NCBI RefSeq assembly: GCF_014858005.1
Contig: NZ_JACYOT010000019.1
Coordinates: forward strand, 1 to 64,000
DNA: 64,000 bases
Direction of reading: 5' to 3'
Origin: Propioniciclava soli
Lineage (GTDB): Bacteria; Actinomycetota; Actinomycetes; Propionibacteriales; Propionibacteriaceae
Positions 1 through 64,000 of this stretch are shown here, in pieces; the first letter of the stretch is position 1, and every line of letters begins with the position of its first letter. Under the pieces are notes generated by a model. That model worked only from the letters and a program-made list of their open reading frames with translations, was not told the DNA's origin and made no database searches. Both the position numbers and the translations under genes were made by a program.

Positions 1-180
1 CATCACCCCACCACCCCACAGGGCAGCAAGACGACGACGAGGCACACAAAAATGTGCATATTTAGCGATCCACCCCACAAAAGAGGCAGACCAACTGGCA
101 TTGACCTAAGCACGCTGTTGAGTTCTCAAACTTCCACCACACACCTCGGTTTTAGCCTTTCGGCCTCCCCTCGGGGCGCT
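1..180 (-). other. rRNA operon leader, 16S gene outside window
   Basis: Reading the minus strand from the promoter at 187-215 toward position 1 gives an untranslated leader with a small GCC-GAAA-GGC hairpin and a boxA-like element at 116-130. The start of 16S rRNA (GAGTTTGATCCTGG) is not reached, so the rRNA genes must lie to the left. The assignment rests on the promoter and boxA, not on any mature rRNA sequence. Confidence 0.65.
116..130 (-). promoter_or_regulatory. boxA-like antitermination element
   Basis: The minus strand reads TTTGAGAACTCAACA, matching the TTTGAGAACTCAA core of actinobacterial rRNA leader boxA sites, where NusB/NusE load to block premature termination. It lies about 57 nt downstream of the -10 box, the usual distance in rRNA leaders. 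Confidence 0.7.
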
Positions 181-186
181 CTATCT

Positions 187-215
187 AAGTTACGCTTCCC
201 GGCCCTGCCTGTCAA
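187..215 (-). promoter_or_regulatory. rRNA operon promoter
   Basis: On the minus strand a perfect TTGACA (-35, 210-215) is followed after exactly 17 bp by TAACTT (-10, 187-192). This is the strongest sigma70-type promoter I see in the window, and it fits stable-RNA transcription running leftward. Confidence 0.7.
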
Positions 216-240
216 ATCGGGGCTTTCACCCCGTCCGACG

Positions 241-923
241 CGCTCCGATCCCGAGAGATCCATGAGCCGTTCCGCTGGCCCCGCAGTCTCCCGCAGGCCC
301 GAGGAAGTACTCTAGCGCGTCCCCTCGCCCATGCCAAATCGCCGCCTTGCCCCATGCCAGCTGCCCGCGTGGGAGCCAGTGTCGGCCCCCGCGTCCAAGC
401 CGACACCCTGGGGCGCCGACCAACGCCCTGCTCTGACCCCGAACCACGTCTTTCCTCGCCCACCTCTCTGCCCGCCCGTGGCGATGCTCTCGTCCCCGCA
501 CCGCCTCGCTCCCCGCACGTGGCGTCGCCCTTGTGCACGACGAGCCCCGCCACGTCAGAGGAGGGAAGCAAAGTCCGCGGGCTCCGGCAGACGGGGGTAG
601 CGGGTTCCCTCGGTTCGTGTCCCGGCAGAGGTCGCTGCCAGATGCACGCGGTCCCGACCGCGGACACACACGACTCGACGACGGCTTCCCAGCCAACACC
701 CTGTTGCCGGTCATCACGCTTGGGCCAAGGATCGGCCGCGGCGCTCTCGCTGCAGAAGGAGCGCCGCGGAGCGCGGGGAGCGGAGTCGCCGGGGTCGGGG
801 GGCACCACTCCATGGCGGGGAGCACGGCGATCCCCGGGGAGCACCGTCCACCCCGGGGGACATCATCAACCCCGGGGAGCGGCACCATCCAGGGACGGAA
901 GTCCTTGGGCCGCCCGGACAGCA
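241..923. other. Spacer between rplA and rRNA promoter, no gene seen
   Basis: About 680 bp of GC-rich DNA. Open frames exist on both strands, but none has a ribosome binding site, recognisable protein sequence or credible neighbour; they are by-products of GC richness. The only structure I see is the degenerate 19-bp repeat at 794-888. No rplJ-rplL pair follows rplA here. Confidence 0.5.
794..888. repeat. Degenerate 19-bp tandem repeat with CCCCGGGG core
   Basis: Five consecutive 19-bp units start at 794, 813, 832, 851 and 870. The last three begin CCCCGGGG; the first two keep the CGGGG core and a GCAC tract but have drifted. The period is not a multiple of three, so this is unlikely to be coding. 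Function unknown. Confidence 0.55.
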
Positions 924-956
924 CAGCGCCCCCACCCGCGAAGGGTGGGGGCGCTG
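924..956 (-). terminator. Hairpin terminator after rplA
   Basis: A perfect 14-bp stem (CAGCGCCCCCACCC with its complement) closes a 5-nt loop, 66 nt beyond the rplA stop. There is no T-tract, as is common for high-GC actinobacterial terminators. It separates the rplK-rplA transcript from the rRNA operon. Confidence 0.7.
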
Positions 957-1022
957 CACGTCGGACGCCGCGCGCGGCTCCGGTGGCTCGACCGCCGGGA
1001 CTACCCGGGGCTGGCGTCCGTC

Positions 1023-1727
1023 TCAGAAGGCGTCGGCAGGCTTCAGCCGGGCGGGGTCGACGGCGACGCCGGGCCCCATGGTGGAGGAGATCGTCACCTT
1101 GCGCAGGTAACGGCCCTTCGCCGCGGACGGCTTGAGCCGCTGGATCTCGTCCATCGCCGCGAAGTAGTTCTCCTTGAGCTGCTCCGGCGAGAACGACGCC
1201 TTGCCCACGATGAAGTGGAGGTTGGCGTGCCGGTCGACACGGAACTCGATCTTGCCGCCCTTGATGTCGGTGACGGCCTTGGCGACATCCATGGTCACCG
1301 TGCCCGTCTTCGGGTTCGGCATGAGGCCGCGCGGGCCGAGGACGCGGCCGAGGCGTCCGACCTTGCCCATCATGTCCGGGGTGGCCACGACGGCGTCGAA
1401 GTCGAGGTAACCGCCGGCCACCTTCTCGACGAGTTCATCCGCGCCGACCTCGTCGGCGCCGGCGGACTCGGCGGCGGCCGCCCGATCACCCGTGGCGAAG
1501 ACGAGGACCCGTGCCGTCTTGCCCGTTCCGTTGGGGAGATTGACCGTGCCGCGGACCATCTGGTCGGCCTTGCGGGGATCGACGCCGAGGCGCATGGCGA
1601 CCTCGATGGTCTCGTCGAACTTGGCGGACGCACCCTCCTTCGCGAGGGAGAGCGCCTCCTCCGGGGTGTAGAGCTGCGCCTCGTCGATCGTGTCGGCGGT
1701 GGCGCGGTAGGCCTTGCTGCGCTTCAT
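1023..1727 (-). CDS. rplA: 50S ribosomal protein L1
   Basis: L1 of the large subunit, 234 aa, the normal bacterial length. It binds 23S rRNA at the mobile L1 stalk, helps deacylated tRNA leave the E site, and in many bacteria represses its own operon by binding the mRNA. The family-typical stretch [18 protein letters not shown] is intact near residues 125-145. It lies 106 bp downstream of rplK in the usual order and is followed by a strong hairpin at 924-956. No rplJ-rplL follows, so the stalk pair must be elsewhere. The start gives the common MKRSKAYR N-terminus. Confidence 0.97.
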
Positions 1728-1833
1728 GGCTGGTTCCTTTCCTTCAAACCAGATGTGGTGCGGGCCGCGCTGGCCCTGCCACGTGGGTGGGTCGCACGAC
1801 GCGAGGACGCGTCGTCTCGACCCGTGGGTGGGT

Positions 1834-2265
1834 TCAGCCCTCGACGGTGACGCCCATCGACCGGGCGGTGCCCTCGACGACCTTCATGGCCGCGTCGATG
1901 TCGTTGGCGTTGAGGTCGGGGAGCTTGGTGCTGGCAATCTCGCGCACCTGGTCGCGCGTGAGCTTGCCCACCTTTTCGGTGTTCGGACGACCGGAGCCGC
2001 CCTTCAGGCCGGCGGCCTTCTTGATGAGCTCGGCTGCGGGCGGCGTCTTCGTGATGAAGGTGAACGTCCGGTCCTCGTAGATGGTGATCTCGACGGGGAC
2101 GACCGTGCCGCGCATGGCTTCGGTGGCAGCGTTGTACTGCTTGCAGAAGTCCATGATGTTGACGCCGTGCGGGCCGAGAGCGGTACCGACCGGCGGCGCC
2201 GGAGTGGCTGCGCCCGCGTTCAAGGCGACCTTGACGAGAGCTGCCACCTTCTTCTTGGGAGGCAT
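1834..2265 (-). CDS. rplK: 50S ribosomal protein L11
   Basis: L11, 143 aa, is full length. It forms the base of the GTPase-associated stalk with 23S rRNA and L10/L7/L12, contacts EF-G, and takes part in RelA activation; thiopeptides bind nearby. The N-terminal domain carries the proline-rich [19 protein letters not shown] segment that bends during factor binding, and the C-terminal domain has the TGTARSMG-type RNA-binding end. It follows nusG by about 106 bp and precedes rplA, the standard order. An AAGGACC-like ribosome binding site precedes the ATG. Confidence 0.97.
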
Positions 2266-2371
2266 GTTGGGTCCTTGCTGGGTTCACGGCACGGCCGGGA
2301 CGCCGTACCTGGTGTGGGTGGCCCGCCCCGGAGGGGACGAGCCGTGCGAACAGATGCGTTCGGCCCGGGCG

Positions 2372-3193
2372 TCAGCCCTTCTGGACCTGCGCGAAGGTGA
2401 GGTCCACAGGGGTCTCCCGCCCCAGGATCTCGACCAGCGCCTTGAGGCGCTGGTTGTTCGCATTGATCTCGGTGATGGTGGCGTGCACCCCGGAGAACGG
2501 GCCCTGCACGACCATGACGGAGTCACCGACGTTGAAGTCGGCGACCTCGACCTTGCGCTTCTTCGGCGCGGCCTGGCCGGCGGCGGCCGCCGCGGCCTTG
2601 GCGAGAACGGACGGCGCGAGCATACGCTCGACCTCGTCCAGCGTCAGCGGAACGGGGTTGACGCCCTGGCCGACGAAGCCGGTGACCGACGGCGTCTGCC
2701 GCACGGCCGACCACGACTCGTTGGTCAGGTCCATGCGCACCAGCACGTAGCCGGGGTGGGACGTCCGGGTGACGTTCTTGCGCTGGCCGTTGCGGGTCTC
2801 GACCACGTCCTCGGTCGGCACCACGGACTCGAAGATGAAGTCCTCCATGCCGAGCGTGGTGATGCGCGCATCGAGGTTCTGCTTCACCCGGTTCTCCATG
2901 CCGGAGTAGGTGTGGATGACGTACCAGTCCCCCGCCTGGGTGCGCAGCGTGCTGCGCAACTCCTCCAGCGCGGCCTCGTCGTCCACCCCGTCGTTCTCAT
3001 CGGCCTCGGAGTCGGCCTCGGGCTCGTCCTCACCCAGGTTGAGAGCCAGGTCGTCCTCCGGCTCGGCGGTGTCCCCGCCGAAGTCGAGGTCCAGATCCAG
3101 CTCGAGGTCGGCCTCCGGGGTCTCGGCGTCGTCGAGGGCGCCGAGATCGATCTCGACGTCCTCGTACGCGTCCGAGGACTGCGACTCTGTCAT
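2372..3193 (-). CDS. nusG: Transcription termination/antitermination factor NusG with acidic N-terminal extension
   Basis: NusG binds the RNA polymerase clamp and links transcription to Rho or to the ribosome. The protein is 273 aa. Residues 1-80 are very rich in Asp and Glu and low in complexity; the NGN domain starts near residue 88 ([15 protein letters not shown]) and the KOW domain sits in the C-terminal 60 residues ([19 protein letters not shown]). An ATG at 3202 in the same frame adds three residues; I chose 3193 because GGAAGG is 11 nt upstream, against 2 nt for the other. It follows secE by 23 bp, the universal order. Confidence 0.95.
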
Positions 3194-3216
3194 GTGTTCC
3201 ATCACCTTCCGTCGTA

Positions 3217-3732
3217 TCAGCCGAACAGCCTGAGCAGGAGCCAGCCGAACGCGAAGTCCAGCAGCCCCACGAAGGCGATCACGAACAGCACCAGCACGAG
3301 CACCGCCCAGAAGAGGTCCTGCACCTGGCGCCACGTGGGCCAGACCACCTTGCGCAGCTCGTCCGCGGACTCGGCGACGAAGCGCGCCGGAGTGGTGCGC
3401 TGCGTCGAGACGGCGGTGCCCGTGGCCGCGGCGCGACGGCCGCGCGGGGCATCCGCCACCGGCTCGACCTCCGCACCACGCCGCTTCGGACGCGAACTGC
3501 GCGCCCGGGCCGCCGCGCTCTCGGCTGCGCTCAGTTGGGCGGCGTCCACCGGCTCATACGCCGTGGCACCGCTCCCCCGCTCGTCATCGGTGAGCTCCTC
3601 GGCCTCGGCCTCGTCAGGAGCAACCTCATAGGCCCCCGGATCGCCCAGGTCCTCCGCCAGCATCTCGCCGGGCAGGTTCGGCTCCTCAGGGTACGACGAG
3701 GACTCCTGGGAAGCATCACTCCTCGGTGTCAC
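3217..3732 (-). CDS. secE: Preprotein translocase subunit SecE, long N-terminal extension
   Basis: SecE clamps the two halves of SecY in the inner-membrane protein channel. The conserved part is only the last 55 residues: amphipathic helix [17 protein letters not shown] (about 121-137), then one transmembrane helix (about 142-166). The first 110 residues of this 171-aa product are acidic, then Arg/Ala-rich, and look disordered; such tails occur in actinobacteria but this one is long. The GTG at 3732 has GAGGA 7 nt upstream. It sits between tRNA-Trp and nusG as in most bacteria, which supports the call. Confidence 0.92.
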
Positions 3733-3790
3733 TGACCGCGTCCTCACCTGTTCGGTACGTAAAGCAACGGGCCGCACCAGGCGACCCGAG

Positions 3791-3863
<73 letters not shown>

Positions 3864-3971
3864 TCGATGACGCCCCCGCCCGAGCCGCCCTTCGGGCAAG
3901 CTCGTGCTGGCGGGGAAACCACCAAGACCTTGAGTGTACGTGACTTGGGTGGCGGAGTCGAACCGGCCCGG

Positions 3972-5048
3972 TCAGTCGAGCCCGACCCCCACGAACACCG
4001 GTTCGGGCACGAGGGTGACCCCGAAGCGGGCCCGGACGCCGTCGCGCACCTCCCGTGCCAACGCCACCACATCGGCCGCTGTCGCCCCCCCGCGGTTGGT
4101 CAGGGCGAGGGTGTGCTTGGTGGACAGGGTGACCGGCGGCGTCCCATACCCCTTGCCGAAACCGGCGCGGTCGATCAGCCAGGCGGCTGAGGTCTTCACC
4201 ATGCCGTCGGCACGGGGGAAGCGCGGCGCCTCGGGCGGCAGCAGGGCCGCGGCGTCGGCGTCCACGACGGGGTTCGTGAAGAACGAACCGGCGCTCCAGG
4301 TGTCGGGGTCGGTCGGGTCGAGCACCATGCCCTTGCCGCGCCGCAGGGCGAGCACGGCCTCGCGCACGGCGGTGAGGGGGGCACGGTGCCCGAGATCCAC
4401 ACCGAGGGTGCGGGCCAGCTCGGCGTACCCGATCTTGGCGCCCAGGTGGCCCTGCAGGAACTGGAAGGTCACCGACAACACGACGTAGCGCCCCGGCTCG
4501 GCCTTGAAGCGGCTGTGGCGGTAGTCGAAGCGGCAGTCGGCGTTCGCGAAGCTGCGGTGCGTGCGGTCCACGCGATCCCACGTGTGGACGCGCCAGATCG
4601 TCTGGCTGACCTCCTGGCCGTAGGCCCCCACGTTCTGGATGGGCGTCGAACCCACCGCCCCGGGGATGCCCGACAGCGCCTCGATGCCGACGAACTCCTG
4701 CGCCACGGTCCACGCGACGAAGGCGTCCCAGCCCTCGCCCGCGTTCACCTCCACCAGGACGCCGCCGCACGCTGCGGCCGCCCCACCGCCGGGTGTCGTC
4801 TCGTCGAACGCGCAGAAACTGCCCCCGTCGATCCGGACGCCGCGGGTCGCGACGTGGACGACGGTGCCGTCGAAACCGGCGTCGCCCACCACGACGTTCG
4901 AGCCTCCGGAGAGCACCAGCACCGGCTCACCGGCGGCGTCCGCCTCGCTGACGGCGGCCACGAGCGCCTCGGTGGTGGTGGCCTCGACCCAGCGCCGGGC
5001 CGGCCCGCCGACCCGCAGCGTGGTGTGGTCGGCCAGCAGCTCAGGCAA
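3972..5048 (-). CDS. murB: UDP-N-acetylenolpyruvoylglucosamine reductase
   Basis: MurB uses NADPH and FAD to reduce UDP-GlcNAc-enolpyruvate to UDP-MurNAc in the cytoplasm, the second committed step of peptidoglycan precursor synthesis. Over 358 aa the FAD site GGSN (48-51), the SGIPGAVGSTPIQNVGAYG segment (126-144) and the catalytic Ser in GSFFTNP (near 255) are all present. The start is unusual: the only initiation codon in frame near the N-terminus is TTG at 5048, inside the last codons of the upstream MaoC gene, with GAGG 6-7 nt before it. Overlap by 8 bp suggests translational coupling. Confidence 0.93.
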   Translation of the reverse strand: MPELLADHTTLRVGGPARRWVEATTTEALVAAVSEADAAGEPVLVLSGGSNVVVGDAGFDGTVVHVATRGVRIDGGSFCAFDETTPGGGAAAACGGVLVEVNAGEGWDAFVAWTVAQEFVGIEALSGIPGAVGSTPIQNVGAYGQEVSQTIWRVHTWDRVDRTHRSFANADCRFDYRHSRFKAEPGRYVVLSVTFQFLQGHLGAKIGYAELARTLGVDLGHRAPLTAVREAVLALRRGKGMVLDPTDPDTWSAGSFFTNPVVDADAAALLPPEAPRFPRADGMVKTSAAWLIDRAGFGKGYGTPPVTLSTKHTLALTNRGGATAADVVALAREVRDGVRARFGVTLVPEPVFVGVGLD

Positions 5049-5457
5049 CGGACACCTCGGCCTTGGCCGCCCCCAGCACCTTCGTCTCGCCGCACACGGC
5101 CTCGATCGCGACGGTGGCGACGCCGTCGTCCACCGCCGTGACGGTGCCGGTGACGCGGACGACGACGCCCTCGTCGGTGTCGGGGACGGCGACCGGCTTG
5201 GTGAAGCGCACGAAGTAGGACCGGACGCGGGCCGGGTCACCCACCCAGTCGGTGACGACGCGCAGCGCGCGCCCCATGGTGAGCAGACCGTGCGCGATGA
5301 CCGAGTCGAGCCCCAGCTCGGCGGCTGCGCGGTCGGACCAGTGGATCGGGTTGAAATCGCCCGAAGCCCCGGCGTAGCGCACCAGGTCGGCGCGGGTGAA
5401 GGTCAGCTCGAGCGGGGGCAGCTCGGTGCCCACCGTGCAGTCGGTGAAGTCGCTCAT
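5041..5457 (-). CDS. MaoC-like (R)-hydroxyacyl dehydratase, catalytic subunit (HadB-like)
   Basis: A single hot-dog fold protein of 138 aa with the hydratase-2 motif Asp34-x4-His39 (GDFNPIH), so it should be the catalytic half of a heterodimer that dehydrates (R)-3-hydroxyacyl thioesters. It overlaps its partner (5454-5882) by 4 bp. In Mycobacterium the HadA-HadB pair sits between rpmG and secE in the same neighbourhood, where it serves FAS-II. Whether this organism uses it for fatty acid elongation or another CoA pathway cannot be told from sequence. Confidence 0.85.
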   Translation of the reverse strand: MSDFTDCTVGTELPPLELTFTRADLVRYAGASGDFNPIHWSDRAAAELGLDSVIAHGLLTMGRALRVVTDWVGDPARVRSYFVRFTKPVAVPDTDEGVVVRVTGTVTAVDDGVATVAIEAVCGETKVLGAAKAEVSVA

Positions 5458-5882
5458 GCGGACGCCTCCTCGGGCCAGGTCTGGAACAGGGTGGAGGTCG
5501 AGGTGCACACGACCTCACCGTCAACCGCCAGCTCGACGCCGACGCCGATGATCGCGGAGCGGCCACGCATCCGGACGCTCTGGATGCCCAGGGTGGCGAC
5601 GACCTCGTCGCCGGCCCGCAGCGGGCGCATCCAGGTGAAGCGCTGGTCGCCGTGGATCGTGCGGTGCAGGGCGACGTCCAGTTCGGGATCGGCGAACATC
5701 GACTGCCAGGCGCGGGCGGCCAGCACGGCCGCGAACGTGGGCGGGGCGACGGCGTCCGGGCCGGTGTAGGGCGCGTCGTCGCCGCCGATCGCGGCGGCGA
5801 ACTCGGCGATCTTCTCCCGGCTGACGAGGTAGGGCTCGCTCGGGGGGTACGTCCGCCCCACGTGGGCTTCGGAGATCCGCAT
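5454..5882 (-). CDS. MaoC-like dehydratase, non-catalytic partner (HadA-like)
   Basis: A 142-aa hot-dog protein with an FAS1-like dehydratase N-terminal domain. At the place where its partner has Asp-x4-His it reads GDDAPYTG, lacking the His, as in HadA, which stabilises the dimer and binds the acyl chain rather than catalysing. The ATG at 5882 has no ribosome binding site but has TACCCT 6 nt upstream, so the mRNA is probably leaderless. It heads a leftward unit with the HadB-like gene and murB (4-bp and 8-bp overlaps). Confidence 0.82.
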   Translation of the reverse strand: MRISEAHVGRTYPPSEPYLVSREKIAEFAAAIGGDDAPYTGPDAVAPPTFAAVLAARAWQSMFADPELDVALHRTIHGDQRFTWMRPLRAGDEVVATLGIQSVRMRGRSAIIGVGVELAVDGEVVCTSTSTLFQTWPEEASA

Positions 5883-5888
5883 GGATGC

Positions 5889-5894
5889 AGGGTA
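5889..5894 (-). promoter_or_regulatory. -10 box for leaderless hadA-like mRNA
   Basis: The minus strand reads TACCCT, six bases before the ATG at 5882. This TAnnnT-6/7-start arrangement recurs at several genes in the window and is typical of actinobacterial leaderless transcripts. Confidence 0.55.
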
Positions 5895-6010
5895 GCCAAC
5901 CTGCCCGGCGCCCGCCGTGGAGCTCACCCAACCTGGGGCGTCGCGGCCCTGCCGTCCCTCCGGGGGCTGTGCCGGCACTGGGTGGGTCCGGCCCGGGACC
6001 CTGCTGCGGG

Positions 6011-6090
6011 TGTCGCATCCCTGCCGTTGGTGTCGCCTCCCTGCCGTTGGTGTCGCCTCCCTGCCGTTCGCGCCGCGCCCCTGTCGGGGT
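6011..6090. repeat. 20-bp tandem repeat, three copies plus a decayed fourth
   Basis: Units start at 6011, 6031 and 6051, each close to TGTCGCCTCCCTGCCGTTGG; the second differs from the first by one base and the third from the second by one. A fourth unit at 6071 keeps only part of the pattern. The third unit is also the left arm of the palindrome at 6051-6187. Confidence 0.8.
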
Positions 6091-6187
6091 CCAACCCCCC
6101 CTGCTGTTGCAACGGCAGGGGGGTTGCATCCCAGCAGGGCGGCGGCGCCCAGGACAGGGTGGCGACGCGAACGGCAGGGAGGCGACA
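6051..6187. repeat. 137-bp imperfect palindrome with inner GC hairpin
   Basis: The outer arms are 6051-6085 and 6153-6187; they are reverse complements over 35 bp with three mismatches, the outermost 22 bp perfect. Inside, CAACCCCCCCTGC (6092-6104) faces GCAGGGGGGTTG (6115-6126). The whole could fold as a long cruciform or a strongly structured RNA. No transposase or target-site duplication is visible. Confidence 0.8.
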
Positions 6188-6223
6188 CTGCGAGGGACGC
6201 CAACCGGTGCACCACGTGGCCTC

Positions 6224-6327
6224 CTCGTCACGCGCGGGGCGATCCCCGTCGGCACCCCATGCACAAGCCGGCCTTCTCGTCGCCCACGGGGCGATCCGCG
6301 TCGACAACCCATCCACAAGCCCGCCCT
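6224..6327. repeat. 52-bp imperfect tandem duplication
   Basis: Two head-to-tail 52-bp units (6224-6275 and 6276-6327) share a CGGGGCGATCC core and a CCCAT-CACAAGCC tail and differ at roughly ten positions. A decayed third copy may precede 6224 (CCAACCGGTGCACC). It lies 70-190 bp upstream of the mshA-like start. Confidence 0.7.
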
Positions 6328-6397
6328 GTCGACGCCAGCGGCCCTGAACGCGTCGAGGGCCCGGGTCACGCAGGCTTCTCGACCCGCGGGGAGGCGG

Positions 6398-6403
6398 TAG
6401 GGT
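6398..6403 (+). promoter_or_regulatory. -10 box for leaderless mshA-like mRNA
   Basis: TAGGGT lies 7 nt before the GTG at 6411. The nearest purine-rich stretch (GGGGAGG) is too far upstream (about 15 nt) for a normal ribosome binding site, which favours a leaderless transcript. Confidence 0.55.
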
Positions 6404-6410
6404 CACGGCC

Positions 6411-7616
6411 GTGGGACTGCGCCTGTTGTTCGTGTCGATGCACACCTCGCCCGCGGACGCCCCCGGCGCCGGTGACGCGGGAGGCATGAACGTCGTCGAG
6501 CTCAGCCAGGCCCAGGCGCTCGCCGATCTCGGCCACCACGTCGACCTCGTGACCCGCCGCTCCGCCCCCGGGCAGCCCGATGTCACCGAGCTGGGCGCGG
6601 GCGTCCGGCTGTTGCACCTGGACGCCGGCCCGGCCGAGCCGCTGGCCAAGAGCGCCATCGACGCCCACACCGCGGCCTTCAGCGCCGGCCTCGCCACGTT
6701 GGAGCCGTACGACCTCGTCCAGTCCCACCACTGGATGAGCGGCGTCGCGGCGTTGCCCGTGGCCGCCGCGTGGGGCGTCCCGCACGTGCAGAGCTTCCAC
6801 TCTGTGGCCGCGCTGCCGGGCTCCCCGCTGTCGGACGGCGAACCCCCCGAGTCACCGGACCGGGTGGCCGGCGAGGCGCGCTGCGCCCGGGAGTCGGCGG
6901 CCATCATCGCCGTGAGCACCGCCGAGGCCCGCACCGTGGTGGAGCGCTGCGGCGCGGATCCCGAGCGCGTCCTCGTGATCCCTCCCGGCGTCGATCTGGA
7001 CATGTTCCGCCCGTGCGCGACCGGTGAGGAGCACCCCGCCTGCCCCTGGTGCGGTTCCCAGGCCGGCTACATGCTCATGGCCGCCCGGCTGCAGCCGCTC
7101 AAGGGCGGCGACCTGGCGATCCGCGCGATGGCGGAGATCCCCGCCGCGGCCCGGCCCGACCTGATGGTCGCCGGCGACGTGTCGGCCGACTTCGCCGACT
7201 ACCGGGCCGAGGTCGAGACGCTGATCGACGCGCTCGGCATGCGCAACCACGTCCACTTCGTCGGCGCGCAGTCCCGGCCACGGCTCGCCGCGCTGATGCG
7301 CCACGCCCAGGCCCTCCTGGTGCCCTCCCACTCCGAGACGTTCGGGCTGGTCGCCCTTGAGGGGGCCGCGAGCGGGGTGCCGGTGCTGGCGTCCTCGACC
7401 GGTGGGCTGCGCGAGGTTGTCGTCCACGAGGAGACCGGCTACCTCATGCACGACCGCGACCCCGTCGCCTGGGGCGCGGCCCTCAACCGCCTGTTGGCCC
7501 ACGACCGGCTCCGGCAGCGGATGGGCGTCATCGCCCGCGTCCACGCCCGGCGGTTCGCCTGGAGCGACATCGGCAGGCGGCTCGAGGCGGCCTACCTCGC
7601 GCTCGCGCGCGGCTGA
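6411..7616 (+). CDS. mshA: GT4 glycosyltransferase, MshA-like (D-inositol-3-phosphate glycosyltransferase)
   Basis: MshA moves GlcNAc from UDP-GlcNAc to inositol-3-phosphate, the first step to mycothiol. The N-terminus SMHTSPADAPGAGDAGGMNV (9-28) is the MshA-type acceptor/nucleotide loop, and the C-terminal Rossmann domain has Arg226/Lys231 (ARLQPLKG) and the Glu309-x7-Glu317 donor site of GT4 enzymes. Length 401 aa is a little short for MshA (usually 420-480). An odd CPWC insert at 211-214 could bind metal or form a disulfide. Specificity rests on similarity; another GT4 acting on a related acceptor is possible. It reads away from the ribosomal block around it. Confidence 0.75.
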   Translation: MGLRLLFVSMHTSPADAPGAGDAGGMNVVELSQAQALADLGHHVDLVTRRSAPGQPDVTELGAGVRLLHLDAGPAEPLAKSAIDAHTAAFSAGLATLEPYDLVQSHHWMSGVAALPVAAAWGVPHVQSFHSVAALPGSPLSDGEPPESPDRVAGEARCARESAAIIAVSTAEARTVVERCGADPERVLVIPPGVDLDMFRPCATGEEHPACPWCGSQAGYMLMAARLQPLKGGDLAIRAMAEIPAAARPDLMVAGDVSADFADYRAEVETLIDALGMRNHVHFVGAQSRPRLAALMRHAQALLVPSHSETFGLVALEGAASGVPVLASSTGGLREVVVHEETGYLMHDRDPVAWGAALNRLLAHDRLRQRMGVIARVHARRFAWSDIGRRLEAAYLALARG

Positions 7617-7661
7617 TCCCGCGACACGGGACTGGGCGCGCGCCGGGACGCCGCCGAAACG

Positions 7662-7701
7662 CCACACGGGCCGCCCTCCGGTGGGAGGACGGCCCGTGTG
7701 G
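7662..7701. terminator. Bidirectional terminator between mshA-like gene and rpmG
   Basis: CCACACGGGCCG and its complement flank an inner CCTCC/GGAGG pair to form a near-perfect stem of about 18 bp. It lies between two convergent genes, 46 nt past the mshA-like stop and just beyond the rpmG stop, so it can serve both. Confidence 0.8.
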
Positions 7702-7713
7702 TGCTCGTGTGGC

Positions 7714-7884
7714 TCAGCGGGTCTCGCGGTGCGCCGTGTGCGTCTTGCACTTGGGGCAGAACTTCTTCAGCTCCAGGCGATCCGGGTCGTTGCGCCGGTT
7801 CTTCTTGGTGATGTAGTTGCGCTCCTTGCACTCGGTGCAGGCCAGCGTGATCTTGGGCCGGACGTCGCCAGACTTCTTGGCCAT
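7714..7884 (-). CDS. rpmG: 50S ribosomal protein L33, zinc-binding form
   Basis: L33 is a small protein near the E site of the large subunit. The 56-aa product keeps both CxxC pairs (Cys16/Cys19 and Cys43/Cys46), so it is the zinc-containing form; bacteria with two L33 paralogues often switch to a cysteine-free one when zinc is scarce. The frame stays open upstream, but [12 protein letters not shown] is the family N-terminus and GAGGGG lies 5 nt before this ATG. tRNA-Met and tRNA-Thr lie just upstream in the same direction, a common actinobacterial arrangement. Confidence 0.95.
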
Positions 7885-7929
7885 CTCAACCCCTCGCTTT
7901 CTCGTGGTCGTGGGTGTCGCTCGGTTTCG

Positions 7930-8002
7930 TAGCGGGAACGGGACTTGAACCCGTGACACAGCGATTATGAGCCGCTTGCTCTACCGTCTGAGCTATCCCG
8001 CC
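7930..8002 (-). tRNA. tRNA-Met (CAT), elongator
   Basis: A 73-nt cloverleaf with loop CTCATAA. The acceptor pairs GGCGGGA with TCCCGCT, and the anticodon stem lacks the three G-C pairs that mark initiator tRNA. An Ile2 tRNA (modified C34) is not excluded by sequence alone. CCA is not encoded. Confidence 0.93.
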
Positions 8003-8060
8003 CCCGCCCGCCGGGTCTCCCCGACGGACGTGGCCCGCCGGGTCTCCCCGGCGGACACAG

Positions 8061-8133
8061 AGCCCCCATGCGGAATCGAACCGCAGACCTTCTCCTTACC
8101 ATGGAGACGCTCTGCCGACTGAGCTATAGGGGC
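8061..8133 (-). tRNA. tRNA-Thr (GGT)
   Basis: A 73-nt cloverleaf: acceptor GCCCCTA pairs with TGGGGGC, the anticodon stem TCTCC/GGAGA encloses ATGGTAA, and the T-stem is TGCGG/CCGCA. It lies 58 bp upstream of tRNA-Met, likely in one transcript with rpmG. Confidence 0.95.
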
Positions 8134-8190
8134 CAGACAGCGACGAACAACCTACCAGCTGCAGCGGCGCGGGCCCAAATCGGGGGCACC

Positions 8191-8670
8191 TCACCCCAGG
8201 GCGCGGAACCCGAGCCGCTGGTAGATGCGGAACGCAGCCATCGCCTCGACCGGCTCGACGTTCAACCCGACGCTCACGTGCCCGGCCTCCCACAGGGCGG
8301 ACGCCGCGGCGGCCAGCAACCCCTCCCCGATGCCGCGCCGACGGTGATCGGGGTGGACGAACAGCTCGATGACGAAGGGGCCTTCGGGGGCATCCCACGG
8401 CGGGTCGAGAACGGTCTGGATGCAGCCGACCACCTCGCCGGCGGACAGCGCCACCAGGGTGGCGGCCGCGATCGGCGCCCCGAAGTCACCGGCGAACACC
8501 GCCTCCATCTCGGCGCCGGCCTCGGCCAGCGACGCGACGGCGACGCCAGCGGGATAGGAGGCGAGGTAGAGCCGGGCGACGGCGTCCAGATCGGCGGGTT
8601 CGAGGGGCCGGACGCCCACGCCGGCGGGCAGCGCGGCGGCGTCCATCGGCAGCGGCCGGACCAGGTGCAT
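8191..8670 (-). CDS. GNAT-family N-acetyltransferase
   Basis: A 159-aa cytoplasmic protein of the GNAT fold, which moves an acetyl group from acetyl-CoA to an amine. The acetyl-CoA site [14 protein letters not shown] (R/Q-x-x-G-x-G) and the closing [14 protein letters not shown] strand-helix are clear; the substrate is not known. I chose the ATG at 8670 because AGGGGG sits 6 nt before it; an in-frame start at 8697 lacks one. It lies between tRNA-Tyr and tRNA-Thr on the same strand, behind a hairpin, so it probably has its own promoter. Confidence 0.8.
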
Positions 8671-8697
8671 GCGCGACCCCCTCGAGACGTGGAACAC

Positions 8698-8721
8698 GGC
8701 CCCGGAGCAACTCCGGGGCCG
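8698..8721 (-). terminator. Hairpin terminator after tRNA-Tyr
   Basis: CGGCCCCGGAG, a 3-nt CAA loop (on the plus strand), then CTCCGGGGCCG form a perfect 11-bp stem six bases beyond the 3' end of tRNA-Tyr. No T-tract follows. Confidence 0.75.
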
Positions 8722-8727
8722 TGCGGG

Positions 8728-8809
8728 TGGCAGGTGTAGGGTTCGAACCTACGTAGGCTGTGCCGACGGTTTTACAGACCGCTCCCTTTGGCCACTCGGG
8801 CAACCTGCC
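8728..8809 (-). tRNA. tRNA-Tyr (GTA)
   Basis: An 82-nt class II tRNA with a long variable arm. The acceptor GGCAGGT pairs with ACCTGCC and the anticodon loop is CTGTAAA. CCA is not encoded. It is transcribed leftward, with a hairpin just past its 3' end. Confidence 0.95.
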
Positions 8810-8878
8810 GTGCTGATCGCTCAGCGGGGCCCAACCTTAGCAACTGTCCCCGTCCCCCGCCCAATCGAAGGAGAACCC

Positions 8879-9370
8879 ATGGCATCCGACAGCTCGTTCG
8901 ACGTCGTCAGCAAGTACGACCGTCAGGAGGTCGACAACGCGCTCAACATGGCCGCGAAGGAGGTCGGTCAACGCTTCGACTTCAAGGGCACGGACGCGTC
9001 GATCCGCTGGTCGGGCGACCTCATCGAACTGGAGGCGTCCGGGGAGGAGCGGGTGAAGGCCGTCCTCGACGTGTTCCAGAGCAAGCTGATCAAGCGCAGC
9101 ATCAGCCTCAAGGCCCTCGACGCCGGCGAGCCCCGCCTGTCGGGCAAGGTGTGGAAGATCACGGCGTCCATGCAGGAGGGCATCAGCACCGAGAACGCGA
9201 AGAAGATCGCGAAGCTCGTGCGCGACGAGGGCCCCAAGGGCGTCAAGACCCAGGTGCAGGGCGACGAGCTCCGCGTGAGCAGCAAGAAGCGCGACGACCT
9301 GCAGGCCGTCCAGAAGCTGATCCGCGACCAGGACTACGACTTCGCCGTCCAGTTCACCAACTACCGCTGA
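8879..9370 (+). CDS. YajQ-family nucleotide-binding protein
   Basis: A 163-aa cytoplasmic protein of the YajQ (DUF520) family with two ferredoxin-like folds; members bind cyclic di-GMP or tRNA and in Xanthomonas act as transcription coregulators. The hallmark N-terminus [18 protein letters not shown] and the C-terminal [12 protein letters not shown] are both present, so it is complete. The ATG at 8879 has AAGGAGAA 5-6 nt upstream; the frame is open further 5' but that part overlaps tRNA-Tyr. The exonuclease III gene follows after 5 bp, probably on the same mRNA. Confidence 0.93.
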
Positions 9371-9375
9371 GCGGG

Positions 9376-10218
9376 GTGGACGCCGCCCCCCTCCGCGTCG
9401 CCTCGTTCAACGTCAACGGCATCCGGGCCGCGCAGCGCCGAGGTTTCGAGGCGTGGCTGGCCCAGCGCCGCCCGGACGTCGTCGGCCTGCAGGAGATGCG
9501 CTGCACGCCCGAGCAGGTGCCGGCCGGGGTGTTCGACGGCTACCACGTCGCGTTCCACCCCGGTGGGCTGGCCGGGCGCAACGGGGTGGCGTTGCTCACG
9601 ACCGTGGCGCCCTCGGCGATCCGCATGGGGTTCGGCCACCGCAGCGACCCCGAGGGCCGCTACGTCGAGGCCGACCTCGACCTGCCCGGGTTGGCTCTGC
9701 GGGTCGGCTCGGTCTACGTGCCCAAGGGGGCGACGTGGGCGGGGCCGGACGCCGACCCGGCCAAGTACCGGCGCAAGGCGTCGTTCCTCGCGTCGTTGGG
9801 GGCGCACCTGCGGCGCTCCCGGCTGGAGGCGGCGGCGTCCGGGCGCGAGTTCCTGGTGATGGGTGACTTCAACATTGCGCCCACGCGGGCCGATCTGCGG
9901 AACTGGCGCTCCAATCAGCGCTCGGAGGGGTTCCTGCCGCAGGAGCGGGAGTGGTTCGCCAGCATCCTCGGGCCGCGGACGCTGCACGACGTGGTGCGGC
10001 GCCTGCACCCCGACGCCGAGGGCCCCTACTCGTGGTGGAGCTGGCTCGGCCAGTCGTTCGCGCGGGATGTCGGGTGGCGCATCGACCACCAACTCGCGAC
10101 CCCGGGCCTGGCCCGCCGGGCCCTCGCCGCGGGGGTTGACCGGGCGTCCAGCCCGGAGGCCCGGATGAGCGACCACGCGCCCGTGGTGGTCGACTACGCC
10201 GTGCCCTCGTCGGGCTGA
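9376..10218 (+). CDS. xth: Exonuclease III / AP endonuclease
   Basis: An EEP-family nuclease that cuts 5' to abasic sites and trims 3' blocks in base excision repair. The metal and catalytic motifs are present in order in 280 aa: FNVNGIR (11-17), LQEMR (Glu), Y-x-P near VYVPKG, GDFNIAP (Asp/Asn), and SDHAPVVVD at the C-terminus. It starts at GTG 9376, five bases after the yajQ stop with only a weak GCGGG in front, so translation probably depends on ribosomes finishing the upstream gene. Its 3' end faces the HIBCH-type gene. Confidence 0.92.
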   Translation: MDAAPLRVASFNVNGIRAAQRRGFEAWLAQRRPDVVGLQEMRCTPEQVPAGVFDGYHVAFHPGGLAGRNGVALLTTVAPSAIRMGFGHRSDPEGRYVEADLDLPGLALRVGSVYVPKGATWAGPDADPAKYRRKASFLASLGAHLRRSRLEAAASGREFLVMGDFNIAPTRADLRNWRSNQRSEGFLPQEREWFASILGPRTLHDVVRRLHPDAEGPYSWWSWLGQSFARDVGWRIDHQLATPGLARRALAAGVDRASSPEARMSDHAPVVVDYAVPSSG

Positions 10219-10235
10219 GCACTCCGCGTGCGGCG

Positions 10236-11165
10236 TCAGGCCTCGAAGCAGGCCAGCACCTCGGCGCGGCCGACGTCCTCGATGCGGGCGTGCTGCCAGC
10301 GCGGCGTCCTGTCCTTGTCCACGAGCTGGGCGCGGACGCCCTCGGCGAAGTCGGGGCGACCGAGCAGGTGGCGGCCGAGGACGAGATCCTGGGCGAGCAC
10401 CCGTTCGACCGAGCCCATCGACCGGACGCGGCGCAGCGCTTCCAGCGCCACGCACACCGCCAGGGGGCAACGCTGCCGCAGGTCGGCGGCCGCGGCCCGC
10501 GCGCGGGGGTGCTCGTGCGCCTCGAGGCGGGCCACGATCGCGGCGGCATCATCGCCGGCGTAACAGGCGTCGATCCAGGCGCGGTCGCCCTCCAACTCGG
10601 ACGCCGGCGCCTCACCCGCCACCTCGTCGGCCAGCCCCACGAGCACCGCGTCGGTGCCGTTGATGCTCGCGCCGGTGAGGGCGAGGTGCGTGCCGAGCTG
10701 GCCCGGGGCGTGGGCGAGGTACCACATCACCCCCACGTCGGGGATGAAGCCGATGATGGTCTCGGGCATCGCGAACACCGAGTCGGGGTAGGCGATCCGG
10801 CGGGTGCCGTGCGCGGAGACCCCGAGCCCCCCGCCCATCGTGAACCCGCGCTGGTGGGCCACATACGGCTTCCCGAAGCTCACGATGGCCGCGTTCATCG
10901 CGTATTCGTCGGCCAGGAAGCCCAGCCACGGCTCCTCGGCGAGCACGGCGTCGCGCAGCGCGCGCACGTCGGCACCCGCGCACAGCCCGCGCTCCCCCGC
11001 GCCGGTGAGCTCGACCCGCTCGACGGCCGGGTCGTCGCGCCAGGCGTCCAGCGCGGCGTGGATGCCGGCAATCATGGCGGCCGTGAGCGCGTTCAGGGCC
11101 CGGGGCCGGTTGAGGGTGAGGCGTCCGACGCCGTCCGCGACCTCGACGAGCAGTTCGTCGGTCAT
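10236..11165 (-). CDS. 3-hydroxyisobutyryl-CoA hydrolase-type crotonase
   Basis: A crotonase-fold enzyme of the ECH_2/HIBCH branch, 309 aa. The oxyanion-hole segment GFTMGGGLGVSAHG and the PETIIGFIPDVG segment, with the acidic residue used by HIBCH, are conserved, and the C-terminal helix domain typical of HIBCH is present. HIBCH releases 3-hydroxyisobutyrate from its CoA ester in valine breakdown; some relatives act as plain enoyl-CoA hydratases. AGGAGAAG stands 4 nt before the ATG. It overlaps the mannosyltransferase gene by 4 bp (ATGA), an odd partnership in function. Confidence 0.82.
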   Translation of the reverse strand: MTDELLVEVADGVGRLTLNRPRALNALTAAMIAGIHAALDAWRDDPAVERVELTGAGERGLCAGADVRALRDAVLAEEPWLGFLADEYAMNAAIVSFGKPYVAHQRGFTMGGGLGVSAHGTRRIAYPDSVFAMPETIIGFIPDVGVMWYLAHAPGQLGTHLALTGASINGTDAVLVGLADEVAGEAPASELEGDRAWIDACYAGDDAAAIVARLEAHEHPRARAAAADLRQRCPLAVCVALEALRRVRSMGSVERVLAQDLVLGRHLLGRPDFAEGVRAQLVDKDRTPRWQHARIEDVGRAEVLACFEA

Positions 11166-12625
11166 GTTCTTCTCCTGTTCTGGTGGCGGACGGTGAGCCA
11201 GAGTCCGGCGGCGGCCACCGCCGCGAGGGCGAGCGCGACAGCATCGTTGCGCCACGCGAGGTTGGCCGCGCCGTAGACCAGGACGATGGCGGTGACGACC
11301 GCCGCCAACCGCCAGAGCCGCCGCGAGGGGCGGGTGAGCGGCAGCAGCACGCCGCCCCACAGCAAGTACCAGGGGTGCATGGCCGGCCCGAAGATGGCGA
11401 CGGCCAGGTACCCCCAGGCGAGGAACCGGACCGGCTCGGTGCGGGCCCGTGTCACCGCCAGCCACGCCAGGCAGAGGAGCGCCAGCACGGTGCCCACGGC
11501 TTGGCTGCCGCCGATGAAGGCCCGGCCGGTCGAGTCGAGGCCGAGGGCGTCCGCCCCCTGCTGCAGCAGCCAGCCCAGCAGCGAGAAGGGGGCGAGCGTG
11601 ACGATCATGCCGGGGACGCCGGCGGCGTTCATCCAGCCGAAGCCGAGCCCGGTGGCCAGCGAGACGGCCACGAACACGCCGATGACGACGGCGAAGGACG
11701 CGATGAGCCGCGGCAGGAAGGCCACCACGTCGCGCCAGTGCCACGACGCCCAGCCCGAGCCGATGATGGCCAGGGGGTAGGCCGCCAGCAGGGCGGGCTG
11801 TTTCACCGACATGGCCACGCCGGCGGCCAGCAGCGCGGGCCAGAACCAGCCGCGGTATGCCAGGTGCAGCGCGAGGACGACGAGCCCGACCATGAGGGCG
11901 TCGTTGTGGGCGCCACCCACGAAGTCGATGACGAGCAGGGGGTTGATGGTCGCGAACCAGGCGACGTCGCGCGGCGGCACGCCCATCTGGCGGCCGATCC
12001 GCGGCAGGTAGTGCACGATCAGGGCGACGCCGACGAGGGCGGGCAGCCGCATCAGCACGGCCGAGTAGTAGGGGTTCAGCCCCGCGAGATCGACGAGCCA
12101 GTGGGAGATCTCGAGCGACAGCGGACCGTACGGGGTGGGGGTGAAGCGCCACACCCACGCCACCTGGTCGGCGAACCCGCCGGGCAGGACGGCCGGGGAG
12201 GTCTCGTACGGGTTGAGGCCGTTGTGCATCAACCAGCCGTGCGCGGCGTAGCTGTACGCGTCGTGGCTGAAGATGGGCGGCGCGACGAGCAGCGGAAGCG
12301 ACCACCAGGCCAGCACCGCCCAGTGCTTGACGTCGACGTAGATGGCGGGCCGCAGCCGGAGCCAGGCCACGATCAGGCAGCCGACGGCGACGATGACCAG
12401 GGCCGTGCCGAACGCCATCGCCCACCACGTGTCCAGCCCCAGGGCGCGCATCGTGGGCCAGAAGGGACTGGCCTGCGGCAGGTAGGCGGGGGTCAGCGAC
12501 CCGAGCGCCAGCAAGATCGTGCCGAGCAGCCCGAGCCGCACCGGGGCGAGCCGGATGGCCTCCGTGACGTCCGCCCAGCGGACGCGGGCGGCGTCCGCCA
12601 CCGAAGACACCAGCCGAGCACGCAC
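11162..12625 (-). CDS. Polyprenyl-phosphomannose-dependent mannosyltransferase, MptB-like
   Basis: A GT-C type integral membrane enzyme, 487 aa with about a dozen hydrophobic helices, that uses polyprenyl-phosphate-mannose outside the membrane. The first external loop has the acidic SHDAYSYAAHGWLMHNGLNP motif, and the FVGGAHNDALMVG and MHPWYLLWG segments match MptB, which starts the alpha-1,6-mannan core of lipomannan. The true acceptor here is not shown. The GTG at 12625 has no ribosome binding site but has TAGGCT 6 nt upstream, so the mRNA is probably leaderless. It is divergent from the NuoB-like gene. Confidence 0.8.
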   Translation of the reverse strand: MRARLVSSVADAARVRWADVTEAIRLAPVRLGLLGTILLALGSLTPAYLPQASPFWPTMRALGLDTWWAMAFGTALVIVAVGCLIVAWLRLRPAIYVDVKHWAVLAWWSLPLLVAPPIFSHDAYSYAAHGWLMHNGLNPYETSPAVLPGGFADQVAWVWRFTPTPYGPLSLEISHWLVDLAGLNPYYSAVLMRLPALVGVALIVHYLPRIGRQMGVPPRDVAWFATINPLLVIDFVGGAHNDALMVGLVVLALHLAYRGWFWPALLAAGVAMSVKQPALLAAYPLAIIGSGWASWHWRDVVAFLPRLIASFAVVIGVFVAVSLATGLGFGWMNAAGVPGMIVTLAPFSLLGWLLQQGADALGLDSTGRAFIGGSQAVGTVLALLCLAWLAVTRARTEPVRFLAWGYLAVAIFGPAMHPWYLLWGGVLLPLTRPSRRLWRLAAVVTAIVLVYGAANLAWRNDAVALALAAVAAAGLWLTVRHQNRRRT

Positions 12626-12631
12626 GGGGTG

Positions 12632-12637
12632 AGCCTA
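12632..12637 (-). promoter_or_regulatory. -10 box for leaderless mptB-like mRNA
   Basis: The minus strand reads TAGGCT, six bases before GTG 12625, with no ribosome binding site between. The same hexamer and spacing occur before thrC. Confidence 0.6.
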
Positions 12638-12732
12638 CTGGCGCGTCACGCCCCTGCCGGTCACGGCAGGCGGGGGCGTGGCAGGTGGGGCGGCGCTCGT
12701 CGCCGACACCCGCGGCATGGCAGGCTGGGCGG

Positions 12733-13155
12733 GTGCGCTACTGGGACTGGTTCGGCGACGGCAGCCTGGCCGTCGGTGTGCTCGGGCTCGCGTGCTGCGT
12801 CGTGGAGACCGAGGCGGCCACCGCGGGCCGGGCCGGCCTCGACGCGCCCGGCCCGGACGCGGCGGTGGCCCTCGTGGTCGCGGGCACGGTGACCGACGCC
12901 GTCGCGCCGCTGGTCGCCGCGACGGTGGCCGCCCACCCCGGCGCCGCGGTGGTGGCGTTCGGCGCCTGCGCGTCGGCCGGCGGGCCGTACTGGGACTCCC
13001 CCGTGGTGACCAAGGGCGTCGACCAGCTCGTGGCCGTGGATCGCTACGTGCCCGGCTGCCCCCCAACCCCGGCGGCTCTCGACGCGGCACTGGTCGAGGT
13101 GCACGCGGCCCTGGCCGAGGTGCACGCGGCCTCGGCGGGGGTGGCTCGTGGCTGA
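12733..13155 (+). CDS. Short NuoB-like [4Fe-4S] protein
   Basis: A 140-aa relative of the complex I subunit that carries cluster N2. All four N2 ligands are kept: the Cys21-Cys22 pair (GLACC), Cys79 (FGACASAGG) and Cys109 (YVPGCPPTP). Compared with the full NuoB in this window (57057-57614, 185 aa) it lacks most of the N-terminal segment and the loop that meets the membrane arm. The C-terminal 20 residues are Ala/Val/His-rich. GTG 12733 has no clear ribosome binding site. It overlaps the NuoC-like gene by 8 bp. I infer an electron carrier in a small soluble complex. Confidence 0.75.
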   Translation: MRYWDWFGDGSLAVGVLGLACCVVETEAATAGRAGLDAPGPDAAVALVVAGTVTDAVAPLVAATVAAHPGAAVVAFGACASAGGPYWDSPVVTKGVDQLVAVDRYVPGCPPTPAALDAALVEVHAALAEVHAASAGVARG

Positions 13156-13699
13156 CGAGATCCGTGCGGTGGCCGCCGCCGACTGGGCGGAGGCCGCCGC
13201 GGCCCTGCACGCCGCGGGGATCCGGTGGTTCGACTGGCTCGGCGCGGTGGACGAGATCGGCCGGGAGGATGCGATCCGCATCATGCTGCGCGCCGCACCC
13301 GAGCCCGACGCCGACGGCGTCCGCCTCGAGACCCGCGTGCCGCGCAGCGGCGGGACGCTCGCGTCGGTCCGCGCGGTGTGGGCCGGGGCTGCCTGGCACG
13401 AGCGCGAGGTGGCGGACTTCTTCGGCGTGGCGTTCGCCGGCGGCGACCCCCGCCCGCTCCTGCTGCGCCCCGGCACCGCGGGCCACCCCCTGCTCCGGGA
13501 CGCCGTTCTGGCCGCGCGGGCCGTCCGACCCTGGCCGGGCGCGAAGGAGCCGGGCGACGTGGTGGCCGCCGGACGCCGCCGCATGGTTCCCCCCGGCGTG
13601 CCCGACCCCGCGATCTGGGGCGAGCGCACCGGCTCCCCGGCCGAGCCCGAGGAGATCGCCGCGTCGGTCGCCGGCGGGCGCGTGCGGGGGCGACGATGA
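13148..13699 (+). CDS. NuoC-like (30-kDa subunit) protein
   Basis: A 183-aa protein with the signature of the complex I 30-kDa subunit, WHEREVADFFGV (83-94), followed by the expected PLLLRP run (103-108). In complex I and group 4 hydrogenases this subunit docks on the NuoD or large hydrogenase subunit, yet no NuoD-like gene is present here. The C-terminal third is Pro/Gly/Arg-rich with no domain I recognise. The gene overlaps its neighbours by 8 bp and 4 bp, so the three products are probably made in step. Confidence 0.72.
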   Translation: MADEIRAVAAADWAEAAAALHAAGIRWFDWLGAVDEIGREDAIRIMLRAAPEPDADGVRLETRVPRSGGTLASVRAVWAGAAWHEREVADFFGVAFAGGDPRPLLLRPGTAGHPLLRDAVLAARAVRPWPGAKEPGDVVAAGRRRMVPPGVPDPAIWGERTGSPAEPEEIAASVAGGRVRGRR

Positions 13700-13992
13700 C
13701 CCACGCCCGCATCCGGCTGGTCACCGACCGGTGCACCTCGTGCATGATCTGCGCGCGGGAGTGCCCCACCTGGTGCATCGGCATCAGCAGCCACACCGAG
13801 CCCCTGCCCGACTCCCCGCCCGGCCCGCGGCAGCGGACGCACCACGTCCTCGACAGCTTCACCCTCGACTGGTCGCTGTGCATGTACTGCGGCATCTGCA
13901 TCGAGGAGTGCCCCTTCGACGCGCTGGAGTGGGACACCGAGGTGCCCAGAGCGACGGCGTCCGCCGCGGCGATGACCGAGGAGCTGACCTGA
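13696..13992 (+). CDS. NuoI-like 2x[4Fe-4S] ferredoxin
   Basis: A 98-aa protein with two complete cluster motifs, Cys13-x2-Cys16-x2-Cys19-x3-Cys23-Pro and Cys62-x2-Cys65-x2-Cys68-x3-Cys72-Pro, spaced as in the NuoI family (TYKY). The long insert between them (residues 24-61) is also NuoI-like. The ATGA overlap with the NuoC-like gene makes it the last of a tight trio. The cysteine leader of the sulfite reductase operon begins about 108 bp downstream, so transfer of electrons from this trio to ferredoxin enzymes is possible but unproven. Confidence 0.8.
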   Translation: MTHARIRLVTDRCTSCMICARECPTWCIGISSHTEPLPDSPPGPRQRTHHVLDSFTLDWSLCMYCGICIEECPFDALEWDTEVPRATASAAAMTEELT

Positions 13993-14087
13993 GCGGGGCC
14001 GCCCGCCGGCATCTCCCGGAGCCTGGCCGCACGGTGAGCGTCCGCCCGCATCGTGGGCACCGATTCCGCTCCTTGGGCCGGGCGAGC

Positions 14088-14093
14088 TACGCT
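14088..14093 (+). promoter_or_regulatory. -10 box for sulfate-assimilation leader
   Basis: TACGCT lies 6 nt before GTG 14100. No ribosome binding site precedes the small ORF, so initiation on a leaderless mRNA is the natural reading. Confidence 0.6.
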
Positions 14094-14099
14094 GACGCC

Positions 14100-14198
14100 G
14101 TGTCCGCAGTGAACCGTGCCCGTGGGGCCGTCCCCCTGGTGGGGCGGGCCCATGTGGATTTCCTGCGCGTTCGTTCCTCGCTGTGTCGCGTTTCCTGA
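14100..14198 (+). CDS. Cysteine-type leader peptide of the sulfate assimilation operon
   Basis: A 32-aa ORF (GTG to TGA) whose C-terminal half RAHVDFLRVRSSLCRVS matches the actinobacterial 'putative leader peptide' pattern H-(V/I)-D-L-x-R-V-x-S-x-L-C-R found ahead of sulfur genes. It has one Cys codon, four codons before the stop. Cysteine-encoding leaderless short ORFs in mycobacteria are known to act as cysteine-responsive attenuators. Here it lies 87 bp upstream of sulfite reductase, with a GC-rich hairpin between. I infer that stalling at the Cys codon under sulfur starvation frees the operon. It is too short to be an enzyme. Confidence 0.78.
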   Translation: MSAVNRARGAVPLVGRAHVDFLRVRSSLCRVS

Positions 14199-14225
14199 CG
14201 CGCCCGCTCCCCCATCACCACGCCC

Positions 14226-14269
14226 GGGCCCCAGAATGCCCGTGTGCGCTGACACGTGGGCCGGGGCCC
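14226..14269 (+). promoter_or_regulatory. Candidate attenuator hairpin before sulfite reductase
   Basis: GGGCCCC (14226-14232) can pair with GGGGCCC (14263-14269), enclosing a second stem CCCGTGT/ACACG. A further GGGCCC lies inside the leader ORF at 14146-14151 and could compete for the same partners, the layout expected of a switch. There is no T-tract, so it may act on Rho access or on the AGAGGAAA ribosome binding site just beyond it. Confidence 0.5.
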
Positions 14270-14285
14270 CTGACCAGAGGAAACC

Positions 14286-15992
14286 ATGCCCCACGACACC
14301 GCCCTCCCGGGCGCGCAGGTGCGCCCGCCCCGCGAGGGACGCAGCAACGGCCAGTGGCTCGTTGACGGCCCCGCACCGCTGAACCCGAACGAGGAGTTCA
14401 AGGCCGCCGACAACCCGCTCAACGTGCGCGCGCGCATCGAGTCCACCTACGCCCGCGAGGGCTTCGCGTCGATCCCGAACGAGGACCTGCACGGCCGGTT
14501 CCGCTGGTGGGGCCTGTACACGCAGCGCAAGCAGGGCATCGACGGCGGCCGCACCGGCACGCTGGGCCCCGACGAGCTCTCCGATGAGTTCTTCATGCTC
14601 CGGGTCCGGCTCGACGGCGGGCAGCTGAACCTCGAGCAGCTCCGCACCATCGCTGGAATATCGACGGAGTTCGGCCGCAACACCGCCGACATCTCCGACC
14701 GCCAGAACATCCAGCTCCACTGGATCGCCATCGAGGACGTCCCGGAGATCTGGCGCCGCCTCGAGGCGGTCGGCCTGCAGACCACCGAGGCCTGCGGCGA
14801 CACCCCCCGCGTGATCCTCGGCTCGCCGGTGGCGGGCGTGGCGGCCGACGAGATCATCGACCCGACGCCGGTCATCCGCGAGATCGTCGACACCTACATC
14901 GGCGATCCCGAGCTGTCGAACCTGCCGCGCAAGTTCAAGACGGCGGTGACGGGCCACCCGAGCCTCGACGTGGTGCACGAGATCAACGACATCTCGCTGG
15001 TGGGCGTGGTGCACCCCGAGCTCGGCCCCGGCTACGACCTGTGGGTCGGGGGCGGGCTGTCCACCGCGCCGCGGCTGGCCGAGCGCCTCGGCGTGTTCGT
15101 CACCGCCGAGCAGGCGCCCGAGGTGTGGCACGGCGTCGTCAGGATCTTCCGCGACTACGGCTACCGCCGCCTGCGCAACAAGGCGCGCCTGAAGTTCCTG
15201 CTCGCGGAGTGGGGGCCCGTGAAGTTCCGCCAGGTGCTGCAGGACGAGTACCTCGGCTACGTCCTCCCCGAGGGCCCGGCCGCGGTCGCCACCGGCGGAG
15301 CGGCCGATCACGTCGGCGTCCACACCCAGAAGGACGGCAACCACTACGTCGGCTTCGCCCCGACCGTCGGGCGCATGTCGGGCACGGCGCTGACCGAGTT
15401 GGCGGACGCCGTGGCCGCCGCGGGCTCCGACCGCGTTCGGCTGACCCCGCACCAGAAGGTACTCGTGCTCGACGTGCCGCCGGACCGCGTCCGCGCGCTG
15501 TGTGACCGCGTGGAGACGATCGGGCTCACGGCGACGCCCGGGGCGTTCCGCCGCAACACGATGGCGTGCACCGGCATCGAGTTCTGCAAGCTCGCGTTCG
15601 TCGACGCCAAGGACACGGCGACGGCCGCGATCGAGACCCTCGACCGGAACCTCGGCGAGCTGGACCTGGCCGTGCCGATCACGCTCAACGTGAACGGCTG
15701 CCCGAACAGCTGCGCCCGCATCCAGACCGCCGACATCGGGCTGAAGGGCCAGATCGCCAAGAGTGCCGACGGCGGCGACGAGTTCGCCTTCCAGGTGCAC
15801 CTGGGCGGCGGGCTGGCGTCCGTGGACCGCGACGACGCCGGTCTGGGCCGCACCCTGCGCGGCCTCAAGGTGACCGCGGAGGAGATGCCCACCTACGTGG
15901 AGCGCGTGGTGCGCCGCTTCGCCTCCGAATCCGACGACGGCGAGTCCTTCGCCCACTGGGTGCACCGCGCCGACGAGGAGGCCCTGCGATGA
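14286..15992 (+). CDS. sir: Ferredoxin-dependent assimilatory sulfite reductase
   Basis: A siroheme/[4Fe-4S] enzyme that reduces sulfite to sulfide with six electrons from ferredoxin, 568 aa, close to Mycobacterium NirA. The cluster-siroheme ligands are Cys428 and Cys434 (CTGIEFC) and Cys472 and Cys476 (CPNSC). The Tyr in GLYTQRKQG and the Cys in TTEACGDTPR correspond to the pair that is cross-linked in NirA. Nitrite reductases share the fold, but the neighbours cysH, cysD and cysN settle the substrate. AGAGGAAA stands 3-4 nt before the ATG. It is first in a five-gene run linked by 1-4 bp overlaps. Confidence 0.93.
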   Translation: MPHDTALPGAQVRPPREGRSNGQWLVDGPAPLNPNEEFKAADNPLNVRARIESTYAREGFASIPNEDLHGRFRWWGLYTQRKQGIDGGRTGTLGPDELSDEFFMLRVRLDGGQLNLEQLRTIAGISTEFGRNTADISDRQNIQLHWIAIEDVPEIWRRLEAVGLQTTEACGDTPRVILGSPVAGVAADEIIDPTPVIREIVDTYIGDPELSNLPRKFKTAVTGHPSLDVVHEINDISLVGVVHPELGPGYDLWVGGGLSTAPRLAERLGVFVTAEQAPEVWHGVVRIFRDYGYRRLRNKARLKFLLAEWGPVKFRQVLQDEYLGYVLPEGPAAVATGGAADHVGVHTQKDGNHYVGFAPTVGRMSGTALTELADAVAAAGSDRVRLTPHQKVLVLDVPPDRVRALCDRVETIGLTATPGAFRRNTMACTGIEFCKLAFVDAKDTATAAIETLDRNLGELDLAVPITLNVNGCPNSCARIQTADIGLKGQIAKSADGGDEFAFQVHLGGGLASVDRDDAGLGRTLRGLKVTAEEMPTYVERVVRRFASESDDGESFAHWVHRADEEALR

Positions 15993-16750
15993 CCGCCGTG
16001 ATCGCCCCCGCCCCCCACGGCCCCGGACGCGTCCGCTCGGCCGCCGAGCTGGAGGCCCTGGCCCGCGAGGCGTCCGAGCGCTTCGCCGACGCCACGGCCG
16101 ACGAGGTGCTGGCCTGGGCCGCGGAAACCTTCGGCCGCAACCTGGCCGTCGCCTGCTCCATGGCCGGCGACACCGTGGTGCCCCACCTGGTGAGCCGGCA
16201 CGCGCCCGGCGTCGACGTGCTGTTCCTGCAGACCGGCTACCACTTCGCCGAGACGATCGGCACCCGGGACGCCGTGGCCGACGGCCTCGACGTTAACTTG
16301 GTCGACGTCATGCCGGCCATCACCGTGCCCGAGCAGGACGCCGAGTTCGGCGCCCGGCTCTACGAGCGGGACGCGACGCGCTGCTGCGCGATCCGCAAGG
16401 TGGAGCCCATCAACCGCGAGCTCGCGAGCTACGAGGCGTGGGTCACCGGCCTGCGCCGCGAGGATTCCCCCCTGCGCGCCGACACCCCGCTCGTGGAGTG
16501 GGACGACGCGCACCAGATGGTGAAGCTCAACCCCATCGCCGCCTGGACGTTCGACGAACTGCTCGACTACGCCGGACGCCACCAGGTGCCGGTCAACCTC
16601 CTGCTCACCGACGGCTACCCCTCGATCGGCTGCGAGCCGTGCACGCGCCCCGTCGCCCCCGGCGAGGATCCCCGCGCCGGCCGCTGGGCCGGCCTGGCGA
16701 AGACCGAGTGCGGCCTGCACGTCACCGACACCCACCCGGAGGAAGCATGA
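15989..16750 (+). CDS. cysH: Adenylylsulfate (APS) reductase
   Basis: Reduces APS to sulfite and AMP with thioredoxin. Of 253 aa, Cys132-Cys133 and Cys215-x2-Cys218 bind the [4Fe-4S] cluster that marks APS reductases rather than PAPS reductases, and Cys241 in ECGLH is the catalytic cysteine. The fit with APS is supported by the absence of an APS kinase (CysC) domain or gene in the cluster. It overlaps the sulfite reductase stop by 4 bp and cysD by 4 bp, so sulfate reaches sulfide through products of one mRNA. Confidence 0.94.
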   Translation: MTAVIAPAPHGPGRVRSAAELEALAREASERFADATADEVLAWAAETFGRNLAVACSMAGDTVVPHLVSRHAPGVDVLFLQTGYHFAETIGTRDAVADGLDVNLVDVMPAITVPEQDAEFGARLYERDATRCCAIRKVEPINRELASYEAWVTGLRREDSPLRADTPLVEWDDAHQMVKLNPIAAWTFDELLDYAGRHQVPVNLLLTDGYPSIGCEPCTRPVAPGEDPRAGRWAGLAKTECGLHVTDTHPEEA

Positions 16751-17649
16751 CGACCCGCACCCTCTCCCACCTCCGCGAGCTGGAGTCCGAGGCCATCCAC
16801 ATCATCCGCGAGGCGGTCAGCGAGCTGGAGCGCCCCGTGCTGCTGTTCAGCGGCGGCAAGGACTCCGTGGTGATGCTGCACCTGGCGGTCAAGGCGTTCT
16901 GGCCCGCGCCGGTCCCGTTCCCGGTGATGCACGTCGACACCGGGCACAACTTCGGCGAGGTCATCGCGTACCGCGACGCCACAGTGGAGCGCCTGGGCCT
17001 GCGGCTGGTCGTCGCGTCGGTGCAGGACTACATCGACGACGGCCGCCTGCTCGAGCGCGCCGACGGCACCCGCAACCCGCTGCAGACCCAACCCCTGCTG
17101 GACGCCATCGCCGAGCACCGCTTCGACGTCGTGTTCGGCGGCGGCCGGCGCGACGAGGAGAAGGCGCGCGCCAAGGAGCGCGTCGTCAGCCTGCGCGACG
17201 AGTTCGGCCAGTGGGATCCGCGCAACCAGCGCCCCGAGCTGTGGGCGCTCTACAACCCGCGCCACCGCCCGGGCGAGCACGTGCGGGTGTTCCCGTTGTC
17301 GAACTGGACCGAGCTCGACGTGTGGCGCTACATCGAGGCCGAGGACATCGAGCTGCCGAACCTCTACTACGCCCACGACCGCGAGGTGTTCGCCCGCGAC
17401 GGCATGTGGCTCGCGGTCGGCGACGTCACCGAGCCCCGCGAGGGCGAGACCGTCGAGACCCGCCGCGTCCGCTACCGCACGGTGGGCGACATGAGCTGCA
17501 CCGGCGCCGTCGAGTCCGACGCCGCCACCATCGCCGACGTGATCGCCGAGGTGGCCGTCACGCGCATAACCGAGCGTGGCGCCACCCGGGCCGACGACCG
17601 GCTCACCGAGGCGGCCATGGAGGACCGCAAGAAGGAGGGGTACTTCTGA
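16747..17649 (+). CDS. cysD: Sulfate adenylyltransferase subunit 2
   Basis: The catalytic half of ATP sulfurylase, which makes APS from sulfate and ATP. A PP-loop ATPase of the usual 300 aa: the pyrophosphate motif SGGKDS is at 35-40, FGGGRRDEEKARAKER and the WTELDVWRYI segment follow, and the C-terminal EAAMEDRKKEGYF end is intact. It overlaps cysH by 4 bp and cysN by 1 bp (TGATG), matching the stoichiometric CysD-CysN complex. Confidence 0.97.
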   Translation: MTTRTLSHLRELESEAIHIIREAVSELERPVLLFSGGKDSVVMLHLAVKAFWPAPVPFPVMHVDTGHNFGEVIAYRDATVERLGLRLVVASVQDYIDDGRLLERADGTRNPLQTQPLLDAIAEHRFDVVFGGGRRDEEKARAKERVVSLRDEFGQWDPRNQRPELWALYNPRHRPGEHVRVFPLSNWTELDVWRYIEAEDIELPNLYYAHDREVFARDGMWLAVGDVTEPREGETVETRRVRYRTVGDMSCTGAVESDAATIADVIAEVAVTRITERGATRADDRLTEAAMEDRKKEGYF

Positions 17650-19037
17650 TGACCACGCTCACCAATGACACCACGGTCGCCGCCGGAGCGGCCGAGCAGC
17701 CCGCGGCGTCCGGCCTCGCCGGCGCCACCGGGACGCTGCTGCGCCTGGCCACGGCCGGCTCGGTCGACGACGGCAAGTCCACGCTCGTGGGCCGCCTGCT
17801 CTACGACAGCAAGGCCGTGCTCGCCGACCAGCTGGACGCCGTGGAGCGGGTCAGCCGGGCCAAGGGGCTGGGCCACGTCGACCTGGCGCTGCTCACCGAC
17901 GGCCTGCGCGCCGAGCGGGAGCAGGGCATCACGATCGACGTCGCCTACCGCTACTTCGCCACCGGCAACCGCACGTTCATCCTGGCCGACTGCCCCGGCC
18001 ACGTGCAGTACACCCGCAACACGGTGACCGGCTCGTCGACCGCCGATGTGCTCGTGCTGCTCGTCGACATCCGCAAGGGCGTGCTGGAGCAGACCCGCCG
18101 CCACCTGGCCGTGGGCCAGCTGCTGCGCGTGCCCACGATCATCGTGGCGGTCAACAAGATCGACCTGGTCGACTACGACGAGGCGACCTACGAGCGCGTG
18201 GCCGCCGAGATCGCCGGCGTGGCCGCCGACCTCGGTGTGCCGAACCTCGTCACGCTGCCGACCTCGGCGCTGGTGGGGGACAACATCGTCGACCGCTCCG
18301 AGCGCATGGGGTGGTACGACGGCCCGTCGCTGCTCGAGCTGCTGGAGGCCGCACCCGCGGCGTCCGAGATCACGGAGCTGCCCTTCCGCTTCCCCGTCCA
18401 GCTCGCGCTGCGCCCCCAGGACGCCGCGCCGGAGTTCCGCGACTACCGCGGTTATGCGGGGCAGGTGGCCACCGGGGTCGTCGCCGTGGGCGACGAGGTG
18501 GTGGTGCTGCCCGCAGGACGCCGGACCCGCGTGTCCGGCATCGACACCCACGACGGCCCGCTGGATGAGGCGTTCGCGCCCCAGTCGGTGACCATCCGGC
18601 TGGCCGACGAGATCGACATCACCCGCGGCGATCTCATCGCCGCGGCGGCAGACGCCCCCGAGCCGACCCAGGATCTCGACGGCATGGTGGCGTGGCTGGC
18701 CGAACGCGGCCTGCGCGTCGGGCAGAAGGTGCTCGTCAAGCACGGGACGCGCACGGTGCAGGGCATCGTCCGCGACATCCACGGCCGGCTCGACCTGGAC
18801 ACGCTCACGCCGCAGGCCACCGAGACCCTCGAGCTCAACGACATCGGCCGCATCCGGCTGCGGCTCGCCGCTCCGATCGCCGCCGACGACTACACCCGCT
18901 CCCGGCGCACCGGTTCGTTCCTGCTGATCGACCCGCAGTCCGGCGGCACGCTCGCCGCGGGCATGGTGCGCGGCGAAACGTCGTTCAGCGACGCGGCAAC
19001 CATCGAGCCGGACCAGACCCTCACCTGGGTCATCTGA
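17649..19037 (+). CDS. cysN: Sulfate adenylyltransferase subunit 1 (GTPase)
   Basis: The EF-Tu-like GTPase subunit whose GTP hydrolysis drives APS formation by CysD. G1 is GSVDDGKST (37-45), G3 DCPGH and G4 NKID, followed by two beta-barrel domains; total 462 aa. It ends after the barrels with no CysC kinase fusion, unlike the CysNC of mycobacteria, which agrees with the APS-type CysH next door. A 25-residue Ala-rich N-terminal stretch precedes the G domain. Confidence 0.96.
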   Translation: MTTLTNDTTVAAGAAEQPAASGLAGATGTLLRLATAGSVDDGKSTLVGRLLYDSKAVLADQLDAVERVSRAKGLGHVDLALLTDGLRAEREQGITIDVAYRYFATGNRTFILADCPGHVQYTRNTVTGSSTADVLVLLVDIRKGVLEQTRRHLAVGQLLRVPTIIVAVNKIDLVDYDEATYERVAAEIAGVAADLGVPNLVTLPTSALVGDNIVDRSERMGWYDGPSLLELLEAAPAASEITELPFRFPVQLALRPQDAAPEFRDYRGYAGQVATGVVAVGDEVVVLPAGRRTRVSGIDTHDGPLDEAFAPQSVTIRLADEIDITRGDLIAAAADAPEPTQDLDGMVAWLAERGLRVGQKVLVKHGTRTVQGIVRDIHGRLDLDTLTPQATETLELNDIGRIRLRLAAPIAADDYTRSRRTGSFLLIDPQSGGTLAAGMVRGETSFSDAATIEPDQTLTWVI

Positions 19038-19948
19038 TGCGTCAGCTGCTCATCATCGCGCTGGTGGGGTTCGGCGCCCAGCTCGTCGACGGCGCGCTGG
19101 GCATGGGGTACGGCGCGACCTCGACCTCGCTGTTGCTGCTCGCCGGGCTGACGCCGGTGATGGCGAGCGCCACCGTCCACATCGCCGAGGTGGGCACGAA
19201 CATCGCCTCCGGGGTGTCGCACTGGAAGCTCGGCAACGTCGACTGGCAGTTGGTGGCCCGCATGGGCGTGCCGGGCGCGATCGGCGCCGTGCTCGGCGCC
19301 ACGGTGCTGGCGCAGCTCTCGACGGAGGCCGCGCGCCCGCTCATGGCGATGATCCTCGGCGGCCTGGGCATGTACATCCTGCTGCGCTACGTGTTCCGCC
19401 CGCCGCAGGTGGCGCACGCCCGGCGCTCGCCGCACGGCAAGGCCTTCCTCGTGCCGCTCGGCCTGGTCGGCGGCTTCGTGGACGCCACCGGCGGCGGCGG
19501 GTGGGGGCCGATCTCGACGACGACGCTGCTGAGCGCCGGCAAGACGTCACCCCGCACGGTGATCGGCTCGGTGAGCACGTCGGAGTTCCTCGTGTCGGCG
19601 TCGGCGTCCGTCGCGTTCCTCGTGCACCTCGGGCTGCTGGGCATCGACTGGGGACTGGTGATCGCGCTGCTCATCGGCGGCGTCGTGGCCGCGCCGATCG
19701 CCGCGTGGCTGGTGTCGAAGGTGCCCCCGCGCATCATGGGCATCGCCGTCGGCGGGCTCATCATCATGACCAACCTGCGCACCCTGCTGCAGGCGGGCGG
19801 CATGACCGGGGACAGCCTGACCGTCGGGTTCTGGGCGTTCCTCGCCGTCTGGATGACGCTCATCGTGGTGATGGCCCTGCGCGAGACCCGCCAGCGCCGC
19901 GCCGAGAAGGCAGCCGCCGAGGCGGCCGAGGCCGAGTGGTCGATCTGA
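19037..19948 (+). CDS. TSUP (TauE/SafE) family permease, probable sulfate or sulfite transporter
   Basis: An integral membrane protein of 303 aa with about eight hydrophobic helices in two repeated halves, each opening with a Gly-rich motif (GFGAQLVDGALGMGYG near 11-26, and GGFVDATGGGGWGP near 148-161), the TSUP pattern. Members move sulfate, sulfite or organosulfonates. It overlaps cysN by 1 bp and is last in the assimilation run, so sulfate uptake is the likeliest job; no CysTWA transporter is present. The cytoplasmic C-terminus is charged. Confidence 0.85.
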   Translation: MRQLLIIALVGFGAQLVDGALGMGYGATSTSLLLLAGLTPVMASATVHIAEVGTNIASGVSHWKLGNVDWQLVARMGVPGAIGAVLGATVLAQLSTEAARPLMAMILGGLGMYILLRYVFRPPQVAHARRSPHGKAFLVPLGLVGGFVDATGGGGWGPISTTTLLSAGKTSPRTVIGSVSTSEFLVSASASVAFLVHLGLLGIDWGLVIALLIGGVVAAPIAAWLVSKVPPRIMGIAVGGLIIMTNLRTLLQAGGMTGDSLTVGFWAFLAVWMTLIVVMALRETRQRRAEKAAAEAAEAEWSI

Positions 19949-19983
19949 CCCACCCCCCACTGCCGGGCGCCGCGAGCAGCGGG

Positions 19984-19989
19984 TAAGCT
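19984..19989 (+). promoter_or_regulatory. -10 box upstream of korA
   Basis: TAAGCT lies 56 nt before the korA GTG. With a start about 7 nt downstream it would leave a leader of roughly 50 nt carrying GAGAAGGAA. No convincing -35 is visible. Confidence 0.45.
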
Positions 19990-20045
19990 GGCCCGTCGAG
20001 TGCGTTCACCCGTCGAACCACCACCTGAGAAGGAACGTCACACCC

Positions 20046-21905
20046 GTGTCCACACCAGTCCACACGCTCGACCGCGTGGTCATCCGCTTCGCCGGCGACT
20101 CCGGCGACGGCATGCAGCTCACCGGCGACCGGTTCACCTCCGACACCGCGAACGCGGGCAACGACTTCGCGACGCTGCCCAACTTCCCGGCCGAGATCCG
20201 GGCACCGCAGGGCACGATCGCCGGTGTCTCCAGCTTCCAGCTCCACTTCGCGGGTGCCGACATCAAGACCCCGGGCGACAAGCCCGACGTGCTGGTCGCC
20301 ATGAACCCCGCCGCGCTGCGCGCCAACCTCGGCGATCTCAAGCGCGGCGGCGTCCTGCTGGCCGACTCCCACGAGTTCACCAAGCGCAACCTCGCCAAGG
20401 TGGGCTACCAGTCCAACCCGCTCGAGGACGGGTCGCTGGCCGACTACCAGCTCCACGCCCTCGACCTCACCGGGCTGACCGTGGCGTCCGTCGAGTCGTT
20501 CGGGCTGGGCCGCAAGGAGGCCTCGCGGGCCAAGAACATGTACGCCCTCGGCCTGCTCACCTGGCTCTACAGCCGCCCCGAGGCGCACACGCTGGAGTTC
20601 CTGGACCGGCGCTTCGCCGCCAAGCCGCAGATCCGCGACTCGAACAAGGCGGCCTTCCTCGCCGGCCACGCCTACGGGGAGACGACCGAGACGTTCGCCG
20701 TCCGCTACGAGATTCCCGCCGCGCCCGCGCCCGCCGGCACCTACCGGCAGATCAGTGGCAACCGCGCCCTGGCGCTCGGCCTCATGGCCGCCGCCGTGAA
20801 GGCCGACCTGCCGCTGTTCCTGGGCGCCTACCCGATCACGCCGGCGTCCGACGTGTTGCACGAGCTGAGCAAGGCAAAGAACCAGGGCGTCACCACGTTC
20901 CAGGCCGAGGACGAGATCGCCGCGGTCGGGGCTGCGCTGGGGGCGTCCTACGCGGGCGCGCTGGGCGTGACGACGACGTCGGGGCCCGGCATGGCGCTGA
21001 AGAGCGAGACGATCTCGCTCGCGATCATGCTGGAGCAGCCGCTCGTGGTCGTGGACGTGCAGCGGGCCGGCCCGGCCACCGGCATGCCCACGAAGACCGA
21101 GCAGGCCGACCTGTTCCAGTCCCTCTACGGCCGGCACGGCGAGGCGCCGCTGCCGGTGATCGCCGCCCAGTCGCCCGCCGACTGCTTCGACGCCGCCATT
21201 GAGGCGACGCGCATCGCGCTGCGCTACCGCACGCCGGTGATCCTGCTGAGCGACGGCTACCTCGCCAACGGCGCCGAGCCGTGGCTGATTCCGGACCTGG
21301 CGTCCATCGAGCCGATCGAGGTGGGCTTCGCGACCGAGCCGAACGGTCCCGACGGCACCTTCCTGCCGTACGCCCGCGACGAGCGCCTCGCCCGCCCGCT
21401 GGCCGTGCCCGGCACCCCCGGCCTCGAGCATCGCATCGGGGGCATCGAGAAGGGCGACGGCACCGGCAACGTCAGCTACGACCCCGACAACCACGAGAAG
21501 ATGGTGGCGCTGCGCCAGGCGAAGGTCGACGGCATCGTGCGCGACATCCCCGACCTGGTGGTCGAGGATCCCTCGGGGGAGGCGGACGTCCTCGTGCTCG
21601 GCTGGGGCTCCACCTGGGGGCCCATCGGCGCCGCCGCGACCCGCGTCCGCAACGCCGGCCGCGCCGTGGCCACCGCCCACCTGCGCCACCTGAACCCCAT
21701 GCCGGCCAACACCGGCGAGGTGCTGCGCCGCTATCGCCGCGTCATCGTGCCCGAGATGAACCTCGGCCAGCTCGCCACGGTGCTGCGTGCGACGTACCTC
21801 GTCGACGTGAAGAGCTTCAGCGTGGTGCGGGGCCTGCCGATCAGCCCGGCCGAGCTCGCTCCGCACCTCATCGACCAGATCGACTCCCTGGGAGGCAACC
21901 AGTGA
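20046..21905 (+). CDS. korA: 2-oxoacid:ferredoxin oxidoreductase, fused gamma-alpha subunit (KorA)
   Basis: With KorB it converts 2-oxoglutarate and CoA to succinyl-CoA, CO2 and reduced ferredoxin. The 619-aa chain has the gamma domain first (FAGDSGDGMQLTGDRF near residues 15-30, to about 190), then the alpha pyrimidine-binding domain (GAYPITPASDVLHEL, EDEIAAVGAALGASYAG) and a C-terminal domain with VLGWGSTWGP. This gamma-alpha fusion is the KorA form of actinobacteria and archaea. GTG 20046 follows AGAAGGA by about 12 nt. It overlaps korB by 4 bp. Pyruvate as substrate is less likely but not excluded. Confidence 0.93.
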   Translation: MSTPVHTLDRVVIRFAGDSGDGMQLTGDRFTSDTANAGNDFATLPNFPAEIRAPQGTIAGVSSFQLHFAGADIKTPGDKPDVLVAMNPAALRANLGDLKRGGVLLADSHEFTKRNLAKVGYQSNPLEDGSLADYQLHALDLTGLTVASVESFGLGRKEASRAKNMYALGLLTWLYSRPEAHTLEFLDRRFAAKPQIRDSNKAAFLAGHAYGETTETFAVRYEIPAAPAPAGTYRQISGNRALALGLMAAAVKADLPLFLGAYPITPASDVLHELSKAKNQGVTTFQAEDEIAAVGAALGASYAGALGVTTTSGPGMALKSETISLAIMLEQPLVVVDVQRAGPATGMPTKTEQADLFQSLYGRHGEAPLPVIAAQSPADCFDAAIEATRIALRYRTPVILLSDGYLANGAEPWLIPDLASIEPIEVGFATEPNGPDGTFLPYARDERLARPLAVPGTPGLEHRIGGIEKGDGTGNVSYDPDNHEKMVALRQAKVDGIVRDIPDLVVEDPSGEADVLVLGWGSTWGPIGAAATRVRNAGRAVATAHLRHLNPMPANTGEVLRRYRRVIVPEMNLGQLATVLRATYLVDVKSFSVVRGLPISPAELAPHLIDQIDSLGGNQ

Positions 21906-22927
21906 CCGGACTCGCCCAGGTGCCCTTGGCACTCACCCCGATCAACCGCAAGGAGTTCGTCTCCGACCAGGAGGTGCGCTGGTGCCCCGGCTGCGGCGAC
22001 TACGCCGTGCTCGCGGCGTTCCAGTCGCTCATGCCGCAGCTCGGCGTCCGCCGGGAGAACACCGTCATCGTCTCGGGCATCGGCTGCTCCTCGCGCTTCC
22101 CCTACTACGTCGACTCCTACGGCATGCACTCGATCCACGGCCGCGCGCCGGCGATCGCGTCCGGCGTCGCGCTGGCACGCGACGACCTCGCCGTGTGGGT
22201 CGTGACCGGCGACGGTGACGCCCTGAGCATCGGCGGCAACCATTTGATCCACGCCCTGCGGCGCAACGTGAACATCACGATCATGCTGTTCAACAACCGC
22301 ATCTACGGGCTGACCAAGGGCCAGTTCTCCCCCACCTCGGAGACCGGCAAGGTGACGAAGTCCAGCCCGGCCGGCTCCGTCGACGCACCGTTCAACCCGG
22401 TGGCGCTGGCGCTGGGTGCCGGGGCGACGTTCGTGGCGCGCACGATCGACTCCGACCGCAAGCACCTCACCGAGGTGCTCACGGCGGCGGTCAACCACCG
22501 CGGTGCCTCGCTGGTGGAGATCTACCAGAACTGCCCGATCTTCAACGACGACGCCTTCGCCGGGCTCAAGGAGCCCGACTCGCCAGCCGTCGTCCCGCTC
22601 GTGGACGGCCAGCCGGTGACGTTCGCCGGCGGGGAGCAGGCCGTGGTGCGCTCCGGCGACGGGACGCTGATCGTCCGGCCCACCGCCGAGGTGGACGCCG
22701 GCGACATCGTGGTGCACGACGCGTCGGCCGACGACCCGTCCGTCGCCTTCCAGCTCGCCCAGCTCACCGCGAACCAGGACCTCTCGCGCTCCCCCATCGG
22801 CATCTTCCGTTCGGTGGATCGCCCGGTGTTCGACGACGAGGCCCGGCGTCAGGTGCACATGCCCGATGACCGCTCCGCCGCGCTGCAGGAGCTCATCACC
22901 GGCCCCGACACCTGGACCGTCGCCTGA
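21902..22927 (+). CDS. korB: 2-oxoacid:ferredoxin oxidoreductase, beta subunit (KorB)
   Basis: The thiamine-diphosphate and [4Fe-4S] subunit, 341 aa. Cluster cysteines are Cys28 and Cys31 (WCPGCG), the one in GIGCSSR and the one in YQNCPIFND; the TPP/Mg motif is GDGDALSIGGNH, followed by NNRIYGLTKGQFSPTS. The C-terminal 110 residues form the tail common in actinobacterial KorB. GTG 21902 overlaps the korA stop (GTGA). A ferredoxin product would feed the sulfite reductase encoded upstream. Confidence 0.95.
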   Translation: MTGLAQVPLALTPINRKEFVSDQEVRWCPGCGDYAVLAAFQSLMPQLGVRRENTVIVSGIGCSSRFPYYVDSYGMHSIHGRAPAIASGVALARDDLAVWVVTGDGDALSIGGNHLIHALRRNVNITIMLFNNRIYGLTKGQFSPTSETGKVTKSSPAGSVDAPFNPVALALGAGATFVARTIDSDRKHLTEVLTAAVNHRGASLVEIYQNCPIFNDDAFAGLKEPDSPAVVPLVDGQPVTFAGGEQAVVRSGDGTLIVRPTAEVDAGDIVVHDASADDPSVAFQLAQLTANQDLSRSPIGIFRSVDRPVFDDEARRQVHMPDDRSAALQELITGPDTWTVA

Positions 22928-23342
22928 CTCCGCAGCCGAGGTGGGTTGACGCGGTGTGGTGAAGAGGTGTGCTGATCCAGTGGGCGTCCGAGGGCGGCTG
23001 ACCCGGTGGGCGCCATCGCCATCGCGTCCCCGATCCTGAGCCGCCTCGTCCCTGCGCTCCACGTGGCGCACCTCAAGGCCACGTGGCGGGCCGCGCGCAC
23101 GGGCCGCCACGTGGGCCCCGCTGCGCCACGTGAGGAGAAGGCGCGCCAAGTGGCCATGCAGTGCGCCAGGTCGCCGAGGCGAAACGTGGCGAGGCCGCGT
23201 GGGTTCCTCCGACCGCTCAGCTCCCCCCGCGGCCCAGATCACCCCGCGCCTGGAACGACCGCGTGGTCCGGGCGGGCCGCGGCTCAGCTCGACCGGGTCG
23301 GGACCTCCGAGCGGTCAGAGCAGAGAGGCCAGAGCGGCGAGG
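22928..23342. other. Convergent spacer with CCACGTGG motifs, no gene seen
   Basis: About 415 bp between the 3' ends of korB and the GH15 gene. I see no protein-coding signal and no classical terminator, only the CCACGTGG-bearing repeats at 23059-23153. Confidence 0.5.
23059..23153. repeat. CCACGTGG palindromes at about 20-bp steps
   Basis: Perfect CCACGTGG occurs at 23059, 23079 and 23107; CCACGTGA at 23126 and CCAAGTGG at 23147 look like decayed copies. Steps are about 20, 28, 19 and 21 bp. Flanking bases (GGCC/GCGCA) are partly shared, suggesting a worn tandem repeat rather than separate regulator sites. Confidence 0.55.
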
Positions 23343-25172
23343 TCAGAGCGGATCGCCGCGGCCGTCCAGGGCGTCGCCGGCGCGGATGAGGGCCAGGTGA
23401 CTGAAGGCCTGGGGGAAGTTCCCCGCGAGGCGTCCGCCCTCCTCGTCGTACTCCTCGGCGAGCAGCCCGAGATCGTTGGCCACGCCGAGCACGCGATCCA
23501 TGATGGCCTTGGCGTCCTCCCGGCGCCCGGAGCAGGCGTACTGCTCGACCAGCCAGAGCGTGCACATGATGAACGCGTACTCGTCCCCCTCCAGGCCGTC
23601 GAGGCCCGCGCCGGTGCGATACCGGTGCACGAATCCCGCATCGGAGGCCAGATCGGACTCGATGCGCGCCACGGTGCCGAGCATGGCCGGGTCGTCGTAG
23701 GCGACGAAGCCGGCGTGCGGCAGCTGCAGCAGTGAGGCGTCCACCTCGTTGTTCTCATACGTCTGGGTGAAGGAGTTGAGCTCGCGGTCGAAGCCCCGCT
23801 CCCAGATCTCGTCGTGCAGGGCGGCGCGGCGCTCGCGCCACAGGTCGACGTCGCCCGGCAAGTCGTACTCCTCGACGGCCTCGATGGCGCAGTTGAGCGC
23901 CGCCCACATCATCACGCGGCCGTGGGTGAAGTGGTGCAGGTCCCCGCGCATCTCCCAGATGCCGTGGTCCTTACGGTCGAAGTTGTCGAGCAGGAAGGCC
24001 ACGAGGTTCTTCTGCATGGCCCAGCTCGGGTCGGACTCCTTGTCCGCCCGCCGCAGCTTGGCCAGCGCGAGCATGACCTCCCCCACGACGTCGGCCTGGT
24101 ACTGGTCGGCCGCGCCGTTGCCGATGCGCACGGGGCGGGAGTTCTCATACCCCGAGAGATGGTCCAACTCCTCCTCCGGCAGGTGCCGCTCACCGCTGAG
24201 GCCGTACATGATGCGGACGTCCTCGGCGTCCCCCGCGATGGCCCGGATGAGCCACTGGCGCCACAGCTCGGCGCTGTCCGTCTCCCCGTGGTCGAGCAGC
24301 GCCTCGATGGTGAAGGCGGCGTCGCGCAGCCACGTGAAGCGGTAGTCCCAGTTCCGCTCCCCGCCGAAGTGCTCCGGCAGGGACGCCGTGGGCGCGGCCA
24401 CCAGCCCGCCCGTCCGCGAGTGGGTCAGACCACGCAGCACCACCAGCGAGCGGGCCACGGCCTCGGCGTAGGGGTGGTCGTCGTCGTGGGCCGTGGCCTC
24501 ACGGATCCAGCCCTCCCAGAACTCGACGGTCTCGGCACGGGCCGCCTCCACCGCCACGGGATCGGGCATGGGGTCGTAGGAGCGCGCCCACGTCAGCGTC
24601 CAGCACGCGGACTCCCCCGCAGCGAGCGCGAACGACCCGGCCAGGTGGCGCATCGGGCCCCCCGCGTCCAGGTCGCCGATGCACGCCTCGTCATCGCTGG
24701 CCTCGAGCAGCGGGCCGTGCAGGTTGAGTGCGTCCTCGCCGGCCACGAACCGCCACACCCGCTCGCCGTTGTGCTCGGTGATGCGGCTCCAGGGCTTGCG
24801 GCGTGCGTAGTCGAACCCCAGCACGAGGTCGTGGCGCACCTCGACCTCACCCTCCAGGCACTCGACGTGGCGCACCAGATCGGCGTGGTCGGACGACGGC
24901 GGCATGAAGTCGGTGACGCGCACCACCCCGCTCTCGCCGCGCCACGTCGTCTCCAACACCAGTGAGTGGCCGACGTAGCGCCGCTGCTCCGGCTCGGCGT
25001 TCGCGACGCAGAGCTGCCAGTGGCCGTCATCGGGGGTCCCGACCAGGGCGGTGAACACCGCCGGGGAGTCGAACCGGGGCAGGCACAGCCAGTCGATGCT
25101 GCCGTGCCGCGAGACCAGGGGCCCCGTGTGCAGGTCGGAAAGCAGGGCATAGTCCTCGATCGGCGCACTCAT
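23343..25172 (-). CDS. Glycoside hydrolase family 15 protein (trehalase/glucoamylase-like)
   Basis: A cytoplasmic alpha-glucosidase of 609 aa with no signal peptide. The N-terminal beta-sandwich domain (IEDYALLSDLHTGPLVSRHGSIDWLC) and the (alpha/alpha)6 catalytic domain with NWDYRFTWLRDAAFT and GNFPQAFSHLALI match the GH15 enzymes of actinobacteria, several of which are trehalases; others cut alpha-1,4-glucan. The ATG at 25172 has only AAAGGG near it, and TAGCAA 6 nt upstream would suit a leaderless start. It is divergent from the ABC importer operon, 155 bp away. Confidence 0.88.
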   Translation of the reverse strand: MSAPIEDYALLSDLHTGPLVSRHGSIDWLCLPRFDSPAVFTALVGTPDDGHWQLCVANAEPEQRRYVGHSLVLETTWRGESGVVRVTDFMPPSSDHADLVRHVECLEGEVEVRHDLVLGFDYARRKPWSRITEHNGERVWRFVAGEDALNLHGPLLEASDDEACIGDLDAGGPMRHLAGSFALAAGESACWTLTWARSYDPMPDPVAVEAARAETVEFWEGWIREATAHDDDHPYAEAVARSLVVLRGLTHSRTGGLVAAPTASLPEHFGGERNWDYRFTWLRDAAFTIEALLDHGETDSAELWRQWLIRAIAGDAEDVRIMYGLSGERHLPEEELDHLSGYENSRPVRIGNGAADQYQADVVGEVMLALAKLRRADKESDPSWAMQKNLVAFLLDNFDRKDHGIWEMRGDLHHFTHGRVMMWAALNCAIEAVEEYDLPGDVDLWRERRAALHDEIWERGFDRELNSFTQTYENNEVDASLLQLPHAGFVAYDDPAMLGTVARIESDLASDAGFVHRYRTGAGLDGLEGDEYAFIMCTLWLVEQYACSGRREDAKAIMDRVLGVANDLGLLAEEYDEEGGRLAGNFPQAFSHLALIRAGDALDGRGDPL

Positions 25173-25279
25173 GGCCCTTTGCTATCACATCGACCCAAGG
25201 CGGCGGCTGCGGTCGCCACACGAAGGTCACGGTTTGGCAACGCACCCTTCCTTCGGGTGAAGCAGCCCTACTACGGTGA

Positions 25280-25307
25280 CTAAACCTTTAGCTGGCTAAA
25301 CCTTTAG
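25280..25307 (+). promoter_or_regulatory. Two tandem LacI-type operators
   Basis: CTAAACCTTTAG occurs twice, at 25280-25291 and 25296-25307. Each is an inverted repeat, CTAAA-CC-TTTAG, of LacI-family type, and the AT content stands out from the surroundings. They end 20 bp before the ATG of the first ABC permease, where a bound regulator would block transcription or initiation. The LacI-family gene at 34173 in the same operon is the natural ligand. Confidence 0.75.
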
Positions 25308-25327
25308 TCCGCCGGGAGAGGAGAGCC

Positions 25328-26443
25328 ATGACGGCGAACAACCCCTCGGCATCCGGCCCCGCCTCGACGTCGAGGCTCGCCCCGGAGCCACGGGCCAACG
25401 TGCCCGAGACCCCGCTCGCCCAGATGCCCGAACCGCGCCGCAGCCGGGGCGGCCGCTTCCTTGCCAAGCGTGCAGGGTTCTACCTGCTCACGGCATGGGT
25501 GGCTCTCACCATCAACTTCTTCGTGCCGCGCGCCATGCCGGGCGACCCCGCCCAGACGCTGGCGCTCCAGATCACCCGCCAGACCGGCACCACGCTCAGC
25601 CCCGAGGTGCTGCAGTCGATCCGCAACCTGTACGGCGACCCGAACCAGAACCTGTTCGAGCAGTACTGGAACTACCTCGGCAGCATCTTCACCCTCGACT
25701 TCGGCCTCTCGGTCTCCCGCTATCCGGTCCCCGTGCTCGAGCTGATCCTGGGTGCGTTGCCGTGGACGCTGTTCCTCGTGGGCGTCTCGACCCTCGTCGC
25801 CTGGCTGGTGGGCACCTCGCTCGGCATCATCGTCGGCCACCGGCCCGGGTCGCGGCTGGACCTGTGGCTCACACCGATCTCCCAGTTCTTCTCGTCCATG
25901 CCGTCGTTCTGGGTGGCGCTGCTGACGCTGTGGGTCTTCTCCCTCACGCTCGGGCTGTTCCCCTCCTCCGGCGGGTACAGCCCCAACGTGCCGTTCCAGA
26001 TCAACAACGTCTGGTTCCTGCTGTCGGTCTTCCGCTACGCCACCCTGCCCATCCTCACCGGGGTGTTCGTGGGCTTCTCGGGGTGGCTGTTCGCGATGCG
26101 CAACATGATGGTCACGACGATCAGCGAAGACTTCGTCACGCTCGCCCGGGCCAAGGGCATCAGCGAGCGACGCGTCATCTTCCGCTACGCCGCACGCAAC
26201 GCGATGCTGCCGAACATCACCGGCCTGGCCTCCTCGATCGGCGGCATCATCGGCGGCGTCGTCCTCACCGAGATCGTGTTCACCTACCCGGACATGGGGT
26301 ACCTGCTGTTCCAGGCGATCACCACCAAGGACTACCCGCTGATGCAGGCCATCTTCCTCATGATCGTGCTCGCCGTGCTGGTGGCGAACTTCATCGCCGA
26401 CTCGCTGTACGTGCTGCTGGATCCGCGGACGAGGGAGGTCTGA
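25328..26443 (+). CDS. Dpp/Opp-type ABC transporter permease 1 (DppB-like)
   Basis: First of two inner-membrane channel subunits of a family-5 importer, 371 aa. After a 45-residue Pro/Arg-rich cytoplasmic tail, longer than usual, come about six transmembrane helices; the EAA-type loop that meets the ATPase is LARAKGISERRVIFRYAARNAMLPN (near residues 275-300). GAGAGG precedes the ATG at 25328. The operator pair lies just upstream, so this gene opens the regulated operon. Confidence 0.92.
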   Translation: MTANNPSASGPASTSRLAPEPRANVPETPLAQMPEPRRSRGGRFLAKRAGFYLLTAWVALTINFFVPRAMPGDPAQTLALQITRQTGTTLSPEVLQSIRNLYGDPNQNLFEQYWNYLGSIFTLDFGLSVSRYPVPVLELILGALPWTLFLVGVSTLVAWLVGTSLGIIVGHRPGSRLDLWLTPISQFFSSMPSFWVALLTLWVFSLTLGLFPSSGGYSPNVPFQINNVWFLLSVFRYATLPILTGVFVGFSGWLFAMRNMMVTTISEDFVTLARAKGISERRVIFRYAARNAMLPNITGLASSIGGIIGGVVLTEIVFTYPDMGYLLFQAITTKDYPLMQAIFLMIVLAVLVANFIADSLYVLLDPRTREV

Positions 26444-26446
26444 GCC

Positions 26447-27352
26447 ATGGACCGGCTCCTGCGCAACCCCAAGGTCGTCATTGGCCTCGCCATCCTCGCC
26501 TTCTTCGTCCTCGTGGCGATCTTCGGGCCCTGGCTCATCTCGGCCCTGGGGCTCAACCCCCGGGCGGTGGACGACGGGGCGATCGCCACTCCCCCGTCCG
26601 CCGACCACTGGCTGGGCACGAACAACACCGGGCAGGACCTGTTCGCCCAACTGGTCGTGGGGGCTCGCGGCTCGGTGGTCGTCGGCGCCCTGGCCGGCAC
26701 CATCGCCACGGTCATGGCGGTGGCGGTGGGCACCACGTCCGGGTACCTCGGCGGCACGGCCGACCGCACCATCAACGCGATCGTGAACGTCCTGATGACC
26801 CTGCCGGGTTTCGCCCTGCTCTTCATCATCGCGGGCTACGTCCAGAACGCCGGGTACATCCTGATCGCCCTGGTCATCGGCCTGCTGGGGTGGCCGGGCG
26901 GCGCCCGCTCCATCCGGGCCCAGACGCTGAGCCTCCGCAACCGGGACTTCACGTCGGCCCTGCGCACCACCGGGGAGTCGACGTGGCGCATCATCCTCGT
27001 CGAGGTGATTCCGCACCTGGGCGGCGTCATCTCCGCGATGTTCCTGTCCGCCCTCGTGGGCGGCATCTTCGCCGAGTCGTCCCTGGCGTTCCTCGGCCTG
27101 GGTGACACCTCGGGCATCACGTGGGGCACGATGATCGCCCAGGCCCAGTCCTCCGGCGCCATCCTGCGGGGCCAGTGGTGGTACTTCCTGCCGCCCGGCC
27201 TGTGCATCGCGATCATCGGCTTCGCCACCGCGCTCATCAACTTCGGCCTGGACGAGATCACCAACCCGAAGCTCAACTCGAGCCTCGCGGCCAGGACCCG
27301 CCGCTTCAACGCGGATCTGGCCAGGGCCAACGGACGAAAGGTCACAGCATGA
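26447..27352 (+). CDS. Dpp/Opp-type ABC transporter permease 2 (DppC-like)
   Basis: The second channel subunit, 301 aa, with a first helix at residues 8-30, the periplasmic LGTNNTGQDLFAQLVVGARGS segment typical of DppC/OppC, and four to five more helices. The ATPase-contact loop lies around IRAQTLSLRNRDFTSALRTTG. It starts 3 bp after permease 1 and overlaps the next ATPase gene by 4 bp. Confidence 0.92.
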   Translation: MDRLLRNPKVVIGLAILAFFVLVAIFGPWLISALGLNPRAVDDGAIATPPSADHWLGTNNTGQDLFAQLVVGARGSVVVGALAGTIATVMAVAVGTTSGYLGGTADRTINAIVNVLMTLPGFALLFIIAGYVQNAGYILIALVIGLLGWPGGARSIRAQTLSLRNRDFTSALRTTGESTWRIILVEVIPHLGGVISAMFLSALVGGIFAESSLAFLGLGDTSGITWGTMIAQAQSSGAILRGQWWYFLPPGLCIAIIGFATALINFGLDEITNPKLNSSLAARTRRFNADLARANGRKVTA

Positions 27353-28386
27353 CGCGCCTGCTGGAGGTCAGCGACCTCGACGTGGTGTACCTCGGACTCA
27401 CCGACGAGGGCAACGTCCGTGCCTGCGCGGACATCAACTTCACGCTGGAGCGCGGGGAGATCCTCGGCATTGCCGGGGAGTCCGCCTCGGGCAAGTCGAC
27501 GCTGCTGACGGCGGTGACCCGGCTGCAGCAGGCACCTGCGGTGACGCCCAAGGGCAGCGTACGCTTCTACGACGCGGGCGACAGCGAGGGGGTCGACCTC
27601 ATCGCGGCCGACGAGAAGGCGCTGCGACGCTACCGCTGGTCGGACATCTCCATCGTCATGCAGTCCGCCATGGCCTGCCTCAACCCGGTCACCCGCCTGG
27701 AGGCCCAGTTCGCGGACGCCCTCAGGGCGCACGACCGCAGCCTGAACCGGGCCCAGATCAGGCAGCGGACCGCCGACCTGCTCGCCATGGTGGGCATCGC
27801 GCCGCAGGCGATGGGCAAGTTCGCCCACGAGCTGTCCGGCGGCATGCGGCAGCGCGCACTGATCGCGTTGGCGCTGGCCTGCGACCCCGACCTCATCGTG
27901 ATGGACGAGCCGACCACCGCCGTCGACGTCGTCATGCAGCGTCAGATCCTCAACCAGATCCTGCGCCTGCAGCACGAGCTCGGCTTCGCCGTCCTGTTCG
28001 TCACCCACGACCTGTCGTTGCTGCTCGAAATGGCCGACCGGATCGCCATCATGTACGGCGGCCGCATCGTGGAGATCGGGCAGGCACGTCAGATCGCCGA
28101 CGACCCGCAACACCCCTACACCCGCGGGCTGCGCAACGCGTTCCCCTCGCTGACCGAACCCCGTCGGGAGCGCCACGGCATCCCCCGCTCGCCGCCCGAC
28201 CTGCGCAAGCTGCCCGCCGGGTGCGCCTTCGAACCCCGCTGCGACGAGTCGGTCGCCGCCTGCGCCGCGGTGCGGCCCGAGCTGCTCGACATCGGCCCCT
28301 GCCTCGCTGCGTGCCACGTCCGCGCGGCCGAGCGCGGCGTCGCCCCCCTGCCCACCGCCCGACCGGCCACGGAGGTGATCGCATGA
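27349..28386 (+). CDS. ABC transporter ATPase 1 (DppD/OppD-like)
   Basis: One of two ATPases that power the importer, 345 aa. Walker A is GESASGKST (43-51), the signature LSGGMRQ and Walker B LIVMDEP. The C-terminal oligopeptide-transporter extension carries cysteines (CAFEPRC...CAAC) that in this family can hold an iron-sulfur cluster. The ATG overlaps the permease 2 stop; GAAAGGTC provides the ribosome binding site. Confidence 0.93.
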   Translation: MTRLLEVSDLDVVYLGLTDEGNVRACADINFTLERGEILGIAGESASGKSTLLTAVTRLQQAPAVTPKGSVRFYDAGDSEGVDLIAADEKALRRYRWSDISIVMQSAMACLNPVTRLEAQFADALRAHDRSLNRAQIRQRTADLLAMVGIAPQAMGKFAHELSGGMRQRALIALALACDPDLIVMDEPTTAVDVVMQRQILNQILRLQHELGFAVLFVTHDLSLLLEMADRIAIMYGGRIVEIGQARQIADDPQHPYTRGLRNAFPSLTEPRRERHGIPRSPPDLRKLPAGCAFEPRCDESVAACAAVRPELLDIGPCLAACHVRAAERGVAPLPTARPATEVIA

Positions 28387-29414
28387 CCCGGACCACCGGC
28401 TCCGGCCCCGTGTTGAGCGCCGACCAGCTGAGCATCATCTTCGACGGCAAGGACGCCGCCGGCCACGCCGTCGAGGTGCGCGCCTGCAACAAGGTGAGCC
28501 TCGACCTGCACGCCGGCGAGATCGTGGCGCTGGTCGGCGAATCGGGCTCGGGCAAGACGACCCTCGCCCGCGCGTTCGCCCGCATCTTCGCCCCCGACGA
28601 GGGCGAGATCCGCTTCCACGGTGAGCGCATCACCGGGCGGCCGAAGCGTTCCTTCTACCGCCACGTCCAGTTGGTCTACCAAGATCCCTTCGCATCGCTG
28701 AACTCGCTGAAGACCATCCGGCACATCCTGGGCCGGACGATCCGCATCCACAAGCCCGAACTGACACGGTCCGAGGTCACCGCCCAGATCCTGCAACTGC
28801 TGGAGATGGTGGCGCTGACCCCCGCGGAGGACTACATCGACCGCTTCCCCAGCTCCCTGTCGGGCGGCCAGCGTCAGCGCATCTCGATCGCCCGCGCGCT
28901 GGCGGTGGAGCCGGACGTGATCCTGGCCGACGAGCCCACGTCGATGCTGGACGTCAGCATCCGACTCGACGTCCTCAACCTGTTGGACGCCATCCGGCGC
29001 GAGCGGGGCGTCACGATCCTGTACATCACCCACGACATCGCGAGCGCCCGCTACGTGTCGGACCGCATGTGCGTCATGTACTCCGGCGAGCTGGTCGAGA
29101 GCGGGCCGACCGAGGAGGTCGTCTCGAACCCCCGGCACCCCTACACCCAGCTGCTGCTGGCCTCGGCGCCGGACCCCTCCCGCACGAAGCCGGCCGAGCC
29201 CGGCGACACCCCCGACGTCGACGAACCCGCCGACCCCTCGCAGGCCATCTCCGGATGCCGCTTCAACCCGCGCTGCCCGGCGGTCATGGACCGCTGCACG
29301 GCGGAGAAGCCCCCCTTGTTCACCGTCGGCGAGCAGCAGGTGAAGTGCTGGCTCTACGACGGGGTGGAAGCACCCACCAGAGCCCGCTCGACCGATGAGG
29401 AGCACCGACCATGA
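28383..29414 (+). CDS. ABC transporter ATPase 2 (DppF/OppF-like)
   Basis: The partner ATPase, 343 aa: Walker A GESGSGKTT (52-60), signature LSGGQRQ, Walker B VILADEP, and the C-terminal HPYTQLLLAS stretch with Cys-rich CRFNPRCPAVMDRC typical of OppF/DppF. It overlaps its neighbours by 4 bp on both sides. Having two different ATPases is normal for family-5 importers. Confidence 0.93.
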   Translation: MTRTTGSGPVLSADQLSIIFDGKDAAGHAVEVRACNKVSLDLHAGEIVALVGESGSGKTTLARAFARIFAPDEGEIRFHGERITGRPKRSFYRHVQLVYQDPFASLNSLKTIRHILGRTIRIHKPELTRSEVTAQILQLLEMVALTPAEDYIDRFPSSLSGGQRQRISIARALAVEPDVILADEPTSMLDVSIRLDVLNLLDAIRRERGVTILYITHDIASARYVSDRMCVMYSGELVESGPTEEVVSNPRHPYTQLLLASAPDPSRTKPAEPGDTPDVDEPADPSQAISGCRFNPRCPAVMDRCTAEKPPLFTVGEQQVKCWLYDGVEAPTRARSTDEEHRP

Positions 29415-31057
29415 AGAAAGTGATCGCGGGAGCCATGGCGGCCTCCCTCTGTCTGGCCCTCGGGGCCTGTTCCACCGAGGGCGGCCCCGGCAGCTCTCCG
29501 GAAGGAGACGCACCCCGGGTGCTGAACCAGGTGGGCTGGGGAGGCACCACCTGGAACCAGAACTTCAACCTGTTCTCGCCCACCGGCGTCAGCGTCACCC
29601 CGGGGACGGCCTACATCTACGAGCCGCTCATCCGCGTCAACCGGATCGCCGCCGGCGAGATGATGCCCTACCTGGCCGAGTCGTGGGAGTTCAACGACGC
29701 CGGGACGGAACTGACGTTCACCCTGCGCGACGACGTCACCTGGTCCGACGGTGAGCCGTTCACCTCGGCCGACGTGAAGTTCACGTGGGATCTGGTCCTC
29801 TCCGGCGAGACCCCCGCGTCCTACCCGTTCACCTCGGTCGAGACCCCCGACGAGCACACCGTCGTCGTGACGTACGAGGAGCAGTCCTTCCAGGACCTGG
29901 TGGGCTTCTCCACGCGACGCATCGTGCCAGCCCACGTGTGGGAGAACCAGGACGTCCGCACCTGGACCAACCCCGAGCCGGTCGGTACCGGGCCCGCGAC
30001 GGTCTCGCAGTTCAGCCCCCAGCAGATCACGTTCGACATCCGTGACGACTGGTGGGGTGGCGAGTCGAAGGGTCTCGACCAGCTGAACATGCACGCCATC
30101 ACCGGCGACGCGACGAAGTCGCAGATCATCTCCGGGCAGGTCGACTACGGCACGTTCGGCTGGGCCAACGCCCAGCAGGAGTTCGTGGACCTCGCCCCCG
30201 AGACCAACTTCTACGGCTTCTACCCCGTCGGCACCGCCGACGGCCTCATCTTCAACGTCGAGCAGGCCCCCTACAACGACGTCCACGTCCGCCGGGCGCT
30301 CCGCGCGGCGGTGGATCTGGAGACCGCGGCAGAGATCGTGGCCGTCGGCTACGGCGTCCCGAGCGAGGCGGCGCTCGACCCGGTCGTGTACGCCGACCAG
30401 CTCGCACCCAACTCCGAGCACCGCTACGACCCGGAGTATGCCCAAAGCGAGCTCCAGGCCGGCGGCTGGACCGTGTCCGACGGGCAGCTCGTGGGCCCGG
30501 ACGGCCAGAGCCACAGCCTGCGCTACGACGTGTACCAGCCCTATGACGAGTGGGTCCGCACCGGCACCATCCTCGCCGACCAGTGGCAGCGCAACCTCGG
30601 GCTCGAGGTGGCCGTGAACCAGATGGCCGACGCACCGTTCTCCGAGGCGTCCACCACCGGCAACTTCGGGATGCTCTCGTCCAGCCCGACCGGTGGGTCG
30701 ACGCCCTACCAGGTGTTCAACTCCCTCGGCGAGGAGACCTACGTCCCCCTCGGCGAGCAGGCAATCAACAACTACGGGCGCTGGCAGAACGAGGAGTACA
30801 ACGCCATCGTCACCGAACTGGCCGGCATCGCCCCCGGGTCCGACGACGCCCGCGCCCGCGAGCTGTCCATCCGCGCCCAGGAGATCCTGATCGACGAGGC
30901 GCCGTTCATCGCGACGGCCACCGCCGGCTGGAAGGCCGTCATCAACGGCCAGCACTGGACGAACTTCCCGGTGCCGGGTGAGGACGACTACGCGCCGAAC
31001 CCGACGCTGCCCGCCGACGCCGCCCTCACCATCATGAACATCGAGTACCGCGAGTGA
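29411..31057 (+). CDS. Substrate-binding lipoprotein, family 5 (SBP_bac_5)
   Basis: The extracellular ligand-binding subunit of the importer, 548 aa. Residues 1-19 are a signal peptide, and LGAC puts the lipidated cysteine at 20. The body has the family-5 hallmarks: MMPYLAESWEFNDAGTELTFTLRDDVTWSDGEPFTSADVKFTWD, given here only as the region 75-118, and the ADGLIFNVEQAPYNDVHVRR region near 276-295. Family-5 proteins bind peptides, nickel or oligosaccharides; the enzymes downstream argue for a glycan. A hairpin at 31077-31104 follows. Confidence 0.9.
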   Translation: MKKVIAGAMAASLCLALGACSTEGGPGSSPEGDAPRVLNQVGWGGTTWNQNFNLFSPTGVSVTPGTAYIYEPLIRVNRIAAGEMMPYLAESWEFNDAGTELTFTLRDDVTWSDGEPFTSADVKFTWDLVLSGETPASYPFTSVETPDEHTVVVTYEEQSFQDLVGFSTRRIVPAHVWENQDVRTWTNPEPVGTGPATVSQFSPQQITFDIRDDWWGGESKGLDQLNMHAITGDATKSQIISGQVDYGTFGWANAQQEFVDLAPETNFYGFYPVGTADGLIFNVEQAPYNDVHVRRALRAAVDLETAAEIVAVGYGVPSEAALDPVVYADQLAPNSEHRYDPEYAQSELQAGGWTVSDGQLVGPDGQSHSLRYDVYQPYDEWVRTGTILADQWQRNLGLEVAVNQMADAPFSEASTTGNFGMLSSSPTGGSTPYQVFNSLGEETYVPLGEQAINNYGRWQNEEYNAIVTELAGIAPGSDDARARELSIRAQEILIDEAPFIATATAGWKAVINGQHWTNFPVPGEDDYAPNPTLPADAALTIMNIEYRE

Positions 31058-31076
31058 CGAGGTTCTGATCCCTTCC

Positions 31077-31104
31077 GGTGGGGCGCCCTGCGGGGTGCCC
31101 CACC
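31077..31104 (+). terminator. Intra-operon hairpin after the binding protein
   Basis: GGTGGGGCGCCC, a 3-nt TGC loop, then GGGGTGCCCCACC form a strong stem between the binding-protein gene and GH35, with no T-tract. As in many ABC operons it may stabilise the upstream mRNA or reduce read-through, giving more transporter than enzyme. Confidence 0.65.
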
Positions 31105-31127
31105 GGCCCATCCGGCCCAGGAGAGAC

Positions 31128-32939
31128 ATGTTCACGGTGACCGACCACGGGTTCGAGCGCGACGGTGCGGCCCACCGCATCGTTTCCGGTGCCCTGCACT
31201 ACTTCCGCGTCCACCCGGCGCTGTGGGCCGATCGGCTGCGGCGCCTGCGCACGCTGGGCGCCAACACGGTCGAGACGTGTGTAGCCTGGAACTTCCACGC
31301 GCCCGCCCCGGGCCGCACCGAGTTCGACGGCCCGCGTGATCTCGGCGCCTTCCTGGACGCCGCCGCGGCCGCCGACCTGGACGTGATCGTCCGCCCCGGC
31401 CCCTACATCTGCGCCGAGTGGGAGGGTGGTGGCCTGCCGGGCTGGCTCCTCGCCGACCCGCGCCTGCGCCTGCGCTGCTCCGACCCTGCCTACCTCGCCG
31501 CCGTCGACGCGTGGTTCGACGTCCTGATCCCAATTGTCGCGGCGCGGCAGTACCCCGAGGGCGGCCGCGTGGTCGCCGTCCAGGTCGAGAACGAGTACGG
31601 CAGCTACGGCGACGACCGCGCCCACCTCGAGCACCTGCGCGACGGCCTCCTGCGGCGCGGCATCCACGTCCCGCTCATGACGAGCGACGGCCCGACGCTG
31701 CAGTACCTGCTCGGCGGCACCGTGGCGGGTGCCACGCCCACCATCAATTTCGGATCCCGGGCGGTTGAGTACCTGGCTGCCTTCCGCGCGGAGTACCCCG
31801 ACACGCCGGCTCTGTGCATGGAGTTCTGGAACGGGTGGTTCGACCACTGGGGCGAGCCGCACCACACCCGCCCGGCTGCCGATGCCGCGGCCGAGCTGGC
31901 CGCCATGCTCGATCACGGCATGGACGTGAACCTCTACATGGCCCACGGCGGCACCAACAGCGGGCTGTGGAACGGCTGCAACCATGACGGCGTGCTCCAA
32001 CCCACGGTGACCAGCTACGACTACGACGCCGCCATCGCCGAGGACGGCACGCTGACCGCCAAGTTCCACGCCTTCCGCGAGGTCATCGCCCGCCACCTTC
32101 CGATTCCCGAGATCCCGGACGACCTGATGGCCGAACCGGCGCCCGCCCCTGCCACCGAGTTGAGCGAGGTCGCACGCGGCACGCTGACGTTCGACGACCT
32201 CGTCTCATTGGCGCGCGCCACGCTCGGTGCCGTGCCCGGCCTACGCCTGCCCGAGGGCCCCTCGCCCTTCCCGCCGTCGTTCGAGGACCTTGGTCTGGAG
32301 CGCGGCCTGTTGCTGCTCCGCGCCCGCGTCGACCACCCCGGTGGCAGCGTCCCTCTGCGCCTGTACGGCCTGCGGGACCGTGCGCACGTCTTCGTCGACG
32401 GACGGCTGGTCGGCATTGCCGAGCGGGACGAGGGCACCCCGGATGCGCTCGACATCACGGCGGAGCGCGGCGAGCTGGTGCTGGACCTGGTCGTCGAATC
32501 GCTGGGCCGGATCAACTTCGGCCCGCTCCTCGGGGAGCGCAAGGGGGTGCTGCGCGGCGCCTGGTTCGGGACGCGGTTCGTCATGGGTTGGGAGGCGTGG
32601 CCGCTGGCGCTGGACCGCATCGGCACCAGCGTCGCCGCCCTGGCGATCCGTGAGCAGGACGCCGACGGGCTCGCCGTGGCCCGCTATGCGCTGGACACCA
32701 CGGCCGGGCGCGACGTCTTCCTCGACCTCCGGGCCCACACGCGCGGGTTCGCGTGGGTCGGCGACGAACTCGTGGGCCGCTACTGGCGACGGGGCCCCCA
32801 GCAGACGCTGTACGTGCCGGCCCCGCTCGTGACGCAGGACATTGAGGTCACGCTGCTCGCCACCGACGGCCCCGGTGGCGGGCTCCGCACCGCCCCCGGC
32901 CCCATCCTCGACGAACTCCTCGACAAGGAGACCCCATGA
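31128..32939 (+). CDS. Glycoside hydrolase family 35 beta-galactosidase
   Basis: A beta-galactosidase of 603 aa, close to the usual GH35 length. The first 330 residues form the TIM barrel: GPYICAEWEGGGLPGWLL (91-108), acid/base Glu156 in VENEYGSYG, and nucleophile Glu232 in CMEFWNGWFDHWG. The C-terminal 250 residues hold the beta-sandwich jelly-roll domains. No signal peptide is present, so it works in the cytoplasm on imported sugar. AGGAGAGA precedes the ATG at 31128. It overlaps the Gfo/Idh gene by 4 bp. GH35 enzymes act on beta-1,3- or beta-1,4-linked terminal galactose. Confidence 0.9.
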   Translation: MFTVTDHGFERDGAAHRIVSGALHYFRVHPALWADRLRRLRTLGANTVETCVAWNFHAPAPGRTEFDGPRDLGAFLDAAAAADLDVIVRPGPYICAEWEGGGLPGWLLADPRLRLRCSDPAYLAAVDAWFDVLIPIVAARQYPEGGRVVAVQVENEYGSYGDDRAHLEHLRDGLLRRGIHVPLMTSDGPTLQYLLGGTVAGATPTINFGSRAVEYLAAFRAEYPDTPALCMEFWNGWFDHWGEPHHTRPAADAAAELAAMLDHGMDVNLYMAHGGTNSGLWNGCNHDGVLQPTVTSYDYDAAIAEDGTLTAKFHAFREVIARHLPIPEIPDDLMAEPAPAPATELSEVARGTLTFDDLVSLARATLGAVPGLRLPEGPSPFPPSFEDLGLERGLLLLRARVDHPGGSVPLRLYGLRDRAHVFVDGRLVGIAERDEGTPDALDITAERGELVLDLVVESLGRINFGPLLGERKGVLRGAWFGTRFVMGWEAWPLALDRIGTSVAALAIREQDADGLAVARYALDTTAGRDVFLDLRAHTRGFAWVGDELVGRYWRRGPQQTLYVPAPLVTQDIEVTLLATDGPGGGLRTAPGPILDELLDKETP

Positions 32940-34114
32940 CCGACCTCCGCATCGGTGTCATCGGCTTCGGCCTGCGCCGCAGCATCGCGCGCCAGGCGCA
33001 CCGCCCCGGGGAGGGCAGCCGCATCGTCGCCCTGTGCGACCCCTCGGAGCGAGCACGCAGCGAAGCCGTCACGGCGCTCGGGGAGGGCGTCCGCCTCGTC
33101 GACGATCTGGCCGATCTCTTCGCCGAGAACCTGGACGCCGTGATGGTGCTCACGCCGGACCACCTGCACCACGTACACGCCACCGCCAGCCTTGAGGCCG
33201 GGTTGGCCACGTTCTGCGAGAAGCCGCTGGCGACCCGGCTGGAGGACGCCGACGCGCTGCTCACCACCGCTCAGCGCACGGGGTCGCGCCTGTACGTGGG
33301 GCACAACATGCGCCACATGCCCGTGATCCGCCAGATGAAGGCGATCATCGACAGCGGGGAGATCGGCCGTGTCCGCTCCGTGTGGTGCCGCCACTTCGTC
33401 GGCACCGGTGGAGACTTCTACTTCAAGGACTGGCACGCCGACCGCAGGTACGTGAACTCGCTGCTGCTGCAGAAGGGCGCCCACGACCTCGACGTGATCC
33501 ACTGGCTGGCCGGCGGGTACACCCGCGAGGTCTCGGGGATGGGCGACCTGATGGTCTATGGGCACATCACCGAGCGACGTGACAACTCCGACCGGCTGAT
33601 GTGGGACTGGTACTCCCCCAACAACTGGCCGCCGACCGCACAGACCGACCTCAACCCGGTGGTGGACGTGGAGGACATCTCGCTGCTCACGTTGCGCCTC
33701 GACAATGGGGTGCTGGCCTCCTACGAGCAGTGCCACTTCACCCCCGACTACTGGCGCAACTACACCGTGATCGGCGACGCGGGCCGCATCGAGAACATCG
33801 GCGATGAGGGTGGGGACCAGATTCACGTCTGGACGTCCCGGCGTTCCAGCGCCCGGACGCCGGATCGGGTCGAGGTCATCGCTCGGGGCGACGGCGGGCA
33901 CGGCGGCGCGGACGCCTCCCTCGCTGCCGAGTTCGTCCGGTTCGTCCGCGAGGGCGGCGCGACCGACGTCTCCACCGTCGCCGCGCGCGAGGCGGTGGCC
34001 ACGGCATGCCTGGGCGTGGAGTCGATTCGCACCGACGGCTCGACCCGCCGCGTGCCGGAGCTGCCGGGAGCGACGCGGGCCTACTTCGACGCGGGGCAGC
34101 CGGGCTCGCGCTGA
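32936..34114 (+). CDS. Gfo/Idh/MocA family oxidoreductase
   Basis: A 392-aa cytoplasmic enzyme with an N-terminal NAD(P)-binding Rossmann fold (GVIGFG near 7-12) and the family motif Glu95-Lys96-Pro97. The C-terminal alpha/beta domain starts at GEIGRVRSVW; the QKGAHDLDVIHWL stretch carries the His/Asp region used for catalysis. Relatives oxidise sugars or inositols, and some cleave glycosides by a transient oxidation. Substrate is unknown; its place between GH35 and the regulator ties it to the same sugar. It overlaps the GH35 stop by 4 bp. Confidence 0.85.
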   Translation: MTDLRIGVIGFGLRRSIARQAHRPGEGSRIVALCDPSERARSEAVTALGEGVRLVDDLADLFAENLDAVMVLTPDHLHHVHATASLEAGLATFCEKPLATRLEDADALLTTAQRTGSRLYVGHNMRHMPVIRQMKAIIDSGEIGRVRSVWCRHFVGTGGDFYFKDWHADRRYVNSLLLQKGAHDLDVIHWLAGGYTREVSGMGDLMVYGHITERRDNSDRLMWDWYSPNNWPPTAQTDLNPVVDVEDISLLTLRLDNGVLASYEQCHFTPDYWRNYTVIGDAGRIENIGDEGGDQIHVWTSRRSSARTPDRVEVIARGDGGHGGADASLAAEFVRFVREGGATDVSTVAAREAVATACLGVESIRTDGSTRRVPELPGATRAYFDAGQPGSR

Positions 34115-34172
34115 GCGGTTACTCTCCACCAGGACACGCGAATCCACACCGAGCCGGGAAAGGGCGGGCGGG

Positions 34173-35183
34173 ATGGCCAAGAGAGCCAGGCTGATCGACG
34201 TGGCCGAGTCGGCCGGCGTCTCCACGGCCACGGTCTCGTTCGTGCTGTCGGGGAGCCGCTCCGGCCGGACGCCGGCGTCCCCCGAGACGGCCCGGCGCAT
34301 CCACGAGGCCGCAGCGGCCCTCGGTTACGTCCCGAACAGCCACGCGCAGGCCATGCGCCGCGGGTACTCCACCACCATCGTGCTCGCCCTTGGCTCACCC
34401 GAGGATCCCTGGACAGCGCGCGTGGCCCAGGAGGTGCAGCGCCGCGCGCATCCGCAGGGCTTCTCGACGCTCGCCCTCGTCGATGAGACCTGGTATGAGT
34501 TCCTCCTCGGCTACACCCCCGGGGTGGCCCTCATCACCTCCACCGACTTCGACGAGACCGGCCTGGCCAAGGTCAACGACCTGGCCGACCGGGGCGCCAC
34601 GCTCGTGGTGTTTGCCACCGAGGCGAGCGCCGACCGGTTCGACGTCATCAGCTCCTCCCCGGTCGCCGCCACCCGCGCCGCGTACGCCCGCCTGCGCGCG
34701 CGCCACGACCGCGTACACCTGCTCACGGTGCGGCCGTTCTCGGACGCATGGCGGGGGCCGTCGCGTCTGGCCGGCTTCCGGCTCGGCGCTGCGGACGCCG
34801 GCGACGCGGACGCCGAGGGCCGCGTCCACCTGAGCGGCTGGAGCCGCGACGAGGTCGCCGATCACTGCCACGCGCTGCTCGCCGAGCGACCGCGGCCCGA
34901 AGCGGTCATCTGCTCCACCGGGTACCTGGCCCAGACCCTGCGCTCGACCGCCCTCAGCCAGGGCATCACGTCGCCCGACGACCTGGAGATCATCGCGATC
35001 GGCGACATCCCCGACAACGCCCACAACCACCTCGGCCCCATCAGTCTCTACGGCACCGCGGACGGGTTCGGGCGGCTGGCCGACATCGTCGTCGCCCGCG
35101 CCACCGAGCAGATGGACACCCCGTTCCGGCGTCACGAGTTCGTCTGGGACTTCACGCCGGGCTCCACGACCAGAGACGAGTGA
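34173..35183 (+). CDS. LacI-family transcriptional regulator
   Basis: A 336-aa repressor-type protein: helix-turn-helix and hinge in residues 1-65 (LIDVAESAGVSTATVSFVLS, hinge ending GYVPNSHAQAMRRG), then a periplasmic-binding-protein-like sugar domain. The frame is open further upstream, but the DNA-binding domain begins at this ATG and AGGGCGGG precedes it. It lies 58 bp after the Gfo/Idh gene and 4 bp before the sulfatase. Its likely sites are the paired CTAAACCTTTAG boxes at 25280-25307; a sugar released by the pathway would be the inducer. Confidence 0.9.
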   Translation: MAKRARLIDVAESAGVSTATVSFVLSGSRSGRTPASPETARRIHEAAAALGYVPNSHAQAMRRGYSTTIVLALGSPEDPWTARVAQEVQRRAHPQGFSTLALVDETWYEFLLGYTPGVALITSTDFDETGLAKVNDLADRGATLVVFATEASADRFDVISSSPVAATRAAYARLRARHDRVHLLTVRPFSDAWRGPSRLAGFRLGAADAGDADAEGRVHLSGWSRDEVADHCHALLAERPRPEAVICSTGYLAQTLRSTALSQGITSPDDLEIIAIGDIPDNAHNHLGPISLYGTADGFGRLADIVVARATEQMDTPFRRHEFVWDFTPGSTTRDE

Positions 35184-35187
35184 GACG

Positions 35188-36699
35188 ATGCCCGACCCCG
35201 CCCCGCCGGCCCGAACCGTGCCCCACGACCCCCCGCGAACCAACGTGATCCTGATCTGTGCCGACCAGTGGCGCGCGGACTGTCTGGGCTCCAGCGGCCA
35301 CCCCGACGTCTCGACCCCGGCCCTGGACCGCCTGGCCACGCAGGGAGTCTCCTTCGATCGGGCGTACTCCGCGACGCCGACGTGCGTGCCCGCCCGCATG
35401 GCGCTGATGACCGGCCTCACCCCCGAGAGCCACGGCCGGGTGGGTTACGCCGACGGCGCCCCCTTCAACGTCGGGGAGACGCTGCCGCGCGCGTTCGCCG
35501 CCGCGGGGTACCACACCCAGGCCATCGGCAAGATGCACTACTGGCCCGAGCGCGTCCGGATCGGCTTCGACGACGTCCTCCTCCACGACGGCTACCTCCA
35601 CCACTCCCGCCGGCGGGGGCGTCCGATCGAGGAGTACGACGACTATGTGCCGTGGCTGCGCGACCAGCCCGGCGCCACTGCGCGGGAGGACTACCTCGAC
35701 CACGGGCTGGGTTGCAACTCGATGGCGGCACGGCCCTGGGACAAGGAGGAACGCCTCCACCCGACGAACTGGCTGGTGACCGAGGCCGAGCGTTGGTTGT
35801 ATCGACGCGACCCGACGGCGCCGTTCTTCCTCTACCTCTCGTTCCACCGGCCCCACGCGCCGCTGGACCCGCCACAGTGGGCGTGGGACCTGTACGCCGA
35901 CGCCGAACTCACCCCGCCGGTGCAGGGCGACTGGCGCGCGCTGCTCGACCCCTATCGCGTGGAGGGCGACACCGAGGCGCTGGTGGCGCACTTCGACGAC
36001 CGCGCCGTCCACCGCGCCCGGGCGGCCTACTACGGCCTCATCTCGCACGTGGACGCCCAGATCTCACGCCTGCTGCAGATCCTCGGCGAGTTCGGCCTGG
36101 CCGACGACACGGCGATCGCGTTCGTCTCCGACCACGGCGACATGCTGGGCGACCACGGGATGTGGCGCAAGGGCTACGCCTACGAGGGGTCCAGCCGCGT
36201 CCCCCTGCTGCTCGCCGGTCCTGGTGTCCCCCGGGGGACGCGCGTCGGGGGCCTGGTCGAGCTCCGCGACGTGATGCCGACGCTGCTCGAGCTGGCCGGC
36301 GTGCCGGTGCCGCCGACGGTCGAGGGACGTTCCGCGCTGCGCCTGTTCGCGGCCGACGGCGGCGGGGCGGGGTCGGACGCGGAGCCGGACGCGTGGCGCA
36401 CCCACCTCTTCGGCGAACACACGATCCTCGGCCAGTCGATGCAGTGGGTGGTCGGCGCGCGCCACAAGTACGTGTGGTGGTCCGGGGATGGGCACGAGCA
36501 GTTGTTCGACCTGGTGGCCGACCCCACCGAGCTTCACGACCTCGCCCGGGACGACACCCACGCCGACGCCCTCGCCACGCACCGCGCCCTGCTCATCGAC
36601 CACCTCACCGACCGGCCCGAGGGGTTCGTGCGCGAGGGCGTCCTGACGCCCGGGGCGTCCGTGGGCCCGCTGCTGGACACCGCACGCACGCCCCGCTGA
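35188..36699 (+). CDS. Cysteine-type sulfatase
   Basis: A type I sulfatase of 503 aa that removes sulfate esters. The sulfatase signature CVPARMALMTG starts at Cys66, which must be turned into formylglycine by a separate enzyme (not in this window). Metal ligands are in CADQWRAD (Asp26/Gln27) and SDHGDMLGDHG. No signal peptide is present, so it is cytoplasmic and acts on imported sulfated sugar, unlike most secreted sulfatases. It starts 4 bp after the LacI gene, in the same transcript. Whether it acts on galactose or N-acetylhexosamine sulfate cannot be read from sequence. Confidence 0.88.
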   Translation: MPDPAPPARTVPHDPPRTNVILICADQWRADCLGSSGHPDVSTPALDRLATQGVSFDRAYSATPTCVPARMALMTGLTPESHGRVGYADGAPFNVGETLPRAFAAAGYHTQAIGKMHYWPERVRIGFDDVLLHDGYLHHSRRRGRPIEEYDDYVPWLRDQPGATAREDYLDHGLGCNSMAARPWDKEERLHPTNWLVTEAERWLYRRDPTAPFFLYLSFHRPHAPLDPPQWAWDLYADAELTPPVQGDWRALLDPYRVEGDTEALVAHFDDRAVHRARAAYYGLISHVDAQISRLLQILGEFGLADDTAIAFVSDHGDMLGDHGMWRKGYAYEGSSRVPLLLAGPGVPRGTRVGGLVELRDVMPTLLELAGVPVPPTVEGRSALRLFAADGGGAGSDAEPDAWRTHLFGEHTILGQSMQWVVGARHKYVWWSGDGHEQLFDLVADPTELHDLARDDTHADALATHRALLIDHLTDRPEGFVREGVLTPGASVGPLLDTARTPR

Positions 36700-36740
36700 C
36701 GGCGAGGCTGCGAGCCGGAGCCACCGGGGGGCGCGTCAAC

Positions 36741-36782
36741 GGGGCCCGGTCAACGGGGCCTGGTCACCGGGGCCTGGTCACC
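36741..36782. repeat. 14-bp tandem repeat at the GH20 stop
   Basis: Three 14-bp units GGGGCC(C/T)GGTCA(A/C)C start at 36741, 36755 and 36769; the last two are identical. The third contains the GH20 stop codon (TCA at 36778-36780 on the plus strand). It lies between two convergent genes. Confidence 0.65.
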
Positions 36783-38361
36783 GGGGCGGGCGCCGTCGCC
36801 ACGGCCCCGTACCGCCCGCCTGCCACGGGTGGGGGCCGTCGAGGGGACGGTGGTTCACCGCCTTGGCGGCCAGGCGTTCGACGTGGGCCCGGAGCCGGGG
36901 CTCGAAGGCCGCCGGATCGGCCGGGCCGCTCCACGCCACCTCCGCCAGGGCGCACAGGCGCGGCCAGACCATGTACTCGACGTGCTCGACCGTGGTGAAG
37001 AACTCCGACCAGGCCTGCCCCTGGACGCCCAGCAGGCGGGGTCGATCGGCCTCGGCGACCCCCTCGGCCGGGTCGAACGCGACCACGTCCTCCCACCTCC
37101 GCGCCGGGTTCCGGGCGAGCGGCTCGTCCTCGCCATCGGACTGGTGGTAGTCGAAGTACAGCAACGGGCACGGCGCCATGACGACCTCGTGGCCGCGGGC
37201 AAGCGCGGCACGGCCGGGCTCCACCCCACGCCAACTCATGACGACGACGTCCTCGATGTCGTCGCCCTCGACGATCTCGTCCCACCCCAGGGTGCGGCGG
37301 CCGCGGGCGGCCAGCCAGTCGCGCAGGTGGCGGGTGAACCACGCCTGGAGCTCCTCGACGCCGCCCAGCCCGCGGGAGGCCGCGAGGGCGTCCGCCTCCG
37401 GGTTGTCGCGCCACTGGGTCGTCGGGCACTCATCGCCCCCGATGTGGATGATCTCGCTGGGGAACACCGCCAGCAGGTCGGTGTAGATGTCCTCGACGAG
37501 GGCGAGGGCCCTGTCATCGAGCCACAGCACCTCGTCCAGCACGTCGAAGTGCGTCGCGATCGGCAGTCCTTCACCCCAGCCGTATTCCGGATAGGCGGCC
37601 AACAGCGCGCGCACATGGCCGGGCACGTCCACCTCCGGCACGATCGTGATGCCGCGCTCGGCGGCGTGCGCGACGAGGGCCCGCAGCTGGTCCTGGGTGT
37701 AGAACCCGCCCCGGGGGATGCCGTCGTGCTCGGTCATGCCCGGGTAGATCGTGCCGGGGCGGTGGGCGCCGACTTCGGTGAGGCGCGGGTGCTTCGGCAC
37801 CTCGAAGCGCCACCCCTGGTCGTCGGTCAGGTGGAGGTGGAGCACGTTGAACTTGTGCGCTGCCAGGGTGTCGACGAAGGCGAAGAGCCACGGCAGCGGG
37901 TGGAAGTGCCGCGCGACGTCGATGTGGGCGCCGCGCCAGGCGTGGCGCGGCGCGTCCTCGATGCGGCAGCAGGCGACGGTGCGCGGCAGCCCCGGGCGGG
38001 CCGTCGGCAACCCGAAACCGGGGTCGAGCAGCTGCAGAAAGGTCCGGAGGCCGTGCACGAGACCGGCCTCCTCCCCCGCTGCGAGGGTGACGCCGCCCGC
38101 CGTCACTTCGAGCCGGTAGGCGCCATCGGTGAGCTCATCGACCCTCGTCAGCGTGAGGGCACCGCCGGCTGCTTCCGTGGCGTCCGTGGTGCGTTCGGCC
38201 CCGCAGGACGCGAGCATGCGGCAGGCCGTCCGGGCCCAGGCGGCCGGCCCGGTCACGCCAGGGTGCTCGGGCAGCTCCCACACCCCCTCGGTCAGCGTCG
38301 CCGACACCGGGGTGGGCACGAGCGCGGCGAAGCGGGCAGCGGGCTCGGCGAGCAGGCTCAT
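36778..38361 (-). CDS. Glycoside hydrolase family 20 beta-N-acetylhexosaminidase
   Basis: Removes terminal beta-GlcNAc or GalNAc by substrate-assisted catalysis. The 527-aa chain has the GH20b domain first (to about 135), then the catalytic barrel with HLHLTDDQGWR (175-185), VPEVDVPGH (241-249) and the catalytic pair Asp310-Glu311 (GGDEC). No signal peptide, so cytoplasmic. The ATG at 38361 has no ribosome binding site but TAGGGT 6 nt upstream. It faces the sulfatase across an 78-bp gap, and its activity complements GH35 and the sulfatase for a sulfated Gal/HexNAc glycan. Confidence 0.92.
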   Translation of the reverse strand: MSLLAEPAARFAALVPTPVSATLTEGVWELPEHPGVTGPAAWARTACRMLASCGAERTTDATEAAGGALTLTRVDELTDGAYRLEVTAGGVTLAAGEEAGLVHGLRTFLQLLDPGFGLPTARPGLPRTVACCRIEDAPRHAWRGAHIDVARHFHPLPWLFAFVDTLAAHKFNVLHLHLTDDQGWRFEVPKHPRLTEVGAHRPGTIYPGMTEHDGIPRGGFYTQDQLRALVAHAAERGITIVPEVDVPGHVRALLAAYPEYGWGEGLPIATHFDVLDEVLWLDDRALALVEDIYTDLLAVFPSEIIHIGGDECPTTQWRDNPEADALAASRGLGGVEELQAWFTRHLRDWLAARGRRTLGWDEIVEGDDIEDVVVMSWRGVEPGRAALARGHEVVMAPCPLLYFDYHQSDGEDEPLARNPARRWEDVVAFDPAEGVAEADRPRLLGVQGQAWSEFFTTVEHVEYMVWPRLCALAEVAWSGPADPAAFEPRLRAHVERLAAKAVNHRPLDGPHPWQAGGTGPWRRRPPR

Positions 38362-38367
38362 GGTCTG

Positions 38368-38373
38368 ACCCTA
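38368..38373 (-). promoter_or_regulatory. -10 box for leaderless GH20 mRNA
   Basis: The minus strand reads TAGGGT, six bases before the ATG at 38361, with no ribosome binding site between. No CTAAACCTTTAG operator is seen here, so GH20 may not share LacI control. Confidence 0.6.
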
Positions 38374-38422
38374 CCCAAGCCCCCGCCGCTCGGGGCCGAG
38401 AGGGCTGCGAGGGCTGCGGGCG

Positions 38423-39859
38423 TCAGGTGCCCGCGATCAGGGCCTTGAGCGCCGGAGCGTCGTTCGGCAGGTCGATGACGTGGCGCGGCAGATCTTCGAT
38501 GCCGGCGAAGCGCTCGGGACGAGGGACGTCGGTGCCGAGCGCCTCCACGATGGTCGCGGAGAACTTCACCGGCAGCGCCGTCTCCAGCGCGATGATCGGC
38601 TCGGTGAGCCCGCGGGCGGACGCCAGCGCCCGCGCCACGCCGACGGCGTCGGCGGTGTGGGGGTCGATGACGACGCCGGAGCGGGCGTGCTCGGCGGCGA
38701 TCGTGGCCAGCCGGTCCGCGTGGCTCGACGTGCCGGCCACGAACCCGAACCGGTCGGCGAGGGTGGCGAAGGCCTCCGTGCCGGAGAGGTCGAACTCGGC
38801 GGTCAAGGGCAGCCGGTGGGCGAACAGCTCCGTCACCGCCGCCGCGTCGCGGCCGAGCAGGTCGAAGACGAACCGCTCGAAGTTGGACGCCTTCGAGATG
38901 TCCATGCTCGGGCTGGAGGTCGCGTGGGTCTCGGAACGGCCGCGCACGCGGTAGACGCCCGTGGCGAAGAACTCGGCCAGCACGTTGTTCTCGTTGGTCG
39001 CGAGCACGAGGGTGTCGATGGGCAGCCCCATCGCACGCGCGATGTGGCCGGCGCAGATGTTGCCGAAGTTGCCCGACGGCACCGCGAAGGTGACGCGCTG
39101 GTCGTCCCGCGTGGTCGCCATCAGCCACAGCGCCACGTAGTAGACGACCTGGGCGACCAACCGGGCCCAGTTGATGGAGTTGACCGCGCCGATGCGGTGC
39201 TCGGCCTTGAAGGTGAGATCGGCGTTGACGGCCTTGACGAGATCCTGGCAGTCGTCGAAGACGCCGTCGACGGCGATGTTGACCACCGCCGGGTCGTCCA
39301 GACTGAACATCTGCGCCTGCTGGAACGGGCTCATCCGCCCGGCCGGGGTCAGCATGAAGACCTTCAGACGCTCCTTGCCCTGCATGGCGTACTCCGCCGC
39401 CGACCCGGTGTCTCCGCTCGTGGCGCCCAGGATGGTGAGGGTCTCGTCGCGGCGCTCCAGCTCGTACTCGAACAGCTCGCCCAGCAGCTGCATCGCCATG
39501 TCCTTGAACGCCGCGGTCGGGCCGTTGCTCAGGTGGCCCAGGTGGACGCCGCCGCCCAGGTCGGTCAGGCCCACGACGGCGTCCGACCCGAACGTGTCGG
39601 CCGCATAGGCGCGGGCGCAGAGCGCGTCCAGATCGTCGCGGTCGATGTCGTCGATGTAGAGCGCCAGCACCTCGGCGGCCAGCGCCGCGTACCCCTGCTC
39701 GGTGAGCACGCGCCGCCAGGCCGCGAGGGTGGCGGCGTCCAGCTGCGGGTAGGTCTCGGGCAGGTACAGCCCGCCGTCAGGCGCGAGACCGGCCAGCAGG
39801 ATGTCGCAGAACGGCAGTCCGGGGCCGCCGGAGGCATCGCGGGTGGAGACGTAGCGCAC
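38423..39859 (-). CDS. thrC: Threonine synthase
   Basis: Converts O-phosphohomoserine to threonine with pyridoxal phosphate. The 478-aa length and insert pattern (MRYVSTR N-terminus, YALW-like region VYYVALWLMA) are those of the longer class II form found in many Gram-negatives and some actinobacteria. Lys119 in GPTAAFKD is the PLP lysine; SGNFGNICAGH binds the cofactor phosphate. GTG 39859 has TAGGCT 6 nt upstream and no ribosome binding site, so the transcript is probably leaderless. It does not sit with hom or thrB here. Confidence 0.94.
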   Translation of the reverse strand: MRYVSTRDASGGPGLPFCDILLAGLAPDGGLYLPETYPQLDAATLAAWRRVLTEQGYAALAAEVLALYIDDIDRDDLDALCARAYAADTFGSDAVVGLTDLGGGVHLGHLSNGPTAAFKDMAMQLLGELFEYELERRDETLTILGATSGDTGSAAEYAMQGKERLKVFMLTPAGRMSPFQQAQMFSLDDPAVVNIAVDGVFDDCQDLVKAVNADLTFKAEHRIGAVNSINWARLVAQVVYYVALWLMATTRDDQRVTFAVPSGNFGNICAGHIARAMGLPIDTLVLATNENNVLAEFFATGVYRVRGRSETHATSSPSMDISKASNFERFVFDLLGRDAAAVTELFAHRLPLTAEFDLSGTEAFATLADRFGFVAGTSSHADRLATIAAEHARSGVVIDPHTADAVGVARALASARGLTEPIIALETALPVKFSATIVEALGTDVPRPERFAGIEDLPRHVIDLPNDAPALKALIAGT

Positions 39860-39865
39860 CGGATC

Positions 39866-39871
39866 AGCCTA
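39866..39871 (-). promoter_or_regulatory. -10 box for leaderless thrC mRNA
   Basis: The minus strand reads TAGGCT, six bases before GTG 39859. The element is identical in sequence and spacing to the one before the mptB-like gene. Confidence 0.6.
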
Positions 39872-39951
39872 GCGGTGCCCCATCGCCCGCCCGCGCCGCG
39901 ACCACGGGCAGCCGGTCGCCCGGGGCCGGCGCTCCGCGGGAGGGCCGTTGC

Positions 39952-41337
39952 TCAGAAACCCGGCGCGGTGCGCGGCCAGGGCAGGGCGAGTTCGAGCTCG
40001 GCCGCGAGGAGCAGCAGGGTGGCGTCGGCACCGCGGCGTCCGGTGAGCATGACGCCGATGGGGAGCACGACCCCGTCCACCTCGGCCCGCACCAGCGGGA
40101 GGCTGACCGACGGACGCCCAGTGAGGTTCGCGATCGACGTCCACGGGGTGAAGTCGATCTGGGCGGCGAAGTCGGCCGCCGGGTCGGCGTCGTTGCGCAG
40201 CGCCCCGACGGGCAGGGGCGGCTGGGCGAGCGTGGGCGTCAGGACGACGTCGAAGGCGCCCCAGGCCCGGTCGACGTCCCACTCCAGCCGGGCGATCTCC
40301 CCCAGGGCGGCGGCGTACTCCACCCCGGTCACGGCGCGGCCCCGCGCGCGCAGCCAGCGGGTCATGGGGGTGAGCGCCGGGTCGGCCTCCGGCGGCAGCG
40401 GGATCGAGGCCGCCCCGGTCGTCCACACGGCGTCGAAGGCGGCCCACCGGTCCGCGGCGAACGGGCGGGGCGCCTCCGCAACGCGGTGCCCCAGCGCGCC
40501 CAGCAGTTCGGCGACCTCCGCGACCGCGGCCAGGCAGGCCGGGTGGACGGCGGCGGCGTCGGAGATCACCGGCTCGGTCAGGACGCCGATCCTCAGGTCG
40601 GTGCCGGCGGCGTCCAGGCCGGCGAAGAAGTGGTGGCCGGGGGCGAGCACGTCCAGGGCCCACGCCGTGTCGCGCACCGTGGTGGTGAGGACGCCATCAC
40701 TCACCAGGCCGGGGCCCGGCAACCGCGACGGCATCGTGTCGACGAGGCCGCGCGACGGCTTCAGCCCGACCAGCCCGCAACACGACGCCGGAATGCGGAT
40801 GGAGCCGCCCCCGTCGGAGGCGTGGGCGATCGGCACGATGCCGGACGCCACCGCCGCGGCCGCGCCACCGCTCGACCCGCCGGCCATGCGCGTCGGATCC
40901 CACGGCGTCACCGCCGGCGGGGCGCCGTCCGGCTCGGTGTAGCAGGGGAAGCCGAACTCCGGTGTGGCCGTCTTGCCCACGGTCACCGCCCCGGCGGCCT
41001 CCAGCCGCGCGGCCGAGACATCCGTCGCGCCGGCGAGAGTGCCTGCCAGCGCGCGGCTGCCCGCCGCGAACGGCACGCCAGCGACCTCGACGAGATCCTT
41101 GATCGGCAACGGCACCCCGGCCAGCGGGGCGTCACCCAGGGTGCCGGAGGCCACCGCGGCGTCGACCGCGTCGGCCTGCCCCAGGGCCCGCTCCGCGGCG
41201 AACGCGGCGAACGCCCCCAGGGAGGGGTTCAGCCCCTCTCCCCGGGCGAGGGCCGCCTCGGCCACCTCCCGCGCGGACACCTCTCCCGCGCGCACGGCCG
41301 CGGCCAGGGCGACGGCGTCCACCGCGGCAGCGGTCAT
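39952..41337 (-). CDS. Amidase signature family protein
   Basis: A 461-aa amide hydrolase with the Ser-cisSer-Lys triad: Lys80 (PIKDLVE), Ser155/156 in MAGGSSGGAA, and nucleophile Ser179 in DGGGSIRIPAS. The family includes GatA, nicotinamidase-like and aryl-amidase enzymes; lack of gatC/gatB neighbours argues against a GatA role and the substrate is unknown. It starts 3 bp after the polyprenyl synthase stop, so it probably rides on the tail of the respiratory array. Confidence 0.85.
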   Translation of the reverse strand: MTAAAVDAVALAAAVRAGEVSAREVAEAALARGEGLNPSLGAFAAFAAERALGQADAVDAAVASGTLGDAPLAGVPLPIKDLVEVAGVPFAAGSRALAGTLAGATDVSAARLEAAGAVTVGKTATPEFGFPCYTEPDGAPPAVTPWDPTRMAGGSSGGAAAAVASGIVPIAHASDGGGSIRIPASCCGLVGLKPSRGLVDTMPSRLPGPGLVSDGVLTTTVRDTAWALDVLAPGHHFFAGLDAAGTDLRIGVLTEPVISDAAAVHPACLAAVAEVAELLGALGHRVAEAPRPFAADRWAAFDAVWTTGAASIPLPPEADPALTPMTRWLRARGRAVTGVEYAAALGEIARLEWDVDRAWGAFDVVLTPTLAQPPLPVGALRNDADPAADFAAQIDFTPWTSIANLTGRPSVSLPLVRAEVDGVVLPIGVMLTGRRGADATLLLLAAELELALPWPRTAPGF

Positions 41338-41340
41338 GGC

Positions 41341-42327
41341 CTAGGACGACCGCTGGACGACGGTGTCGCAGAGCGCCACCAACGCGTCCCGGGCCTCGCC
41401 GGGCGGCAGCACGGCCACGTGCGCCCGGGCCGACTCGGCGCGCCGCTCCACCTCGGCACGGGCGTCGTCCATCACGCGGTGGGCCCGCAGCCCGGCCAGG
41501 GCCTCGGCCACCTCGGCGTCATCGGACAACGGCCGGGACACCAGGTCGCGCAGGCGGGCGTCCGCCGGATCCTCCGACGCCCCCAGCAGCAGCGTCGGCA
41601 AGGTGGCGACCCCTTCGCGGAGGTCGGTCCCGGGCGTCTTGCCGGAGGTGTCGGAGGCGATGTCGATGATGTCGTCGCTGAGCTGGAAGACGAGGCCGAT
41701 CTCCTCGCCGTAGGCGGCCAGCGCCGCCACGACCTCGCGCGGCGCCCCGGCCACCATGGCCCCGAACATGGCCGAGGCGGCGATGAGCGAACCCGTCTTG
41801 TCGGCGACGACGCTCAGGTAGTGGGCCAGGGGGTCCTCCCCCGCAGCCGGCCCGCGCGTCTCCGCGATCTGACCCTGGACGAGACGCGCAAACGTCTCCG
41901 CCTGCAGGGCGACGTACTCGGTGCCGAGTTGGGCAACGGTCGAGCTCGCGCGGGCGAACAGGTAGTCGCCAACCAGGATCGCGACCTCGTTGCCGTACCG
42001 GCTGTTGGCGCTGGGGACGCCGCGGCGAACGTCGGCCGAATCCATGACGTCGTCGTGGTAGAGCGATGCGACGTGCGTCAGCTCCATCACCACGGCCGCC
42101 TTGACGACGTCAGCGGGCGCCGCGTCGGCGTAGAGCTGCGAGGCCAGCACGACCAGCAGCGGCCGGAACCGCTTGCCGCCCGCCGCCAGCAGGTGCCGGG
42201 AGACCTCCGTCACGAACGGGGTGTCGGCCAGCGCCGTGGCGTGCAAGGCAGCCTCGATCGCGTCGAGGCGCTCGCGGACTTCAGCCTCGAACGCCGGGTC
42301 GGCCCCCGGATGGGTGATGGACGTCAC
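41341..42327 (-). CDS. Long-chain polyprenyl diphosphate synthase
   Basis: Extends allylic diphosphates with isopentenyl diphosphate to make the menaquinone side chain. Both Asp-rich motifs are clear in 328 aa: DDVMD (92-96) and DDIID (218-222), with GGKRFRP (50-56) for substrate binding. Small residues before the first motif fit a long-chain product, but length cannot be read safely. GTG 42327 has AAGGAG 4 nt upstream. It follows nuoN by 29 bp; mycobacterial grcC1 likewise lies near menG and the menaquinone reductase gene. Confidence 0.9.
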   Translation of the reverse strand: MTSITHPGADPAFEAEVRERLDAIEAALHATALADTPFVTEVSRHLLAAGGKRFRPLLVVLASQLYADAAPADVVKAAVVMELTHVASLYHDDVMDSADVRRGVPSANSRYGNEVAILVGDYLFARASSTVAQLGTEYVALQAETFARLVQGQIAETRGPAAGEDPLAHYLSVVADKTGSLIAASAMFGAMVAGAPREVVAALAAYGEEIGLVFQLSDDIIDIASDTSGKTPGTDLREGVATLPTLLLGASEDPADARLRDLVSRPLSDDAEVAEALAGLRAHRVMDDARAEVERRAESARAHVAVLPPGEARDALVALCDTVVQRSS

Positions 42328-42356
42328 GTGACTCCTTGATCGGCAGGACTTCCGGC

Positions 42357-43922
42357 TCAGCGCAGGAACGTCCCTGCAAACGTAGCAAGCTGCATGACCG
42401 AATCGGGCAGCATGCCCAGCCACAGGGTCGCCACGGCACCGATCACGACCGGGATCCACGTCCACGCGCTCGCCGAGCCGACGAACGTGCCCTTCGCCGG
42501 TTCCTGACCGAACATGACGACGATGACCCGCAGGTAGAACCAGGCGCCGACGAGGCTCGCGAGCGCGGCGACGATCACGAGCCACCAGTAACCGCCACGC
42601 CAGGCCGCGGTGAACACGGCCCACTTGCCGATGAACCCACCGGTGAGCGGGATGCCGGCGAAGCTCAGCATGAACAGCGCCATGAGACCCGCCACGGCCG
42701 GGTTCTTGCGGGCGAGACCTGCCCAGCCCGCCAGGCCGTTCTCCTCGCCCGCCGGGTTGCGCACCATCGTCACGAGCGCGAACGCCCCGATGGTCGCGAA
42801 ACCGTAGGCCGCGAGGTAGAACATGATGGACGCCGCCGAGGTGGCCTGGCCCGCGGGCACGATCTGGCTCGCGCCCACGACGGCGGTGAGGATGAACCCG
42901 GCGTGCGCGATCGAGCTGTAAGCCAGCAGCCGCTTGATGTCGGTCTGGGTCAGGGCGGCGGTGATGCCGACCACCATGGTGAGCACGGCGATGATCGCCA
43001 GCAGGGGCTGCCACGTCCACCGCTCCCCGTCCAGCGCCACGTAGAACACGCGCAGCAGGGCGCCCACGGCCGCCAGCTTCGTGCAGATGGCCATGAAGCC
43101 CGTGACGGGCGTCGGAGCACCCATGTACACGTCGGGCGTCCAGCTGTGGAACGGCACGGCACCGATCTTGAACAGCAGGCCGACGCCCAGCAGCGCCAGC
43201 CCGGCGATCAGCAACCCTTCGCCGAACACGGACGCGGTGACCGCGTCGTGGATCGCGGCGAGGTCGAACGAGCCGGAGTAGACGTAGAGCAGTGCGATGC
43301 CCATGAGGAAGAACCCGGAGCTGAAAGCGCCGAGCAGGAAGTACTTCAGGGCCGCCTCCTGGCTGAGGAGCCGGCGGCGACGCGCCATCGCGCACATCAG
43401 GTAGAGCGGCAGGGAGAACACCTCGAGGGCGACGAACAGCGTGATGAGGTCGCTCGCGGCGAGGAAGACCATCATGCCGCCGAGGGCGAACAGGCCGAGC
43501 GGGAAGACCTCGGTGTGCTCGCGGCCGGCGCGGGCCGACTCGGCCTCCTCGACCGACCCGGGCACCGCGGCCGCGGACGCCGCGAACGCGGTCACCCCAC
43601 CGTTGACCCGGCGCTCGGAGAACACCATGAACGCCAGGGCCCCGAACACGAGCAGGGCTCCCCACAGGAAGTAGGCCGGCCCGTCCAGGGTGATCGACCC
43701 CATGGCCAACACCCCGGAGATGCCCCGGAACCAGTTGATGACGAGGAAGGCGAGCGACAACACGACGCTGGCGAGCACCAGCGACATCTGCGCGACGAAC
43801 CGCAGGTGGTGCGGCAGCACCGCCTCCAACAGGATGCCGAGACAGCCGGCGGCCAGCACGAGCAGGATCGGCGCGAGGGCGCGCCACTCCAGCACGGGCG
43901 CGGCGAACTCGAGGACGGTCAT
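42357..43922 (-). CDS. nuoN: NADH-quinone oxidoreductase subunit N
   Basis: Antiporter-like proton-pumping subunit of the complex I membrane arm, 521 aa with about 14 hydrophobic helices. The LYLMCAMARRRRLLSQEAALKYFLLGAFSSG region (given as about 167-197) holds the conserved Lys of the half-channel, and the broken-helix LFKIGAVPFHSWTPDVYMGAPTPV region follows. A polar loop of about 25 residues (AVPGSVEEAESARAGREHTE) near 123-142 looks inserted. It overlaps nuoM by 4 bp. Confidence 0.97.
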   Translation of the reverse strand: MTVLEFAAPVLEWRALAPILLVLAAGCLGILLEAVLPHHLRFVAQMSLVLASVVLSLAFLVINWFRGISGVLAMGSITLDGPAYFLWGALLVFGALAFMVFSERRVNGGVTAFAASAAAVPGSVEEAESARAGREHTEVFPLGLFALGGMMVFLAASDLITLFVALEVFSLPLYLMCAMARRRRLLSQEAALKYFLLGAFSSGFFLMGIALLYVYSGSFDLAAIHDAVTASVFGEGLLIAGLALLGVGLLFKIGAVPFHSWTPDVYMGAPTPVTGFMAICTKLAAVGALLRVFYVALDGERWTWQPLLAIIAVLTMVVGITAALTQTDIKRLLAYSSIAHAGFILTAVVGASQIVPAGQATSAASIMFYLAAYGFATIGAFALVTMVRNPAGEENGLAGWAGLARKNPAVAGLMALFMLSFAGIPLTGGFIGKWAVFTAAWRGGYWWLVIVAALASLVGAWFYLRVIVVMFGQEPAKGTFVGSASAWTWIPVVIGAVATLWLGMLPDSVMQLATFAGTFLR

Positions 43923-45430
43923 CGTGCGACTCCTTCCACGACCGGCGCGGGGTCGGTCATGCCCAGATGCTGCAGGGTGGTGACGGCGGTGGGTTCGACG
44001 AGGGCGACCGCGGGCGCCGGGACGAACCCCAGCACGAGCAGGATCCCGATGATCGGCACCATGATCCAGCGCTCCAGCCCCGTGAGGTCACGGCCGGTGA
44101 ACGCGGCACCGGCGTCGGTGGTCAACGGCCCCGTCATGGTGATGCGGTAGAGCCGCAGGACGTAGGCCGCCCCCAGCACCACACCGAGCAGCGCGACGAG
44201 CGTGACGATGGGATTGCGGGTCCAGGAGCCGCTGAGCACCATGAACTCACTGACGAACGTCGACATTCCGGGCTGCGAGAGGGCCGAGAGACCGGCCAGC
44301 AGCAGGACGCCGGCGGCGACCGGCGCCACCTTCTGGACGCCGCCGTACGCGGCGATGTCGGCCGTGCCGCGCCGCTTGATGAGGTACCCCGCCGCCAGGA
44401 ACAGCGCCGCGGTCGAGAAGCCGTGGTTGAGCATGTAGAACATCGACCCGCTCAGGCTCGTCGTCGTGAAGCTGTAGATGCCGAGGATCATGAAGCCGAA
44501 GTGGCTCACCGAGGTGTAGGCGACGAGCCGCATGAGGTTGCGCGACGCGAGGGCCCCGAGCGCCCCCCACAGGATGGACAGCACGGCGAACCACGTCATG
44601 AACGGCGCGACCCACTGGCTGGCCTCGGGGAACAGGGTGAGGCAGAACCGGATCATGCCGAACGTGCCGATCTTGTCCAGCACGCCGACCAGCAGCGTGG
44701 CCGTGCCGGGCGTGGACTGCTCGGCGGCATCCGGGAGCCACGTGTGGACGGGCACCATCGGTGCCTTCACGACGAAGGCCACGAGGAGGCCCGCCATGAG
44801 CCAGCGGCCGACATCGCCCGACAGGTCGAGCGTCGCCAGGTCGGCGACCAGGTAGGACGGCTGCCCCGCGGACGCGCTCACGGCGTACAGACCCACCACC
44901 GAGGCCAACATGATGAGACCACCGGCCAGGCTGAAGATCAGGAACTTGACCGCTGCGCGGCCCCGCTGCGGCCCTCCGAAGCCGATCATGAGGAAGTAGA
45001 CCGGGATGAGGGTGGCCTCGAAGAACAGGTAGAAGAGCAGCAGGTCGGTGGCCGTGAACACGAAGATCGCCAGGCCCTCGAGGATCAGGACGAGGGCGAA
45101 GTAGGCCTGCGCGCTCCAGCGGGCCCCCGGCAGATCCCACTCCGCCAGCAGGACGAGCGGCACCAGGACCACGGTGAGCAGCACCATGGCCGCGCCCATG
45201 CCGTCCAGGTCGAGCGCCCACCAAGTGCCGAACGCGCGGATCCACGGCAGTTGCTCGGCCAGCGTGACGCCGGTGGCGTGCATCCACACGACCGCGATGC
45301 CGAGGGCGAGGGTCGCGATGCTGGCGGCGAAGCCGAGGGTGCGCGCCGCCCCCCTGCCCATGGGCAGGAGCAGCAGCAGGCCGGCCACCAGCGGCAGCAG
45401 CCCCAGGAAGGTGAGCCAAGGGAATGTCAT
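43919..45430 (-). CDS. nuoM: NADH-quinone oxidoreductase subunit M
   Basis: The second antiporter-like pump of complex I, 503 aa. The conserved Glu lies in LFFEATLIPVYFLMIGFGG near residues 140-158, and the VVKAPMVPVHTWLPDAAEQ stretch holds the broken helix 7 with its Lys. About 14 helices can be drawn. It lies between nuoL (13-bp gap) and nuoN (4-bp overlap), the standard order. Confidence 0.97.
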   Translation of the reverse strand: MTFPWLTFLGLLPLVAGLLLLLPMGRGAARTLGFAASIATLALGIAVVWMHATGVTLAEQLPWIRAFGTWWALDLDGMGAAMVLLTVVLVPLVLLAEWDLPGARWSAQAYFALVLILEGLAIFVFTATDLLLFYLFFEATLIPVYFLMIGFGGPQRGRAAVKFLIFSLAGGLIMLASVVGLYAVSASAGQPSYLVADLATLDLSGDVGRWLMAGLLVAFVVKAPMVPVHTWLPDAAEQSTPGTATLLVGVLDKIGTFGMIRFCLTLFPEASQWVAPFMTWFAVLSILWGALGALASRNLMRLVAYTSVSHFGFMILGIYSFTTTSLSGSMFYMLNHGFSTAALFLAAGYLIKRRGTADIAAYGGVQKVAPVAAGVLLLAGLSALSQPGMSTFVSEFMVLSGSWTRNPIVTLVALLGVVLGAAYVLRLYRITMTGPLTTDAGAAFTGRDLTGLERWIMVPIIGILLVLGFVPAPAVALVEPTAVTTLQHLGMTDPAPVVEGVAR

Positions 45431-45443
45431 GTCAACTCCTGTC

Positions 45444-47363
45444 TCAGCCGAGCTGGCTGAGGATCAGCACGACACCGACGGCGAGGACGCCGAACAGCAT
45501 CATGAGGGCGTAGCTGCGCGCGTACCCGGACTGCACCCGCCGGACCATGGCGGACAGGCCACCGAAGGCCCGTCCGGTGCCGTCGGCGGCACCGTCGATC
45601 CCGACGCGGTCGGTCACGTCCACGGCGTGGGCGGTCGCGACGGTCGGGCCGGTGAACAGCAGGCCGTTGGCCTGATCGGCGAAGAGCACGTTGCGGCCGG
45701 CGAGCGTGATCGGGTTGCGGGTGGCGGGGGCGACGCGCGGGATCGGGCCGCGTCCGAACACGAACCAGGACAGCGCGACGCCGACGGCGACCACGGCCAT
45801 GGTGAGCAGGCCGACCGGGGTCGGAACCAGGCTCAGCTCGTGCGGGTGGACGCCCAGCGCGGGCTCCAGCCAGCCCTGGATCCAGTTGTTCATCACGATG
45901 CCGGCGCCGACGCTGAACACGGCCAGCACGATCAGCGGGATCGTCATGACCTTGGGCGACTCGTGGGGGTGCACGCCCTCGTCCCAGCGGCGCTCGCCGA
46001 AGAACGTCATGAGCATCAGCCGCGTCATGTAGAAGGCGGTGATGCCGGCGCCGATGAGGGCGCACAGGCCGACCACCAGGTTGTGCTCGAAGGCCGCCTC
46101 GATGATGTGGTCCTTGCTGAAGTAGCCGGAGAACAGCGGGAACCCGATGATGGCCAGGTAACCCATCGCGAAGGTCCAGAACGTCACCTTCATCGCGGTG
46201 CGCAGGGCGCCGTAACGGCGCATGTCGACACCCTCGTGCATGCCGTGCATGAGCGAGCCCGCCCCGAGGAACATGTTGGCCTTGAAGAAGCCGTGGGTGA
46301 GCAGGTGGAAGATGGCGAACGCGTAGCCGGCCGGCCCGATGCCCGCGGCGAGCATCATGTAGCCGATCTGGCTCATGGTGGAACCGGCGAGCACCTTCTT
46401 GATGTCATCCTGCGCGCAGCCAATCCAGGCGCCCGCGAGCAGCGTGACGGTGCCGACCACCACGACGGCGGTCTGGGCGATCGGTGCGAGCTCGAAGATC
46501 GCGTGGCTGCGGACGACCAGGTAGACGCCCGCGGTGACCATCGTGGCGGCGTGGATGAGGGCCGACACGGGGGTGGGGCCCTCCATCGCGTCGAGCAACC
46601 AGGCCTGCAGCGGCACCTGGGCGGACTTGCCGCACGCGCCGAGCAGCAGCGCGAACCCCATGACCGTCACCCAGAAGCCGGGCGCCTCCGCGACACCGGC
46701 GTTCACGACGGCGAACGAGCTGGAGCCGAACAGGGCCAGCATCGTGAAGATCGCGATGAGCATGCCGAGGTCACCGACGCGGTTCATGACCAGCGCCTTG
46801 ACGCCGGCGGCCGCAGCGGCCGGCTTGTGCTGCCAGAAGCTGATCAGCAGGTAGGACGCCAGACCGACCCCCTCCCAGCCGACGAACAGCACGAGGTAGT
46901 TGTCGGCCAGCACCAGCACCAGCATGGCGGCGATGAACAGGTTGAGGTAGGCGAAGAAGCGACGGCGACGGGCGTCGTGGGCCATGTACCCGATGGCGTA
47001 GATGTGGATCAGGCTGCCGACGCCCGTGATGAGCAGGGCGAACAGGATCGAGAGCTGGTCCACCAGCAACCCGACGCCGAACTCCCACTCCCCCGTGCTG
47101 AACCACGTGTAGAGCGGCAGGGAGACGCGTCGCACGCCCGGGTCGTTGATCAGCATCGAGGTGAAGACCGCGAGCGCCACCCCGAAGGAGACGATGACCG
47201 CGGCGGTCGCCAACAGGTGGCCCCAGGCGTCCGACACCCGGCCCGCGAGCAGCAGCACGGCCGCCGAGAGCGCAGGCACGGCGATCATGAGCCACAGGTG
47301 GGCGTACATGCCGGTCGCCGCGACCGGTTCGACGATGGTCTCGAGAAGGATCACGTCAGCCAC
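45444..47363 (-). CDS. nuoL: NADH-quinone oxidoreductase subunit L
   Basis: The distal and largest pump of complex I, 639 aa, with a GTG start. Typical motifs are FVGWEGVGLASYLLISFW (about 152-170), GKSAQVPLQAWLLDAMEGPTPVSALIHAATMVTAG and the FKANMFLGAGSLMHGMH segment. The C-terminal 100 residues form the lateral helix that clamps the pumps together. One base separates its start codon from the end of nuoK. Confidence 0.97.
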   Translation of the reverse strand: MADVILLETIVEPVAATGMYAHLWLMIAVPALSAAVLLLAGRVSDAWGHLLATAAVIVSFGVALAVFTSMLINDPGVRRVSLPLYTWFSTGEWEFGVGLLVDQLSILFALLITGVGSLIHIYAIGYMAHDARRRRFFAYLNLFIAAMLVLVLADNYLVLFVGWEGVGLASYLLISFWQHKPAAAAAGVKALVMNRVGDLGMLIAIFTMLALFGSSSFAVVNAGVAEAPGFWVTVMGFALLLGACGKSAQVPLQAWLLDAMEGPTPVSALIHAATMVTAGVYLVVRSHAIFELAPIAQTAVVVVGTVTLLAGAWIGCAQDDIKKVLAGSTMSQIGYMMLAAGIGPAGYAFAIFHLLTHGFFKANMFLGAGSLMHGMHEGVDMRRYGALRTAMKVTFWTFAMGYLAIIGFPLFSGYFSKDHIIEAAFEHNLVVGLCALIGAGITAFYMTRLMLMTFFGERRWDEGVHPHESPKVMTIPLIVLAVFSVGAGIVMNNWIQGWLEPALGVHPHELSLVPTPVGLLTMAVVAVGVALSWFVFGRGPIPRVAPATRNPITLAGRNVLFADQANGLLFTGPTVATAHAVDVTDRVGIDGAADGTGRAFGGLSAMVRRVQSGYARSYALMMLFGVLAVGVVLILSQLG

Positions 47364-47364
47364 C

Positions 47365-47664
47365 TCAGAGCTTCAGCAGGTTGGCGTCGTCGACCGAGGT
47401 CGAGCGGCGGGTCTTGAAGATCGACACGATGATCGCCAGGCCGACGACGACCTCGGCGGCCGCGACGACCATCACGAAGAAGGTCGCCACCTGCCCGTCC
47501 AGGCCGCCGTGGATGTGCGAACCGGCGACGAGCACGATGTTGGTCGCGTTCAACATGAGCTCCACACACATGAAGGCCACGAGCGCATTGCGGCGCACGA
47601 GGACGCCGACCGCGCCGATGGAGAACAGGATCGCCGCGAGGATGAGGTAGTTCTCGGGGTTCAT
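47365..47664 (-). CDS. nuoK: NADH-quinone oxidoreductase subunit K
   Basis: A small three-helix membrane subunit that, with NuoJ, links the quinone site to the pumps; 99 aa, the family length. The two buried Glu of the proton path appear in [12 protein letters not shown] and [13 protein letters not shown] chose ATG 47664, giving the family N-terminus [14 protein letters not shown]; a GTG at 47676 overlapping the nuoJ stop would add four residues and is nearer the GAGGAG motif. Confidence 0.95.
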
Positions 47665-47672
47665 CACCGGGC

Positions 47673-48491
47673 TCACTCCTCGTCCTCGTCGTCGTCCGCG
47701 ACGGCCTCGATGGCCGCGAAGGTCTCGTTGGTCACCTTGGCCAGGGCGGGGGCGTCCAGCGAGGCCCCGCGCAGGATGAGGGTCTGCGAGAGCGACTTCT
47801 CGGCGACCGACCCGTCGGGCAGCAGCGCCGGGGCGCCGATGGCGTTGGTGTGGGCGTACACGCCAGAGTTGGGCAGCGGGCCGGGGTGCTCGCCGCTGGT
47901 GCGGTAGGCGGCCATGCGATCCGCGGCCATCTCGCGCTGCCGCTTCTTGGGCGTGACGCGCTGGTGGTGTGCCAGCAGCATCGCGCCCACGGCGCCGCTG
48001 ATGAGCAGGGCCGAGGTCAGCTCGAACACGAAGACGTAGCGGCCGAACAGCAGTTCGGCGAGGCCCTCGACGTTGCCGCCGCGCGCGGCGTTCGCCTCGA
48101 TCGTGGTGACCGGCGGGTTCACCACCGCCCCGCCGACCGCGAAGACCAGCAGGGCGGCCGCGCCGATGCCGGCGAGGATGGCGAGGAAGCGCTGACCCTT
48201 GAGCGTCTCGACGACCGAGTCGGGGGTGTCGACGCCGACCATCATCAGCACGAACAGGAACATCATCATCACCGCACCGGTGTAGACGATGACCTGGATC
48301 ATCGCCAGGAACGGCGCGTCCATCGACGCGTACAGCACGGCGAGGCTGATCATCGACACCGCCATCCCGAGCGCGGCGTACACCGCGCGGCGGGCGAAGA
48401 CGAGCCCGAGGGCACCGAGGATCGCGATCGGCGCCGCGATCCAGAAGGTCACCTCCGCCCCCGTCACGAGCGGAACCATGGCCGGGTTCAC
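47673..48491 (-). CDS. nuoJ: NADH-quinone oxidoreductase subunit J
   Basis: A five-helix subunit containing the mobile pi-bulge helix ([21 protein letters not shown] region, about 65-85) that couples quinone chemistry to pumping. The 272-aa chain has a C-terminal cytoplasmic extension of about 100 residues ending in an acidic DDDEDEE tail, as in other actinobacteria. GTG 48491 overlaps the nuoI stop (GTGA); the frame upstream is only nuoI shadow. Confidence 0.95.
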
Positions 48492-49048
48492 GATGTGGCC
48501 CCCTTCGCCTCGACGGGACCGGTCCGCGTGTCCGGGACGCCGGTGGGGGGCAGGCCGAGGAAGTAGTCCTTCTCGTCGAGACCCAGGCGGCGCGGGTGCG
48601 GCGGCTCCTCCATGCCCGGCAGCAGCGGGGCGAGGAGGCGGTCCTTGGTGTAGATCATCTTCTCCCGCGAGGTGTCCGCGAGCTTGAAGTCGTTGGTCAT
48701 CGTGAGGGCCCGCGTCGGGCAGGCCTCGATGCACAGGCCGCACAGGATGCAGCGCAGGTAGTTGATCTGGTAGACGCGGCCGTAGCGCTCCCCCGGGGAG
48801 TAGCGGTCGGCCTCGGTGTTGTCCGCGCCCTCGACGTAGATCGCATCGGCGGGGCACGCCCACGCGCACAGCTCACAGCCGACGCACTTCTCCAGCCCGT
48901 CGGGCCAGCGGTTGAGCTGGTGCCTGCCGTGGAAGCGCGGCGCGGTGACCTTCTCGCGTCCCTTCTGCGGGTAGCCCTGCGTGAAGGTCTTGCGGAAGAT
49001 GGTCTTGAAGGTGACGCCGAAACCGGCCCACGCGTCGAACAGTCCCAT
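48488..49048 (-). CDS. nuoI: NADH-quinone oxidoreductase subunit I
   Basis: Carries clusters N6a and N6b between NuoG and NuoB. The motifs [12 protein letters not shown] and [12 protein letters not shown] are both complete in 186 aa, after an N-terminal amphipathic helix ([12 protein letters not shown]). ATG 49048 has GAGGGA 5 nt upstream and overlaps the nuoH stop. It is about twice the length of the NuoI-like protein at 13696, which lacks this helix and tail. Confidence 0.97.
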
Positions 49049-50394
49049 CACTGTCCCTCTCGGTAGTCGTCGGACGCCACCGGCGCCACGGTGTCGGGCT
49101 CCGGCTCACCGCGCACCACGCCGGCGAGCTCGGGGAGCTCCTGGCCGGGCAGTGGCGGAACGGGGTACCCGCCGGCGAAGGCGTCGACCTCGCCCGCCGG
49201 AATGTCCTCCAGGTCGCGCTCCTCGTCGTTGCCCCCCAGGAAGAACAGGGCGACCAACGCGAGGGCCGCAGCACCGATGATGATCCACACCACCGGGCCC
49301 TGCAGCAGGCCGTGGTTCATGAGACCCCGCACGAGCGCGATCAGCATGATCCACGCCAGCGAGATCGGGATCAACCACTTCCACCCCAGCGCCATGAACT
49401 GGTCGTAGCGGAACCGCGGCAGCGTGCCGCGCAGCCACACGAAGAAGGAGATGAGGAGCTGCACCTTCAGCATGAACCAGAGCAGCCCCCAGTAGCCGGA
49501 GTCGATGCCCGGGATCAGCGCCAGGGGCCACGGGGCGTGGTAGCCGCCGAGGAACAGCGTGGTCGCCACCGCCGACACGGTCGCCATGTTGATGTACTCG
49601 GCGAGGAAGAAGATGGCGTAGCGGAAGCCGTTGTACTCCGTCAGGTGGCCCGAGACGAGCTCGGACTCGCACTCGGGCAGGTCGAACGGCGCCCGGTTGG
49701 TCTCGCCGACCATCGAGATGACGTAGATGATGAACGACGGCGCCAGGAGCAGCCAGTACCACTGCTGCAGCCCGAGGAAGCCCTCGCCGATCAGCGGGCG
49801 GGCCTGCGCCGCGACGATCTCAGAGGTCGACATGGTGCCGGAGTACAGGAACACCGCCACGAACGACAGGCCCATGGAGATCTCATACGAGATCATCTGC
49901 GCCGAGCTGCGCAGCGAGCCGAGCAGCGAATAGGGCGACTGGGAGCTCCAGCCGGCGAGCACGAACCCGTACACGGCGACCGACCCCATTGCGAGGATCA
50001 GCAGCGCGGAGACGGGCATGTCGGTGACCTGCAGGCGCGTCGCGACGCCGAACATGTTCACCTCGCCGCCCAGCGGGATGACCGACCAGGCGGTGAACGC
50101 CGTCACACCCGCCAGCAGCGGGGCGATGGAGAACAGCACCTTGTCGACCATGCCCGGCGCGAAGTCCTCCTTGAACATCAGCTTCAGGCCGTCGCCGAGC
50201 GCCTGGCCGAGGCCACCGAGCCACGTCGGGTTCATGATCGGGCCGAGGCGGTGCTGCATCTTGGCGACCAGCCGCCGCTCGTACCAGACGTTGAAGATCG
50301 TCCACGTCAACAGCAGGACGACCACGCCGATCACCTTGATCAGCACGATCCACCACGGATCATTGCCGAAGATCGAGATGTCCTGGGGGTTCAT
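49048..50394 (-). CDS. nuoH: NADH-quinone oxidoreductase subunit H
   Basis: The membrane heel of complex I, forming the quinone tunnel with NuoB and NuoD; 448 aa with eight or more helices. Conserved acidic loops [15 protein letters not shown]-type ([16 protein letters not shown] near 37-52) and [19 protein letters not shown] near 231-249 are intact. A C-terminal tail of about 75 residues, Pro/Glu-rich, is longer than in proteobacteria. ATGA overlaps tie it to nuoG. Confidence 0.97.
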
Positions 50395-52780
50395 GCCGCA
50401 CCTCCGTTCACCTGCACCGATTCACCGGGCGTCACGGCGAGTTCGCCGAGACCGACACCGGCCACGTTCCCGGGGACCCAACAGACCCCGTCCACCATCG
50501 AGGGCGTCACGACCAGCGGCAGCTCCCACACGCCGTTGCCCGCCGCCACCGTCACCTGGTCGCCGTCGGCCAGCCCGAGGCCGGACGCCGTCGCCTCGCT
50601 GAGGCGCGCCACGGGCCGCTTGGCGGTCGCGAGCAGCGCCTCGGAGCCGTCATTGCCGGCCGAGCCGTCGATGAGCAGGCGCCACGAGCCGAGCACGAGG
50701 CCCGTGCCCACGCCGGAGGCGGCTGCCTCCGCGGGTGCGGCGGCGCGCTCGCCCTCCCAGACGCCGAGCTCGGTGAGCTCCGCCTTGGCCCCGCTCGCCC
50801 GGCGGACGCCGAGGTCGGAGCCCAGCGCGTCGGCCAGCATCGCCAGCACCCGCAGGTCGGTCATGGCCGAGCGCGCCTGACGGTTCACCCGGTTCACGCG
50901 CCCCTCGCGGTGCTCCCAGTTCACGAACGTGCCCGACTGCTCCTCGATCAGATCGACCGGCAGCACCACGTCGGCCCGCTCCGCGACCTCGGACAGCCGC
51001 GTCTCCAGGCTCAGCACGAAACCGGCCCCCTCGAGGGAAGCCCGGGCCGCCTCGGCGTCCGCGAAGTCCGTCGGCTCGACGCCGGCCACCACGAGCGCGG
51101 CCAGGCTGCCGGTTCCGGCGGCATGCAGCATCGCGCCGGCGTCCAGGCCTGGCGTCGTCGGCAGCGTCGGCACCGCCCACGCGGCCTGCACGTCCACCCG
51201 GGCGCTCGCGTCGGTCACGGGACGCCCCCCGGGCAGCAGGTTCGGCAGGCAGCCGGCCTCGACGGCACCGCGATCCCCCGCCCGCCGCGGCACCCAGGCC
51301 AGGCGGGCGCCGGAGCGACCGGCCAGCTCGAGCAGGGCCGTGAACGTCCCGAGCGAGGAGGCGGCCCGCTCGCCGACCAAGATCACCGTGTCGGCGTCCG
51401 CGTCCAGCTTGCCGACGACCTCGGCCTCCGTCCCGGGGACCGTCGGCACCAGGTGGGCACCCAGCTTCTCCGCGCCGTTGCTGGCGAACGGGGCGACGGT
51501 GACGACCTTCAGCTTCTTCTTGCGCACGGCCTTGCGGAGGCGCAGGAAGACGATGGGGCTCTCCTCCTCCGGCTCGAACGCGACGCAGATCACCTGGGAC
51601 GCGTTTTCCAGGTCGGCGTAGGTGACGCCCTCGCCCACCGTGCGTCCGGCCACGGCGTGCGCCAGGAACTGGCCCTCCTCCAACGAGTGGGGCCGGGAGC
51701 GGAAGTCGACGTTGTTGGTGCCGAGCACGACCCGGGCGAACTTGGCGTAGCCGTAGGCGTTCTCGAGGGTGAGGCGTCCGCCCGTGAGCACACCGACGCT
51801 GCTGCCCGCGCGGCGCAACCCGGCCACCGCGGCGTCGATCGCCTCGGGCCAGGACGCCGGCCGCAGCACGCCGCCGTCGCGGACGAGCGGGCTGGTCAGC
51901 CGGTCGGCCAGGCGGCCGGAGTGGAAGGCGAACCGGCCACGGTCGCAGTTCCACTCCTCGTTGACCTCGGGGGCGTTGCCCGCGAGACGCCGCTTCACCT
52001 GGTAGTGCCGGTGGTCGGTGCGGAGCTGGCAACCCGAGGCGCAGATCTCACAGGTCACCGGTGTCGACACGAGGTCGAACGGCCGGGCCTGGAAGCGGTA
52101 GTCGGCGCTGGTCAGCGCGCCGACCGGGCAGATCTGGATGACGTTGCCGGAGAAGTAGCTGTCGTACGGCTTGTCCTCATAGAAGCCGACCTGCTGCAGC
52201 GCGCCGCGCTCGACGAGCGCGATGAAGGGGTCGCCGGAGATCTGCTCGGAGAACCGAGTGCACCGCGCGCACAGCACGCACCGCTCCCGATCGAGCAGCA
52301 CCTGGGCCGAGATCGCGACCGGCTTCGGGAACGTCCGCTTGACCCCCAGGTACCGCGACTCGGCGGGGCCGTGGCTGAGCGCCTGGTTCTGCAACGGGCA
52401 CTCGCCGCCCTTGTCGCAGATCGGGCAGTCGAGCGGGTGGTTGATGAGCAGCAGTTCGAGCATGCCCGTCTGCGCCTTGTCGGCCACGGGGCTGCTCACC
52501 TGCGTCTTGATCTGCATGTTCGGCGCCACCTCGAGGGTGCAGGACGCCTGCGGCTTCGGCATGCCGCGTCCGTTGCCCATGTCGGGCACCTCGACCATGC
52601 ACTGGCGGCACGCGCCGACCGGGTCGAGCAACGGGTGGTCGCAGAAGCGCGGGATGTCGACGCCGATCATCTCGGCCGCCCTGATGGCGAGCGTGCCCTT
52701 CGGCACCTGCACCTCGGTGCCGTCGATGAAGACGCTGATCAGGTCGCTGGTGGCGACCTCGGCCGCCTTGGCCTCGACGC

Positions 52781-52784
<4 letters not shown>
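50391..52784 (-). CDS. nuoG: NADH-quinone oxidoreductase subunit G
   Basis: The large iron-sulfur subunit, 797 aa. N-terminal [2Fe-2S] cysteines (CDHPLLDPVGACRQC), the His-Cys [4Fe-4S] set (HPLDCPICDKGGEC), and a second [4Fe-4S] set (CVLCARC...CPVGAL) fill the first 230 residues; a further CEICASGC follows, the extra N7-type site, then a molybdopterin-fold region without an active site. The start overlaps the nuoF stop (ATGA). Confidence 0.96.
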
Positions 52785-54093
<1,309 letters not shown>

Positions 54094-54097
<4 letters not shown>

Positions 54098-54792
54098 TGC
54101 GCCTCCTCCTGGGTCGTCTCGGACGCCTGCACCGCGCGAGCGGGGGGTGCGCTCCACCCGCGATCGGCCGCGATGTCCAGGCCGAGCAGGGACGCGTGCC
54201 CCGCCGCCGGCCCCTCGTCGGCCCGACCGTCGGGGAAGCCGGCGAGCACCCGCTCGGTCTCCTTCCAGCCGACCAGCTCCGCACCGCGCGTGGAATGGAC
54301 GACACGCCCGGCGGCGAGATCCTCGATCAGCCGGTTCGCGGACTCGGGGGTCATGTTGTCCATGAACTCCCAGTTGACCATCATGACGGGCGCGAAGTCG
54401 CACGCCGCGTTGCACTCGACGCGCTCCAGGCTGAACAGGCCGTCGGGGGTCGTCTCGCCCTCGCCGATGCCCAGCTTCTGCTCCACGACGTCCATCAGGA
54501 TGTCGCCGCCCATCACCGCACAAAGCGCGGTCGTGCAGACGCCGACGTGGTGCTTGCCGCCGGGGCGCCGCTTGTACATCGTGTAGAACGTCGCGACCCC
54601 GGAGACCTGGGCGGCGGTGATGCCGAGCACCTCCGCGCACGCCTGGATGCCGGCCGGCGACACCCGGCCGTCCACGGACTGCACCAGGTGCAGCATCGGC
54701 AGGAGCGCCGAGCGCGCCTGGGGGTACCGCTCGGCGAGCTGACGCATCTCGGCGATGGTCTCCTCGGTGATGTTCGTGCTCGTGTCGGCCAT
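54094..54792 (-). CDS. nuoE: NADH-quinone oxidoreductase subunit E
   Basis: A thioredoxin-fold subunit with [2Fe-2S] cluster N1a bound by Cys86, Cys91, Cys127 and Cys131, 232 aa from ATG 54792. The start is uncertain: an in-frame GTG at 54897 overlaps the nuoD stop, has GGGAGG 7 nt before it and would add 35 residues unlike any NuoE domain (ASASHGGVRGHEFQSW). The ATG lacks a good ribosome binding site but gives a family-like N-terminus. The C-terminal 70 residues are also an actinobacterial extension. Confidence 0.93.
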
Positions 54793-54893
54793 GTCGACCG
54801 AGCCCGACTCCGGGAACCAGCTCTGGAATTCGTGTCCCCGGACGCCGCCGTGGCTTGCGCTCGCGTCCGCTCGCACTGACTCATTCGAACCGC

Positions 54894-56261
54894 TCACCGG
54901 TCGACACCTCCCATGACGGGGTCGATGGAGCCGACGGCGACGACGACGTCGGAGATCATGCCGCCCTCGCACTGGATCGGCACGGACTGCAGGTGGTTGA
55001 ACCCTGGATCCCGCATGTGGGCGCGGTGCGGCCGCGTGCCCCCGTCGGAGACGACGTGGCAGCCGAGCTCCCCCTTCGGGGACTCGATCGGCACGTAGGC
55101 CTGCCCGGCGGGCACGCGGAACCCCTCGGTCACCAGCTTGAAGTGGTGGATGAGGGCCTCCATCGACTCGCCCATGATGTGGCGGATGTGCTCGTTGCTG
55201 TTGCCCTGCCCGTCCGGGCCCACCGCCAGGTCGGCCGGCGAGCCGATCTTGAGGTCGTCCACCATCACGGGCATGCCGACGGACTGCTCCAGCCGCTCCG
55301 CGCACTGCCGGACGATCTTGAGCGACTGCCACATCTCATCGAGCCGGACGCGGAAGCGCGCGTAGGCGTCCGCACCGGCCCAGCCGTCCTCGGGCCGCCA
55401 GGCGCACACCTCGAAGTCGTAGGTCTCGTACCCGCAGTACGGCTGCGCCTTGCGCAGATCGGCCGGCAGGCCGGTCGCGCGCAGCATCGGGCCGGTGACG
55501 CCGAGCGCCATGCAGGCGGTCAGGTCCTGGTGGCCGACGCCCATCATGCGGCCCTGGAAGATCGGGTTCTCGTTGCAGAACAGCGCGTACTCGGGCAGGT
55601 GGTCCTCGAGCCACTTGATGAGGTCGCGCAGCTGGGCGAGGCCCGACTCCGGCAGGTCGTTGGCGACGCCCCCGGGGCGGATGTAGGCGTGGTTCATGCG
55701 CAGGCCCGTGACGGCCTCGAAGAAGTCCAGGATCATCTCGCGCTCGCGGAAGCCGATCGTCATCACCGTCAGCGCGCCGATCTCCATGCCGCCGGTGCCG
55801 ACGGCCACGAGGTGGGACGCGATGCGGTTGAGCTCCATCATGAGCACCCGGATCTCGTTGGCGCGCTGCGGGATCTTGTCCTCAATGCCCAGCAGGCGCT
55901 CGACGGCGAGGCAGTAGGCCGCCTCGTTGAACAGCGGGGCCACGTAGTCCATGCGCGTCACGAACGTGGAGCCCTGCGCCCAGGTGCGGTACTCCATGTT
56001 CTTCTCGATGCCGGTGTGCAGGAAGCCGATGCCGGGTCGGACGCTCAGCACGGTCTCGCCGTCGCACTCCAGGATCAGGCGCAGCACGCCGTGGGTCGAC
56101 GGGTGCTGCGGGCCCATGTTGATGACGAGCGTCTCGTCGCCACGCTCCGCCTGCTCCTGCGCGATCTCGGCCCAGTCGCCGCCCTGGGACGTGTAGACCG
56201 TGCCAGTGGTCGGCTCCTCACCGGGGGCCGCGTAGTAGTCCGTGCTCGCTGCTGTGCTCAC
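54894..56261 (-). CDS. nuoD: NADH-quinone oxidoreductase subunit D
   Basis: The 49-kDa subunit that forms the quinone-binding pocket with NuoB; 455 aa. The [15 protein letters not shown] loop (about 48-62) has the His that donates to quinone, and [16 protein letters not shown] and [12 protein letters not shown] are conserved. The first 40 residues (Ser/Thr/Gly/Gln-rich) are a common actinobacterial addition. GTG 56261 has AGGTG upstream. Confidence 0.97.
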
Positions 56262-56292
56262 TCCACACCTCGCTGCTGGTTTCGCTGGTGCC

Positions 56293-57060
56293 TCATCGGT
56301 AGGTCCTCCGCTGGTCCGGGGGCGGCACGACGGCGCCCTTGTACTCGACCGGGATGCCGCCGAGCGGGTAGTCCTTGCGCTGCGGGTGACCGACCCAGTC
56401 GTCCGGCATGAGAATGCGGGTCAGGGACGGGTGGCCGTCGTAGACGATGCCGAACATGTCCCAGGCCTCGCGCTCGTGCCAGTCGGCGGCCGGGTAGAGG
56501 CTGCAGACGCTGGGGACGTGCGGGTCGGCGTCCGGGCAGGTGGTCTCCACCCGCAGCCGCCGGTTGTGGGTCCACGACCCCAGGTGGTAGACGCTGTGCA
56601 GCTCGGCGCCGGCATCGTTGGGGTAGTGGACGCCCGACACGCTGGCGCAGAGCTCGTAGCGCAGCGCCGCGTCGTTGCGCAGGTGCTCCAGCACCGCCAG
56701 GAGCCGCTCGCGGCGCACGTGCACGGTCAACTCGCCGCGGTCGAACACGACGAGGGTGAACGGATCACCCTCCAGCTCCTCCAGGCGCGCGACGACGCGC
56801 TCGTGGTCGCCCGGCAGGGGGCGCGGCGAGGCCGTGGGCCGCCACACCTCGCGGACGATCTCGCCGTAGCCGGAGGTGTCGGGCGAGCCGTCGCTCCACA
56901 TGCCGCGGCGCGTCGCCGGGGCGACGACCGGCTGCTCGCTGGGCTGGGCGTCCTCACGCTCCAGGCCCGCACCGGGCGCCGAGCCGTTGTCGGCAACGGG
57001 CTCGTCGACCGTCTTCTCCTCGCCCGGCAGGTTGGCGCCGGGGGTGGGCTGACCGCTCAT
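56293..57060 (-). CDS. nuoC: NADH-quinone oxidoreductase subunit C
   Basis: The 30-kDa subunit, separate from NuoD here; 255 aa. The domain lies in the C-terminal 170 residues with the signature [14 protein letters not shown] and [11 protein letters not shown]. The first 70 residues, rich in Gly/Pro/Glu, look disordered. It overlaps nuoB by 4 bp and precedes nuoD by 31 bp. It offers a direct comparison with the NuoC-like protein at 13148, which keeps WHERE..D.FG. Confidence 0.96.
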
Positions 57061-57614
57061 CGCAGGAGACCCTTCTGCTCGATGGTGGCCGGCGCGACGA
57101 GCGCGAGCTCCTCGAGATCCTCCAACACCTTGGCCCGGTGCTTGCCCATCGGGTCGTTGAGCACGATCTGGCGCAACTTGAACATGCCGTCGATCAGCAT
57201 GTCGGGCCGCGGCGGGCAGCCGGGCACGTAGATGTCCACCGGCACGATGTGGTCGCCGCCCTGCACCACGGCGTAGTTGTTGAACATGCCACCCGAGCTG
57301 GCGCAGACCCCCATGGCCATGACCCACTTGGGGTTGGGCATCTGGTCGTACACCTGCCGCAGGACGGGCGCCATCTTCTGGCTCACCCGGCCCGAGATGA
57401 TCATCAGGTCGGCCTGGCGCGGCGACGCGCGGAACACCTCCTGGCCCCAGCGCCCGGCGTCGAAGCGCGGCGCGCCGTAGGTCATCATCTCGATGGCGCA
57501 GCAGGCCAGGCCGAACGTGGCCGGCCAGAACGACGTGCGGCGCATCCAGCCCGCGACGGCCTCGACCGTGGTGGTCAGCACGCCCTCTTCGGGAAGCGCG
57601 TCCTCGATACCCAT
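57057..57614 (-). CDS. nuoB: NADH-quinone oxidoreductase subunit B
   Basis: Carries terminal cluster N2, which reduces quinone; 185 aa. Ligands are Cys38-Cys39 (GLACCAIEM), Cys104 (MGVCASSGG) and Cys133 (YVPGCPPRP). The frame is open upstream, but [11 protein letters not shown] is the normal N-terminus; the ribosome binding site is GAGAGGAAAC. The gap to nuoA is 26 bp. Confidence 0.97.
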
Positions 57615-57640
57615 AGTTGTCCGTTTCCTCTCAGGCGCCT

Positions 57641-58000
57641 TCAGTCCCACTCCATGCCGCCGCGCCGGTACTCGTAGTAGTACGCGATGCAGAGCAGGAG
57701 GAGGAAGACGATCATGGTCAGGATCGTGAACATGCTCAGTTGATCGAACGCGACCGCCCATGGGTAGAGGAAGGCGATCTCGATGTCGAACACCAGGAAC
57801 ATCATCGCGGTGATGTAGTACTTGACCGGGAAGCGGCCACCGCCGGCCGCCTTGGGCGTCGGGTCGATGCCGCACTCGTACGGCATGTACTTGCTCTTGT
57901 TGTAGCGCTTGGGGCCCACCACGAGGGAGAGCAGGATCATCACGCCGAGCAGGGCTGCCGAGAAGAACAGCACCCCGAGAATCGGAATGTAGGGGCTCAT
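57641..58000 (-). CDS. nuoA: NADH-quinone oxidoreductase subunit A
   Basis: A three-helix membrane subunit at the hinge of the two arms, 119 aa. The loop after helix 1 holds the conserved Cys (YECGIDP near 42-48), and [12 protein letters not shown] in helix 2 has the acidic pair of the proton path. It starts 28 bp after the flavoprotein stop, with GGAAGGGAC upstream, making it the second gene of the array. Confidence 0.97.
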
Positions 58001-58028
58001 GACAGCGGGTGTCCCTTCCGGTCGACGT

Positions 58029-59324
58029 TCATGCGGACGGCGCCATTCTCGACAGTGACGTGAGCATCTTGTCCATCCAGTCCCCGTCGTCGGTGTCGTA
58101 CAGGTGGGCCAGCATCTTCATCGTGAACTTCATCAACGTGGGTCTGGGCAAACCGTATCGCGTGCACAGGGCCATCACCTCGGGACGCTCGATGAGGGAA
58201 ACAAACACCTGCCCGAGGCGGTAGTAGCCGCCCCACTCGGCCGACAGGCGCGACGCGTAGCCCTCCAGCGCGCGCTCGGCCGCAGGCGTGCCGAAGCCGC
58301 GGCTGCGGGCGTCCGCCACGGCGTCGGCCGCCATCTCGGCGGCCTCCATCGCGTAGGGGATCCCCTCGCCGTTGAACGGGCTCACCATGCCGCCGGAATC
58401 CCCGACGAGCAGGAGGCCGCGCCCGTAGGCCGGCTTGCGGTTGAAGCTCATGGGTAGCGCCGCGGAGCCCACGCCGCCGATCTGGTTCTCGGGCGTGAAG
58501 CCCCACTCCGGCGGGGTGTTGCGGACCCACGTGTTCAGCAGGTCGCGGAAGTTGACCTTCTGGCTGGACGCCGTGCTGCTCACGGTGCCCATGCCCACGT
58601 TCACCGTGCCGTCGCCCAGGGCGAACACCCAGCCGTAACCGGGCAACAGGTGGGAGCGGCCGGGCTCGCCGTCCCACAACTGCAGGTGGCTCTCCATCCA
58701 CGCGTCGTGCGTGCGGGCCTCGCTGCGGTAGTAGGTGCGCACCGCGACGCCCATCGGGCGCTTGCGGTTCTTTTCCAGCCCCATCCCGAGGGCCAGGCGG
58801 GAGGAGTTGCCGTCGCAGGCCAGCGTGACCGGCGCGCGGAACGTGCGGCCGTCCTTGGCCCGGACGCCGACGATGCGCTCCCCCGCCAGGATCGGCTCGC
58901 TCACCGTCGTGTCCTCGTACAGGTGGGCGCCGGCGTCGGTGGCGAGCCGGGCGAGCAGGTGGTCGAAGTCCGCGCGCGGACGGGTCAGCCCGTAGTTCGG
59001 GAACGACTCCAGCTCGGGCCACGGGAAGTGGAAGGGCTCACGCCGCGCGCCGTAGGTGCGCAGGCCGACGTTGTGCTTCCAGCCCGCGGCCTCGCTCACG
59101 TCGACGCCGAGGCGGACGAGTTGCTTGGTGGCCCGCGGCGTCAGCCCGTCCCCGCACACCTTGTCGCGGGGGAAGCGTGCCTTCTCGAGCAGGGCCACGT
59201 CGAGACCCCGGCGGGCCAGCCACGTGGCCGCGGTCGAGCCGGCGGGGCCGGCACCGACGACGATCACATCGGCCTCGACCGCATCCCCGGAGCGAACCGG
59301 TGCGGCGGAGTCCTCCTGCGTCAT
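58029..59324 (-). CDS. Geranylgeranyl reductase family flavoprotein (menaquinone reductase, MenJ-like)
   Basis: An FAD-dependent reductase of isoprenoid double bonds, 431 aa. The dinucleotide site is VIVVGAGPAGSTAA (20-33), followed by CGDGLTPRA (FAD pyrophosphate/substrate region) and GDSGGMVSPFNGEGI, typical of this family. The nearest known role is MenJ (Rv0561c), which saturates one isoprene unit of menaquinone; gene order near nuo, a polyprenyl synthase and menG supports this. ATG 59324 has GGAGGGTGA upstream; in-frame starts further 5' have none. Confidence 0.85.
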   Translation of the reverse strand: MTQEDSAAPVRSGDAVEADVIVVGAGPAGSTAATWLARRGLDVALLEKARFPRDKVCGDGLTPRATKQLVRLGVDVSEAAGWKHNVGLRTYGARREPFHFPWPELESFPNYGLTRPRADFDHLLARLATDAGAHLYEDTTVSEPILAGERIVGVRAKDGRTFRAPVTLACDGNSSRLALGMGLEKNRKRPMGVAVRTYYRSEARTHDAWMESHLQLWDGEPGRSHLLPGYGWVFALGDGTVNVGMGTVSSTASSQKVNFRDLLNTWVRNTPPEWGFTPENQIGGVGSAALPMSFNRKPAYGRGLLLVGDSGGMVSPFNGEGIPYAMEAAEMAADAVADARSRGFGTPAAERALEGYASRLSAEWGGYYRLGQVFVSLIERPEVMALCTRYGLPRPTLMKFTMKMLAHLYDTDDGDWMDKMLTSLSRMAPSA

Positions 59325-59370
59325 CGATCCGTCACCCTCCCACGCTCGCCCTGCCATCGGTCCGGGGGTC

Positions 59371-59376
59371 AGTCTA
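59371..59376 (-). promoter_or_regulatory. -10 box for the flavoprotein-nuo array
   Basis: The minus strand reads TAGACT, 46 nt before ATG 59324. An ATGGCG about 18 bp upstream is a weak -35 candidate. It is the only promoter-like element I see ahead of the 18-kb respiratory array, though internal promoters are possible. Confidence 0.4.
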
Positions 59377-59460
59377 GGCAGTTGGTCCGACAATCGCCAT
59401 TTGCCCCTCCGGGCGGCATCGCGGCCTGTCACGCGGCCTTTTTGATCACCTGCGCGTTGG

Positions 59461-61263
59461 CTATTTCCGACGCGCCGTGGCCCGGCGCTGCCCCGCCGCC
59501 GTGGCCCCGGTGGGCCGGGGTCGGGGCGTGCTCCCGGCCGGCCCTCCGCCGGGGCGTGCCGCGGGCCGGGACGCCTTGCCCTTCGCCCGGTTGCGCTCCT
59601 CCTCGAGGGCGGCGCGCTGCTCGGCGGCCTCCTCGGTCATCTCCGCGGTGTTGATCCCGGCGGTGAGGAAGCCCGCCACCACGGCCGCCAGCGCCACCGC
59701 CCACACGGGCGCCACGCCGAGCAGGAGCGGGGCGGTCACGAGCGCCACCATGTCGAAGCCACGCAGCAGGTTGAAGATCAAGGTGGGCGGCACGGCGCCC
59801 GAGCTGGTGGCCAGCATGGGCACCTGGAAGTCGACGGGGCGGGCCGTCTGCCACCGCATGGCCCCCAGCAACCCGGCCGCCGCCGTCGCGAGCGCCGCGA
59901 GGGACGCCTCCAGCGGTGCCCGGGCCACCCCGCCGAGGATGCCGGCCATCGAAGGCGTCACCAGCGCGCACCACACGGCCGCGAGCAGGGCAGGCACCAC
60001 CGAGGTCGCGAGGCGGATCTGGCGGGTGGAGAACGGCAGCGTCCGGGCGAGCCCGCTGGTCCGCGACAGCACGCGCAGGGCGCCGAACAGCGGGATCAGC
60101 GCCACCATCAGCGCGATGGCGCCCAGCAGGGGGGAAGCCAGGCCGAGGCCGATGGCGTCCAGGGCGTACGGCACCAGGGCCGCTCCCAGCACGCCGAACA
60201 GCGGGCGGGGGAAGCGCGCGAGGCGCTGCACGTCGCGCCACACCAGGGCGAAGACCTCGGTGCCCCGGCCCCGGGTGGGGCGGACGTGCCCGCGGGCGGC
60301 CGCCTCGCGCTCGACCAAGATGTCGCGGGCCAGGCCGAAGTCGAGGGCGAACATCGCGCCCTGCATGCTGCTCACCAGCGACCCGCCGCTGGTGAGCCGC
60401 GCCCGGGGAATGACGTCCAGCCGGCGGTGGGCCAGCGTTCCGCACCCCAGCGCCAACAGCGCACCGGCACCGGCCAGCACCCAGACCGCCGCGTCCGGCA
60501 CCGCGAACCGGCCGGCGGCCACCCAGCCCGCCGACACCGCCACCATCGCCGTGAGGGCGACCACGGCGCCGAGCGCCGCGACGGCCCGGACCAGGGCCAG
60601 CGGGCGCCGCCGGTCCCCCGACTGCGCGGCGGCGGCCCACGCCATGAGCCCGGCGCAGGACAACCCGGTCGCGGCGGCGAAGGCCGCGACGAGGTGGCCG
60701 GGCTCCCCGGCGAGCGCCGCCACGACGGCCTGCAGGGCGGCGGTGAGGAGCCCCGCCAGCACGATCACGCCCCACAACCGGGGCCGCAGCAGGCGGGCGC
60801 GTCCGATGGGGGCCTCCATGAGCCAGAACCCCTCGGCCGCCGAGGCGAGCACGGGGCCGAACAGGCGGGCGACGCCCAGGGTGAGGGCGCACAGCGCGAA
60901 GTACACCCCCCACGGGATCAGCGTGCGGCCGACCGCGCAGTCGGCCGTGGTGCAGGACGCCGCCGCGTGCTGGCTGCCGATGATCGCGTTCACGATCATG
61001 GCGCCCAGCAGCACGATGGTGAAGACGGCGAAGTAGGCATCGGAGAGGACCTGGCCGATCGTCCGCGTGGCCCTGCCGTGGCGCCAGTCCTTCATCAGGC
61101 CGTGCAGGGCGGCCTCGTCGACCCACTCGGGCTCGGCGTCGGGCAGAAAGGCAAAGTTCCAGTCCCGGCCCGCGTGGTCGGCGACGGTCTCCTCCGGTTC
61201 GGTCGCCACCGGCGCTGCCTCGGCGACGGTGGACGCCGAGCGCTTGCGCTGCTTCTTGCTCAC
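59461..61263 (-). CDS. ABC transporter membrane protein (exporter-type, DUF6297-like)
   Basis: An integral membrane protein of 600 aa with about 12 hydrophobic helices, a charged N-terminal tail (MSKKQRKRSAS) and a basic, Pro-rich C-terminal tail. It overlaps its ATPase partner by 4 bp (GTGA), so the two form one exporter. Layout resembles actinobacterial DUF6297 proteins, large permease-like proteins of unknown cargo. It is not a Dpp or CUT permease. Antibiotic resistance or lipid export are guesses I cannot support. Confidence 0.75.
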   Translation of the reverse strand: MSKKQRKRSASTVAEAAPVATEPEETVADHAGRDWNFAFLPDAEPEWVDEAALHGLMKDWRHGRATRTIGQVLSDAYFAVFTIVLLGAMIVNAIIGSQHAAASCTTADCAVGRTLIPWGVYFALCALTLGVARLFGPVLASAAEGFWLMEAPIGRARLLRPRLWGVIVLAGLLTAALQAVVAALAGEPGHLVAAFAAATGLSCAGLMAWAAAAQSGDRRRPLALVRAVAALGAVVALTAMVAVSAGWVAAGRFAVPDAAVWVLAGAGALLALGCGTLAHRRLDVIPRARLTSGGSLVSSMQGAMFALDFGLARDILVEREAAARGHVRPTRGRGTEVFALVWRDVQRLARFPRPLFGVLGAALVPYALDAIGLGLASPLLGAIALMVALIPLFGALRVLSRTSGLARTLPFSTRQIRLATSVVPALLAAVWCALVTPSMAGILGGVARAPLEASLAALATAAAGLLGAMRWQTARPVDFQVPMLATSSGAVPPTLIFNLLRGFDMVALVTAPLLLGVAPVWAVALAAVVAGFLTAGINTAEMTEEAAEQRAALEEERNRAKGKASRPAARPGGGPAGSTPRPRPTGATAAGQRRATARRK

Positions 61264-61949
61264 GCGTCGGCCTCCCCCGCGCCCGGCGCCTCCGCGGCCA
61301 CCCCGGCCGGCTCGGGGCCGACGACGTGGATCCGGCGGGTGGCGACGGCGTCCACCAGGTGCGGCTCGTGGGAGGCCATGATGATCGCCAGGCCGCGCTT
61401 GCGCTCCTCGACGAGGCGGTCCGCCAGCCAGGCGACGCCCTCGACGTCGAGGCGCTGCTCGGGCTCGTCCAGCACCAGCAGTCGGCGTGGCCGCACGAAC
61501 GCGGTCGCGAGGGCGAGGCGTCGGCGCTGGCCGGAGCTCAGCGTGCCGGGCAGCTGGCCGGACTGGGGCACGAGCTGCACCTCGGCGAGCACGGCGTCCA
61601 CGTGGGCGTCCGGCTCCGGGACGCCATGGGCGCGGGCCATGAGGTCGAGGTGTTCGACGACCGAGAGGTCGGGGAAGAAGTCGAGGTCGTCGATCACGGA
61701 TGCCATGCCCCGGCGGATCTCCGGGTTCGTCTCGCTCATCCGGATGCCCTCGAACTCGACGCGCCCCGTGTCGGGCTTCTGGGCGCCGATCAGCATGCGC
61801 AGGATGGTAGACTTGCCCGCTCCGTTGCGGCCGGTCAACGCGACCGCGTCGCCCGCGTGCACGGTGAGGGAGAAGTCGGACACGATGGGGACCTCACCGA
61901 AGGTCTTGCTGATGCCGGACGCGGTGAGGACGACAGAACGGGACGCCAT
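61260..61949 (-). CDS. ABC transporter ATP-binding protein
   Basis: A 229-aa ATPase with Walker A GRNGAGKST (40-48), a signature of LSSGQRRRLALA rather than LSGGQ, Walker B LLVLDEP and a switch His in ASHEPH. The shape is that of a CcmA-type exporter ATPase. GAGAAT 7 nt before ATG 61949 could be the -10 of a leaderless message. It is divergent from menG and overlaps the membrane partner gene by 4 bp. Confidence 0.88.
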   Translation of the reverse strand: MASRSVVLTASGISKTFGEVPIVSDFSLTVHAGDAVALTGRNGAGKSTILRMLIGAQKPDTGRVEFEGIRMSETNPEIRRGMASVIDDLDFFPDLSVVEHLDLMARAHGVPEPDAHVDAVLAEVQLVPQSGQLPGTLSSGQRRRLALATAFVRPRRLLVLDEPEQRLDVEGVAWLADRLVEERKRGLAIIMASHEPHLVDAVATRRIHVVGPEPAGVAAEAPGAGEADA

Positions 61950-62018
61950 GGCGCCGATTCTCCCCCACCGCCCAACCCCGGTCCGACCCGGCGGGGCGGA
62001 CGTGAGAAGATCGACGGC

Positions 62019-62720
62019 GTGGAGAAGTTCGATGCCCGGGCGACCCTGGCCAAGCGGCGCGCCGACGTGGCCGCCATGTTCGACGGGGTCGCGGGCCGCT
62101 ACGACCTGATGAACGACCTGATGACCGGGGGGTTGCAGCGCCTCTGGCGCACCGCGACGGTGCGCGCGCTGGATCCCCGGCCCGGCCAGGTGATCCTCGA
62201 CCTGGCGGCGGGCACCGGCACCTCGTCGCGTCCGCTCGCCGACGCCGGCGCCCTGGTCGTGCCCGCCGACCTGTCCTACCGCATGCTCGCCGAGGGCCGC
62301 CGGCGCCAGCCCGACCTCGGCTTCGTCAACGCCGACGCGCTGCAGCTGCCCTTCGCCGACGCCACGTTCGACGCCGTCACCATCAGCTACGGGCTGCGGA
62401 ACGTGGAGGACACCCGCGCCGCCCTCGCCGAGATGCGGCGGGTCACCGCCCCCGGCGGCGTCGTCGTGATCAACGAGTTCTCCTCACCCACCCACCCGGC
62501 GTTCCGCACGGTCTACCGGGAGTGGATCGTCCGGGCCCTGCCCGCGCTCTCGGGGGTGTTCTCGTCCAACCCGCGCGCCTACGACTACCTCGCCGAGTCG
62601 ATCCTCGGCTGGCCGGACCAGCCGGCGTTGGCCGCGCTCATGGCCGAGGCCGGCTGGCGTGACGTGGAGTGGAAAAACCTCTCGGGCGGCATCGTCGCCC
62701 TCCACCGGGCGGTGGCGTAG
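62019..62720 (+). CDS. menG: Demethylmenaquinone methyltransferase
   Basis: A SAM-dependent class I methyltransferase (UbiE/MenG family) for the last step of menaquinone synthesis; 233 aa. The pattern is FDGVAGRYDLMNDLMTGG (21-38), SAM motif DLAAGTGTSS (61-70), and ISYGLRNVEDTRAAL. Because the organism has menaquinone genes around complex I and no ubiquinone genes are seen, the menaquinone role is preferred. GTG 62019 has no clear ribosome binding site. The nuclease gene follows after 12 bp. Confidence 0.92.
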   Translation: MEKFDARATLAKRRADVAAMFDGVAGRYDLMNDLMTGGLQRLWRTATVRALDPRPGQVILDLAAGTGTSSRPLADAGALVVPADLSYRMLAEGRRRQPDLGFVNADALQLPFADATFDAVTISYGLRNVEDTRAALAEMRRVTAPGGVVVINEFSSPTHPAFRTVYREWIVRALPALSGVFSSNPRAYDYLAESILGWPDQPALAALMAEAGWRDVEWKNLSGGIVALHRAVA

Positions 62721-62732
62721 GGAACACCGGCC

Positions 62733-64000
62733 GTGTCCTTCGTCCTCGACGCCTACGCGGCGCGCAGCTGCCCGCTCAAGACCGTCAACGCGTTCACGCC
62801 GTCGCTCGTGGCGCCCAGCATCGCCCGGCCCGACCCGCCGTTCTTCCGCGACGCGGACGCGATCGAGGCCGACGTCGTGGCCCGGCTCCGAGCGGCGGAC
62901 GTGCGCGTCCTCGACCTGCGCGCCACCCGCACCGCCTCGCGCGAGGAGGCGACCCGCTCATGCCTCGCCGCACTCGAGTCGGGGGCGGACGTGGTGATCG
63001 GCGGGCTGCTGCCCGCCGACGAGGCCGCGCACCGCACCGGGCGCCCGTCGCTGCTCGTGCGGGGCGAGGGCGGGTACCACCCGGTGCAGATCAAGTTCCA
63101 CCGCGTGCTCGAGCGGGCGGACGCCGACGCACCGCCGCTGGTGGTCTCGCGGCTGGCCGCGCCCGGCACACCGCTCGAGCTGCCGGGGCGGCGGTTCCGA
63201 TGGGGGACGCGGCTCAAGGCGGCCCTGCAGGTCGCGCACCACTGGCGCCTGCTGGAGGCGGCCGGCCTCGCCGCGGACGAGCCGTGGGCGGGTGTCATCG
63301 GCATCGACCAGGTGAACACCGAGCCCGAGGGGATGCGGGCCGACGTGGCGCCCGTCATCACGTGGCTCGATCTCGCGGCGCGGTGCGTGCCGCCCAGCAC
63401 CCGCAACGTGGAGGTGCCCGCCGAGGAACCGTTGATCTCCACCCTGGCCCGCTACGACGACGAGCACGCCTACCGCGTCCGGCTCGCCGAGGCGGCGCTG
63501 GCGTCCTCGGGGCAGACCACCCTGCTCACGCCGATCGTCTCCCCGGAGTGCCGCGGTTGCGTGTGGCAGCCCCACTGCCAGGCCCAGTTGGACGCCGACG
63601 ACGTGTCGCTGCGGATCAACAAGGCCCCGCTGGACGTGCACGAGGTGCGGACGCTGCGCCGCCTCGGCATCACCACCGTGGGCGAACTGGCCACCGCCGA
63701 CCTGCCGACGCTGCTCGAGGCGTACCTGCCCCGCGTCAGCCACCGCACCGGGGGCGAGGAGCGCCTGCGCCGCGCGCACCGCCGGGCCCAGATGATGGAC
63801 GCCGGCGTCGAGCTGGAGCGCACGAACGACGAGCCGCTCGACCTGCCGCGCCACGACCTCGAGATCGACATCGACATCGAGACCTCCGCCGACGACCGCG
63901 TGTACCTGTGGGGGTTCTGGGTGGACGACACCGCGGCCGGCGCCGGCCCGCGGTACGTGCACTTCAGCACCTTCGAGCCGCTCGACGACACCGGGGAGGC
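62733..64000 (+). CDS. RecB-family (TM0106-like) nuclease, 3' end beyond window
   Basis: The frame runs open from GTG 62733 to the window edge, 422 codons, so the gene is cut. The N-terminus VSFVLDAYAARSCPLKT and the RPSLLVRGEGGYHPVQIKFH stretch resemble the PD-(D/E)xK domain of RecB-like nucleases, though the position where I expect Asp reads Ser (RPS). CRGCVWQPHC near residue 273 is the start of a Cys cluster found in this family. It lies 12 bp after menG. The C-terminal RNase H-like domain would follow outside. Confidence 0.78.
   Translation, partial: MSFVLDAYAARSCPLKTVNAFTPSLVAPSIARPDPPFFRDADAIEADVVARLRAADVRVLDLRATRTASREEATRSCLAALESGADVVIGGLLPADEAAHRTGRPSLLVRGEGGYHPVQIKFHRVLERADADAPPLVVSRLAAPGTPLELPGRRFRWGTRLKAALQVAHHWRLLEAAGLAADEPWAGVIGIDQVNTEPEGMRADVAPVITWLDLAARCVPPSTRNVEVPAEEPLISTLARYDDEHAYRVRLAEAALASSGQTTLLTPIVSPECRGCVWQPHCQAQLDADDVSLRINKAPLDVHEVRTLRRLGITTVGELATADLPTLLEAYLPRVSHRTGGEERLRRAHRRAQMMDAGVELERTNDEPLDLPRHDLEIDIDIETSADDRVYLWGFWVDDTAAGAGPRYVHFSTFEPLDDTGE

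Follow-up and report, generated by a model that had tools for sequence, protein, structure and literature searches.

The window is a 64,000-nucleotide stretch of a Propioniciclava soli contig, and it contains three overlapping genes for relatives of the complex I subunits NuoB, NuoC, and NuoI, designated here B', C', and I' (Table 1). B' and C' overlap by 8 bases and C' and I' by 4 bases, and all three frames are intact. The three proteins score above the curated cut-offs of their Pfam families (B', Oxidored_q6, E = 8.6e-14; C', Complex1_30kDa, E = 1.7e-18; I', Fer4, E = 6.7e-13), and their homology is therefore not due to chance. The NCBIfam NuoB, NuoC, and NuoI models also match the trio, all below their cut-offs, as expected for divergent paralogues; for I' the best such match is NuoI (TIGR01971, E = 2.1e-13), and PorD_KorD (TIGR02179, E = 7.9e-10) is likewise below its cut-off. 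Among solved structures, B' and C' match complex I subunits and I' matches polyferredoxin and NuoI chains, and B' also weakly matches hydrogenase small subunits. B' has the cysteine motifs CC..E, GAC, and PGCPP, the C' motif reads WHEREVADFFG, and I' has two complete CxxCxxCxxxC motifs, so that all 12 cluster cysteines are present (four in B' and eight in I'), corresponding to the N2 ligands of a NuoB-type subunit and the eight cysteines of a NuoI-type subunit of complex I. The ligand cysteines for three predicted 4Fe-4S clusters, equivalent to the wire N6a-N6b-N2, are thus retained. An earlier sequence-only reading had described three overlapping NuoB, NuoC, and NuoI relatives with intact motifs and cysteines, and the frames and Pfam matches bear this out.

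Table 1. Features of the window and the detached D' gene (positions are those of the window, except for D', given as genome:contig:positions)
Feature	Position	Strand	Remarks
B', NuoB paralogue	12733..13155	+	GTG start, 140 aa; four N2-type cysteines present; N-terminal extension and quinone-site/NuoH-contact loop absent
C', NuoC paralogue	13148..13699	+	GTG start, 183 aa; WHERE..D.FG motif
I', NuoI/ferredoxin-like	13696..13992	+	ATG start, 98 aa; two full 4Fe-4S motifs, short N terminus
NIR_SIR family sulfite/nitrite reductase	14286..15992	+	Heads sulfur-assimilation block cysH, cysD, cysN, tauE
KorA, 2-oxoacid:ferredoxin oxidoreductase alpha subunit	20046..21905	+	Pfam/NCBIfam family matches
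KorB, 2-oxoacid:ferredoxin oxidoreductase beta subunit	21902..22927	+	Start approximate, inferred from family matches
Canonical nuoA-N, NADH:quinone oxidoreductase	42357..58000 (about 42-58 kb)	-	Holds the genome's only NuoH; context, outside the module
Gene preceding the trio	11162-12625	-	No Pfam match
D' (P0004), NuoD paralogue	G000:C65:132386-133501		372 aa; between fol genes and lsr2/clpC, on a different contig from the trio

The assembly comprises 3.8 Mb in 65 contigs and is listed as 100% complete. When the NuoB, NuoD, NuoH, and antiporter families were searched across the whole genome, none was found near the trio except B' itself: NuoB is present in two copies (canonical and B'), NuoH in one copy within the canonical nuo genes, and the antiporter matches are the canonical LMN and two unlinked loci on contigs C8 and C34. 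Among the neighbouring frames in the window there is no A, E, F, G, J, or K beside the trio. The trio has neither its own NuoH nor the antiporter-type subunits that form the membrane arm of the 11-subunit complex I, and the NADH module of the 14-subunit enzyme is also absent, with no match to NuoE, NuoF, or NuoG beside the trio in related loci of any kind. The lack of H and antiporter genes beside the trio, as claimed earlier, holds in the genome-wide search, that of E, F, and G in the neighbouring frames, and the complete nuoA-N set placed elsewhere in the window is present there.

The same reading had put the trio directly before a ferredoxin-dependent sulfite reductase and close to KorAB, and had taken both as ferredoxin enzymes. 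The trio does precede the NIR_SIR gene in the window, across a gap of 293 bp, and the two also adjoin in G001, G002, G007, G008, and G009, an arrangement that could reflect the passage of ferredoxin-level electrons from the trio to the sulfite reductase. In two other members of the genus (G005 and G006), however, KorA follows the trio directly with no sulfite reductase between, the stretches fetched from other genera showed no match to sulfite reductase next to the trio, and in G028 the sulfite reductase and CysH adjoin KorAB where the trio is absent. Because the adjacency varies within the genus, the sulfite reductase was ruled out as the partner of the trio; an electron feed to this enzyme is very improbable, and the gene is judged to lie outside the module, its link to the trio being local. 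The proposed link to a ferredoxin enzyme stands for KorAB and fails for the sulfite reductase.

The trio had also been called an orphan with no D partner. NuoD-type sequence is, however, present at two sites in the genome, the canonical nuoD and a separate paralogue, D', which scores best against the NuoD model of NCBIfam (E = 3.7e-55, below the cut-off). For the survey of other genomes D' was defined by E < 1e-40, a threshold chosen after the gap in the scores had been seen, with canonical NuoD beginning at 5e-25. Among 57 relatives, I' is present in 35, of which 34 have a detectable B'; in the remaining one (G012) the contig ends inside C'. All but one of the 35 relatives with I' also carry D' (34), and none of the 22 others does, as raw counts in which shared ancestry is ignored. 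The sole I'-bearing relative without D' is G007, an assembly that is 72% complete. The distribution of I' is patchy, with presence and absence alternating both within the genus (10/13) and within the family (19/33). In a class-wide sample of 148 genomes with completeness of at least 90%, D' and I' were each found in 65 genomes: both occur together in 64, D' alone in one (G136), I' alone in one (G083), and neither in 82, again as raw counts that ignore shared ancestry. I' was also found in all 23 D'-bearing genomes selected from the 80 D' loci listed, of at least 80 in all. As one part of the explanation that we favour, the trio may be three quarters of a four-subunit module, B'C'D'I'; from these sequence comparisons we give this about an even chance.

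The trio recurs as a unit across actinobacteria, the check that the sequence-only reading had proposed, and its flanks were compared in three sets of loci. (i) In the window's family (f1), which is taken as Propionibacteriaceae and includes Propioniferax (G030), 17 loci with B' were fetched; nearby H or J-N matches, where present, are canonical only, and there is no A. (ii) In a first wider set, 11 of 20 loci lack the membrane arm (armless): those of Raineyella, Microlunatus, Cutibacterium avidum, a Cutibacterium metagenome-assembled genome (MAG), three Saccharothrix, Lentzea, Umezawaea, a Kutzneria MAG, and a Frankiales MAG. Among these genera, Umezawaea belongs to Pseudonocardiaceae; the others are placed in the families to which they are usually assigned. 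(iii) Among 20 loci from the class-wide sample 12 are armless, seven are armed, and one (L248, in G104) is half-way; the 12 armless loci come from nine family codes beyond that of the window (f8, f15, f22, f26, f27, f30, f32, f36, and f37). B', C', and I' therefore stay together without a membrane arm in the window's family, in nine further family codes, and in several genera of Pseudonocardiaceae. KorA lies within the fetched stretch of 29 of the 39 armless loci (15/17, 7/10, and 7/12), a total that leaves out the duplicate Cutibacterium MAG, which is the same genome as G024; of the 10 stretches in which KorA was not seen, five are short contigs or lie at a contig edge.

The number of NuoH genes agrees with this division. 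NuoH is single in 18 of 19 I'-bearing relatives in f1, the exception (G018) having a second copy of 110 bits in a hydrogenase-like cluster, and a second copy scoring 334-343 bits is present in all 16 genomes of f2 and f4. In a set of 23 genomes, a second NuoH of 328-351 bits was found in 11/11 armed versus 0/12 armless genomes, two of the armed ones (G071 and G077) having been classified from the positions of H' and I' alone. Extra low-scoring copies (112-144 bits) occur in two of the 12 armless genomes, and no NuoH was found in the Frankiales MAG. At the half-way locus the gene order is A', a loop-bearing B', C', an H' fragment, I', and an M48 peptidase gene, with no J-N; the H' fragment aligns to armed H' over three separate blocks, and two long internal segments are lacking. 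This locus shows a half-way state and a route by which the arm is lost.

Armed clusters have a regular structure. Three f4 genomes (G047, G038, and G035) contain the order A-B-C-H-I-J-K-L-M-N, with no D, E, F, or G and with KorAB near, and this arrangement is shared by Streptomyces, Kitasatospora, two Actinomadura, two Aeromicrobium (J being unmatched in one), and Terrabacter; Hamadaea and Actinoplanes have it with insertions or a contig end. The f2 genomes at first appeared to lack I', as if reduced in a second way, but this was dropped because I' sits 2-9 kb past H' and is followed by J-N in all four stretches. In Streptomyces, nuoA2, B2, D2, and H2-N2 have been named, with nuoD2 encoded apart (PMC3765725, PMC8388888), and the available text of PMC9239103 gives nuo2 as SCO4599-SCO4608, describes it as without NuoCDEFG and L, and states that its function is unclear. 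In contrast to the account of nuo2 in that text, a NuoC-type gene is seen here in armed clusters, as a Complex1_30kDa match in an f2 copy and a tblastn match in Streptomyces sp. Root431. Armed and armless genomes alike have their D' near fol genes, which speaks for a common descent from nuo2.

In trees rooted on canonical NuoB and NuoD, the armless sequences form one clade nested in the armed ones (99/97 for B and 100/100 for D), which places B' and D' within the nuo2 branch by descent. C' and I' entered only an unrooted concatenated tree, which splits armed from armless. A clade uniting the window's family with the f2 and f4 copies of its own order is rejected by the AU test (p = 8e-5), and this result and the grouping of the armless sequences argue against independent arm losses in Propionibacteriaceae and Pseudonocardiaceae. 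Because long armless branches can pull together, the trees are compatible both with one loss accompanied by transfer and with several losses. The window form and Streptomyces nuo2 (SCO4599-SCO4608 plus the separate nuoD2) share sequence kinship, tree position, nearby KorAB, and a distant D', whereas A, H, and J-N (A2, H2, and J2-N2 in nuo2), the B' loop, and the D' histidine discussed below are absent from the window form. That the quartet represents the peripheral core of a Streptomyces-type nuo2, a second part of the favoured explanation, seems to us evenly poised; the SCO genes are equated with it from gene content, S. coelicolor being outside the loci compared. The armed nuo2 is already known, and the armless split form is, as judged from sequence, a nuo2 core by descent and not a complex I by composition. 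No account of an armless form split into B-C-I and D was found in the literature searched, the scope of which excluded most subscription papers.

Descent from a larger cluster, together with the long armless branches, might suggest that the quartet is a decaying, functionless relic of nuo2. Against this, the frames are open and the cysteines retained over ten family codes and Pseudonocardiaceae, and comparison of the window with members of its genus (Nei-Gojobori) gave dN/dS values of 0.17-0.38 for B' (seven pairs), 0.28-0.54 for C' (seven), 0.12-0.77 for I' (seven), and 0.32-0.43 for D' (six). Over the 27 comparisons the range is 0.12-0.77, with 26 below 0.55 and a single I' pair at 0.77, values that are rough in such GC-rich DNA; together with the conserved cysteines they argue for function under moderate constraint. 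A single stop inside the B' matches of several relatives first resembled frame decay, which was ruled out: the genes of these relatives end at 126-132 residues and are shorter than the 140-residue B' of the window. The distant D' is also kept or lost together with I', and joint retention at two separate loci contradicts the relic explanation, which we regard as highly unlikely. The sequence-only reading had named two findings that would count against it, a remnant of a larger nuo cluster and frames decaying in close relatives. The trio is indeed derived from a larger cluster, but many families have the armless state in common, and the frames of close relatives are open, with dN/dS indicating purifying selection.

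The residues that contact quinone and NuoH separate the armless from the armed sequences to differing degrees. In Thermus thermophilus, loops formed by residues 32-39 of Nqo4, 66-75 of Nqo6, and 223-229 of Nqo8 flank the quinone site; the Nqo6 loop touches that of Nqo8 (NuoH) and forms part of the lining of the quinone cavity, in which the quinone stacks against His38 of Nqo4 (available text of PMC7434922). A conserved arginine of the corresponding NDUFS7/NuoB stretch lies near the quinone tunnel, and the available text of PMC4938201 notes that evidence for its role in prokaryotes is lacking. Chain alignment identifies residues 66-75 of Nqo6, a 10-residue segment, with an 11-residue loop of the canonical NuoB that is absent from B' of the window. 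Armed B' carry FAPGPRQADLM or a near variant of it in 12/12 loci versus 0/25 armless loci; in the second sample the loop is present in six of seven armed loci (in the seventh, B' is truncated by the beginning of the contig) versus 0/12 armless loci. Loss of the B' loop accompanies loss of the arm wherever both can be read, except at L248, which lacks an intact H and J-N and has kept the loop, so that the match between loop and arm is imperfect.

D' was numbered by alignment to chain 4 of 2fug, in which His38 is the second histidine of GPQHPSTHG and Tyr87 is the tyrosine of RMDY. None of the 18 D' sequences of the window's family has His38 (13 + 5; alanine in the D' of the window's genome), which is retained in 5/5 f2/f4 sequences. 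Among the 80 D' loci listed, of at least 80, nine lack His38 and 71 have it, including those of Pseudonocardiaceae; eight of the nine are titled Propionibacteriaceae or belong to genera placed there, and one is titled Actinomycetes bacterium. Among the D' listed, loss of His38 is therefore restricted to the family of the window and a single MAG of unassigned family, and it is not a general feature of the armless form since armless Pseudonocardiaceae and the Frankiales MAG still show HPSAHG or HPSTHG. Tyr87 is replaced by tryptophan in every D' examined, armed ones included, and this change does not track the arm. A stretch reading acid-G-A-[LI]-T is unrecognisable in D' of the window's family. 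In the window's genome, then, the three quinone-site elements considered (NuoD His38 and Tyr87 and the NuoB loop 66-75) are represented by alanine, tryptophan, and a deletion.

These substitutions bear on a choice that the sequence-only reading had left between a soluble relay and a module that swaps onto complex I. In the latter, B'C'D'I' would replace the canonical B, C, D, and I on the sole membrane arm (NuoA, H, and J-N), and complex I would then oxidise ferredoxin in place of NADH. Armless genomes have one high-scoring NuoH, which could be shared, I' resembles a ferredoxin-type acceptor, hybrid machinery has been proposed for the armed nuo2 of Streptomyces (available text of PMC9239103), and ferredoxin has been proposed as the donor of 11-subunit complexes lacking EFG (available text of PMC11238625). 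A module that docks on NuoH should, however, keep both the B' loop and the D' histidine, and the absence of the loop from every armless locus in both samples, with the lost histidine and the unrecognisable stretch in the window's family, disfavours the swap, which we consider unlikely. The soluble relay is better supported, since the trio recurs without the arm in the family and well beyond it and the armless B' have lost the NuoH/quinone loop.

Three kinds of known system resemble the module in part. The 11-subunit complex I-like enzymes (NuoABCDHIJKLMN without EFG, for example in Desulfitobacterium) have the B, C, D, and I core in common with it and no NADH module, but they keep the membrane arm and quinone site, neither of which is present here. 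Hydrogenase small subunits are related to NuoB and large subunits to NuoD, and the soluble [NiFe]-hydrogenase cores HoxYH, MvhAG, and FrhAG are accordingly soluble relatives of B and D. The alignment of D' (A2) has no invariant cysteine column, and D' therefore lacks the nickel-binding cysteine pairs of those cores and of group 4 [NiFe] hydrogenases; C' and I' are of the complex I type. Hydrogenase-4-like clusters at L055, L056, L059, and L060 are separate loci with their own B/L/N/D, and a hydrogenase identity was rejected. The ferredoxin subunits KorD and PorD resemble I' through the sub-cut-off match noted above and its position near KorAB; I' is nearer to NuoI and is co-inherited with B', C', and D'. 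The short N terminus of I' was considered as a sign of solubility and dropped, as armed I' are equally short.

The explanation that we favour, at roughly equal chances for and against, is that B'C'D'I' is a soluble electron-transfer module that does not use quinone and is fed by ferredoxin or KorAB. Nuo2 would have lost its membrane arm (A, H, and J-N), leaving the peripheral core, or Q-module, B'C'D'I', whose four subunits would form a soluble complex. The N6a/N6b-type clusters of I' would be reduced by KorAB or its ferredoxin, as genomic neighbourhood and co-occurrence suggest, and would hand the electrons on to the N2-type cluster of B', from which they would reach an acceptor other than membrane quinone by way of the remodelled cavity of D'. 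Since the ligands of the wire are retained, the membrane dock and in this family the contact to the quinone head group are lost, and the frequent neighbour KorAB produces reduced ferredoxin, this is the simplest model. The fuller version, in which the Q-module of many actinobacterial families has become an independent soluble oxidoreductase that conducts electrons from KorAB or ferredoxin via N6a-N6b-N2 to a new acceptor in the rebuilt quinone cavity, is put forward tentatively, at somewhat less than an even chance. Its corollary, a branch of complex I distinct from hydrogenases that has given up both pumping and quinone reduction, is offered just as tentatively.

The relation to KorAB is asymmetric. 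KorA was found in 35/35 relatives with I' and in 15/22 relatives without it, so that KorAB does not need the module and any dependence would be one-way. Within the family, 11 of 14 trio-less members have KorA; the KorAB loci of eight of these 11 were fetched and contain no trace of the trio at a tblastn threshold of E = 1e-3, and the same eight genomes also lack D'. An alternative to electron transfer is that the quartet is non-catalytic and helps to assemble or regulate either canonical complex I or KorAB, for instance by acting as a redox sensor or an electron sink. The small size of the proteins, the loss of quinone-site residues, the frequent proximity of KorAB, and the canonical nuo genes close by are consistent with such a role. 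Retention of the cysteines for three 4Fe-4S clusters in the examined loci favours electron transfer instead, and the trio-less family members have canonical NuoB or NuoD matches as well as KorA, indicating that neither system needs the quartet; a chaperone or regulator is thus an improbable explanation.

Complex I is viewed as a modular enzyme in which a hydrogenase-like core became joined to antiporters. The armless quartet appears to be a natural reverse case, a core that sheds the antiporter arm and the quinone contacts and persists in many families, and if the favoured reading is correct it suggests that part of a membrane machine survives as a soluble electron-transfer module. The actinobacterial 2-oxoacid:ferredoxin oxidoreductase would gain a candidate electron partner, and the NuoD gene and the B-C-I trio, both orphans that otherwise seem to be stray complex I subunits, would be joined into one system. 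In NuoB and NuoD, loss or retention of the membrane-interface residues is separate from that of the electron-transfer residues, and the distribution is therefore a natural test of which residues serve which function.

Some neighbouring genes and motif patterns were reassigned in the course of the analysis. The pattern WHERE..D.FG was abandoned as a strict signature of C', since most armed and Pseudonocardiaceae sequences read WHERE..EMFG and were undercounted by it. A neighbouring frame in Streptomyces had been named HtpX, but Pfam assigns it to YccF; the gene beside I' at L248 is an M48 peptidase. Shared neighbours add to the case for descent from nuo2: a YccF-type gene occurs near Pseudonocardiaceae and armed loci, and in both lineages a DUF520 gene is repeatedly found close to armless loci. 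The name MptB, first used for the minus-strand gene that precedes the trio, was dropped for want of a Pfam match; a homologue of this gene lies within 1 kb of korA in five of the eight trio-less KorAB loci.

In some species of the genus, the trio of NuoB, NuoC and NuoI paralogues (B', C' and I') and the 2-oxoacid:ferredoxin oxidoreductase genes (KorAB) are separated by a sulfur-assimilation block, SiR-cysH-cysD-cysN-tauE, in which SiR is a sulfite/nitrite reductase. This block is missing between the trio and KorAB in two congeneric genomes, G005 and G006, and so has the character of a cassette gained by insertion or lost by deletion. In the window, the stretch that separates I' from SiR holds a short frame with the C-terminal end VGRAHVDFLRVRSSLCRVS and a stop at 14198, which presumably resembles the small leader peptides that precede actinobacterial sulfur-assimilation genes and hints that the block is a transcription unit of its own.

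The half-way locus L248 resembles a relic left by the loss of the membrane arm. Its H' gene has been shortened through two large internal gaps, an M48 peptidase gene adjoins, and J-N were not found in the locus.

Features of the window and of the half-way locus
Feature	Location	Strand	Remarks
SiR-cysH-cysD-cysN-tauE block	window 14286-19945		between trio and KorAB; compare loci L033-L038, L106
Half-way locus	L248 7571-11088		shortened H' between C' and I'; J-N missing
tRNA gene	window 8061-8133	(-)	Rfam
tRNA gene	window 8728-8809	(-)	Rfam

In genome G033 (loci L093 and L094), D' (the NuoD paralogue) and C' are each present as two adjacent pieces, perhaps through sequencing errors. Some relatives carry an extra hydrogenase-4-like cluster with NuoB, antiporter and NuoD types, separate from the trio (L055, L056, L059 and L060).
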